A stretch of 39,744 nucleotides of DNA from Ruminococcus sp. (GTDB lineage: Bacteria > Bacillota > Clostridia > Oscillospirales > Ruminococcaceae), in NCBI GenBank assembly GCA_017542125.1, contig JAFXXU010000025.1, forward strand, positions 1 to 39,744, read 5' to 3'. Below the pieces are notes generated by a model that made no database searches, was not told the DNA's origin, and saw nothing but the letters and a program-made list of their open reading frames with translations. Within the stretch, counting starts at the first letter, position 1; each line of letters opens with the position of its first letter. Position numbers and translations under genes: made by a program. Positions 1 through 39,744 of the stretch are shown one piece after another.

Positions 1-192
1 GGCAACACCGCACGACCCCTGTGCATCAGATGCGCCGTCCAGATTTTCGTCAGATTGCCTAAATTCGACGCAGGCTTGCAAGCGAAGTTCACTTCGCTTT
101 ACGCAACGTCAAGGAGAATTTGGGTGATATGACGGAAAGCTGGCAAGCAGATGATGTGCAGAGGCGCTAGCCGCGGGTCGTGCGGTGTTGCC
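1..192 (-). repeat. MITE-like element, copy A (reverse orientation)
   Basis: The first 18 bases (GGCAACACCGCACGACCC) are the exact reverse complement of bases 175-192, so the element has perfect 18-bp terminal inverted repeats. Its reverse complement aligns end to end with the elements at 32138-32309 and 37325-37496. It is 20 bp longer because the central hairpin differs: here it is AAGCGAAGT (80-88), a 2-nt loop, and ACTTCGCTT (91-99). It encodes nothing convincing and no transposase. The window begins exactly at its end, so a target duplication on that side cannot be checked. It lies upstream of the dockerin gene at 362. Confidence 0.85.
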
Positions 193-193
193 T

Positions 194-322
194 ATACCCT
201 TGCCCTGCCTTGCTGCGGGGAGCAGCTCACCTGTGCAGAACTTGCTGGGGGAGACCCTTTTGAAAAAGGGTAATCCCCTATGCCTTTGCAGGAGGCATTG
301 CCCCCGCAGCAGGGCAGGGTAT
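194..322. repeat. Second inverted-repeat element with nested hairpins, upstream of the dockerin gene
   Basis: The left arm at 194-220 (ATACCC..CCCTGC..GCTGCGGGG) and the right arm at 301-322 (CCCCCGCAGCAGGGCAGGGTAT) are an imperfect inverted repeat. Between them are a nested hairpin around 243-280 (GGGG, then ACCCTTTT/AAAAGGGT, then CCCC) and a small ATGCCT/AGGCAT hairpin. No flanking duplication was seen. It could be a second mobile or REP-like element, or a structured leader of the gene at 362. A TATAAT box lies just downstream at 334-339, but its -35 region is poor. Confidence 0.55.
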
Positions 323-361
323 GGAAATGAGAGTATAATAACACATTTCGGAGGAATTCCA

Positions 362-3286
362 ATGAGGATAAAGGCGTTGATAGCTTGTGCTGTTACCTCG
401 GTGATGTTATTCACGCAGGCAGGGTTCATGCCCAGAGAGGCGTGGGCTGAGGGGACAGTTACATACAATGCGAACGAATACGCTCCCTTCAAGGGGCGGA
501 CGGCTGAGGAGACAGCGAGGCGCTATTCCGAGGCGCTGCTCACAGGGGCGACCTACTCTGACGGCAACAGCTCGACCTATTACAGCGAGCCCTGCTCCGT
601 CACTGCTCCTTATGCGCCGGGAGTGCTGACTGAGGACACTCTGGACGCCATGCTTGCGATGACCAACTTTTACCGCTGGCTTTCGGGCACTCCGGAGATC
701 ACTGTTCCCTGCGAGCCTGACGAGAGCCTGCAGGTCCAGGCGCTGGTGAGGAACATATACCGTTCCCACAAGGTAGACGGCAACCCTCAGCCCGAGGGGA
801 TGAGCGATGAGATGTGGAACGCGGGCAAGATAACCGGCCACAACGTCCTGGCGTGGGGCTTGAGCCCCCAGGGCTCCATCAAGGGCTGGGTCAACGAGGG
901 CTATGACCTGAACACGGGAGCCTGGTCCTCGAGAGGGCACCGCTATGCGCTGATCTCGCCGGAGCATTCCACCTTCCGGTTCGGCTACTGCGGGAACACC
1001 TCCATAGGCGCCTACGGCGGCGCTGCGGTCAGTTACAAGGACACCTTCTCAGCCTTCCCGATGCCGGGAGCCATGCCCGCCGAGGCCATCGCCCGCCCTG
1101 CCAGGACCTCCTGGGGCGCGGAGTGGGAGAGCGGAGCCTTCACCTTCACCGATATAGGCTCAGTTACAGTAACCATAAAGAACCTCACCACCGGGCAGAC
1201 CTACACCCGCACCTCTGCTGCGGGGACTCTGGTCTCGGAGAAGAGCAACCGCATCGAATTTGTCCAGGCGGAGGATTACAACACCTCCACGAACCAGTAC
1301 GAGTGCCCCTACGAGATAACAATTACCGGCCTCAAGGACAGAAACGGCTCCTCGGCAAAGATAACCTACACCGTCGAGTTCTTCAAGGCTGCCGACCTGG
1401 CACCCTCAAAGGTAGTGTCCGCCACGGCATACTATAACAATCTCCATATCAGCTCCAAGTGGATGGATGAGGAAAACCTCGGCAAGATAGCCGCGGGTCT
1501 GCCCAAAACTCTGAATATCAAGACCGAGTCGGGCGAAGTATATACTATGACCACCAAGAACGAGTGGGTCTATGATGCGGAGAACAGCTGCTTCCGCACC
1601 TCCGCCGACCCTGCCGACCTCCCGGATATGGCGGTTGACACCTCGGGAGTGCTGAAGGATATCCGCCTGACTGTCCAGGCTGACGATACCTGCAACAAGT
1701 TCTCGCTGACTACTGCCCCCAGCTCGGAGAGTGACATCAACGAGGGCAGCGAGCTTTATTTCAAGCAGTATATATATATCAAGAATTACTCAAATACAGC
1801 AGTCTGCCGGTTCGTCTCCGACGGCGAGGGCGGCTACAGCGGCGATATGGTGTTCGATACTGTTGCCTCTCCCGAGCTGGACACAGGCACCGTAAGGAAT
1901 GAACACTATCTGAGATCACCCACCTGCCTTGCTTCCGACAGCGGTGAGTATTTCACCATAAACTACACTCCGGACAGCAGGTATATGGATGCCTATATCA
2001 GCGGCACCACGGTCTCGCTCAATATCGTCCATAAGTATTCTGCCCAGCAGACCAAGGACCCCACCTGCACCGAGGAGGGAGTCATCACCTATACCTGTCC
2101 CCTCTGCGGCGACAGCTATACCGAGCCTGTGCCCGCCAACGGGCATGATTATACCTATATCGACACCAAAACAGCCACCTGCACCTCCGACGGCCTGCGG
2201 GTATATACCTGCTCCGCCTGTGGAGATGAGTATTCGGAGCCGGTGCCGGCGCTCGGCCACAGCTATAACACTAAGGTCGTCCCCCCCACCTGCACCGAGG
2301 ACGGCTATACCCTCTATACCTGCTCGGAGTGCGGCGACAGCTATAAGAGCGACCCCGTCCCCACCCAGGGGCATCAGTATAAGACGAAGGTGCTCCGGGA
2401 CCCCACCTGCACAACTCCCGGCCTGAAGAAATACACCTGCCAGGAGTGCGGCGAGAACTATTCCGAGGTCATCCCGGCGCTGGGGCACGATCTTATCAGC
2501 AAGATGATCCAGCCCACCTGCACCGAGGACGGCTACACCCTCCACACCTGCTCGCGGTGCACCTACAGCTATAAGGACAGCACCGTCACCACCACGGGTC
2601 ACAAATTCGTTCCCAAGATAACCACCGAGCCCACCTGCACCGAGGACGGCGTGCGTACCTTCACCTGCTCGGAGTGCGGCGAAAGCTACACCGCTCCCGT
2701 TCCCGCCGAGGGGCACAGCTATCTTGATGTGGTCATAGCCCCCACCTGCACCACCGAGGGCTACACCTTCCACATCTGCGGCGTCTGCGGCGACAGCTAT
2801 ACCGACAGCCGCGTTCCTCCCCTGATCTCGGTGGAGAGCGCAGTGATAAGCTTACCTGTCTCCCGATACGATACCTTTGACGCTGCACTGATCACAGCCG
2901 ATGTCAGGGTGATGCTGGGTGATACGGAGCTGATCGACGACGAGGATATGATCGTCTCGGTATCAAAGCCCGACAGGCAGGGGTATGCTATCATAACCGC
3001 GGAGGGCATAGGCCTATACGGAGGAACGGTAACTAAGAAGGTGCTGATCGCCTCCGCCTCGGAAAGCTTTGTACTGGGTGATGCCGACCGAAACGGCACC
3101 GCCGCTCTGCTGGACTACGCCCTGATGCGGCTGTACGTCCTGACGAGTTATCCCGTGGATATAGATCTCATAGCCGCAGACCTTAACAACGACAAGACTG
3201 TGGATGAGAAGGATCTGGAGCTGATGATGGCTTATCTCGTAGGGGCGGATATAACTGTGAGCAAGCTCACAAAAGGAGTAGAATGA
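362..3286 (+). CDS. Secreted dockerin protein with CAP-like region and seven H-C-CxxC repeats
   Basis: This is a 974-residue predicted extracellular protein. The ATG at 362 follows GGAGG at 350-354 and opens a classic signal peptide (basic start, hydrophobic core, A-W-A-E at about residue 29). Upstream in-frame codons lie in the repeat region and were not used. Residues about 90-230 resemble a CAP/SCP-like domain (N-F-Y-R-W, G-H-N-V-L-A-W, S-R-G-H-R). Middle regions look beta-rich. Residues about 557-820 hold seven tandem 37-39-residue units of the pattern H-x-Y...P-T-C-T...Y-T-C-x-x-C-G-x-x-Y, which could bind metal. Residues about 905-965 are a type I dockerin with two good calcium loops (D-A-D-R-N-G-T..D and D-L-N-N-D-K-T..D). 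Attachment to a cohesin scaffold is inferred from the dockerin. The role of the CAP-like and repeat parts is unknown. Its stop overlaps the galT start by 4 bp. Confidence 0.85.
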   Translation: MRIKALIACAVTSVMLFTQAGFMPREAWAEGTVTYNANEYAPFKGRTAEETARRYSEALLTGATYSDGNSSTYYSEPCSVTAPYAPGVLTEDTLDAMLAMTNFYRWLSGTPEITVPCEPDESLQVQALVRNIYRSHKVDGNPQPEGMSDEMWNAGKITGHNVLAWGLSPQGSIKGWVNEGYDLNTGAWSSRGHRYALISPEHSTFRFGYCGNTSIGAYGGAAVSYKDTFSAFPMPGAMPAEAIARPARTSWGAEWESGAFTFTDIGSVTVTIKNLTTGQTYTRTSAAGTLVSEKSNRIEFVQAEDYNTSTNQYECPYEITITGLKDRNGSSAKITYTVEFFKAADLAPSKVVSATAYYNNLHISSKWMDEENLGKIAAGLPKTLNIKTESGEVYTMTTKNEWVYDAENSCFRTSADPADLPDMAVDTSGVLKDIRLTVQADDTCNKFSLTTAPSSESDINEGSELYFKQYIYIKNYSNTAVCRFVSDGEGGYSGDMVFDTVASPELDTGTVRNEHYLRSPTCLASDSGEYFTINYTPDSRYMDAYISGTTVSLNIVHKYSAQQTKDPTCTEEGVITYTCPLCGDSYTEPVPANGHDYTYIDTKTATCTSDGLRVYTCSACGDEYSEPVPALGHSYNTKVVPPTCTEDGYTLYTCSECGDSYKSDPVPTQGHQYKTKVLRDPTCTTPGLKKYTCQECGENYSEVIPALGHDLISKMIQPTCTEDGYTLHTCSRCTYSYKDSTVTTTGHKFVPKITTEPTCTEDGVRTFTCSECGESYTAPVPAEGHSYLDVVIAPTCTTEGYTFHICGVCGDSYTDSRVPPLISVESAVISLPVSRYDTFDAALITADVRVMLGDTELIDDEDMIVSVSKPDRQGYAIITAEGIGLYGGTVTKKVLIASASESFVLGDADRNGTAALLDYALMRLYVLTSYPVDIDLIAADLNNDKTVDEKDLELMMAYLVGADITVSKLTKGVE

Positions 3287-4785
3287 TGATATTTGAAAGC
3301 ATAAAAAAACTTGTGACATACGGGCTGGAGACCGGGCTCATCGCTCCGGAGGATAAGGTCTGGGCCACTAACCGCCTGCTGGAGGCTCTCGCGCTGGATG
3401 CCTATGAGGAGCCTGCGGAGGAGTACCGGGAGGTCGATCTTGAAAGCACCCTCGGGGAGCTGCTGGACTTCGCCTGCGAAAAGGGTCTCTGCGAGGACAA
3501 TGTGACCTGCCGCGATCTTTTCGATACCAAGCTTATGGGGCTGCTCACACCCAGACCCTCTGAGGTGACAAAGCGGTTTTCGGAGCTTTATCAAAGCTCC
3601 CCCTCCGAAGCCACCGACTGGTTCTACAAGCTCTCCCAGGACAGTGACTATATCAGGCGCTACCGAATAAAGAAGGATATGCACTGGCTGGCACCCACCG
3701 AGTACGGGGATATAGATATCACCATAAACCTCTCAAAGCCCGAGAAGGATCCCAAGGCTATCGCCGCCGCGAAGAACGCTCCGCAGTCGGGGTACCCCAA
3801 GTGCCTGCTCTGCTACGAGAACGTGGGCTATGCGGGGCGGCTCAACTCCCCCGCAAGGCAGAACCACCGGGTCATCTCCGTGACCATTAACGGCGAGGAG
3901 TGGGGCCTGCAGTTCTCGCCCTACGTTTACTACAATGAGCATTGCATACTGTTCAACAAGCGCCATACGCCTATGGTCATCGACCGCTCGGCTTTCTCGA
4001 AGCTCTTTGATTTCATCGGGCAGTTCCCCCATTACATCATCGGCTCCAATGCCGATCTGCCCATAGTGGGCGGCTCAATACTCTCCCACGAGCATTTCCA
4101 GGGGGGCAATTACGAATTCCCCATGGCAAAGGCTCCCGTGGAGAAGGAGTTCTGCTTCAAGGGCTATGAGGATATAAAGGCGGGTACCGTCAAGTGGCCT
4201 ATGTCGGTCATAAGGCTCAGGGGTGCCGACAGGGAGAAGCTCACCTCCCTTGCCGACAGGATACTTACCTGCTGGAGAAGCTATTCGGACGAGGAGCTTT
4301 TCATCTTCTCCGAGACCGGCGGCGAGCCCCATAACACCATCACTCCCATAGCCAGGATGAGAGACGGGGAGTATGAGCTGGATCTCGTCCTTAGGAACAA
4401 TATCACCACCGACGAGCACCCCCTGGGTGTATATCACCCTCACGCCGAGCTCCACCACATCAAGAAGGAGAATATCGGCCTCATAGAGGTGATGGGTCTG
4501 GCGGTGCTGCCCGCACGTTTGAAGAGCGAGATGACACAGCTGGCTCAGGCCATAAGAGAGGGCAGGGACCTCCGCTCCGATGAGACTCTTTCCAAGCACG
4601 CCGACTGGGCATATGAGTTCATGTCCCGCAGGAGCGTTGACCCTGAGAATGTGGGAGAGGTCATCAAGGAGGAGATAGGCATAGTGTTCTCAAAGGTGCT
4701 GGAGCACGCAGGCATCTACAAGAGAGATGCTGCGGGCAGAGCAGGCTTTGAGCGTTTCGCCGGGTATGTGAACGAGAGCCTTTGA
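3283..4785 (+). CDS. galT: UDP-glucose--hexose-1-phosphate uridylyltransferase, class II
   Basis: Leloir-pathway enzyme in the cytoplasm. It exchanges UMP between UDP-glucose and galactose-1-phosphate to give UDP-galactose and glucose-1-phosphate. The 500-residue length and the N-terminal helical region followed by the transferase domain fit the class II (Firmicute) GalT family, which is longer than the E. coli type. The histidine triad Y-H-P-H-A-E-L-H-H is near residue 385, and a G-G-S-I-L-S-H-E-H-F-Q motif lies near residues 265-275. The start ATG overlaps the preceding stop (ATGA), with AAAGGAG 5' of it, so translation is probably coupled to the dockerin gene. No galK or galE is in the window. 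UDP-galactose supply for the downstream YfhO gene is possible but inferred. Confidence 0.95.
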   Translation: MMIFESIKKLVTYGLETGLIAPEDKVWATNRLLEALALDAYEEPAEEYREVDLESTLGELLDFACEKGLCEDNVTCRDLFDTKLMGLLTPRPSEVTKRFSELYQSSPSEATDWFYKLSQDSDYIRRYRIKKDMHWLAPTEYGDIDITINLSKPEKDPKAIAAAKNAPQSGYPKCLLCYENVGYAGRLNSPARQNHRVISVTINGEEWGLQFSPYVYYNEHCILFNKRHTPMVIDRSAFSKLFDFIGQFPHYIIGSNADLPIVGGSILSHEHFQGGNYEFPMAKAPVEKEFCFKGYEDIKAGTVKWPMSVIRLRGADREKLTSLADRILTCWRSYSDEELFIFSETGGEPHNTITPIARMRDGEYELDLVLRNNITTDEHPLGVYHPHAELHHIKKENIGLIEVMGLAVLPARLKSEMTQLAQAIREGRDLRSDETLSKHADWAYEFMSRRSVDPENVGEVIKEEIGIVFSKVLEHAGIYKRDAAGRAGFERFAGYVNESL

Positions 4786-4832
4786 TAAGGCTTGACCGGC
4801 GAGGATAAATTAACTGACTAAGGGGTAATCCA

Positions 4833-5612
4833 ATGACACGACGCAGAAGAAAAAAAGGTTTCTGGCAGCAGAGCAGGGAAGCACTGGTGATCTGGGGCTC
4901 ACTGGCCGTCGCCGCAGCAGCGGGGATAGTGCTGCTGATATATGCCTCGGTGCTGGGACTCAGGGCGCACAAGGCCCATACCGTTGAGCCGCTGACCACT
5001 GAGCAGATAATCAGGACCAACACCGCTCAGGCGGATAAGCTGATGGTATTCGCCCACCCCGACGACGAAGTACTCTGGGCAGGCGGGCATCTTATGGAGG
5101 GCGGCTGGCTCTGCGTCTGCATAACAAACGGCAGGAACGATACCCGTAAGGAGGAATTCCTGAAGGTCATCGATGCCTCGGGGAACACCCCTATGATACT
5201 CGAATACCCCGATAAGGTCAACGGCGAGCGGGATGATTGGAATGCGGTCAGAGACGGTCTGTTAAAGGATCTTGAGCTGCTGGTGGGCTATAAGAAATGG
5301 TCGGTGATAGCGACCCACAATCCCGATGGGGAGTACGGGCATATCCACCATCTGATGACCTCGGATCTGGTGACTGCCGCCTGCATAAACTGCGGCGTCA
5401 AGGACAAGCTGATGTATACGGGGGACTATTACAAGAAGGAGAATCTCCCGGCTGTGGAGAGCCGCCTTGAAAGGCTCCCGGAAGAGCAGATCGAGTTCAA
5501 GAATTATCTGCTGGGCTTTTACAAGTCTCAGGCATCTACGATAGAGAAGCTCTCGCATATGGTCCCCTATGAGATGTGGGAGCCTGCCGAGGGCTGGAGG
5601 GACAGAAGGTAA
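4833..5612 (+). CDS. Membrane-anchored PIG-L/LmbE family deacetylase (copy 1)
   Basis: A 259-residue zinc-dependent N-deacetylase of the PIG-L/LmbE family, which removes acetyl groups from N-acetylglucosamine-type sugars. Visible signatures are A-H-P-D-D-E with His75, Asp77 and Asp78, and G-E-Y-G-H-I-H-H with His170, His172 and His173. A very basic N-terminus (R-R-R-R-K-K) precedes one transmembrane segment at about residues 18-42, so the positive-inside rule puts the catalytic domain outside the membrane. GGGGTAAT precedes the ATG. The stop codon overlaps the start of the next gene by one base (TAATG), which argues for coupled translation. It is a paralogue of the gene at 26827-27597. The actual substrate is unknown; a GlcNAc added by the adjacent YfhO protein is the natural candidate. 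Confidence 0.85.
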   Translation: MTRRRRKKGFWQQSREALVIWGSLAVAAAAGIVLLIYASVLGLRAHKAHTVEPLTTEQIIRTNTAQADKLMVFAHPDDEVLWAGGHLMEGGWLCVCITNGRNDTRKEEFLKVIDASGNTPMILEYPDKVNGERDDWNAVRDGLLKDLELLVGYKKWSVIATHNPDGEYGHIHHLMTSDLVTAACINCGVKDKLMYTGDYYKKENLPAVESRLERLPEEQIEFKNYLLGFYKSQASTIEKLSHMVPYEMWEPAEGWRDRR

Positions 5613-8098
5613 TGAGACGGCTTGACCGCAGAGACTGTGCTATACTCCTTTCGGCGGGCATTGTTTTTGCTGCGGCCGTGCTTGCCTATACCCATTTTGA
5701 GTATGCCTTCGGGTCGATCCTCGACTGGCCCAGCCAGCACTACGCCATCCCCGATATGATGCGGAAGCTTTTTTACGATACGGGCGAGCTGTTCCCGAGC
5801 CTTGCGCCTGACCTGGGCGCAGGGGAGAACATTTATGCGTTCTCTTACTACGGGCTTTACTCGCCTGTTATTTTATTTTCATATCTTCTGCCCTTTGTGC
5901 CCATGCGGGTGTATATACAGGTCTCGGCGGCGGTGCTTTGCTTTGCGGGAGCAGCGCTTTTCTACCGCTTTATGCGCAAACGCAGTGGGAAAGCTGTCTC
6001 GGGGGCGCTGATGGCGGCATACCTGCTGGCTTCACCGGTGTTTTTACATTCCCACAGGCATATCATGTTCGTTTCCTGCCTGCCGTTCCTGATACTGGCC
6101 TTTGAGGCGGTGGATATGTACTTTGAGGGCAGGCACAGATGGCAGCTGACCCTGTGGTCGTTCCTGATAATAATGACCAGCTGGTTTTTCAGCGTCGCGG
6201 CGCTGACGGCTGTTACCGTCTACGGCGTTTACCGCTGGCTCTCCGTGGAGGAGGAGCCGTCGCTCAGAGCATTCCTCCGGGCTGCCGGGGGCTTTGCCGG
6301 TAGGATAGTCTCGGCGGTGCTTATGGCAGGCGTACTGCTGCTGCCCACGATATACGTCCTGATCTCCGGGCGGGATGAGGCGAACATCACCGTCACTCTG
6401 AAAGATTTCATCCCCTCGCCCCGCTTCAATATGCTGGGATACTCTGCCTACTCAATGGGTCTGGGCACCGCAGCCCTTTTCGGGATAGTCTGCGGGGTGC
6501 TCTCAAAGGACAGAGCCAGGCGCTTTCTGGGTATCGTTATGGCTCTGCTGATCTCATGCCCCCTGTTTGTCTATATCCTCAACGGGACTATGTATATCGA
6601 CTCAAAGGTGCTGATACCCTTTATTCCCCTGACGCTCCTGCTTTTCGGAGACGTCCTCGCCGACGCGGGGAGGGGAGCGGTGAAGTGGTATTCTCTGCTC
6701 ATAACGGCAGGGGCGTTCTGGCTCTGCTGGGTCATGTCCCGCTATGACAGCTTCGTTTTCAGTATGATGAGAACAGATATGCTCCTGCTGGCGGCGGCGG
6801 TGGTGTTCCTGCTGATATTCAAGAACAGGCTGCTGATGTTCGCAGCGCTGCTGGCGGTGCCGTTCTGCTCGGCGTATTACCTCAATTCCCGGGATCAGCT
6901 CATCTCTGAGGAAACTCTTGACAGCGTCAACTCCCCCGCCTACGGGCGGCTCACCGAAAAAGCCGAGAGCGAGGGGGACTGGCTCCGCACCTCTGTGGCG
7001 GAGCACAGGCTTCTGACCTCCAATCTGGCGGAGGGCAGCGGGTACCGCAGCCCCTATCTCTATTCCTCGGTACACAACAAGCTCTATAACAGCTTCTACC
7101 TGAACGTTATGAACAACGAAAACGAGCTGCGCAACCCCGCGCTCACCGTCCGCTCCCAGAACCCCATGTTTGAGCTGTTCATCTCAAACGGACGCCTGCT
7201 CTCCGAGAGCCCCGAGGCGCCCTACGGCTATGAGCCTGCGGGAGAGGACAGCGGAATATGCCTTTACACAAACCCCTATACCCTCCCAGTGGGGAGAGTG
7301 AAGCCCCGTCTGGGCGAGGATGTTTTCGACAGCCTCACCACCGCCGAGAAGATGGAGGCTCTGGTGAGGTACACCGTCTCCGGCAGCGGGGGAGAGTTTG
7401 AGAGCACAGCCACACCGCTGGGTGAGCTTTCCCTGCCGGAGAGCCAGTTCATCACCAGGACGGAAAAGGGGTACAGCATAAATGCCCCTCAGGTTTTTTC
7501 GCTGACCCTCCCGCTGGAGGCAGCCGTCCCCGAGGGGAAGCTGCTGGTGCTGGAGACCGTCTGCGGCGGCAACAGCGCCGATGTTTCTTTGACCGTCAAC
7601 GGCGTCACCAACCTCCTGACCGACCCCAACTGGAAATACCGCAACAACAATACCTCCTTCACTTACGTTATCGCTCCGGGGGCGGACGGGAGCCTCGATG
7701 CTCTCTACCTTGACTTCTCCGAGGGGGAGTACACCCTGAGCAGCTTTACCGCCTCGCTCATCGACTATCCCGCCGAGGCTCATAACTGCGATGCCCTCGT
7801 CATCGACCGTGACAAGACGGGCGGGGACGTTATCGAAGGCAGCATCACCTGCACCGGGGACGGTATGTTCGAGCTTGCAGTGCCCTACTCGGAGGGCTTC
7901 ACTCTCACCGTTGACGGGCAGGAGAGGGAATACGAATGTGTGGGCAAGGCCTTCATCGGTTTCCCGCTGGAGGCGGGTGAGCACAGCATCACCCTGCGAT
8001 TTACGGCTCCCTGGCTCCGGGCAGGGCAGATAATGAGCATCCTGGGGCTGCTGACGGCAGTGCTGCAGGAAGTCCTCTCCCGCCGCAGGAAGGGCTGA
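5612..8098 (+). CDS. YfhO-family polytopic membrane protein, probable extracytoplasmic glycosyltransferase (copy 1)
   Basis: An 828-residue protein with about a dozen hydrophobic segments in the first 420 residues, then a long, largely soluble C-terminal region and a last transmembrane segment near residues 805-822. The composition and layout match the bacterial YfhO family (GT-C-like fold). B. subtilis YfhO and Listeria relatives are implicated in sugar decoration of lipoteichoic acid from a lipid-linked donor. The start used is the ATG in TAATG at 5612 (M-R-R-L-D-R-R-D-C), because the upstream ATG at 5576 lies inside the deacetylase gene and the chosen start matches the paralogue at 24277-26823. 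Strongly shared blocks are W-P-S-Q-H-Y-A-I-P-D near the start, H-S-H-R-H-I-M-F near residue 147 and Y-E-C-V-x-K-A-F-I-G near the end. Donor and acceptor are not known. Confidence 0.75.
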   Translation: MRRLDRRDCAILLSAGIVFAAAVLAYTHFEYAFGSILDWPSQHYAIPDMMRKLFYDTGELFPSLAPDLGAGENIYAFSYYGLYSPVILFSYLLPFVPMRVYIQVSAAVLCFAGAALFYRFMRKRSGKAVSGALMAAYLLASPVFLHSHRHIMFVSCLPFLILAFEAVDMYFEGRHRWQLTLWSFLIIMTSWFFSVAALTAVTVYGVYRWLSVEEEPSLRAFLRAAGGFAGRIVSAVLMAGVLLLPTIYVLISGRDEANITVTLKDFIPSPRFNMLGYSAYSMGLGTAALFGIVCGVLSKDRARRFLGIVMALLISCPLFVYILNGTMYIDSKVLIPFIPLTLLLFGDVLADAGRGAVKWYSLLITAGAFWLCWVMSRYDSFVFSMMRTDMLLLAAAVVFLLIFKNRLLMFAALLAVPFCSAYYLNSRDQLISEETLDSVNSPAYGRLTEKAESEGDWLRTSVAEHRLLTSNLAEGSGYRSPYLYSSVHNKLYNSFYLNVMNNENELRNPALTVRSQNPMFELFISNGRLLSESPEAPYGYEPAGEDSGICLYTNPYTLPVGRVKPRLGEDVFDSLTTAEKMEALVRYTVSGSGGEFESTATPLGELSLPESQFITRTEKGYSINAPQVFSLTLPLEAAVPEGKLLVLETVCGGNSADVSLTVNGVTNLLTDPNWKYRNNNTSFTYVIAPGADGSLDALYLDFSEGEYTLSSFTASLIDYPAEAHNCDALVIDRDKTGGDVIEGSITCTGDGMFELAVPYSEGFTLTVDGQEREYECVGKAFIGFPLEAGEHSITLRFTAPWLRAGQIMSILGLLTAVLQEVLSRRRKG

Positions 8099-8137
8099 AA
8101 GTGCGGTATCTCAATACAATATTTACAAATATCCCCC

Positions 8138-8166
8138 TTGAAATCTCTGCCGGAGTATAGTATAAT
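8138..8166 (+). promoter_or_regulatory. Sigma-A promoter for the hydrolase-prfC genes
   Basis: TTGAAA at 8138-8143, a 17-base spacer and a perfect TATAAT at 8161-8166. It lies 46 bases ahead of the chosen hydrolase start and downstream of the YfhO stop, so it separates the two transcription units. Confidence 0.75.
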
Positions 8167-8211
8167 ATAGGTTGCGTGTTATCTCAGAGAACAGGGGGCA
8201 GAGGTGAGAAT

Positions 8212-9081
8212 ATGAAAGAATACGGCAGAAAAGCCAAGGTCGGCGGGACCGAGATCAACGTCTATACCGAGGGCAGCGGTTCGCCTGTTATCGTGTTTAT
8301 GGCAGGTTCCGGCGTGGGATGCCCCGCCCTTGAATACAAGCCCCTGTATAAAAGGCTCTCCGACAGCTATACCATAGCCGTGGTGGAAAAGGCAGGCTAC
8401 GGTCTGAGCGGAAAGGCTCAGACGGAAAGAACGGTGGAGAACCTTGTTGAAGAGAGCCGTGCTGCTCTCAGGAGCCTGAACATCGACCCGCCCTATGTCC
8501 TGGCGCCCCACTCCTATTCGGGGTTTGAGGCGATCTGGTGGGCGAACACCTATCCCGGTGAGGTCAAGGCCCTGCTGGGGATAGATATGGGCTTTCCCAA
8601 TATGATGAAAGCTCAGGCGCGGGAGATCCCCGATGAAAAGAAAAGAGCCATGGTGGCCAGGACCAGAGCCCTGATGCAGAAGATCGCAAAGCGGGGGCTG
8701 CTGGATAAAATGCTCCGCAGCAAGACGGTGAACGCCTCCGGCCTTTTGACGGGCAGCGAGCTCACCGATGAAGAGAAGCAGACCTACGAGGAGGTCTACT
8801 ATAAGAACATCACCAGCGAGGCGGTATTTGAGGAGTCGATCCTCGCCGATGCCAATGCGGAAAAGGCTGCCGCAACAGGCAAGCTTTCCTGCCCCGCCTG
8901 CTTCGTTGTAAGCAATATGAAGACCCCGGTCAAGGCGCTGACCTGGCAGCAGGCAGCCAAGGATTACGCCGCCGAATGCGGTGCCGAGATACACCTGATC
9001 AACCAGGGGCATACTATGTATGCAAAGATCCCCGATAAGCTGGCTGCGCTGTTCAAGGCGTTTTTGAAAAAGACACTGTAA
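8212..9081 (+). CDS. Alpha/beta hydrolase
   Basis: A 289-residue soluble alpha/beta-hydrolase fold protein. The start at 8212 was chosen for the GAGGTGAG ribosome site just upstream; an earlier in-frame ATG at 8176 lies only about 10 bases beyond the -10 box. An early oxyanion-type G-S-G-V-G segment is followed by P-H-S-Y-S-G, with likely nucleophile Ser101. The general fold would place an acid residue after D-M-G-F, and the catalytic His is in N-Q-G-H-T-M near residue 266. The P-x-S-x-S elbow, rather than G-x-S-x-G, resembles the elbow of proline-iminopeptidase-like members. The substrate cannot be told. No signal peptide is present. It is followed after 27 bases by prfC, with no terminator between them. 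Confidence 0.8.
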   Translation: MKEYGRKAKVGGTEINVYTEGSGSPVIVFMAGSGVGCPALEYKPLYKRLSDSYTIAVVEKAGYGLSGKAQTERTVENLVEESRAALRSLNIDPPYVLAPHSYSGFEAIWWANTYPGEVKALLGIDMGFPNMMKAQAREIPDEKKRAMVARTRALMQKIAKRGLLDKMLRSKTVNASGLLTGSELTDEEKQTYEEVYYKNITSEAVFEESILADANAEKAAATGKLSCPACFVVSNMKTPVKALTWQQAAKDYAAECGAEIHLINQGHTMYAKIPDKLAALFKAFLKKTL

Positions 9082-9108
9082 AGATATTATCATAAAGGAG
9101 GAGCTCCC

Positions 9109-10719
9109 ATGTCAGAGCTTGAAAAGGAGATCAAGAGAAGACGTACCTTTGCAATAATCTCTCACCCCGATGCCGGTAAGACTACCCTTACCGAGAAATT
9201 CCTGCTCTACGGCGGCGCAATCGCCCAGGCAGGTGCCGTAAAGGGCAAGAAGAATTCCCGCCACGCCGTCTCAGACTGGATGGAGATAGAGAAGCAGAGA
9301 GGTATCTCCGTTACCTCGTCGGTAATGCAGTTCCAGTACGAGGGCTTCTGCATCAATATCCTTGACACCCCCGGACACCAGGATTTCTCCGAGGATACCT
9401 ACCGCACCCTTATGGCTGCCGACTCAGCGGTAATGGTCATTGACGCTTCAAAGGGCGTGGAGAACCAGACCCGCAAGCTCTTCAAGGTCTGCGCTATGAG
9501 GCATATACCCATATTCACCTTCATCAACAAGATGGACAGGGAAGCCCGCAACCCCTTTGAGCTCACCGAGGAGATCGAGCGTGAGCTGGGCATCCCCACC
9601 TATCCCGTAAACTGGCCCATCGGCTGCGGCAAGGATTTCAAGGGCGTCTACGACAGGGAGAAGCGCCACATAATCTCCTTCACCAGCAACGACGAGATGG
9701 CATTCGGCAAGCACAAGATCGCTGCCTCGGAGGTGGATCTCAACGATCCCTCTCTGGACGAGCTCATCGGCTCCGACCTGCACGAGACCCTCTCGGAGGA
9801 TATCGAGCTGCTGGACGGTGCCTCGGAGGAGTTTGACATCAAGGCTGTCCACGAGGGTAGGCTCTCGCCTGTGTTCTTCGGATCGGCGCTGACCAATTTC
9901 GGCGTTGAGCCCTTCCTCGAAAGCTTCCTGCAGATGACACCTCCCCCCCTCGCCAGGACCTCCACCGCAGGCGTGGTGGATCCCTTTGACCCCAACTTCT
10001 CGGCATTCGTGTTCAAGATACAGGCCAATATGAACAAGGCTCACCGCGACCGCATCACCTTTATGCGGGTGTGCTCCGGCAAGTTCGATAAGGAGATGGA
10101 CGTCCTCCACGTTCAGGGCGGCAGAAAGCTCCGCCTCTCACAGCCTCAGCAGATAATGGCTCAGGAGCGTGAGATCATCGACGAGGCCTATGCGGGAGAT
10201 ATCATCGGCGTCTTCGACCCCGGCATCTTCTCCATCGGAGATACCGTCTGCGCTCCCAATCTCAAATTTGAGTTCGAGGGCATACCCACCTTCGCACCCG
10301 AGCATTTTGAGCGCGTCCGCCCCAAGGATACAATGAAGCGCAAGCAGTTTGTCAAGGGAGCAGAGCAGATAGCTCAGGAGGGTGCTATCCAGATCTTCCA
10401 CGAGCCCAACACCGGTATGGAGGAGGTCATCGTCGGAGTAGTGGGCGTCCTCCAGTTCGAGGTCTTCCAGTACAGAATGAAGAATGAGTATAACGTGGAT
10501 ATCGTCATCGAGGGGCTGCCCTATTCCCATATCCGCTGGATCACCAAGCTCCCCGTAGACGACGTCAAGAAGCTCAAGCTCTCGTCCGATACCAAGATCG
10601 TCCAGGATTTCAGAGATAACTTCCTGCTGCTCTTCTCCAGCGAATGGAACATCCGCTGGGCCCTAGAAAAAAACGAAGGCCTCGAGCTCGCCGAGTTCAG
10701 CCGCGGCGAGCTGCAGTAA
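9109..10719 (+). CDS. prfC: Peptide chain release factor 3
   Basis: A 536-residue translational GTPase that recycles release factors 1 and 2 from the ribosome after peptide release. G1 is S-H-P-D-A-G-K-T-T near residue 18, the switch region carries E-K-Q-R-G-I-S-V, G3 is D-T-P-G-H and G4 is N-K-M-D. The S-D-W-M-E-I-E-K-Q-R-G-I-S-V-T-S-S sequence is typical of RF3, as opposed to EF-G. Length matches the family. A strong AAAGGAGGAG site precedes the ATG. A terminator follows at 10808-10840. Confidence 0.97.
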   Translation: MSELEKEIKRRRTFAIISHPDAGKTTLTEKFLLYGGAIAQAGAVKGKKNSRHAVSDWMEIEKQRGISVTSSVMQFQYEGFCINILDTPGHQDFSEDTYRTLMAADSAVMVIDASKGVENQTRKLFKVCAMRHIPIFTFINKMDREARNPFELTEEIERELGIPTYPVNWPIGCGKDFKGVYDREKRHIISFTSNDEMAFGKHKIAASEVDLNDPSLDELIGSDLHETLSEDIELLDGASEEFDIKAVHEGRLSPVFFGSALTNFGVEPFLESFLQMTPPPLARTSTAGVVDPFDPNFSAFVFKIQANMNKAHRDRITFMRVCSGKFDKEMDVLHVQGGRKLRLSQPQQIMAQEREIIDEAYAGDIIGVFDPGIFSIGDTVCAPNLKFEFEGIPTFAPEHFERVRPKDTMKRKQFVKGAEQIAQEGAIQIFHEPNTGMEEVIVGVVGVLQFEVFQYRMKNEYNVDIVIEGLPYSHIRWITKLPVDDVKKLKLSSDTKIVQDFRDNFLLLFSSEWNIRWALEKNEGLELAEFSRGELQ

Positions 10720-10807
10720 GTATCCCCGTCTCTTCCCCAACAGGCGGCACACCACGCCGCCAAGATCCGCAGTAAGTGAGGAAGAGGCCGGAACACTATA
10801 TTTAGTA

Positions 10808-10840
10808 TGCCGTACCCGGGAGGGTACGGCATTTTGTTGT
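10808..10840 (+). terminator. Intrinsic terminator after prfC
   Basis: TGCCGTACCC (10808-10817), loop GGGA and GGGTACGGCA (10822-10831) form a perfect 10-bp stem followed by TTTTGTTGT. Confidence 0.9.
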
Positions 10841-11240
10841 GCCGATTTAACATTTGTTATGCGAAACGGCATATATTGGCGGGCATACCCCATATTGAAA
10901 ATGGAATGGGCAGGCGAAAATCAAGGGGTTTTGCTTTACAATATCGGTTTTCGGAGGCCGAAAAATTACTGTCCAAAAAAGGGGAAATATAGATGCCGTC
11001 CGGGAGGAAGAAGACTCTAAACAAGTTTGACAGAGGCTTCACAAATGCAGTTTTGAAACTGCGGAAAAACGTGCTGTAAAGTTAATTTCTTGACGCAGAT
11101 TTTCAAAAATCAAGCTGTAAAGGCCAAAAGCTTTCAGAAGACTGTTTTTGCCGTTCTGCGAAAACGCGCAGCCACGGGGGTTTTGGAGGGCCTTGTGCAG
11201 GGTGACTAAAAGTGTTGTGTATTTTTTGTCACTAATTCAC
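10841..11240. other. 400-base non-coding stretch between prfC and nrdD
   Basis: No conserved gene, RNA family or repeat was recognised. The base composition is more AT-rich than the flanking genes. A 28-codon reading frame at 10993-11079 has an AGGGGAAAT-like site in front and encodes a basic peptide (M-P-S-G-R-K-K-T-L-N...), but no homology is recalled. The strong nrdD promoter begins at 11241. Confidence 0.4.
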
Positions 11241-11269
11241 TTGACAACGCCACAAAAATACTATATACT
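11241..11269 (+). promoter_or_regulatory. Sigma-A promoter for nrdD
   Basis: A perfect TTGACA at 11241-11246, a 17-base spacer and TATACT at 11264-11269. The predicted transcript leader is about 115 nt and contains a CCGAACC/GGTTCGG hairpin at 11310-11332. Confidence 0.85.
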
Positions 11270-11305
11270 TGTAAATGTTCACAGCGAAACCACAAGATGT
11301 TGTGG
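11258..11305 (+). promoter_or_regulatory. Tandem NrdR-box pair overlapping the nrdD -10 region
   Basis: Box 2 at 11290-11305 (CCACAAGATGTTGTGG) is a palindrome that matches 12 of 14 core positions of the NrdR consensus CACwATATmTwGTG. Box 1 at 11258-11273 (ATACTATATACTTGTA) matches the left half well; its right half fits only with a one-base insertion. Their centres are 32 bp apart, the helical spacing usual for paired NrdR boxes, and box 1 covers the -10 element. NrdR is the zinc-ribbon/ATP-cone repressor of ribonucleotide reductase genes. No nrdR gene is in the window. Confidence 0.6.
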
Positions 11306-11389
11306 CTGGCCGAACCTCGGGGAACGGTTCGGTGCCTTACAGATATTTACAGTTTCCGCACAGATATGACAAACGGAGGTAAAAGGAAA

Positions 11390-13639
11390 ATGATCATCAA
11401 AATCAAGAAGCGCGACGGCAGAAACGTTACATTTAATATAGAAAAGATCGCCGGCGCTATCTACAAGGCTGCACAGTCGGTAGGCGGCAGCAATTACGAC
11501 GAGGCTCTGGAGCTTGCGGGCAAGGTAGTCGATATGCTTATGGAGAAGAATCTCGAGGCTCCTACCGTAGAGCAGATCCAGGACTGCGTCGAGAAGGTGC
11601 TTATAGAGGAAGGCCACGCGGCAACTGCCAAGGCTTACATCCTTTACCGCTCCACCAGGACCCGTGCCAGAGAGATGAACACCCGCCTTATGAAGGTCTA
11701 TGAGGATCTTACCTTCAAGTCCGCAAAGGACAGCGACCTCAAGCGCGAGAACGCCAACATCGACGGCGATACCGCTATGGGCACCATGCTCAAGTACGGC
11801 TCGGTGGGCGCAAAGGAATTCTATGAGATGTACGTCCTCGACCCGGTACACGCCAAGGCTCACGCCGAGGGCGATATCCACATCCACGACCTGGACTTCT
11901 ATACCCTCACCACCACCTGCACCCAGATCGACCTGACCAAGCTTTTCAAGGGCGGCTTCTCCACCGGCCACGGATATCTGAGATGCCCCAACGATATCTC
12001 CAGCTATGCAGCTCTCGCCTGCATCGCTATACAGTCCAACCAGAACGACCAGCACGGCGGTCAGTCGGTACCCAAGTTCGAGTACGATATGGCCGAGGGC
12101 GTCAAGAAGACCTTCAAGCACCGCTACCGTGACAACATCCACCGCGCACTGAACCTCATCGCAGATGTTCCCGATTCCCAGGTCATCGCCAAGCAGATAA
12201 TGGAGAAGATCGAGAAGGAAAAGGGCATAGGCGTCACCCTTTCATACGACAACGGCTACAAGGAGGCTGAGGCTGAGATCCTTCTCTCCTTTGTCGATGC
12301 CAAGACCGTTGACAAGATCCAGAAGTTCGCCTACAAGACCTCCTACAAGGAGACCGACAGGGCTACCTATCAGGCTATGGAGGCGCTCATCCACAACCTC
12401 AACACCATGAACTCCCGTGCCGGTGCACAGACCCCCTTCTCCTCCATCAACTACGGCACCGATACCTCGGTAGAGGGCAGAATGGTCATCAAGAACGTGC
12501 TGCTGGCTCAGGAGGCAGGTCTCGGCAACGGCGAGACTCCTATCTTCCCCATACACATCTTCAAGGTCAAGGAGGGCGTGAACTACAACCCCACCGACCC
12601 CAACTACGACCTCTTCAAGCTGGCCTGCAGAGTTTCCGCCAAGAGGCTCTTCCCCAACTTCTCGTTCCTCGATGCCCCCTATAACCTCCAGTATTATAAG
12701 GAGGGCAACCCCGATACCGAGATCGCCTATATGGGCTGCCGTACCAGAGTTATCGGCAACGCTCACGACCCCTCCAGAGAGATCGTAACCGGCAGAGGCA
12801 ACCTCTCCTTTACCTCTCTGAATATGCCCAGGCTCGCTATCAAGGCTCAGGGCAATATCGGCACCTTCTTTGACAGCCTTGACGAGATGATGGATCTCTG
12901 CATCGCTCAGCTGCTCCACCGCTTCCGCATCCAGGCCAGCAAGAAGGTCAAGAACTATCCCTTCCTTATGGGTCAGGGCGTGTGGATCGACTCCGACAAG
13001 CTGGACATCAACGACGAGGTGGGCGAGGTGCTCAAGCACGGTACGCTGTCCGTGGGCTTCATAGGTCTCGCTGAGACACTCAAGTGCCTCACCGGCAAGC
13101 ATCACGGTGAGAGCGAGGAAGCAAGAGAGCTGGGTCTCGAGATCGTATCTCATATGAGAAAGCGTCTTGACGAGGAGACCAAGCGCACAGGTCTCAACTT
13201 CTCGCTGCTGGCAACTCCCGCAGAGGGCCTCTCTGGCAGATTTGTCAGGATGGACAGAAAGCGCTACGGCAAGATCGCAGGCGTGACCGACAAGGATTAC
13301 TACACCAATTCCTTCCACGTTCCTGTATACTATAATATAAACGCATTCGAGAAGATCAAGATCGAGGCGCCCTATCACGCGCTCACCAATGCGGGACATA
13401 TTTCCTACATCGAGCTTGACGGCGACCCGTCGCAGAACATCTCGGCGTTTGAGAAGATCATTCGCTGTATGAAGGAGCAGGGCATCGGATACGGAGCTAT
13501 CAATCACCCGGTTGACCGCGATCCTGTCTGCGGCTACACAGGCATAATCGGTGACAAGTGCCCGCTTTGCGGACGTACCGAGGCCGAGCACCGCAAGACT
13601 GTCCACGAGCGCATCAAGCGCATACAGTGCGACTGCTGA
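11390..13639 (+). CDS. nrdD: Anaerobic ribonucleoside-triphosphate reductase; glycyl-radical tail apparently absent
   Basis: Class III ribonucleotide reductase, which makes deoxyribonucleotides without oxygen. The start at 11390 follows GGAGGT with 9-base spacing, giving 749 residues. Residues about 1-95 are an ATP-cone (I-K-K-R-D-G-R-N-V-T-F). The body has N-Q-N-D-Q-H-G-G, the C-T-Q-I-D-L active-site region and the G-C-R-T-R motif near residue 449. The end reads D-P-V-C-G-Y-T-G...C-P-L-C-G (zinc region, about residues 710-727), then E-R-I-K-R-I-Q-C-D-C and stop. In family members I know, a loop of the R-I/V-T/C-G-Y-L type and about 25 more residues follow this point; here they are missing, and neither other frame restores them. 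Either the enzyme is defective, it uses another glycyl source, or G-Y-T-G has that role. Next gene: nrdG. Confidence 0.93.
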   Translation: MIIKIKKRDGRNVTFNIEKIAGAIYKAAQSVGGSNYDEALELAGKVVDMLMEKNLEAPTVEQIQDCVEKVLIEEGHAATAKAYILYRSTRTRAREMNTRLMKVYEDLTFKSAKDSDLKRENANIDGDTAMGTMLKYGSVGAKEFYEMYVLDPVHAKAHAEGDIHIHDLDFYTLTTTCTQIDLTKLFKGGFSTGHGYLRCPNDISSYAALACIAIQSNQNDQHGGQSVPKFEYDMAEGVKKTFKHRYRDNIHRALNLIADVPDSQVIAKQIMEKIEKEKGIGVTLSYDNGYKEAEAEILLSFVDAKTVDKIQKFAYKTSYKETDRATYQAMEALIHNLNTMNSRAGAQTPFSSINYGTDTSVEGRMVIKNVLLAQEAGLGNGETPIFPIHIFKVKEGVNYNPTDPNYDLFKLACRVSAKRLFPNFSFLDAPYNLQYYKEGNPDTEIAYMGCRTRVIGNAHDPSREIVTGRGNLSFTSLNMPRLAIKAQGNIGTFFDSLDEMMDLCIAQLLHRFRIQASKKVKNYPFLMGQGVWIDSDKLDINDEVGEVLKHGTLSVGFIGLAETLKCLTGKHHGESEEARELGLEIVSHMRKRLDEETKRTGLNFSLLATPAEGLSGRFVRMDRKRYGKIAGVTDKDYYTNSFHVPVYYNINAFEKIKIEAPYHALTNAGHISYIELDGDPSQNISAFEKIIRCMKEQGIGYGAINHPVDRDPVCGYTGIIGDKCPLCGRTEAEHRKTVHERIKRIQCDC

Positions 13640-13652
13640 ACCGATCAGAATA

Positions 13653-13682
13653 CAGGCGGATAGGAGCTATCCGCCTGTTTTT
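13653..13682 (+). terminator. Intrinsic terminator between nrdD and nrdG
   Basis: CAGGCGGATAG (13653-13663), loop GAG and CTATCCGCCTG (13667-13677) form a perfect 11-bp stem followed by TTTTT. It begins only 14 bases after the nrdD stop. It probably makes nrdG less abundant than nrdD, because no separate nrdG promoter is visible. Confidence 0.9.
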
Positions 13683-13701
13683 ATCGAACGGAGATGATCA
13701 T

Positions 13702-14232
13702 ATGAAATTCAGATGTGCGGGGCTCACCCCCGAATCCATAGTAGACGGCCCGGGCTACCGCTATACGGTCTGGACGCAGGGCTGTCCTCACCACTGCAAG
13801 GGCTGCCAGAACCCTCAGACCTGGGACATAAAACAGGGCTTTGAGGCTGACACGGATGATGTATTTGAGGAGATCGTAAAGGACCCCATCCTTGACGGCG
13901 TGACCCTCTCGGGGGGGGATCCTTTCTTCCAGGCAAAGGCTATGGCTGATCTTGCGAGGAAGATACACGAATTCAACAGCTTCAAGCTGAACGTCATTGC
14001 CTACACGGGGTATACCTATGAGGAGCTTATCTCGCAGGCTGATGACAGCAACGGCTTTATGGAGCTGCTCCGGGAGTGCGACTATATCGTGGACGGACCC
14101 TTTATCCTGGAGCAGCGGAGCCTTGAGCTCAAATTCCGCGGGAGCCGCAACCAGAGGTTCATAGATGTTAAGAGATCCCTTGAAGAGGGCAGGGCAGTTG
14201 CTCTGACCGACGAGGAGCTCTCGGTGATGTAA
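13702..14232 (+). CDS. nrdG: Anaerobic ribonucleotide reductase activating protein (radical SAM)
   Basis: A 176-residue radical SAM activase that installs the glycyl radical on NrdD. The cluster motif is Q-G-C-P-H-H-C-K-G-C near residue 30 (C-x3-C-x2-C), preceded by D-G-P-G-Y-R and followed by the S-G-G-D-P SAM-binding segment. The length is normal for NrdG. GGAG lies 8 bases before the ATG at 13702. The same frame is open upstream into nrdD, but it has no start with a ribosome site and crosses the terminator. An intact NrdG beside a NrdD without a recognisable radical loop is unexpected. Confidence 0.95.
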   Translation: MKFRCAGLTPESIVDGPGYRYTVWTQGCPHHCKGCQNPQTWDIKQGFEADTDDVFEEIVKDPILDGVTLSGGDPFFQAKAMADLARKIHEFNSFKLNVIAYTGYTYEELISQADDSNGFMELLRECDYIVDGPFILEQRSLELKFRGSRNQRFIDVKRSLEEGRAVALTDEELSVM

Positions 14233-14257
14233 ACACCCCATTGAGGGAGATATAGAT

Positions 14258-14572
14258 ATGAAAAAAGTCAGGATAACGGTCAAGCGGGTGGCTTGCTACA
14301 AGGATCTTATAGAGCAGTACGAAAACCCCATAGAGCACGCCTGCGATATGGCGGAGGGGCAGGTGTTCACCGCCAACGGCTGGCAGAGGCCGGAGGGCTT
14401 CTGCGATAGCGCCTGGGAGACGGTCTCGCCCTTTGTTATGGCGCTGGCTCACGGCGCCCGGGATTTCTATGACGGCTGGATGAAGAACAGCAGGTCGGCA
14501 ATGATCTCCTGCAACGACGGCTTCCGCCCCGTGAGCTTTCTCCTTGAAGCCACGGACGAGGACGCCGACTGA
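14258..14572 (+). CDS. Small TIGR04076-like protein
   Basis: A 104-residue soluble protein. The sequence (V-K-R-V-A-C-Y-K-D-L-I near the start, then Y-E-N-P-I-E-H-A-C-D-M and F-C-D-S-A-W) fits the TIGR04076 family of small conserved proteins in anaerobes, whose function is unknown. It has four cysteines, so a redox or metal role is possible but not shown. GGGAGATATAGAT precedes the ATG, 25 bases after the nrdG stop, so it is probably co-transcribed with nrdG. It contains no glycyl-radical motif and is unlikely to replace the missing NrdD tail. Confidence 0.75.
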   Translation: MKKVRITVKRVACYKDLIEQYENPIEHACDMAEGQVFTANGWQRPEGFCDSAWETVSPFVMALAHGARDFYDGWMKNSRSAMISCNDGFRPVSFLLEATDEDAD

Positions 14573-14656
14573 CCGAAAGAGGCCGAATCCCTTCGCCCCC
14601 CTTGCCGGGGAGGGCAGGCCTAGCCGCAGCTTTGCACAGAGTTATGGGGTATGGGA

Positions 14657-14691
14657 AAGAAAAAAGCCGCTCTGCAAAAACAGAGCGGCTT
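14657..14691 (-). terminator. Intrinsic terminator after pyrF
   Basis: AAGCCGCTCTG (14664-14674), a 6-base loop and CAGAGCGGCTT (14681-14691) form an 11-bp stem. Read on the minus strand it is followed by TTTTTTCTTT. On the plus strand the tail is weaker (GATCATTTTC), but it may also stop transcripts from the nrdG side. Confidence 0.9.
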
Positions 14692-14701
14692 GATCATTTT
14701 C

Positions 14702-15637
14702 TTACGGGAGCTTTATGGTCGGCAGGAAGGAGATGATATCCTCCTTCATCCTGATGACCTCCCGGCGGGCTGCCTTGGCGAAGTCCTTAGGATCGCATTC
14801 CTCTTTCTTGTAGGCGCACATAACAGCGCGGGAGGAGTTTACTATGGCACCCAGGCCGTTGGCATCGAAGCCCTTGGAAACGCCCTCAGCGCCGCCTCCC
14901 TGTGCGCCGTAGCCGGGTACAAGGAAGAAGGTGTGGGGCAGCGCCTTGCGCATCTCGGCGAGCTGCTCGGGATAGGTAGCTCCCACCACTGCGCCTACGC
15001 TGCTGTAACCGTATTTGCCCATAGCCTCTGAGCCCCACTTCTCGCACATATAGCCCATAGTGGCATAGACCGACTGACCGCCGTCCAGCGTGAGATCCTG
15101 AAGCTCGCCGGAGCTCTTGTTTGAGGTCTTTACAAGCACGAATATGCCCTTGTCATACTCCTTGCACTTATCAAGCAGTGGCGCTATGCCGTCGGTGCCG
15201 AGATAGCCGTTGACCGTCAGAGCGTCAGCTCCGAAGGCGGGCACAGCCTCTCCGCAGATATCCGTTACACCCAGGTGAGCCGTGGCATAGGCTTCCATTG
15301 TAGCGCCTATATCGTTGCGCTTGCCGTCGGTCATAACGAACATACCCTTGCTCTGTGCGTACTCTATGGTCTTGGCAAGGGTCTTCACGCCCTCCCAGCC
15401 GTACATCTCATAGTATGCTGCCTGGGGCTTTATGGCAGGGCAGATGTCGTGTATCTCGTCGATTATAGCCTTGTTGAATTCAAGGATGGCCTTGGCGGCG
15501 GCTTTAAGGCTCTTGCCGTACTTCTTGACCTTCTTCTCGATGATGTACTCGGGAACGTACTCCAGCTTCGGGTCGAGCCCGACTACCGAGGGGTTCTGCG
15601 TCTTAACGATGTTTTCTATCAGTCTGTCAAATGACAT
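14702..15637 (-). CDS. pyrF: Orotidine 5'-phosphate decarboxylase
   Basis: Last step of UMP synthesis, decarboxylation of OMP. It has 311 residues, the longer PyrF subfamily, rather than the ~230-residue type. The catalytic D-G-K-R-N-D-I motif lies near residue 103, and G-L-D-P near residue 20 contributes to the substrate site. AAAGGAG precedes the ATG. It lies downstream of pyrC on the same strand but is separated from it by a terminator and a 200-base gap, so it may have its own promoter. Confidence 0.95.
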   Translation of the reverse strand: MSFDRLIENIVKTQNPSVVGLDPKLEYVPEYIIEKKVKKYGKSLKAAAKAILEFNKAIIDEIHDICPAIKPQAAYYEMYGWEGVKTLAKTIEYAQSKGMFVMTDGKRNDIGATMEAYATAHLGVTDICGEAVPAFGADALTVNGYLGTDGIAPLLDKCKEYDKGIFVLVKTSNKSSGELQDLTLDGGQSVYATMGYMCEKWGSEAMGKYGYSSVGAVVGATYPEQLAEMRKALPHTFFLVPGYGAQGGGAEGVSKGFDANGLGAIVNSSRAVMCAYKKEECDPKDFAKAARREVIRMKEDIISFLPTIKLP

Positions 15638-15670
15638 AGCAATTCTCCTTTATATAGGTTTTGATAGCCG

Positions 15671-15715
15671 ATTGTAAAACTCTGAAAGCACATGATCACG
15701 GGTCAGTTTTACAAT
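15671..15715 (-). promoter_or_regulatory. Perfect 11-bp inverted repeat in the pyrF upstream region
   Basis: ATTGTAAAACT (15671-15681) and AGTTTTACAAT (15705-15715) are exact reverse complements, 23 bases apart, 34-78 bases upstream of the pyrF start. Each arm contains TACAAT or its complement, so one arm may hold a -10 box. It could be an operator or a leader hairpin. It does not resemble a PyrR attenuator that I recognise. Confidence 0.4.
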
Positions 15716-15752
15716 TATGATTTTTGCTTTCTCCAATGCTCGGAGAAGTGCG

Positions 15753-15793
15753 AAAAAAGGTATTCTCCCCCTATGGGGAGAGATACCGTTTTT
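15753..15793 (-). terminator. Terminator after pyrC (potentially bidirectional)
   Basis: GGTATTCTCCCC (15759-15770) pairs with GGGGAGAGATACC (15775-15787) with one bulge. It is flanked by A6 and T6, so it has a T tract on either strand. It lies about 45 bases after the pyrC stop. Confidence 0.85.
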
Positions 15794-15838
15794 TCGCCGG
15801 ATTTACGATCGTATGACAGGTTTTGAGTATTCCCCGCC

Positions 15839-17107
15839 TCAAAGCTCGAATACTATCTTACCCTTGCAGAAGGTATAGAGGTTCCGACCCTTGAGGGTCT
15901 CGCCCTTGAATACCGAGTTCTTGCTTTTGGAGTGGAGCTCCTCCGGCTTTACCACCCATTCCAAATCCGGGTCGAAGATGCAGAGGTCTGCAAGCTCACC
16001 GACTCTAACAGCCGCCTCGGGCAGCCCCAGTATCTTTCTGGGGTTCACCGACATTATCTGCGCTATCTGCGGGAGAGTCATCCTGCCTGTGTGATACAGC
16101 TTCGTGAGGGTCGCCGCCAAAGAGGTCTCCAGCCCCACTACACCGTTGGGAGCCGTGAGAAAATCAGCCTTCTGCTGGGCGGTATGGGGGGCGTGGTCGG
16201 TGATGATGCAGTCTATCGTTCCGTCGATGACGGCTTCCTCGATTGCCGCTCTGTCCCGCTCCGTTCTCAGGGGGGGTGACATACGGTAGTCAGCGTCCCG
16301 GGAGAGCAGCTTCTCATCGGTGAAGGTGAAGTAGTGGGGAGCGGTCTCGCAGGTGACCTTTATACCGTCCCGCTTGGCAGCTCTGATGATGTTCACCGAG
16401 CCGTAGGTGGAAACATGGCAAATATGTATCCTTGCGCCGCAGGAGGCAGCCAGAGCTATCTCACGGGCTGTGATGTAGTCCTCGCTGGCTCTGTCCATAC
16501 CCTTTACTCCCAGCTTCTCGGAGATCTCGCCCTTGTTGATGATACCCCCGTTGATGATCTTAAGATCCTCGCAGTGGGAGGCGATGATAAGCCCGTTTGT
16601 CACGCTCTGCTCGAGAGCCTGTCTCATCAGCTCGGCGTTCTCCACGGGTCTGCCGTCGTCCGATAGGGCAACGATGCCCGCCTTTATCAGCTCGTCATAG
16701 TCGCAGAGCTCCTCGCCCTTCATGCCCTTGGTAACGCAGGCATAGGGTATGACGTTTATCCCCGTTTCTGCGCCCTTGTTCAGGACATAGCTCACCGTCT
16801 CGGCTGAGTCGATGGGGGGCTTTGTATTGGGCATACAGGCAACACCGGTAAAGCCGCCTGCCTTTGCCGCAGCGGCTCCGGTGAAGATATCTTCTTTTTC
16901 CGTCAGACCGGGATCCCGGAAGTGTACGTGCATATCGAACAGCCCGGGCATGGCAACGAGCCTGCCCTCGCCGTCGATCACGCGGTCAGCATCGGAGCAG
17001 GGGGAGCCTATCGAGGCGATCCGCCCCTCCTCGATGACGATATCGGTCACGCCGTCGAGCCCGCATTGCGGGTCAACGGCGCGGATGTTTTTCAAAAGCA
17101 GTTTCAT
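15839..17107 (-). CDS. pyrC: Dihydroorotase, class I
   Basis: Third step of pyrimidine synthesis, cyclising carbamoyl aspartate to dihydroorotate. 422 residues of the amidohydrolase superfamily. The metal motif is D-M-H-V-H-F-R-D-P-G near residue 59, and further zinc-site segments are S-H-C-E-D, H-I-C-H-V-S-T and T-D-H-A-P-H. The L-V-A-M-P-G-L-F-D context and length fit class I (Bacillus/Aquifex type). The ribosome site (ACGGAAAC) is weaker than in its neighbours. The gene follows a small membrane-anchored protein in the same direction and is probably part of the manA-to-pyrC transcription unit. Confidence 0.95.
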   Translation of the reverse strand: MKLLLKNIRAVDPQCGLDGVTDIVIEEGRIASIGSPCSDADRVIDGEGRLVAMPGLFDMHVHFRDPGLTEKEDIFTGAAAAKAGGFTGVACMPNTKPPIDSAETVSYVLNKGAETGINVIPYACVTKGMKGEELCDYDELIKAGIVALSDDGRPVENAELMRQALEQSVTNGLIIASHCEDLKIINGGIINKGEISEKLGVKGMDRASEDYITAREIALAASCGARIHICHVSTYGSVNIIRAAKRDGIKVTCETAPHYFTFTDEKLLSRDADYRMSPPLRTERDRAAIEEAVIDGTIDCIITDHAPHTAQQKADFLTAPNGVVGLETSLAATLTKLYHTGRMTLPQIAQIMSVNPRKILGLPEAAVRVGELADLCIFDPDLEWVVKPEELHSKSKNSVFKGETLKGRNLYTFCKGKIVFEL

Positions 17108-17126
17108 ACTGTTTCCGTTTCTATGC

Positions 17127-17672
17127 TTACTTGTTCTTAGCCTCGAAGTGCTTGCCCTTGGAGTAGAGATCCAGAGTCTTCTCGGGCATTACCATATTGA
17201 GCACCTTGCCCTCGCTGTCGCCGTAGCTCTTGATAAGGAATGTGCAGACAGGAGCGTTCTTGAGCTCGTAGGTCTCCTTGTTGTTCTTCTTCTTTGAGTT
17301 CTTGGCGTCAGTCAGGTCGGAATAGGAGATCTGACCGAAGAAGAACAGGTTTACATAATCCTTGAAAGCATCGGTATGGTGGCCGGGGAGCATAAAGAGC
17401 TTGATGAGACTTCTGTCATCGTTGATCTTGTAGTAGCCGTCAGCGATAACGGTGCCGCTCTTGTTCTCGGAGTAGGAGAACTTACCGGTCTCGAAGAGCT
17501 CCAGCTTTCTGTCGTTGTTCTCATCTATCCAGGCTCCGGAGATGAGCAGACGGCTGTCGGATCCCTGTTCGGTATCGGGGGTGCTGAAAACATAGCTTCC
17601 CACAAGAACACCCACTACAACGAGCAAGATAAAGATGATAACGAGAATGACCTGAATGATTTTCTTAGCCAT
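17127..17672 (-). CDS. Membrane-anchored hypothetical protein with a possible lipocalin-like domain
   Basis: 181 residues. It starts with M-A-K-K and one strongly hydrophobic segment (about residues 5-29), then a soluble domain predicted outside the membrane. The middle (S-G-A-W-I-D...F-E-T-G-K-F-S-Y...D-G-Y-Y-K-I) has alternating polar and hydrophobic residues like small beta-barrel lipocalin-like domains. It has a lysine- and asparagine-rich stretch near residue 125 and a basic C-terminus. Function is not recognised. AGAGGTAATT precedes the ATG. It sits between ilvD and pyrC with short gaps, so it is co-transcribed with them, but the neighbours give no clue to its job. Confidence 0.75.
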   Translation of the reverse strand: MAKKIIQVILVIIFILLVVVGVLVGSYVFSTPDTEQGSDSRLLISGAWIDENNDRKLELFETGKFSYSENKSGTVIADGYYKINDDRSLIKLFMLPGHHTDAFKDYVNLFFFGQISYSDLTDAKNSKKKNNKETYELKNAPVCTFLIKSYGDSEGKVLNMVMPEKTLDLYSKGKHFEAKNK

Positions 17673-17711
17673 GGATAATTACCTCTTTCTATATTATTAT
17701 GAGCCTTTGGC

Positions 17712-19379
17712 TCAGCCCTGTCTGAGTATCGCTCCGGTGTTGGCGGAGGTTACGAGGGAGGCGTATCTAGCAAGATAGCCTGTGGTGATCCTCGGCTCAC
17801 GGGGCTGCCACTTGGCTTTCCTTGCGGCCAGCTCCTCGTCGGAGACCTTGACATTGATGGTGTTTGCGGGAATATCTATGGCGATGATATCGCCCTCCTC
17901 GACCAGCGCGATGGGTCCGCCTACCGCAGCCTCGGGGGAAACGTGACCGATGGAAGCGCCTCTGGTGGCACCGCTGAAACGTCCGTCGGTGATAAGTGCT
18001 ACCGATGAGCCCAGACCCATTCCGGCAATAGCGGAGGTGGGGTTGAGCATCTCTCTCATACCGGGGCCGCCCTTGGGTCCTTCATAGCGGATGACCACAA
18101 CGTCTCCCGCATTGATCTTTCCTCCGCGGATAGCGGCGATAGCGTCCTCCTCAGAGTCGAAGACTCTGGCGGGACCCTCGTGTACCAGCATCTCGGGAGC
18201 GACAGCCGAGCGCTTTACTACGCAGCTGTCGGGGGCGATATTTCCTCTCAGTACGGCGATGCCGCCGGTCTTGGAGTAGGGGTTATCGAGAGGCCTGATG
18301 ACCTCGGGATCCTTGTTGATGCAGCCCTTGATGTTCTCGGCAACGGTCTTGCCGGTAACGGTCATGCAGTCGGTGTTGAGGACGCCTGCCTCAGCCAGCT
18401 CGTTCATAACGGCATACACGCCGCCTGCCTCGTTGAGATCCTCCATATAGGTATGACCGGCAGGAGCCAGGTGACATACATTGGGAGTCCTTGCGGAGAT
18501 CTCGTTGGCAACGTCCAGGTTAAGATCTATCCCGCACTCGTGAGCGATAGCGGGGAGGTGCAGCATTGAGTTGGTGGAGCAGCCAAGGGCCATATCCACG
18601 GTGAGGGCATTGAGGAATGCCTTCTCGGTCATAATATCTCTGGGGCGGATGTTCTTTCTGTAAAGCTCCATTACCTGCATACCAGCGTGCTTTGCCAGCT
18701 TGAGCCTCTCGGAGTAAACCGCGGGGATGGTGCCGTTTCCGCGGAGACCCATACCCAGCACCTCGGTCAGGCAGTTCATGGAGTTTGCGGTATACATACC
18801 CGAGCAGCTTCCGCAGGTGGGGCATACCTTGTTCTCGAATTCCTCAACATCCTCCAGGGTCATCTTGCCGGCGTCATAGGAGCCGACAGCCTCAAACATA
18901 CTGGAGAGTGAGCGCTTCTGACCCTTTACGTGGCCTGCCAGCATAGGACCGCCGGATACGAACACGGTGGGGACATTCACTCTTGCGGCTGCCATAAGCA
19001 GGCCGGGAACGTTCTTATCGCAGTTGGGGATCATAACCAGAGCATCGAAGTGATGAGCCAGAGCCATACACTCGGTGCTGTCGGCGATGAGGTCGCGGGT
19101 AACGAGGGAATACTTCATACCCTGATGACCCATTGCGATACCGTCACATACTGCGATGGCAGGGAACACGATGGGGGTACCGCCCGCCATAGCCACGCCC
19201 AGCTTAACGGCTTCCACCAGCTTGTCGATGTTCATATGCCCGGGGACGATCTCGTTGTAGCTTGAAACGATGCCCACCAGAGGCTTCTCCATCTCCTCGC
19301 GGGTCAGGCCGAGGGCGTTGAACAGTGATCTTTGCGGAGCCTTATCCACTCCGTCACAGAAATAAGGTTTTTCTGACAT
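17712..19379 (-). CDS. ilvD: Dihydroxy-acid dehydratase
   Basis: Iron-sulfur enzyme of branched-chain amino acid synthesis that turns dihydroxyisovalerate and its homologue into the 2-oxo acids. 555 residues, normal length. Cluster cysteines are visible in [10 protein letters not shown] near residue 120 and [14 protein letters not shown] near residue 192; an early cysteine is in A-V-C-D-G. GGAGGTAAATAGCT precedes the ATG. It follows the glucokinase gene by about 20 bases. No other ilv genes are in the window. Confidence 0.96.
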
Positions 19380-19399
19380 AGCTATTTACCTCCGTTGTC

Positions 19400-20356
19400 T
19401 TACTTATGAGAAAGACCGAGGAATGCCGCGCCTATAATGCCCGCGTCGTTTCCGAGCTTGGCGATGACGATCTCGGTGTTCTTTTCCGAATTCTTGGTGT
19501 AGACCTCCTTGGCTACCAGCTCCTTGAGGGGCAGGAGCAGGGGGTCGCCCTCATTGCACACGCCTCCGCCGATGCAGAGGATGTCGGGCTGGAAGATGTT
19601 TATGGTATTGGTGATGCCGCAGGCAAGATAGCGGATGTACTTATCCACGACCTCCTTGCCCGACTTGTCGCCGGCACGCATAGCGTTGAATGCTGTTCTT
19701 GCGGAGACCTTTCCGTCCTCCTCGTTCATCTTCCACATAAGCGAGGACTTGTCGGCCAGCATAGCCTCTCTGGTCATCCTCACCAGGCCGGTGGCAGAGG
19801 AGAACACCTCGAAGCAGCCCTTTCTGCCGCAGGTGCACTCTGGGCCGTTGGGGTCAATGACGGTATGACCGATCTCGGCGCCTGCGAAATTGAAGCCCGA
19901 GTAGATCTTCTTGTTGATGATGATGCCGCCGCCCACGCCGGTACCGAGGGTGATGCATACTGCATCGTTGGCGCCCTTTGCCGCACCTGCCACGAACTCG
20001 CCGTAGGCAGCTGCATTAGCGTCGTTCTCAACGAAGCAGGGCTTGTCGATATGGGTCTGCATCAGCTTCACAACGGGGAAGTTGAGGAAACCCAGGTTGT
20101 TCGAGTATTCGATGATGCCGGTCTCGCTGTTGGCGGTGCCGGGGGTGCCTATGCCCACCGATTCGATCTGATCCAGGGTGAGCCCTGCCTTCTCAACGGC
20201 TTCGAGAGCCACCTTTGCCATATCCGTGCAGATCTCCTCTGCGGGTCTGGGCAGGTTGGTCTTGCAGGAGGTCTTGGCCACGATCTCAAAATCCTCGCTG
20301 ACAACTCCCGCCTTGATGTTGGTGCCGCCGAGGTCAATGCCTATGTAGTATTTCAT
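19400..20356 (-). CDS. glcK: ROK-family glucokinase
   Basis: A 318-residue sugar kinase, most likely phosphorylating glucose with ATP. The phosphate motif I-D-L-G-G-T-N-I-K is at residues 6-14, catalytic E-N-D-A-N-A-A is near residue 109, L-G-T-G-V-G-G-G is near residue 138, and the ROK zinc motif C-T-C-G-R-K-G-C is near residue 175. E-I-G-H supplies the conserved His. No N-terminal DNA-binding domain is present, so it is a kinase and not a ROK repressor. It lies between manA and ilvD with gaps of about 20 bases. Other hexose substrates cannot be excluded. Confidence 0.9.
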   Translation of the reverse strand: MKYYIGIDLGGTNIKAGVVSEDFEIVAKTSCKTNLPRPAEEICTDMAKVALEAVEKAGLTLDQIESVGIGTPGTANSETGIIEYSNNLGFLNFPVVKLMQTHIDKPCFVENDANAAAYGEFVAGAAKGANDAVCITLGTGVGGGIIINKKIYSGFNFAGAEIGHTVIDPNGPECTCGRKGCFEVFSSATGLVRMTREAMLADKSSLMWKMNEEDGKVSARTAFNAMRAGDKSGKEVVDKYIRYLACGITNTINIFQPDILCIGGGVCNEGDPLLLPLKELVAKEVYTKNSEKNTEIVIAKLGNDAGIIGAAFLGLSHK

Positions 20357-20376
20357 ATCCTATCTTCCTTTACAGA

Positions 20377-21342
20377 TTATTGTTTTTCGTCTATTCTGGT
20401 CAGGACGGCCCTGCACCTGCCGCTTACGGTGAACTTGCCCGTCCCTGCGGTAATGAAGATGCTGTCGCCCTTGACAAAGCTGACGCTGTCGCCGCCGGTA
20501 ACGGTACCCTCGCCCTCAAGTATGAGCAGATCTGCAAAGCTGCTGCCGTCGGCTTCCAGCTCGGCCTTGTCCTCGATATCGAGAACATAGGTGGTGAAGT
20601 ATTCGCAGCTTGCCATAAGCTTTGAGGTGTAGCCCTCAAACCTTTCCACCGGCGTCTCGGGATACTGCTTTGCGGGAGCCAGCACCGTGACGTCCTTGGC
20701 TTTTTCAACGTGCAGCTCCCTGGGCTTGCCGTCCTTGCCGACCCTGCCGTAATCGTAGATGCGGTAGGTGGTGTTGGAGTTCTGCTGTATCTCGGCGATC
20801 AGTATGCCCTTGCCTATAGCGTGGAGGGTGCCCGCCTCGATGAAGAACACATCCCCCTTGTGAACGGGGACGTTGTTGGTGACCTCCAGCAGGGTGTTGT
20901 TTGCTATCCTTTCGGCAAACTCCTCCTTGGAGATCTGGTGCTTGAAGCCGTAGAGCAGCTCCGCGCCCTCGTCGCAGTCAACGACGTACCACATCTCGGT
21001 CTTTCCGAACTCCCCCTCGACTCTCTGAGCGTACTCGTTGTCGGGGTGTACCTGCACCGAAAGGTTGTCCTTGGCGTCGATGAGCTTGATGAGTATGGGG
21101 AAATCCCCGAAGCGCTCGCAGGCAGTTCCCAGCACCTGCTTGCCGTGTTTCTCGATGTATTCTCTCAGCGTAAGACCGGCATCCTCGCCAGTCGCCACCA
21201 CCGAGGGGCCGTCCTTGTGGCAGGAAAGCTCCCAGCTCTCGGCGACCTTGTCGAAGGAGCACTGCTTGCCGAAATCGTCTCTTAATCTTGTGCCGCCCCA
21301 GATGTAATCCTTGAAGGCAGGCGTAAGCTTGATTATTGCCAT
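20377..21342 (-). CDS. manA: Mannose-6-phosphate isomerase, class I
   Basis: Zinc enzyme that interconverts mannose-6-phosphate and fructose-6-phosphate. The start at 21342 (M-A-I-I-K-L-T-P) was chosen because AGGAGG lies at the right distance; a start 13 codons earlier would lie inside the leader. 321 residues, the short Firmicute type. Zinc-site segments are Q-V-H-P-D, T-E-M-W-Y and F-I-E-A-G-T-L-H-A-I. First gene of the unit, with a clear promoter at 21380-21409. Confidence 0.93.
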   Translation of the reverse strand: MAIIKLTPAFKDYIWGGTRLRDDFGKQCSFDKVAESWELSCHKDGPSVVATGEDAGLTLREYIEKHGKQVLGTACERFGDFPILIKLIDAKDNLSVQVHPDNEYAQRVEGEFGKTEMWYVVDCDEGAELLYGFKHQISKEEFAERIANNTLLEVTNNVPVHKGDVFFIEAGTLHAIGKGILIAEIQQNSNTTYRIYDYGRVGKDGKPRELHVEKAKDVTVLAPAKQYPETPVERFEGYTSKLMASCEYFTTYVLDIEDKAELEADGSSFADLLILEGEGTVTGGDSVSFVKGDSIFITAGTGKFTVSGRCRAVLTRIDEKQ

Positions 21343-21379
21343 ATATCCATCCTCCTGACACAACTTGCCTATCTTAAAC

Positions 21380-21409
21380 ATTATACCACAGCATATAGGC
21401 CTGTGTCAA
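21380..21409 (-). promoter_or_regulatory. Sigma-A promoter for the manA-glcK-ilvD-pyrC unit
   Basis: Read on the minus strand: perfect TTGACA (21404-21409), 18-base spacer and perfect TATAAT (21380-21385). It sits about 40 bases ahead of the manA start. Confidence 0.85.
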
Positions 21410-21430
21410 TAAAAACCTCTGCAAAAAGGC

Positions 21431-21466
21431 AAAAAAATCCCGCCCGGAACTGCTGTCCCGGGCGGG
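21431..21466 (-). terminator. Intrinsic terminator after the esterase gene
   Basis: CCCGCCCGG (21439-21447) and CCGGGCGGG (21458-21466) form a 9-bp GC stem. Read on the minus strand it is followed by seven T. It directly follows the esterase stop and separates it from the manA promoter. Confidence 0.92.
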
Positions 21467-21474
21467 CAGGGTCA

Positions 21475-22419
21475 TCACTTGAAAATAAACCGCAGGAAAT
21501 TGTAAAGGTGCGGCTTTACGCTGGATTGGTCGTGAGCGGTGTGCTGGAGGCGGTGAGTAACGAACTCCACCGAGTTCCTGGTAAAGATATCGCGGTAGCT
21601 GTCGGGTGCGGTGGAGACCACATTATCCGCATCAGAGGAGGAAATGAGCAGCAGCCTGGGCTTGTATTCCTCGGGGAATACCATCTCAGCCTCGGTGATC
21701 TGACCCGAGTGCATAGGCGAGCCGGGTATCTCCACAAGGCCCGGTGCAGGGCATACGGCCCCCACGTATCCGAAGAGCTCGGGGTGCTTCAAAGCTATGA
21801 ACAGCGACTCACGCCCGCCCATGGAGAAGCCGGTGATAGCAGTGTTGTCCCTGCCGGTGGCAACCGAGAAGGTCTTCTCGATAAAGGGCATAAGGTCGGT
21901 GGTCAGGTCGTTTATGAAGTTATCGTAGGCAAGGGAGTTCTTCTCGTCCATACCCGTGCAGGTGGGCAGCTCCTTGCTGCAGAAGATATAGGGCAGCACG
22001 ATTATCATTTCCTCAGCCTCCCCCTTCTTCTGGAGGTTGGTGAGGATCTTGTCCAGCCCGACTACGGGCCTTGCCATCCATTTTTCGTTGTCGTAGTAGC
22101 CGTGCAGGATGTAGAGCACGGGGTATTTCTTATCCTCCGAGTAATCCGCAGGCAGCAGAACGTTCACGTTGGTCTCACGCCCGGCGGTGTTGGAAAAGTA
22201 GGTGTAGTTCTGGAAAGTGGGATAGGTCAGCGAGCGGTCGTTGCCGTCATAGCCCAGGTCGGGTATCTCCACTATCTGATCCTTGACTTTCTCCATTAGA
22301 TGTTCCTCCCTTACAGCCGGAGCTGTGGTATCTGCTTCCTGCCCGCTTGACGAGCTCCCGCCCGACGAGCAGCCTGCCATAAGAACTGCGGCAAAAAGTG
22401 CCAAAAGCTTCTTTATCAT
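21475..22419 (-). CDS. Esterase-family lipoprotein
   Basis: 314 residues from the ATG at 22419, which follows a GGGGGT site; an ATG six codons earlier was rejected because it overlaps that site. Lipobox L-M-A-G-C puts the lipidated cysteine at residue 17, so the mature protein is anchored on the outer face of the membrane. A serine-rich linker follows. The body is an alpha/beta hydrolase of the putative esterase (Esterase D / feruloyl-esterase-like) type: Y-P-V-L-Y-I-L-H-G, then the nucleophile elbow G-F-S-M-G-G. A C-terminal catalytic His is likely in the L-Q-H-T-A-H-D segment. In a dockerin-bearing organism it could remove ester groups from plant polysaccharide, but the substrate is inferred only. 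Confidence 0.85.
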   Translation of the reverse strand: MIKKLLALFAAVLMAGCSSGGSSSSGQEADTTAPAVREEHLMEKVKDQIVEIPDLGYDGNDRSLTYPTFQNYTYFSNTAGRETNVNVLLPADYSEDKKYPVLYILHGYYDNEKWMARPVVGLDKILTNLQKKGEAEEMIIVLPYIFCSKELPTCTGMDEKNSLAYDNFINDLTTDLMPFIEKTFSVATGRDNTAITGFSMGGRESLFIALKHPELFGYVGAVCPAPGLVEIPGSPMHSGQITEAEMVFPEEYKPRLLLISSSDADNVVSTAPDSYRDIFTRNSVEFVTHRLQHTAHDQSSVKPHLYNFLRFIFK

Positions 22420-22529
22420 ATTATACCCCCAAAGCATATTGATACTTGCATTATATCATACTTAAGGGCGGGAGGCTATCCAAATAAAGCTTTCTGCGTA
22501 CCGATTTTTGCGCATAAAGCGATTCGCTG

Positions 22530-24299
22530 TTATTCCTTTATCTCTGTCCAGTTGGAGAAATCCCTGGCGTCGCCGTTGACGCGGTAGCGGTTCAGCTTTT
22601 TGAATCTGCCGCCGGTCTTCCAGCTGAAGGGGTTGAATATCCTCTCGATATGCAGATCACCCTCGATGATATCGTTGTAGGAATACCCGAAATCGCTGTG
22701 GTCGATGCCCATATATTCCAGCACCGAGGCAGCCAGATAGTCGTTGGAGAGCTCGGCGCTGCTGTCGGTGAGCAGGGGAGCGGAGGCCGCACCTGCGGGC
22801 TTGACCATAAGCGCCGAGACGTTTTCGTGCTCGATCTGCTCCTTGTCCTCAAAGTCGATCTCGTCGTGGACGCGGCCGTGGTCGGCGAAGATTATGATAT
22901 TGGTCTTGTCGTAGATGTCCAGCCGTTTCAGCTCGTCGAAGTACCTAAAGAGTATTTCAAACTCCCCGCGGGTGGTGGTGTAGACATCCGTCTCAAAGGG
23001 CTCATCCTTGTAATAGAGCTTTGATACCCTCTCGCTCACCGCGTGGGAGCCGTTGAGGTGGATGATGTTTACCGTGGGGGCGGGGCTGTCGGCGGCAAGA
23101 TCGTGGGAGGTTATGTAGTCGTTGAATTTCAGGTCGGAGCTAACGCCCACGAAGGAGGGGATGATCTCCGGCTCATATTCCTCCTTGTAGCGGATGAACT
23201 CGCCGGATACATCGGAGTCCAGGCTGCCGGCGAAGAAGAATTTCGCCCAGTAGGGCGTCAGCTTCGCCAGGGACAGCCGGGTCATGGTGAAGTAGATGCC
23301 CTTTTTGCCGAAGAGGTTGAAGCCGTCCCGCATATCCTCGGAGCTGACAAGGTTATCGCACCTGCCAGAAAGCTGTGAAACGCTGCTGTAAGCCGAGGAG
23401 CCGTCTATCGCCAGATTGACCCGCACGCCGTTCTCCTTCAGCGCATCGGGGAGGGTGCGCCTGTCCCAGGCGGCGTTTAGGTACTCGGTCTTGGAGCCGT
23501 ACTCGTAATCGTCAAAGTAGAATTTCGTCAGCGTCGAGGGCAGGGAGGGGAAGGTGTTGGTGTAGTGGGAGATGTTGTTGCGGTAGTAGGTGAAGCCCTC
23601 CAGCTTTTCCGAGAGCTCCGGGTATTTTTCAAGCAGCTCGTCCGCCCAGCCGCCGTCGAAGCGGTCAACGAGAAATACCACCGTGTTCTTCTCGGGTGAG
23701 AGGGAGGTCAGGGGGGCATAGGTGAACACCTCGTCATAGGCCTTGGCAGCACCCTCGGCACCCGCCTTGCGCATACTGTCGGTAAAGCCGAAGCCCTGCA
23801 TAAGTATCATCACGCCGCAGAGATAAGCGGGGAGGTATTTTATAAACGTGTTCCCCTCGGCAGCCTTTTTCCGGGCAAGGATGATGCCTATGACCGTGGG
23901 TGCCGCCGCTATGAGCAGGAAGATCGCCCCGTTGACGACCATCCCCGCCGTGGAGCCGGTGTAGAGCCCGTCGCCGGTGATCTGGTGCATCTGCCCGTTA
24001 AAGAGCAGCGACTGGAAATAGAAGGCCAGCGTCAGCCCCAGGAAGATATGTGTCACAGCAAAGAAGACACTCCGGCCCAGCAGCCTCGTCAGCATAAACA
24101 GCAGCATCAGCCCTGCCGATACCGCCAGACCCAGCAGCAGCATGGGCAGCAGTATGTCCGAGGCATTGGCGGTGAAATCCTGCTGGTTGCCGTAGACTAT
24201 CTCCATAGGCGAGAAGAAGAACACCGTCAGTCCCAGGCAGAGCGCCAGCGCCGCCGCAAAGACCATATCCCTTTTCTCAAAGCGTTTCTGTTTCTCCAT
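22530..24299 (-). CDS. Membrane alkaline-phosphatase/sulfatase-superfamily enzyme
   Basis: 589 residues. The ATG at 24299 was chosen for the AGAGGAGA site in front; a start 13 codons earlier overlaps the YfhO gene more deeply. Five hydrophobic segments fill residues about 12-175. An extracellular catalytic domain follows, in the layout of LtaS-like phosphoglycerol or phosphoethanolamine transferases. The metal acid is in F-L-V-D-R-F-D-G (Asp212/Asp215), candidate nucleophiles are Thr247 or Thr249 in H-Y-T-N-T-F-P-S, and a metal-site A-D-H-G motif lies near residue 480. It overlaps the upstream YfhO gene by 23 bp, so it belongs to the same operon. It may modify the same surface polymer as YfhO and PIG-L; sulfatase, phosphatase or transferase activity cannot be told apart here. 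Confidence 0.75.
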   Translation of the reverse strand: MEKQKRFEKRDMVFAAALALCLGLTVFFFSPMEIVYGNQQDFTANASDILLPMLLLGLAVSAGLMLLFMLTRLLGRSVFFAVTHIFLGLTLAFYFQSLLFNGQMHQITGDGLYTGSTAGMVVNGAIFLLIAAAPTVIGIILARKKAAEGNTFIKYLPAYLCGVMILMQGFGFTDSMRKAGAEGAAKAYDEVFTYAPLTSLSPEKNTVVFLVDRFDGGWADELLEKYPELSEKLEGFTYYRNNISHYTNTFPSLPSTLTKFYFDDYEYGSKTEYLNAAWDRRTLPDALKENGVRVNLAIDGSSAYSSVSQLSGRCDNLVSSEDMRDGFNLFGKKGIYFTMTRLSLAKLTPYWAKFFFAGSLDSDVSGEFIRYKEEYEPEIIPSFVGVSSDLKFNDYITSHDLAADSPAPTVNIIHLNGSHAVSERVSKLYYKDEPFETDVYTTTRGEFEILFRYFDELKRLDIYDKTNIIIFADHGRVHDEIDFEDKEQIEHENVSALMVKPAGAASAPLLTDSSAELSNDYLAASVLEYMGIDHSDFGYSYNDIIEGDLHIERIFNPFSWKTGGRFKKLNRYRVNGDARDFSNWTEIKE

Positions 24300-26823
24300 T
24301 CTTGTCTCCTCTGTTCTTTCTCTTGCTAAGAAGCTCATATCCCGCAGTGAGCAGGAAGAGTGCCGCCCCGATGCAGGAAAGCAGCTTGCCCTCCCGCAGC
24401 AGCGGAGCCGTAAAGGTCAGGCTCACGGTGTGCTCCCCTTTTTCCAGGGGCAGGCCGATAAAGGCCTTGTCAACACATTCATATTCTCTCTTTTCCCCGT
24501 CGATGCAAAGCTCAAAGCCACGGTCATAGGGCACCGAGAGCATAAGATAGCCCTCCCGGGTGCAGCTGACCTTGCCGTAAAGGCTGTCGCCCCGGGTCTT
24601 TTCCTTGTCGAGGATAAGGGCGTCATATTCGGTATCATCGGGATAGCTGATGATACGTGCACGGATGTCCGAAAGGTGATAGTCCCCGGCGGTGAGCCTT
24701 ACCTTCAGAATATCGAAGGCACCCTCCTGCGGGGCGATGACGTAAGTGAAAAGGGTGTTGTTGTTGTAGTATTTCCAGTCGGGGGCGGTGAGCTTGTTGC
24801 CGACACCGTTTATCGTCATCTTCACATCCCCGCGGGTGCCCTCGGTGTTGTCGCAGTCAAGCTCCAGCACCAGCAGCTTATCCTCCGGGACGGTAAAACC
24901 GAGGGGGATGACCGTATTGAAGCTCTCCTCCGCTCTGACCCGGACGCCGCCCTTCTCGGGGGTGAACCTGCTGTCCTCAGGGAAGCCGACGGTCAGTTCA
25001 TCGGAGGCATCGGAGGAAAACTCTCCCCCCGTCCCGACTATGACTCTGCTCACAAGGGCGTCCATCTTTTCCGCATCGTTGAGCCCGTCGAAGACGTCCT
25101 CGCCCAGCGTCGGCTGAACGCGCCCCACGGGCAGGGCATTTGTGTTCCGGTAGAGGTACATCCCGTCCCTGTCGGCGACATATTCATAGCCGAAGGGGGC
25201 CTTCTCCGATCTGGAATACAGGAACCGGTTTGAAATGAACATCTCGAAGAAAGGATTCTGCGAGCGGGTGGTGAGGGCCGAGTTGCGGTACTCGTTCTCG
25301 TTGTTTATAACGTCGAAATAGAAGCTGTTGTAATCCTTATGGTGAACGCTGGAATAGATGTAGGGACTGTAAAAGTCCGCCGTGGGTACCACATTCACCG
25401 TGTCCACACGCCTCTCGGCTATTGAGCTGCGCCAAACGCTCTCATCCTCTGAGGCGATATCGCAGAGTTCCTCATAGGGGTCGGGCTCGAGATATTTGAC
25501 CAGCTCCAGCTCGGCGGGGGGATCGGTGATGTTCAGCACCACCGCCGATACCAGAGGAACGGCTATCAGCGCCCCCGCGAGACCCTTGATGCTGTGCTTT
25601 TTCAGATACAGAAGCAAAGCTCCTGCCAGGACCAAAAGGTCTGTGCACATCCCGATAACTATGAACAGCTCATAGCCGGTGTAGTCGGAGAATATGAGCC
25701 CCGTGGCAAATGCCGCAGCGGTAAGCACCGCCGCCGTCCCGACTGTCCTGCCGGCCTTTGCATCCTCAAGCATATCCGAGCAGAGCAGCAGAAACAGGGG
25801 GATAAAGGGTATCAGCACCTTGCCGTCCAGATACATGGTGCCGTTTAAGACGAATACAGTTACCGGCAGGAATGACAGCCCCGCCAGAACTATCCCCAGG
25901 AAACGCCTGGCTCTGTCCTTGGAGAGCACCGCCAGCAGTACCGCCAGCAGCGCCGCCAGCCCCAGCCCCGTGGAGTAGGGCGAGAGCCCGAAGGTCTCGA
26001 ACCGCAGCCCGGGGATAAGGTCGGTAAGCGTGAACTCGCTGTTGGATTTGTCCCGCCCCGAGGTGAGGACGTGTACGGTGGGCAGCAGCAGAACTCCCGC
26101 CATCATCACGGCGTTCAGCACCCGCAGGGCAAAGCTCCCCGCCGCCTTGAAGAACCGGGCAGCCGTGGGGGCTTCTTCCTCGGAGAGGAACCTGTATATC
26201 CCGTAGACCGTCACCGCCGCCAGCGCCGAAACGCTGAAAAACCAGCTGGTCATTATTATCAGGAAGCACCAGAGGGTCAGCTGCCACTTGTGCCTGCCCT
26301 CAAAGAACATATCCACCGCCTCAAAGGCCAGGATAAGAAAGGGCATATAGCTGATGAACATTATATGCCTGTGGGCGTGGAGGAATACCGGCGAGGCTGA
26401 AAGATAGGTCAGCATCAGCAGCAGGGAGCGCCTGCGGCTCAGACGCTTGCGCAGGAACCTGTAAAGCAGAACCGCCCCCAGCCAGCAAAGCACAGCCGAG
26501 GATACCTGTATATACACCGACATCTTCACAAAGGGCAGCAGGTAAGAAAATAAAATAACAGGCGAGAGCAGCCCGTAGTAGGAGAGATAGTAGATGTTCT
26601 CTCCCGCGCCGAGACCCGGCGCGAAGCTGGGGAAAAGCTCGCCTGTCTGATAAAAAAGCTTTCTGAAATAATCGGGTATAGCAAAGTGCTGGCTCGACCA
26701 GTCAAGGCTGGAGCCGAAGGCCAGGGTGAAATGGGTGCAGAGAATAACAGCAGCGGCGAAACCGATGCCTGTAAGGGCAAGTATCCGGCAGTCGGTGCGG
26801 TCAAGACGTCTGCGCTTTTCCAT
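24277..26823 (-). CDS. YfhO-family polytopic membrane protein, probable extracytoplasmic glycosyltransferase (copy 2)
   Basis: 848 residues with the same plan as the protein at 5612-8098: about a dozen transmembrane segments, a long extracytoplasmic C-terminal part and a final membrane segment. Shared blocks include W-S-S-Q-H-F-A-I-P-D, G-A-G-E-N-I-Y, H-A-H-R-H-I-M-F-I and Y-E-C-V-D-K-A-F-I-G. By eye the N-terminal third is well over half identical, and the middle of the membrane region diverges most. The start lies 3 bases after the PIG-L stop, with GGAG in the 3' end of that gene. The longer 3' end overlaps the sulfatase-fold gene. A role in sugar decoration of a surface polymer follows from the YfhO family. 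Confidence 0.75.
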   Translation of the reverse strand: MEKRRRLDRTDCRILALTGIGFAAAVILCTHFTLAFGSSLDWSSQHFAIPDYFRKLFYQTGELFPSFAPGLGAGENIYYLSYYGLLSPVILFSYLLPFVKMSVYIQVSSAVLCWLGAVLLYRFLRKRLSRRRSLLLMLTYLSASPVFLHAHRHIMFISYMPFLILAFEAVDMFFEGRHKWQLTLWCFLIIMTSWFFSVSALAAVTVYGIYRFLSEEEAPTAARFFKAAGSFALRVLNAVMMAGVLLLPTVHVLTSGRDKSNSEFTLTDLIPGLRFETFGLSPYSTGLGLAALLAVLLAVLSKDRARRFLGIVLAGLSFLPVTVFVLNGTMYLDGKVLIPFIPLFLLLCSDMLEDAKAGRTVGTAAVLTAAAFATGLIFSDYTGYELFIVIGMCTDLLVLAGALLLYLKKHSIKGLAGALIAVPLVSAVVLNITDPPAELELVKYLEPDPYEELCDIASEDESVWRSSIAERRVDTVNVVPTADFYSPYIYSSVHHKDYNSFYFDVINNENEYRNSALTTRSQNPFFEMFISNRFLYSRSEKAPFGYEYVADRDGMYLYRNTNALPVGRVQPTLGEDVFDGLNDAEKMDALVSRVIVGTGGEFSSDASDELTVGFPEDSRFTPEKGGVRVRAEESFNTVIPLGFTVPEDKLLVLELDCDNTEGTRGDVKMTINGVGNKLTAPDWKYYNNNTLFTYVIAPQEGAFDILKVRLTAGDYHLSDIRARIISYPDDTEYDALILDKEKTRGDSLYGKVSCTREGYLMLSVPYDRGFELCIDGEKREYECVDKAFIGLPLEKGEHTVSLTFTAPLLREGKLLSCIGAALFLLTAGYELLSKRKNRGDKNGETETL

Positions 26824-26826
26824 TTA

Positions 26827-27597
26827 TTATCTCCATTCCTTTGCGGGCACCCACATCTCGTATTTTATAATGTGTGAGAATTTATCTATCGTTCCCTCCT
26901 GCGAGGAGTAGATCGTTAGCATCTGGTTCTTGAATTCCAGCTGCTCGGAGGTGATGGGCGTCATTTCCGATTCGTGCTCGCCGATCTTTCCGGCTGAGTA
27001 ATACTTTCCGAAATACATCAGCCTGTCCAGCATACCCTTCTCGGCGCAGACACCGGTGACTATGTTCGAGGTCATAACGTGGTGCTCGTGACCGTACTCG
27101 CCTTCTGGGTTATGGGTGGCTATCACTGACCAGTCCTTGTAATTGAGCAGCGAGAACACATCCCGCTCGATGCCCTGATAAACGTCGCTCCAGTTATCCC
27201 GCATAAAGTTCACCTTGTCGGGGTATTCGAGTATCAGCGAGTTGTTGCCGGAGGCGTACACCGCCTTTTCAAATTCGGCTGAGCGGGTGCTGCTGCGTCC
27301 GTTGGTGATGCACACCACGAGCCAGCCCCCCTCGGCAAGATGCCCTCCGCCCCAGATGGCTTCATCGTCCGGGTGAGCGACGATCATCAGCTTATCGCTG
27401 CTGCCGCCAGCCGCCAGATAGATCTGCCCTGCGGTAAGGGTCTTTACGTCGTGGGCGCGGTAGACGTTTATGAGCATAGCTCCCACTATTATAAGGAACA
27501 GCAGCGCAAAAGCAGCCGCCCCCAGGGCGATGCCCCGGACGGCAAGCGTCTTTTTGTCGCCTGTTATCAGCTTTTTGAAGATCTTCTTCAGGAACAT
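26827..27597 (-). CDS. Membrane-anchored PIG-L/LmbE family deacetylase (copy 2)
   Basis: 256 residues, paralogous to the gene at 4833. The H-P-D-D-E motif is again at residues 75-79 and the second motif is G-E-Y-G-H-E-H-H. A lysine-rich N-terminus and one transmembrane segment (about residues 20-45) predict an extracellular catalytic domain. Conserved blocks shared with copy 1 include E-G-G-W-L, C-I-T-N-G-R, E-Y-P-D-K-V-N and W-S-V-I-A-T-H-N-P. First gene of a three-gene unit with the YfhO and sulfatase-fold genes, behind a near-consensus promoter at 27652-27680. Confidence 0.85.
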   Translation of the reverse strand: MFLKKIFKKLITGDKKTLAVRGIALGAAAFALLFLIIVGAMLINVYRAHDVKTLTAGQIYLAAGGSSDKLMIVAHPDDEAIWGGGHLAEGGWLVVCITNGRSSTRSAEFEKAVYASGNNSLILEYPDKVNFMRDNWSDVYQGIERDVFSLLNYKDWSVIATHNPEGEYGHEHHVMTSNIVTGVCAEKGMLDRLMYFGKYYSAGKIGEHESEMTPITSEQLEFKNQMLTIYSSQEGTIDKFSHIIKYEMWVPAKEWR

Positions 27598-27651
27598 AGC
27601 TTTTCCCCTGTCATTATATCAAATGTCAGACTTTTTCAAGACCATTATATT

Positions 27652-27680
27652 ATTATACAACATTATGAGAGCTTTGTCAA
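27652..27680 (-). promoter_or_regulatory. Consensus sigma-A promoter for PIG-L copy 2 operon
   Basis: Minus strand: TTGACA (27675-27680), 17-base spacer and TATAAT (27652-27657). Both hexamers match the consensus fully. The leader is about 50 nt. Confidence 0.9.
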
Positions 27681-27705
27681 CGAAAAGGGACACGAAAAGT
27701 CACGC

Positions 27706-28704
27706 CTATTTCTTGAAGGCAGCCAATGGGTTTTTCAGGGCGATGAATTCAAGGAACTCCTGCTCGTCCCCCACCGATTCGGACTGTATGTAGAAGCCCC
27801 TCGCCGAGTTGGCGGCGAGCCCCGTCTGGAGGAAGAGAAAATCCGGCTTGACATATACCGTCCTGACGCTGTCATAGCGCTTGATGGCGGAGCCCCGCCT
27901 GTCGTAGAAGGCGATGAAGCCGTCCTCACCGAAGAAGGCGGCATCGTCCGAGCGGGTCTTCCCCCGCTGACGCCTGGCCTCCAGCCACTCGGCGGCTATG
28001 GCCTTGGGCAGGGAGATGTTCCTCCACAGGGCGAAAAGGGTGATGGCTACTGCGGGTATCGCAAAGAGCTGCTGCTTGTATATCCCGAAGAAGATGAACA
28101 GCACCGCAAAGATTATCAGCACGATGCGCTCTCCCAGACGTCTGCGCTCCCGGGTGGTGACTATGGCGCGGGCTTCCTGCTCGTCGGTCATGCGGTTGAT
28201 GCCGAAGAAACGGCATTCGGGGACGGGCAGCTCCATTGCGGCAGGGAAGCGTATGGGCTTGTTGGTGGGCAGGGCATTGTCAATGAGGCAGATGCCGAAA
28301 AAGCGCAGAGCCTCCTCGTTGAGCCTGGGAGGTACGAAGCCCAGGGTCACCAGCCATTCGGAGCCCTTCCATTCCGAGAAGAGCTCCTGCTCTCCCTCGG
28401 CTACCAGATAGGGGACGCCCCTCTCCCGCAGGATGGAGCCTGCGTGGGTGAGCATCAGCGCTGCTGCGGCGGGGTCCTCTGTCGAGAGCAGGGCAGCCCC
28501 GATCTCAACGCCCTCGGAATGAGCCTTGCATACTGCGGCTCCCCCCTTGACGACACCGTCCTCTGAGGCTATGAAGCAGAGGGTGGGGTCCAGGTCTCCG
28601 CTGCCGATCAGCTTGCCCAGCTTTTCGGCGGAGGCAGGGTCGCGCATCCGGAAGACCGTCACAAGCTCGCTCAGGTCATCCGCAGAAAGTTGATTTATAT
28701 GCAT
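27706..28704 (-). CDS. Membrane protein with acetyltransferase-like N-terminus and YcxB-like C-terminus
   Basis: 332 residues. The first ~140 residues start with M-H-I-N-Q-L-S-A-D-D-L and have the alternating pattern of a GNAT-type fold (F-I-A-S-E-D-G-V-V-K-G-G-A-A-V, then L-V-T-L-G-F-V-P-P), but an acetyl-CoA loop of the R-x-x-G-x-G/A type is not clear. Two adjacent hydrophobic segments at about residues 195-230 form a membrane hairpin. The C-terminal ~90 residues (F-F-G-E-D-G-F-I-A-F-Y-D-R-R) resemble the YcxB-like domain found behind paired membrane segments. The combination is unfamiliar and no function is known. A promoter lies upstream at 28747-28775. Confidence 0.7.
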   Translation of the reverse strand: MHINQLSADDLSELVTVFRMRDPASAEKLGKLIGSGDLDPTLCFIASEDGVVKGGAAVCKAHSEGVEIGAALLSTEDPAAAALMLTHAGSILRERGVPYLVAEGEQELFSEWKGSEWLVTLGFVPPRLNEEALRFFGICLIDNALPTNKPIRFPAAMELPVPECRFFGINRMTDEQEARAIVTTRERRRLGERIVLIIFAVLFIFFGIYKQQLFAIPAVAITLFALWRNISLPKAIAAEWLEARRQRGKTRSDDAAFFGEDGFIAFYDRRGSAIKRYDSVRTVYVKPDFLFLQTGLAANSARGFYIQSESVGDEQEFLEFIALKNPLAAFKK

Positions 28705-28746
28705 ATTACAGATCCTTTCGGGATATGGTCACAGTTCATCAGGTAT

Positions 28747-28775
28747 ATTGTAGCACAGTTTTCCCCGAATTACAA
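28747..28775 (-). promoter_or_regulatory. Sigma-A promoter for the YcxB-like gene
   Basis: Minus strand: TTGTAA (28770-28775), 17-base spacer and TACAAT (28747-28752). It lies about 45 bases ahead of the start at 28704, on the opposite strand to the ABC exporter operon. Confidence 0.65.
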
Positions 28776-28822
28776 GAGTAATCTCCCTCCGCTGCCGGAA
28801 ATATTACATTTGTCATACGAGC

Positions 28823-28867
28823 TTGTGACGGCATTCACTACACAAACCGGAACGGGTGTGTTAGAAT
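28823..28867 (+). promoter_or_regulatory. Candidate promoter and palindromic operator of the ABC-2 exporter
   Basis: TGTGA at 28824-28828, six bases and TCAC at 28835-28838 form a CRP-like palindrome. A second loose dyad (CTACACAAACCGG / AACGGGTGTGTTAG) covers 28838-28864. A possible -35 TACACA (28839-28844), 17-base spacer and -10 TAGAAT (28862-28867) overlap it. No regulator gene is adjacent. Confidence 0.4.
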
Positions 28868-28912
28868 AATATCAGGATAACAAGGACCCAAGACCGTACA
28901 GGAGGAGATTTT

Positions 28913-29863
28913 ATGGAAAACACAGTAGTAAAGATCGACGGACTCGTTAAAAGGTATAAGGACCTCACCGCTCTCGACCACCTCTCGCTGGAGATAAAGG
29001 AGGGGGAGGTATTCGGCCTCCTGGGGCCCAACGGCTCCGGCAAGACCACCACGATCAACTGCCTGCTCTCGCTGCTCTCCTTCGATAAGGGCGAGATCGA
29101 GATCTTCGGCAAGAAGATGTCCCCCACCGCCTACGACATCAAGCGGGATATCGGCATCATCATGCAGAACGTCGCCGTCTTTGAGGAGCTGACGGTCTAC
29201 GACAATATAGATTACTTCTGCGGCCTCTATATAACCGACAAGGAAAAGAGAAAACAGTATGTTGAGGAGGCTATCGCCTTCGTGGGGCTGGAGGACTTCA
29301 AGAAGTTCTACCCCAAGAAGCTCTCGGGCGGTCTGCTCAGAAGGCTGAACATCGCCTGCGGCGTAGCCCACAAGCCCAAGCTCATCATCCTCGACGAGCC
29401 CACCGTAGCCGTTGACCCCCAGAGCCGCAACAAGATCCTGGAGGGCATCGAGCAGCTCAATCAGGGGGGCGCCACGGTTATCTACACCTCTCACTATATG
29501 GAGGAGGTCGAGCAGATATGCACCCGCATAGCCATAATGGATAAGGGCAAGAAGGTGGCAGAGGGCACCAAGGAAGAGCTCAAGAAGATGATAAAGAATA
29601 CCGAGACCATCAAGATCGAGGTAAGGGAGCTCACCGAAGAGATCCGTAAGAAGGTCTCTGAGCTGCCCCACGTTTACCTTGCTGAGTACAAGGACAGCCA
29701 GCTGACGGTGGCCTGCTCCGGCGGCAAGCACAACCTCATCCGGGTGCTGGGAGTGCTCCAGGAGAACGAGCTCCATATCGGCCGGGTCTACAGCGAGCTC
29801 CCCACCCTCAACGATGTGTTCCTGGAGATCACCGGTAAGGCTCTCAGAGACAAGGAGGACTGA
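28913..29863 (+). CDS. ABC-2 type transporter, ATP-binding protein
   Basis: A 316-residue cytoplasmic ATPase of a drug, lipid or peptide exporter. Walker A G-P-N-G-S-G-K-T-T-T at residues 39-48, signature L-S-G-G-L-L-R-R near residue 138, Walker B L-I-I-L-D-E-P-T and the switch His in Y-T-S-H-Y near residue 195. After about residue 220 there is a ~90-residue C-terminal extension, as in DrrA/CcmA-like ATPases. GGAGGAG precedes the ATG. Two permease genes follow with a 2-base gap and a 14-base overlap. The exported substrate is unknown. Confidence 0.92.
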   Translation: MENTVVKIDGLVKRYKDLTALDHLSLEIKEGEVFGLLGPNGSGKTTTINCLLSLLSFDKGEIEIFGKKMSPTAYDIKRDIGIIMQNVAVFEELTVYDNIDYFCGLYITDKEKRKQYVEEAIAFVGLEDFKKFYPKKLSGGLLRRLNIACGVAHKPKLIILDEPTVAVDPQSRNKILEGIEQLNQGGATVIYTSHYMEEVEQICTRIAIMDKGKKVAEGTKEELKKMIKNTETIKIEVRELTEEIRKKVSELPHVYLAEYKDSQLTVACSGGKHNLIRVLGVLQENELHIGRVYSELPTLNDVFLEITGKALRDKED

Positions 29864-29865
29864 AA

Positions 29866-30999
29866 ATGTTTCTTCACAATCTTAAATACGAGTTGCTGGC
29901 GGCGCTCCGGGTGAAGGCCTTCATTTTCTGGCTGCTGATATTCCCCATGGCGCTGGGGCTGTTCTTCAAGACCGCCTTCATCGGCATCTACGAAAAAAAC
30001 GATATGTTCAGCACCGTCCCCTGCGCTGTTGTGCTGGCAGAGGATAACGAGGCTCTCAGGACTGTTGTCAAGAGCATCGAGAGCGACGAGAAGCCCCTGT
30101 TCAAAGCCTCCTTCGTCACCGATGAGGAAGCCAAGGAGCTGCTCCGCAAGGAGGAGATCGAGGGCATCATCTATTCCGAGGGCGGCAGGCTGAAGCTCAC
30201 CGTAGCAGGCGAGGGCATGAACGAGACCCTCCTGAAAGCCTTCTGCGACCAGTACAACGCCAACGCCGATGTGCTGACCTCCACGGCTGTATCAGACCCC
30301 GCAAAGCTGGGCGAGATCAGCGAGATACTGATGCAGGAGATCACCACCGTCAAGGACAACAAGCTGGTCAACGGCAACACCGATTACTACGTTGAGTATT
30401 TCTACAACCTCATCGCTATGGTAGCGCTCTTCGGCGCACAGATAGGCATGACCATCACCATCAACAATCAGGCCAACCTTTCGGCGCTGGGTGCCCGCAA
30501 GAACTGCTCACCCACACCCAAGTCGGTGAGCGTGGCGGCAAGCCTGGTGAGCAGGTTCGCGGTGCAGACCCTTACAATGATCGTCTGCGTAACCTTCCAG
30601 CATTTTGTGCTGGGCATAGACTTCGGCGAGCATCTCCTGCTGGTATATTTGGCGGCTATCCTCGCAGGGATCCTGGGCGTGAGCCTGGGCTTCGCGGTGG
30701 GCTCCGTCGGCAAGGGGTCAAGGAGCACCAAGGAGGGCATCACCACCGCAGCGATCATGTTCTGCTGCTTCCTCAGCGGACTTATGGCTGCCAATATGAA
30801 GTCGATCCTGAAGGAGCACGTCCCCTTTGTCAATAAGATAAACCCCGCAGCGGTCATCAGCGATTGCTTCCATTGCCTGAACATCTACGACAATTATGAC
30901 AGGTTCATCGAAAAGCTCATAGTCATGGCTGCCATGACCTTCGTGTTCGCCTTTATCGGCTTCATTCTCACAAGGAGGCGCAAGTATGCAAGTCTTTGA
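29866..30999 (+). CDS. ABC-2 type transporter, permease subunit 1
   Basis: 377 residues. One N-terminal membrane segment (about 15-40) is followed by a ~140-residue extracytoplasmic domain and then five more segments from about residue 180, the ABC2_membrane_3-type layout. The external domain has V-V-L-A-E-D-N-E and E-G-I-I-Y-S-E-G blocks typical of such permeases. It starts two bases after the ATPase stop and overlaps the next permease by 14 bp. The two permeases probably form a heterodimer. Confidence 0.88.
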   Translation: MFLHNLKYELLAALRVKAFIFWLLIFPMALGLFFKTAFIGIYEKNDMFSTVPCAVVLAEDNEALRTVVKSIESDEKPLFKASFVTDEEAKELLRKEEIEGIIYSEGGRLKLTVAGEGMNETLLKAFCDQYNANADVLTSTAVSDPAKLGEISEILMQEITTVKDNKLVNGNTDYYVEYFYNLIAMVALFGAQIGMTITINNQANLSALGARKNCSPTPKSVSVAASLVSRFAVQTLTMIVCVTFQHFVLGIDFGEHLLLVYLAAILAGILGVSLGFAVGSVGKGSRSTKEGITTAAIMFCCFLSGLMAANMKSILKEHVPFVNKINPAAVISDCFHCLNIYDNYDRFIEKLIVMAAMTFVFAFIGFILTRRRKYASL

Positions 31000-32137
31000 T
31001 CTGTTTTTTAAAGTGCTGAAAAAGAAATATGTAGCGGCGCTGGTTTTCATAGTTGTGTTCCTTGTGATCTCCTACGGCCTCTCAAACAGCGAAGATCATA
31101 CGACGGAATTCAAGGAGTCGGTCCTGGATGTGGCTGTTATGGACGAGGACGGCACCGAGCAGTCCAAGGCTCTGACCGAGTTCATCGGCAAGAAGCACCG
31201 CATCAAGAACGTTGACAGCGACCGCGAGAATATGACGGAGCTCCTCTACTGGGAGGAAGTGGATTACATCCTGGTTATCAAGAAGGGCTTCGCCGGGAAC
31301 CTGGCAGGGGGCTCGGATGAGCTCTTTGAGGAATACCGCGTCCACGACAGCTTCTCGTCGGTCTATATGTCAAACATCCTCAATGAGTATGTAAAGACCG
31401 CCCGGGCATATATCGCCTCCGGCGCCGATGCCGAGGCCGCTTCCCGCATGACCTCCGAGACTCTCGGCAGGGATACGGAGGTCACCTACTGGAGCGATAT
31501 GGGCCAGGGCCCCGAGGAATACTCCAGGTGGTTCGCTCATTATTTCCAGTATATGCCCTATATCCTCATCTCCGTGATGCTTTCGGCTCTTGGAACGGTG
31601 CTGGGCTCCCTCAACAAGAGAAATGTCCGCGCCCGCACCGACTGCTCCTCCCTCTCTCCGAGGAAAGCTACCGTACAGCTCTTTGCGGCATCGGCGGTGT
31701 TCGTCATCGTGATCTGGCTGATCTTTATTATCGCGGGAGCTCTGATGAAGGGCGGTATGTACGAGGGCAAGGCCTGGCTGGCAGTGCTCAACTCCTTCGT
31801 GTTCACCATAGTAGCAGCAGCCATAGCCATGCTGGTATCCTCCTTCGACCTGGACGATAACGTGGTATCCCTGATAACGCAGATCGTAGGCCTGGGCATG
31901 AGCTTCCTCTGCGGCATATTCGTGCCACTCTCTATGCTCTCGGAGGGCGTCATCTCGGTGGCAAGGTTCCTGCCCGGATACTGGTACATCAGAGCCAACG
32001 ATATGCTCTGCGGAACGACTGCTTTCTCGGCGGGTGAGTTCGCAGTATGCATTGCTATCCAGTTCGGCTTTGCGGCAGTGCTGCTGATAGCCACAATGGC
32101 GGTAAGAAGATCCAAGGCAAAGGATGCAGTTTACTGA
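30986..32137 (+). CDS. ABC-2 type transporter, permease subunit 2
   Basis: 383 residues with the same plan as subunit 1: first membrane segment at about residues 15-30, an external domain carrying V-A-V-M-D-E-D-G-T-E-Q and Y-I-L-V-I-K-K-G-F, then five further segments. Its AGGAGG-type site (ACAAGGAGGCGC) lies inside the 3' end of subunit 1. The stop codon TGA is part of the 4-bp sequence CTGA duplicated around the MITE-like element that follows at once. Confidence 0.88.
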   Translation: MQVFDLFFKVLKKKYVAALVFIVVFLVISYGLSNSEDHTTEFKESVLDVAVMDEDGTEQSKALTEFIGKKHRIKNVDSDRENMTELLYWEEVDYILVIKKGFAGNLAGGSDELFEEYRVHDSFSSVYMSNILNEYVKTARAYIASGADAEAASRMTSETLGRDTEVTYWSDMGQGPEEYSRWFAHYFQYMPYILISVMLSALGTVLGSLNKRNVRARTDCSSLSPRKATVQLFAASAVFVIVIWLIFIIAGALMKGGMYEGKAWLAVLNSFVFTIVAAAIAMLVSSFDLDDNVVSLITQIVGLGMSFLCGIFVPLSMLSEGVISVARFLPGYWYIRANDMLCGTTAFSAGEFAVCIAIQFGFAAVLLIATMAVRRSKAKDAVY

Positions 32138-32309
32138 GGCAACACCGCACAACCCACGGCTAACGCCTCTGCACGTCATCTGCTTGCACTTTTTCCGTCA
32201 TAGTACACAAATTCTCCTTGCCGGGCGCTAGCCCGCCTGCGTCGAATTTATGCACTCTGACGAAAAAATTGACTGCGTATCTGACGCACAGGGGTTGTGC
32301 GGTATTGCT
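32138..32309 (+). repeat. MITE-like element, copy B, with 4-bp target duplication
   Basis: A 172-bp element. The left end GGCAACACCGCACAACCC (32138-32155) and right end GGGTTGTGCGGTATTGCT (32292-32309) are inverted repeats matching at 16 of 18 positions. CTGA flanks it on both sides (32134-32137 and 32310-32313). The internal hairpin is CGGGC-GCTA-GCCCG (32222-32235). It is identical in length and orientation to copy C at 37325-37496. It lies between the exporter stop and the terminator at 32321. Confidence 0.9.
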
Positions 32310-32320
32310 CTGATATAAAA

Positions 32321-32360
32321 CCCAAGCGCTCCGCAGGAGATCTCCCGCGGAGCGCTTTTT
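32321..32360. terminator. Bidirectional terminator between the ABC exporter and mgtE
   Basis: AAGCGCTCCGC (32324-32334) and GCGGAGCGCTT (32347-32357) form an 11-bp stem with a 12-base loop, followed by T tracts on the plus strand (TTTTT) and less strongly on the minus strand (GGGTTTTAT). It serves the convergent exporter and mgtE genes. Confidence 0.9.
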
Positions 32361-32373
32361 CCGTGATACGGAC

Positions 32374-33774
32374 TTATGTGAAGCTGAATATTTTCAAAAG
32401 CAGCAGCCAGCTCATGCCGTAGTAGGTCACTACCGCCACCAGGTCGTTGACGGTGGTGATCAACGGCCCCGATGCAACGGCGGGGTCAACTCCCACACGC
32501 TTGAAGAACAGGGGTATCAGCGTGCCCACCGCGCTGGATATCAGCATAGCCAGCAGCATCGAAAAGCCTATGCACCCCGATACCGCAAAGGAGAAGGCCA
32601 GCGCCCGGTGCTTGAAGAAGTAGATATACAACCCCACGAACAGGAAGGATACCGCACCCAGAAGCGTCCCGTTGCAGAAGCCTACCCGCATCTCTTTCAG
32701 CACCAGATGCCCCTTCTGAGAGAAGGTAAGGTTCTCGTCCATCAGCACCCGGATAGTCACCGCAAGGGACTGGGTCCCCACGTTACCTGCCATATCAAGT
32801 ATCAGCGACTGGAATGCCATTATGATGGTCAGCTGCGCGATGACCTGCTCGAACACGCCCACCACCGAGGATACCAGCATACCCAGCCCCAGCAGTATCA
32901 GCAGCCAGGGGAGGCGCTTCTTCATACTCTGGCGCAGAGGCTCTTTCAGATCCTCCTCCGCGGTCAGACCTGCGAGACGGGCGTAGTCCTCGCTCATTTC
33001 ATCATCTACTACCTCGATAAGGCTCTTGGCGGTGATGACGCCCAGCAGCTTGCTGGAATCGTCCAGCACAGGGATGGAGTCCTCGGAGTAGTCCTTCAGC
33101 TTTTCGATACAGTCGTCGATGCTCTCCCTGGCGTAGACGTAGGGGAAGCTGGTGACGATCAGATCCTCCAGAGAGGCGGAGCTCCGTGCGGTTATGAGCT
33201 CCTTAAGGTCTATCGCCCCGTAGAACTCATCGTTCTCATCGGTGACGAATATGGTCGATATGTTGTCGTTTTCCTCCGCCTGACGGATCAGCTCGCTCAT
33301 AGCCTGCTTGATAGTCAGGTTCTCGCGGATAACGATGCAGTTGGTGGTGGTGCGGCTTCCGATCTCGTCCTCGTCGAAGGAGGCGATGAGCTTTATCTCA
33401 TCCCGGATATCCTGGGGCAGCGCACCGATGATAAGTGAGCGCTTGTCCTTTTCCACCTCGTGGAGCACTCCGGCAGCCGTGTCCGTCTCCAGCCGTGAGA
33501 CAACATCGGCAGCCTTATTGACATCCATTTCCGCGATACAGGCCCCCGCGGTATCCTCCTCGAGATACTCGAAGATCTCCGAGAGCATTTCCGCCTGGCA
33601 GACGCGGAAGAGCTTCTTTCTGTCGGCAGCGGTGAAGCTTTCCATAGCCTGGGCTATGTCGCTGCCGTGATAGTCCTCCAGCTTTTCACATAGGGACTTG
33701 GGGGAGTCATTCCCCCTGATCAGCCGAAGTATCTCCTCGGCATAATCCTGTCTTACAATGGTATTCTCGCCCAT
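32374..33774 (-). CDS. mgtE: Magnesium transporter MgtE
   Basis: 466 residues from the ATG at 33774, which follows GGGGTGAT; a GTG three codons earlier overlaps that site. Cytoplasmic MgtE N-domain (about residues 20-130, helical, D-I-A-Q-A-M-E-S-F), then two CBS domains (about 130-260, with I-F-V-T-D-E-N-D-E-F and S-I-P-V-L-D-D-S-S-K-L-L-G-V-I), then five membrane segments forming the pore, including the N-V-G-T-Q-S-L-A filter-region motif. It is a Mg2+ channel gated by internal Mg2+. The M-box-like leader upstream fits magnesium control. Confidence 0.95.
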   Translation of the reverse strand: MGENTIVRQDYAEEILRLIRGNDSPKSLCEKLEDYHGSDIAQAMESFTAADRKKLFRVCQAEMLSEIFEYLEEDTAGACIAEMDVNKAADVVSRLETDTAAGVLHEVEKDKRSLIIGALPQDIRDEIKLIASFDEDEIGSRTTTNCIVIRENLTIKQAMSELIRQAEENDNISTIFVTDENDEFYGAIDLKELITARSSASLEDLIVTSFPYVYARESIDDCIEKLKDYSEDSIPVLDDSSKLLGVITAKSLIEVVDDEMSEDYARLAGLTAEEDLKEPLRQSMKKRLPWLLILLGLGMLVSSVVGVFEQVIAQLTIIMAFQSLILDMAGNVGTQSLAVTIRVLMDENLTFSQKGHLVLKEMRVGFCNGTLLGAVSFLFVGLYIYFFKHRALAFSFAVSGCIGFSMLLAMLISSAVGTLIPLFFKRVGVDPAVASGPLITTVNDLVAVVTYYGMSWLLLLKIFSFT

Positions 33775-33806
33775 TACGATCACCCCGCTTTGAAATATTG
33801 GGGCAT

Positions 33807-33834
33807 AAAAAAGCCCCTCGCAGCTGCAAGGGGC
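33807..33834 (-). terminator. Attenuator terminator in the mgtE leader
   Basis: On the minus strand, GCCCCTTGCAGCTGCGAGGGGC (positions 33834-33813) forms a long stem with one mismatched pair around a GCAGCTGC core. TTTTTT follows at 33812-33807, about 30 bases ahead of the mgtE start. It is the expected off-switch of the riboswitch. Confidence 0.9.
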
Positions 33835-33844
33835 GATGGTATCT

Positions 33845-33975
33845 CAAAAAAGCTCAATGCAAATCAGAGGGCTGACCTGTAACGGACAGCTCTCCGCCGC
33901 ATATTGCCGATACGAAACACCGTCGCCCGACGCTACTGCAACTGTCGCCGCCTGTCATAGCCCTCACCTCACAAT
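33845..33975 (-). ncRNA. M-box-like magnesium riboswitch
   Basis: On the minus strand the leader begins with an A-G-G-T-G-A-G-G-G-C-T block, close to the M-box hallmark AGGTGAGGCT. The inner part has GCGTCGGGCGACGG, comparable to the M-box GTC...GACGCC hairpin. The 3' side has TGTCCGTTACAG, comparable to TGTCC..TACAG in known M-boxes, then AGCCCTC, which closes the outer helix with GAGGGCT. A terminator follows, and the gene controlled is a Mg2+ transporter. It is divergent from the B. subtilis example, so a covariance-model search should decide. Confidence 0.7.
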
Positions 33976-34007
33976 GATTGGGATAGGGTCGCTTACGACC
34001 CATAGAT

Positions 34008-34036
34008 ATTATAGCATTTTAATGCTTTTGTGTCAA
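34008..34036 (-). promoter_or_regulatory. Consensus sigma-A promoter for mgtE
   Basis: Minus strand: TTGACA (34031-34036), 17-base spacer and TATAAT (34008-34013). Both hexamers are perfect. It gives a leader of about 230 nt that contains the riboswitch and terminator. Confidence 0.9.
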
Positions 34037-34075
34037 TAGAAATATATTGCTTGTAAATGTCTGTAAGCTGCCTGC

Positions 34076-34837
34076 TCACACGCCCTTGTAGCGCTTTAAG
34101 AACTGCTTGGTGCGCTCGTTCTGGGTGTTTCCGAAGAGCTCCGCAGGGTCGCCCTCCTCGACGATGAAGCCGCCGTCCATAAAGATAACGTGATTTGAAA
34201 CATCACGGGCAAACTCCATCTCGTGAGTCACGATGACCATAGTCATCTTCTCCTCCGCAAGCTCCTTGATGACTTTCAGTATCTCCCCCGTCAGCTCGGG
34301 GTCGAGAGCTGAGGTGGGCTCGTCAAAGAAAAGGACGTCGGGTTTCAAGGCCAGAGCTCTTGCAATGGAGACTCTTTGCTGCTGACCGCCGGAAAGCTCG
34401 CAGGGGTAGGACTTCTCCTTGCCAGTGAGACCCATCTTGCCGATGAGCTCCTGTGCGGTCTTTATCGCATCCTGCTTGGGCTGTTTCAGCACCCTGAAAG
34501 GCGCCTCGATTATGTTCTGCATCACCGACATATGGGGGAAGAGATTGAAGTTCTGGAACACCAGCCCGATCTTAAGGCGTATCTCCCGCAGAGTTTTCTT
34601 TGGGGCATAGATCGCTTTGCCGTTCTCGGTGCGGAGCATATTCATCCCGCAGACGTTTATCTCGCCGCCGTCGGCGTGTTCAAGCTGATTGATGCAGCGC
34701 AGCAGGGTGGATTTTCCCGAACCCGAGGGGCCTATCACCGAGACCACCTGTCCCTCCTCTACGCTGAAGGATATATCCTTCAGGACTTTCAGATCCCCGA
34801 ATGTCTTTGATAGGTTCTTCACCTCTAGTATTGCCAT
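34076..34837 (-). CDS. Polar amino acid ABC transporter, ATP-binding protein
   Basis: 253 residues of the GlnQ/HisP type. Walker [13 protein letters not shown] at about residues 34-45, Q-loop [11 protein letters not shown], signature L-S-G-G-Q-Q-Q-R, Walker [14 protein letters not shown] and switch His in V-T-H-E-M. The sequence around F-N-L-F-P-H is typical of amino-acid importers. It lies 14 bases downstream of its permease gene. The specific amino acid cannot be read from the ATPase. Confidence 0.93.
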
Positions 34838-34851
34838 ACCGTTTCTCCCGT

Positions 34852-35562
34852 TTATTTATAGTAGTTGTAGTGCTTTTCCAGAAAATGGAATGCTATCGTG
34901 ACTATCGCGTTGAGCACGAAGTAGAAAAGTCCCGCGATGAACAGGGGCATTATGGAGCTGTAGGTGTTCATCATCTGCTTGGCTTTCAGCATTATCTCGG
35001 CATAGGCGATTATGGTCGCCAGGGATGTATCCTTTACCAGCACGATGACCTCGTTGCCCGTGGCGGGGATGACCCGCTTTATCACCTGGGGGAGTATGAC
35101 CCGGAAAAAGGTCTGCATACGGGTGAGACCAAGCATCTGCGCTGCCTCGTACTGCCCCACGGGTATGGACTCTATGCCGCCGCGGAAGATCTCGGCAAAG
35201 TAGGCGGCGTAGTTCAGCGAGAAGGCCACGATCAGGGTGATGAACATATAGTTCTCCGAGTGCATAAAGTCATCCAGGACTTCGATGAAGCCCCCGGTGC
35301 TCCCCGAGTCGCGGGCGTTCTTGACCAGCATCGGTATAGCGTAGTAGGCCGCCACGATCTGGAGCATCAGCGGCGTTCCGCGCATAATGAGTATGTAAAT
35401 GTTCGTCAGCCAGGAAACGGGCTTGAACCGGCACTTTTTCAGCCACGCCACGATAACTCCCAGAGGTATCGAGAACAGCAGCGTGAAGAAGAAAAGCTTC
35501 AATGTATTGGGAAGATACTCCATAAGTATCTTCGAGACATTTTTTATATCGTCAAAGCTCAA
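34852..35562 (-). CDS. Polar amino acid ABC transporter, permease
   Basis: 236 residues from a TTG start at 35562. It is a His/Glu/Gln/Arg/opine-family permease with five membrane segments, the N-terminal T-L-K-L-F-F-F-T-L motif and the EAA loop [22 protein letters not shown] longer frame starting with GTG at 35604 is ruled out because that codon overlaps the -10 box. GGAGG at 35572-35576 lies 9 bases before the TTG at 35562; another TTG at 35568 is too close. No solute-binding protein gene is in this window. Confidence 0.88.
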
Positions 35563-35595
35563 GAGCAAGGACCTCCGATCAATAAGGCTGCTTTG

Positions 35596-35624
35596 ATTAT
35601 ACACTATTTTCCTGTATACGTCAA
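35596..35624 (-). promoter_or_regulatory. Sigma-A promoter for the amino acid ABC transporter
   Basis: Minus strand: TTGACG (35619-35624), 17-base spacer and perfect TATAAT (35596-35601). It fixes the transcription start near 35588 and so decides the translation start of the permease. Confidence 0.85.
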
Positions 35625-35695
35625 GACGAGGCGGAAAATTGAAGGAGTTTCTCCGAAAAGCAGGAAAGTCCGCAAGAAATGGTTAATCCTGACAG

Positions 35696-35724
35696 TTGAT
35701 TTGGCAAGGCTTATGTGATATAAT
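35696..35724 (+). promoter_or_regulatory. Sigma-A promoter for the MATE gene
   Basis: TTGATT (35696-35701), 17-base spacer and perfect TATAAT (35719-35724). The predicted ~200-nt leader contains the whole inverted-repeat element at 35738-35916. Confidence 0.75.
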
Positions 35725-35737
35725 ACAGGGTGAGCAG

Positions 35738-35916
35738 TTTACAATGCACAATTAAGGCTTCGGCGGCTTTGCTTAGTGCTGTCTGCGGGCCGTGCATTTT
35801 AACAGCTTCACAAGTGTACCTGCCTGCGCCCGGCAGTCTGCCCGAGACGGGCAATTTGAACGCTTCTCCCTCACATCAATGTGAGCGAAGCGAACTCCGC
35901 AATTGTGCATTGAAAA
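35738..35916. repeat. Third type of inverted-repeat element in the MATE gene leader
   Basis: CAATGCACAATT (35742-35753) and AATTGTGCATTG (35901-35912) are perfect 12-bp inverted repeats about 170 bp apart, and similarity extends a few bases outward. Inside are hairpins TGCCCG-AGA-CGGGCA and TCACAT-CA-ATGTGA. There is no coding capacity and no clear target duplication. The ends resemble abundant CAATGCACAATT intergenic repeats I recall from related genomes. It separates the MATE promoter from its ribosome site. Confidence 0.65.
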
Positions 35917-35934
35917 AGAAAAGAGGTCATCCGA

Positions 35935-37323
35935 GTGAGCGCGTCAGGACGTATAGATATGCTGAACGGTCCGCTTTGGAATAAAATACTGAGGTTTGCC
36001 CTCCCCCTTGCCCTGACGGGCATTTTGCAGCAGCTTTTCAACGCTGCGGATATCGCTGTGGTGGGGCAGTTCTCCGGCGGTGACGGCGAGGCGGCCAAGG
36101 CAGCCATCGGAGCCAACACCCCCATCATACATCTGATAATCAACACCTTCATAGGTATTGCCCTCGGCACCAATGTGTTTATCGCAAACGCCGTGGGCAG
36201 CCGGGACGACGCTGCGGTGAGCAAGGCCGCCCATACCTCGGTGAGCGTTTCCTTCCTGGCGGGGTTTGTCATCGCCGCGGTGGGTGAGCTGCTTGCCGAG
36301 CCCATACTCTCCTCCCAGAATGTCCCCGAGAATGTGCTGCCTATGGCGGTGCTCTATTTCCGCATCTATTTGACCGGCGTCCCCGTGATACTGCTTTACA
36401 ACTTCGAGTCGGCCATCTTCCGCGGGGTGGGCAATACCAAGACGCCTCTTATCATACTGATGCTGGCAGGTGTGCTGAACGTGCTGTTCAATCTCTTCTT
36501 CGTCATCATGCTGGGGATGTCGGTGGCGGGAGTCGCTCTGGCGACGGTCATCTCCAACGCCGTCAGCTCCGGGCTGCTGTTTTTCAGGCTGCTCCGCTCC
36601 GAGGGACCCACAAAGCTCTCCTTTAAGAAAATGCGCCCCGATAAGCGGGTGCTGCTGAGAATTCTCCGCATAGGCGTTCCGGCAGGAGTGCAGTCAGCGG
36701 TGTTCTCCGGGGCGAATATGCTGATACAGAGCGCTATCAACACTCTCGGCAGCGCTGTAATGTCGGCCTCCAGCGCCGCCCAGAACCTGGAGGGCATAGC
36801 TTATTTCGTCCTCAACAGCTTCGGGCAGGCCTGTACCACCTTCGTCGGTCAGAATTACGGTGCCGGTAAGATAGACCGCTGCAAGCGCTCGCTGAGGATA
36901 GCATATCTCGAGGGCATAGCCGCCACAGCTGCGGCAATAGGGATAATTCTCTTCTCGGGCAGGTCCCTGCTCTCACTCTTCGGCGGCAGCGACGAGGTCA
37001 TTGAGATAGGCTATACCAGGCTCATAATCATCTTCACGGCATATTTCTTCTCCCTGACCTACGATACCTTCTCCGGATACCTCCGGGGCTTCGGCATCTC
37101 GGCGCTTCCCGCGCTGCTGACTATGGCAGGCATCTGCGGCATAAGGATAACCTGGATATACCTTGTCTTCCCGAAATACGAGAGCTTCAAGTGCATAATG
37201 ATTGTCTACCCCCTGAGCCTTGGCACCACAGCGGTGCTTATCCTGGGAGCGGTGCTGATCATCCGCCCCGCAAAACGGGCAAAGCGTGCTATGGAAAAAG
37301 CCGCCCTGAATACCGAACAATAA
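35935..37323 (+). CDS. MATE family efflux transporter
   Basis: 462 residues with 12 predicted membrane segments in two homologous halves. The start is GTG at 35935 after AGAGGT; the first internal ATG would remove the conserved amphipathic opening before L-P-L-A-L-T-G-I-L-Q-Q-L-F-N-A-A-D. The N-terminal D-M-L-N-G-P-L-W-N-K-I and the second-half V-P-A-G-V-Q-S and F-G-Q-A-C-T-T-F-V-G-Q-N-Y-G-A-G motifs are typical of DinF/NorM-like MATE exporters, which expel drugs or metabolites using Na+ or H+. Its substrate is unknown. The stop TAA is part of the TAAA duplicated around the element that follows. Confidence 0.92.
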   Translation: MSASGRIDMLNGPLWNKILRFALPLALTGILQQLFNAADIAVVGQFSGGDGEAAKAAIGANTPIIHLIINTFIGIALGTNVFIANAVGSRDDAAVSKAAHTSVSVSFLAGFVIAAVGELLAEPILSSQNVPENVLPMAVLYFRIYLTGVPVILLYNFESAIFRGVGNTKTPLIILMLAGVLNVLFNLFFVIMLGMSVAGVALATVISNAVSSGLLFFRLLRSEGPTKLSFKKMRPDKRVLLRILRIGVPAGVQSAVFSGANMLIQSAINTLGSAVMSASSAAQNLEGIAYFVLNSFGQACTTFVGQNYGAGKIDRCKRSLRIAYLEGIAATAAAIGIILFSGRSLLSLFGGSDEVIEIGYTRLIIIFTAYFFSLTYDTFSGYLRGFGISALPALLTMAGICGIRITWIYLVFPKYESFKCIMIVYPLSLGTTAVLILGAVLIIRPAKRAKRAMEKAALNTEQ

Positions 37324-37324
37324 A

Positions 37325-37496
37325 GGCAACACCGCACAACCCGCGGCTTGCGCCTCTGCACGTCATCTGCTTGCAGATTTTCCGTCATAGCACACAAATT
37401 TTCCTTGCCGGGCGTCAGCCCGCCTGCGTCAAATTTATGCACTCTGACGAAAAATCTGACTGCGCATCTGACGCACAGGGGTTGTGCGGTATTGCC
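37325..37496 (+). repeat. MITE-like element, copy C, with 4-bp target duplication
   Basis: 172 bp, the same length as copy B. GGCAACACCGCACAACCC (37325-37342) and GGGTTGTGCGGTATTGCC (37479-37496) are terminal inverted repeats matching at 17 of 18 positions. TAAA flanks it at 37321-37324 and 37497-37500. The central hairpin is CGGGC-GTCA-GCCCG (37409-37422). It fills nearly the whole gap between the MATE stop and the GH25 gene, leaving 33 bases with the ribosome site and no independent promoter. Confidence 0.92.
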
Positions 37497-37529
37497 TAAA
37501 CGCTCCGGCAGAAAGGACGGAATGATCCT

Positions 37530-39713
37530 ATGAGATTTTACAGAGCCGCTGCATCGCTGGCAATGGCGGCTGTTATGCTGTTCGCCCCGGCGGCGGAGAG
37601 CTTCGGGAAGGATGCTGCGGTCACAGCTCCCGAGGAACAGCCTGCGGCAGCAGTAACGGTAACAAATGCTGTTTCGGAAGCCCCCGCAGAGGTGCAGGCC
37701 GAGGCCGCCCTCCCGGAGGAGCAGAAGCCCGCTAAGGCGGTGATCCTTTCGGAGGACACCACAGCCGTATATGTTACAGACCTCCGGGGAGATGTGCTTG
37801 AGGACGAGGAAGCCATCCCGGAGCCGGAGGAGGCGCTGCCCGAGGAGATCGAGGCTGAGCGCCGCTACATCGCACAGAACCCGGAGCTGGCAGCCATGGG
37901 GGCGGTCATCCCCGAGGGGAGCGACGTTCCCGTTGCGGAATGTGATGCGGGCTTCCACAAATATGTGGCCTCGCTGATGAGAAATCAGGGCATGACTGTC
38001 TCCTTAAACAAGCTGGCGCTGCCCGTTACCCTTAACGCCATCGCCATTTCCGGCGCTGACAGCCTGATACATCAGGAGCGTTTCGCCAACTGCATCAAGA
38101 CCTTCGGCACCGATGTTTCGGAATTTCAGGGGAACATCGACTGGGTAAAGGTCAAGGCGGCGGGGATAGATTTCTGCATACTCAGAGCGGGCTACCGGGG
38201 CTACGGCAAGAAGGGCACCCTGGTGCTCGACCCCAAGTTCGTCAACAACTTAAAGAACGCCAAGGCGGCGGGTCTCAAGGTGGGCGTTTACTTCTTCACT
38301 CAGGCCATCACCGTGGCAGAGGCTAAGGAAGAGGCGGATTTCGTTTACCAGTACATAAAGGGCTACAGCCTTGACCTCCCCGTTTACTGCGATATGGAGG
38401 AGATATACTACGACACCGGCAGGCTGGATTCCGCCAACCTGACAATGGCCCAGAAGACTGCCATCATCGAGGCCTTCTGCGACAGGATACTGGCGCTGGG
38501 CTACGAGGCGGGAGTTTACTCAAACCCCAGCTGGATGACCTACTACCTTGACCGCGCCAAGCTGGAGGCCAAGTACCCCATATGGCTGGCGAATTACGTC
38601 AAGGAGACAAAGTATCAGTACAAGTTCAACATATGGCAGTACGATACGGGGACGATAAACGGCATATCCGGCGCTACGGATATGGATGTCAAGTACGACC
38701 CCGCAGTTCCCGGGACGGTGACGGGCTTCACCTGCACCGGAGCCACCTCAAACTCCCTCACCTTCAAGTGGGACGAGCAGGAGAACCCCTGCCAGTCCTA
38801 TCAGGTGGTTAGATATGATCCAACCAATATGTCCTACACCGTGGTGGGGACCACCAACACCTGCACCTTCACCCTTAAGAACCTGCAGCCCCTCACCAGC
38901 GCACAGTACACCGTAAGGGGGCTCAACACCTTCAACGGCAAGAGCTACTTGGGTCAGCTCTGCGCGGCTGTGAAGACTATGACCCTCTGCACCCCCGTTT
39001 CGGAGCTGAAAGCGGAGGCCAGCGGCAGATCTCTGGCCATCAGCTGGAAGAGCTCCGATGCCTCGCTGACACATCTTGTCTATGTGGGCAGCGGCTCGGC
39101 GGCACCCATTTGCGTGGGGATGGTACAGGGTGAGAGCTACGTTTACCCCTGCAAGGAGGGGGCCTACACGGTATTCATAAGATCCTGCCTGAGATCCGGA
39201 GGCAAGCTGCTGGGGCAGAACGATTCTGCTTCGGTGAATGTCAGCGTAGGAGCCGTCAGGGCGGAGGCGGAGATCAGGAGCGTGGGCAAGGACAGCATCA
39301 CCATCGGCTGGAACAATGCTGTCACGGCTGACAAGTGCCGCATCTACTGGATAGACGAAAAGTCCGGCTCGGAGCTGCTCATCGACGAGGTAAATGCTTC
39401 GGCGGGAGAATACGTTTGTGCGGGGCTGAAGCTCTCGGAGCGGTACACCTACCGGGTGGACACCCTTTACGGCGGGAACGTCACCGAAAGCTCGGCGCTG
39501 CTGACGGCGGTAACGAGGAACGGCCTGGCGGGTGATCTCAACAGCGACGGCAAGGTGAATATGCAGGATATGTGGCTGCTGAAAATGTATCTCAACGGCA
39601 AGGCAAAGATCGACACCACCAACGCCGATCTGAACTGCGACAAGGTCGTTGACGATAAGGATCTTGAGATGTTCGCAAGGATCATCGCGGGGTCGTCGGA
39701 AAAAATGGTATAA
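37530..39713 (+). CDS. Secreted GH25 lysozyme-like dockerin protein
   Basis: 727 residues. Signal peptide at about 1-27, then an alanine/glutamate/proline-rich linker and spacer to about residue 185. A GH25 muramidase domain spans about 191-390: F-G-T-D-V-S-E-F-Q-G-N-I-D-W with catalytic Asp195, Y-F-F-T-Q-A and Y-C-D-M-E-E. Such domains cut the bacterial cell-wall glycan. Two or three fibronectin III-like domains follow (about 392-660; F-T-C-T-G-A-T-S-N-S-L-T-F-K-W opens the first). A type I dockerin ends the protein (about 667-725) with loops D-L-N-S-D-G-K-V-N..D and D-L-N-C-D-K-V-V-D..D. A cohesin-bound cell-wall hydrolase is the simplest reading. The start at 37530 follows a modest AAAGGA site. 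Confidence 0.9.
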   Translation: MRFYRAAASLAMAAVMLFAPAAESFGKDAAVTAPEEQPAAAVTVTNAVSEAPAEVQAEAALPEEQKPAKAVILSEDTTAVYVTDLRGDVLEDEEAIPEPEEALPEEIEAERRYIAQNPELAAMGAVIPEGSDVPVAECDAGFHKYVASLMRNQGMTVSLNKLALPVTLNAIAISGADSLIHQERFANCIKTFGTDVSEFQGNIDWVKVKAAGIDFCILRAGYRGYGKKGTLVLDPKFVNNLKNAKAAGLKVGVYFFTQAITVAEAKEEADFVYQYIKGYSLDLPVYCDMEEIYYDTGRLDSANLTMAQKTAIIEAFCDRILALGYEAGVYSNPSWMTYYLDRAKLEAKYPIWLANYVKETKYQYKFNIWQYDTGTINGISGATDMDVKYDPAVPGTVTGFTCTGATSNSLTFKWDEQENPCQSYQVVRYDPTNMSYTVVGTTNTCTFTLKNLQPLTSAQYTVRGLNTFNGKSYLGQLCAAVKTMTLCTPVSELKAEASGRSLAISWKSSDASLTHLVYVGSGSAAPICVGMVQGESYVYPCKEGAYTVFIRSCLRSGGKLLGQNDSASVNVSVGAVRAEAEIRSVGKDSITIGWNNAVTADKCRIYWIDEKSGSELLIDEVNASAGEYVCAGLKLSERYTYRVDTLYGGNVTESSALLTAVTRNGLAGDLNSDGKVNMQDMWLLKMYLNGKAKIDTTNADLNCDKVVDDKDLEMFARIIAGSSEKMV

Positions 39714-39721
39714 ACAGCACA

Positions 39722-39744
39722 CGCGGAGCGTTCCGGGCTCCGCG
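39722..39744 (+). terminator. Terminator stem at the window edge, after the GH25 gene
   Basis: CGCGGAGC (39722-39729), 7-base loop and GCTCCGCG (39737-39744) form a perfect 8-bp stem that ends exactly at the window edge. The T tract, if any, lies outside. Confidence 0.65.

Follow-up and report, generated by a model that had tools for sequence, protein, structure and literature searches.

An IS5-type MITE family at high copy number in Ruminococcus

The locus and its neighboring genes

The window, that is, the whole stretch of DNA analyzed (39,744 nt; Ruminococcus sp., GCA_017542125.1, contig JAFXXU010000025.1, positions 1-39,744, forward strand), belongs to a draft genome of 2.9 Mb and 90.5% completeness (G000, the own genome in what follows), and carries three repeated elements, given here with the genes that adjoin the two complete copies:

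1..192, minus strand: MITE, 192-bp subfamily; 18-bp ends identical; own-genome copies at 98-99%
30986..32137, plus strand: ABC-2 type transporter permease ORF, 383 aa (PF12698, E 6.8e-29); TGA stop at 32135-32137, inside CTGA
32134..32137, no strand: left target duplication CTGA, which includes the TGA stop of the permease ORF
32138..32309, plus strand: MITE, 172-bp subfamily, read directly
32138..32155, plus strand: left terminal inverted repeat of this element, GGCAACACCGCACAACCC
32292..32309, minus strand: right terminal inverted repeat of the same element, reverse complement AGCAATACCGCACAACCC; 2 of 18 bases differ from the left
32310..32313, no strand: right target duplication CTGA, read directly
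32374..33783, minus strand: MgtE divalent cation transporter ORF (PF01769, PF03448, CBS), convergent with the permease ORF
35935..37323, plus strand: MatE-family transporter ORF, 462 aa (PF01554, E 4.3e-45); TAA stop at 37321-37323, inside TAAA
37321..37324, no strand: left target duplication TAAA, which includes the TAA stop of the MatE-family ORF
37325..37496, plus strand: MITE, 172-bp subfamily; ends differ at 1 of 18 bases
37497..37500, no strand: right target duplication TAAA, read directly
37530..39713, plus strand: GH25, fn3 and dockerin ORF (PF01183, PF00041, PF00404), downstream of the MITE at 37325-37496

The initial annotation had described two 172-bp elements and an inverted 192-bp copy with common 18-bp ends, the two complete copies being flanked by CTGA/CTGA and TAAA/TAAA, and direct reading bears out both statements, with 0 to 2 mismatches in 18 at the ends. 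The 192-bp element represents a diverged subfamily, its opposite orientation having been set by comparison with a third copy; its first base is base 1 of the contig, which places the left flank outside the sequence and leaves only the right flank, TATA, visible. Many contigs in these draft genomes have MITE repeats at their ends.

Copy number, target duplications and empty sites

The search of the genome and its relatives that accompanied that annotation as a suggested check gives many copies in both: in the own genome, the 18-bp end pattern with at most two mismatches finds 246 matches, against 2 for the reversed control. The statistics that follow rest on 41 complete own-genome elements and a further 24 sampled from six congeners. 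The former measure 171-230 bp, with one of 60 bp, too short for a transposase gene to fit, which agrees with their earlier description as non-autonomous MITEs.

The flanking 4-mers are duplicated and centered on TTAA. An exact 4-bp target duplication borders 35 of the 41 own-genome elements, TTAA in 21 of them, while the other 14 are non-TTAA, the targets including TATA, TAAA, TATG and CAAG; when the right flanks were shuffled among the 41 elements (10,000 shuffles), the mean was 14.3 matches and the maximum 22, and moving the 4-mers outward by 1, 2, 3, 5 or 8 bases leaves no match in any of the 41. Among the congener elements the duplication is exact in 15 of 24, and it is thus absent from 9 of these and from 6 of the 41 in the own genome.

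An empty site was found for the element G000:C56:21257-21428, which is missing at G010:C39, where a single TTAA lies within an identical run of 19 bases. The claim of an origin by transposition is consequently supported, both by the 4-bp duplications and by this single-TTAA site in a congener. Three more of the 12 junctions tested against the congeners gave weaker empty-site alignments; for the remaining eight, both window junctions included, no congener sequence aligned across the site, so that the expectation of empty sites in relatives holds for the C56 element and for neither of the two window copies. At the C40 site, two pieces of G013:C31 align with the empty query, and they stand about 150 bp further apart there than in the query.

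Position with respect to genes

That the duplication holds the stop codon of the preceding gene, as had been observed, is true of both complete copies in the window, but this is no general rule, as it occurs at 10 of the 41 sites, weakly above the control. One explanation would be that insertion is functionally targeted to gene ends, to stop codons or terminators, the elements acting for instance as mobile terminators or 3'-UTR hairpins. The strong hairpin described below would suit such a role, as would the overlap with stop codons at 10 of the 35 element sites outside genes, compared with 5 of 46 control sites (Fisher p 0.05); however, this enrichment is weak and depends on a mechanical ORF call, it is partly to be expected of a target that holds TAA, and the orientation of the own-genome elements has no clear relation to the flanking genes (from counts only), all of which makes targeting of this kind very unlikely. 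Only 6 of the 41 elements lie within a called ORF, against 123 of 169 control TTAA sites, from which the element insertion sites themselves were excluded (p 8e-12).

The overlap with stop codons is mostly a by-product, because either strand of TTAA reads TAA and few insertions lie within genes. Insertion into the terminal TTAA of a gene would rebuild its stop codon, and the rebuilt stops, together with the loss of insertions within genes, would explain why the elements remain in intergenic DNA and where genes end.

A probable IS5-family partner element

A congener contains the autonomous transposon with matching ends that had been named as something to look for. This is an IS5-family insertion sequence of 1107 bp (G007:C16:33878-34984; L156:820-1926), with CTAA on both sides and with 15 of 15 bases identical to the MITE ends at each end. 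Its intact transposase, of 322 aa, matches the IS5-family model NF033581 (E 1.6e-86; 290 bits, cut-off 140) and contains the domains PF05598 and PF01609 (DUF772 and DDE_Tnp_1). The blocks GTIVDST, YGDSGYL and KVEH, which we take to be the D-D-E of the transposase, are conserved among six aligned transposases, except that L350 is without the first; among solved structures none resembles the protein by sequence, with one match at E 0.31. Elsewhere in the family, where the transposases are 54-66% identical, five of five genomes have GGCAAYACCGCA at at least one end, the loci L340 and L349 with this end having CATA and TTAA duplications, respectively; ends of this type occur at none of the five loci (four genomes) with transposases 41-44% identical, in a comparison that took in 11 of 16 new loci.

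Within the genus the partner is unevenly preserved. A truncated relic of its right end lies at C54 of the own genome (89% over 167 bases), an internally deleted copy of 660 bp with TTAA flanks is found in G014, and no intact transposase of the partner type was seen in the own draft genome (90.5% completeness), so that the MITE family may at present be stranded there. The resemblance of the MITEs to the insertion sequence stops some 16-21 bp from the ends, so that simple internal deletion of the latter does not account for them.

Common ends, duplicated targets and an empty site are properties read in the DNA itself; that a transposase of the partner type moves the MITEs is very probable, judging from the matching ends, the matching targets and the shared hosts. 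According to the mechanism proposed, an IS5-family DDE transposase, encoded by a full-length insertion sequence that shares the MITE ends (GGCAAYACCGCAC...), would recognize and move the MITEs, insertion taking place at 4-bp targets close to TTAA, which would be duplicated in the process. It is highly improbable that some other transposase moves them and that the IS5-family element merely has similar ends by descent. The lack of an intact IS5-family element in the own draft genome, the unrelated interiors, and the lack of any match to the partner transposase in several congeners that are rich in MITEs (G001, G002, G006 and G008) would fit that possibility; against it, no other element with these ends appears among the matches listed (the first 100 of the 246 in the own genome), and ends, target and relic all fit the IS5-family element. 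It is very likely, on the whole, that the repeats are MITEs moved by an IS5-family transposase with the same ends, at TTAA-like 4-bp targets that are duplicated.

Hairpin structure

The whole element folds as one hairpin, with z -6.7 and -11.7 relative to shuffles, whose arms co-vary: two Watson-Crick states are present in 10 of the 78 pairs of facing columns (weakly so in one), and five or six of these are transversion-type swaps for which no G-U intermediate is possible. With a register chosen so as to treat every mismatch equally, the shared transition mismatches lean to G-U on one strand (16 versus 6 columns, p 0.052), and the single-copy changes are even between strands (7 versus 8). It is possible, but unlikely, that the full-length hairpin is kept on one strand as a functional RNA or single-stranded DNA structure. 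A reading of RNA-level selection from the predicted structure of the better-folding strand (228 G-U cells, 10 A-C) was discarded, the count being biased by the choice of structure.

REP/BIME-like or other structural-RNA palindromes, copied without target duplication, for example by RAYT, would also give co-varying arms, a single hairpin over the whole element and mostly intergenic copies, but this origin is largely refuted by the exact duplications and the empty site and, with a DDE insertion sequence of identical ends in existence and nothing in the window that reaches the gathering score of an Rfam family, its probability is close to negligible.

Relation to known elements

The elements show traits by which prokaryotic MITEs are recognized: a size within 50-1000 bp without a transposase gene, inverted repeats, target duplication, multiple and mainly intergenic copies, ends common with an autonomous transposon, and empty sites. 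The elements are another well-formed instance of a kind already known.

The target of the IS5 group is YTAR, and that of the MITEs is looser, with TTAA preferred and TATA, TAAA, TATG, CAAG and others also used. Like IS5-family insertion sequences in general (NF033581), the partner combines DUF772 and DDE_Tnp_1 with inverted ends and a 4-bp duplication, whereas the MITEs carry the ends only. Correia and ERIC elements have a palindromic structure, and REP/BIME elements are not known to make a target duplication.

The IS5-family-related MITEs of Porphyromonas gingivalis, BrickBuilt, MITE293 and MITE700, are likewise non-coding, multicopy and intergenic, and they have the same, or almost the same, ends as full-length IS5-family insertion sequences in that bacterium, BrickBuilt having 19 elements in one strain and a 23-nt tandem repeat array (PMC4596501). 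The present family differs from these in host phylum and in its ends, is much more numerous, has 4-bp targets resembling TTAA and is palindromic over its full length. Correia, with more than 120 copies, and ERIC, with up to 711, are also high-copy bacterial MITEs (PMC10969869), unrelated to the present family in name and host; here a congener supplies the autonomous partner. TTAA, the preferred target here, is that for which piggyBac transposons are specific (PMC7351741); membership of that group is ruled out by the transposase, which matches IS5-family models, and by the 14 non-TTAA duplications among 35. REP/BIME elements, which are 20-40 bp palindromes (PMC3733652), differ in length and in the duplications.

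As an example of a bacterial MITE burst the family is nearly complete: non-autonomous elements at high copy number occur across several species of one genus, and the matching full-length insertion sequence, which one species has intact, survives as deleted or truncated copies elsewhere in the genus and as a relic in the present species. The 1.1-kb insertion sequence, once cloned, and a 172-bp element as its substrate would constitute a simple system for the study of MITE mobilization and palindrome retention in bacteria.

A segmental duplication and carriage by phages or plasmids

The segment 37320-39744 of the window is duplicated at G000:C43:6799-9223, at 99.9% over 2425 bp, the identity starting 5 bp to the left of the MITE at 37325-37496. 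As the far end lies beyond the contig, composite transposition, MITE-MITE recombination and plain duplication look alike here, and composite transposition is not claimed.

Carriage by phages was rejected, the exact MITE end occurring in one IMG/VR stretch only (L210, a contig that starts inside a MITE) and the pattern of the other-genus insertion sequence nowhere in that collection; so was carriage by plasmids, with the 28-aa N-terminus of the latter element in no plasmid. Transposase relatives at 39-45% identity, which were left out of the analysis, are common in IMG/VR.

Copies of the Element and Their Target Duplications

The three elements of the initial annotation were all recovered, the two complete ones with the flanks reported for them:

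32138-32309, 172 bp, complete, flanks CTGA/CTGA
37325-37496, 172 bp, complete, flanks TAAA/TAAA
1-192, inverted copy

The host genome is a 2.9-Mb draft of 91 contigs (completeness 90.5%), in which the window is contig C23. At two mismatches or fewer, the end pattern GGCAANACCGCACNACCC is matched there 246 times, against 2 for its reversed control. The loci fetched gave a set of 41 complete, non-redundant elements, from which copies at most 30 bases from a contig end, the one at 1-192 included, are excluded. Most measure 172 bp (25 elements), the remainder 171 bp (1), 188-192 bp (10), 210-216 bp (3), 230 bp (1) and 60 bp (1), the last being a near-palindrome composed of the two MITE ends; elements of 55, 60 and 79 bp are present in congeners (other genomes of the genus).

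Identical 4-mers stand on both flanks of 35 of the 41 elements, whereas shuffling the right flanks 10,000 times gave a mean of 14.3 matches and a maximum of 22. TTAA is the commonest duplication (21), followed by CTAA (3), TATA (2) and TAAA (2), with CTGA, CAAG, TATG, TTAG, TTTA, TTAC and TTGA seen once each; duplications other than TTAA number 14, against a shuffled mean of 0.8, and 4-mers further out from the element match in none of the 41. A sample from six congeners has the exact duplication in 15 of 24 elements, TTAA in 10 of those, and the elements that lack it (6 in the host, 9 in congeners) may be decayed or recombined copies.

Empty Sites in Congeners

Of twelve joined-flank queries against 16 genomes of the genus, four gave congener alignments across the junction, seven alignments in total, five of which were aligned base by base. 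That relatives would have sites without the element is best borne out by the element at 21257-21428 of host contig C56, absent from G010:C39, where one TTAA lies within a 19-base identical run, in an alignment of 80% overall identity whose left flank has small gaps immediately before that run. The evidence is weaker for the elements at C40:16767 (absent in G014, G002 and G001) and C49:28109 (absent in G008), the junction sequence there differing or having small gaps, and for neither window site did the search yield a congener alignment. Alignments also cross the junctions of C71:29139, in G013, and, for a second time, of the C56 element, in G006. At the C40 site, G013:C31 aligns as two pieces whose separation exceeds that in the empty query by about 150 bp.

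A Probable Partner Insertion Sequence

An autonomous transposon with the ends of the MITE, the existence of which the initial annotation had left to be looked for, was found in a congener, and codes for an intact 322-aa transposase that scores 290 bits against the NCBIfam IS5-family model NF033581. Searches with the PF05598 domain had matches in 4 of 12 genomes, and with the transposase protein in 5 of 16 genomes of the genus. The copies are as follows:

G007:C16:33878-34984 (L156:820-1926), intact, 1107 bp, ends GGCAACACCGCACAA and GGCAATACCGCACAA, CTAA on both flanks
G007, second copy, truncated
G010, truncated copy
G014, internally deleted 660-bp copy, TTAA flanks
G005, weak fragment
Host genome, contig C54, relic of the right end of the insertion sequence

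In a family-wide sample, 10 of 297 genomes had a transposase match at E 1e-60 or better, and ends were compared at 11 of the 16 new loci. Five genomes with transposases 54-66% identical (G146, G178, G225, G217, G177) have at least one end reading GGCAAYACCGCA, with identical 4-bp flanks in G146 (CATA) and one G178 copy (TTAA) and differing flanks in G225; a single end was recognised in G177 and in G217, where the transposase gene carries two stops. Ends of this type are absent from five loci at 41-44% transposase identity (G195, G324, G236 twice, G224). G324, G162 and G017 each carry several copies of another related insertion sequence, whose ends read GGCAATACCGCACAAACC and whose flanks are mostly TTAA-like, but its interior is lost at contig ends. 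Separately, contig C6 of G178 (L341, L349, L351-L355) has seven matches to an IS5-family element, including three head-to-tail pairs with a spacing of about 1.4 kb. Two of the seven are among the 11 loci compared.

The sequences themselves show the ends, the duplications, an empty site, a congener transposase gene with the same ends and the host relic. The transposase, when present, would act in trans on the MITE ends, excising or copying the elements, which would then be joined to staggered 4-bp TTAA-like targets.

Insertion Sites

Either strand of TTAA contains TAA, so that the stop codon survives when an element inserts at a terminal TTAA. The initial annotation placed a stop codon inside each duplication, which stands for the two window copies and is not general. 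By mechanical ORF calls, the 41 host insertions divide into 10 that overlap a stop codon, 25 between genes and 6 within a called ORF; the corresponding numbers for 169 TTAA sites taken from these loci as controls are 5, 41 and 123. Genes are strongly avoided (p 8e-12), and the preference for stop codons is weak (p 0.05).

Distribution and Known Relatives

With at most one mismatch, 8 of the 15 congeners have five or more matches to the end pattern (range 5 to 254), a further congener has one, possibly by chance, and six have none. Beyond the genus, the pattern is present in 2 of 45 genomes. A 10.9-kb viral-collection contig (L210, IMGVR_UViG_3300021254_002406) starts inside a MITE, which occupies its positions 1-110, is closest to the 192-bp type and has TTAA beside its end.

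High-copy bacterial MITEs are reviewed in PMC10969869, and MITEs that have the ends of IS5-family insertion sequences are known from Porphyromonas gingivalis (PMC4596501). Neither a description of this family nor an occurrence of its 13-base end was found in the literature covered, ISfinder and most subscription journals lying outside it. The family belongs to a kind of element already known, MITEs with IS5-family ends.

Hairpin and Covariation

The element at 32138-32309 folds end to end at -72 kcal/mol (z -6.7), and that at 1-192 at -114 kcal/mol (z -11.7). In an alignment of 20 sequences, 9 of the 57 pairs predicted are altered on both sides with pairing kept. Such changes fill 46 cells, where shuffling gave a mean of 16.8 and sliding the partners gave 0-9. 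These counts do not amount to a significance test, since the copies are related to one another and the structure was itself derived from them. Among 36 elements of 172 bp, all mismatches treated alike, two Watson-Crick states occur in 10 of 78 facing columns, in one of these (43/119) weakly. This covariation could be explained by arm-to-arm copying during replication, or by selection for the hairpin. Shared transition mismatches in the 172-bp elements (for example 32138-32309) are mostly G-U on one strand, in 16 columns versus 6 (p 0.052), a bias that is suggestive only, and single-copy changes are balanced, 7 to 8.

Other Features of the Window

Positions 37320-39744 are duplicated at 6799-9223 of host contig C43, with 99.9% identity over 2425 bp that take in the MITE at 37325-37496 and the downstream GH25/dockerin gene; the match starts 5 bp outside the left end of the MITE, and further left the two flanks differ, yet both end in TAAA. 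The proteins at 362-3286 and 37530-39713 have dockerin type I domains (PF00404) at their ends, the former with a repeated cysteine-containing motif visible in translation. Judged by eye from translations, 4833-8098 and 24277-27597 hold two inverted, apparently paralogous gene pairs, each a large membrane ORF (about 840 aa) with an ORF of about 257 aa beside it.
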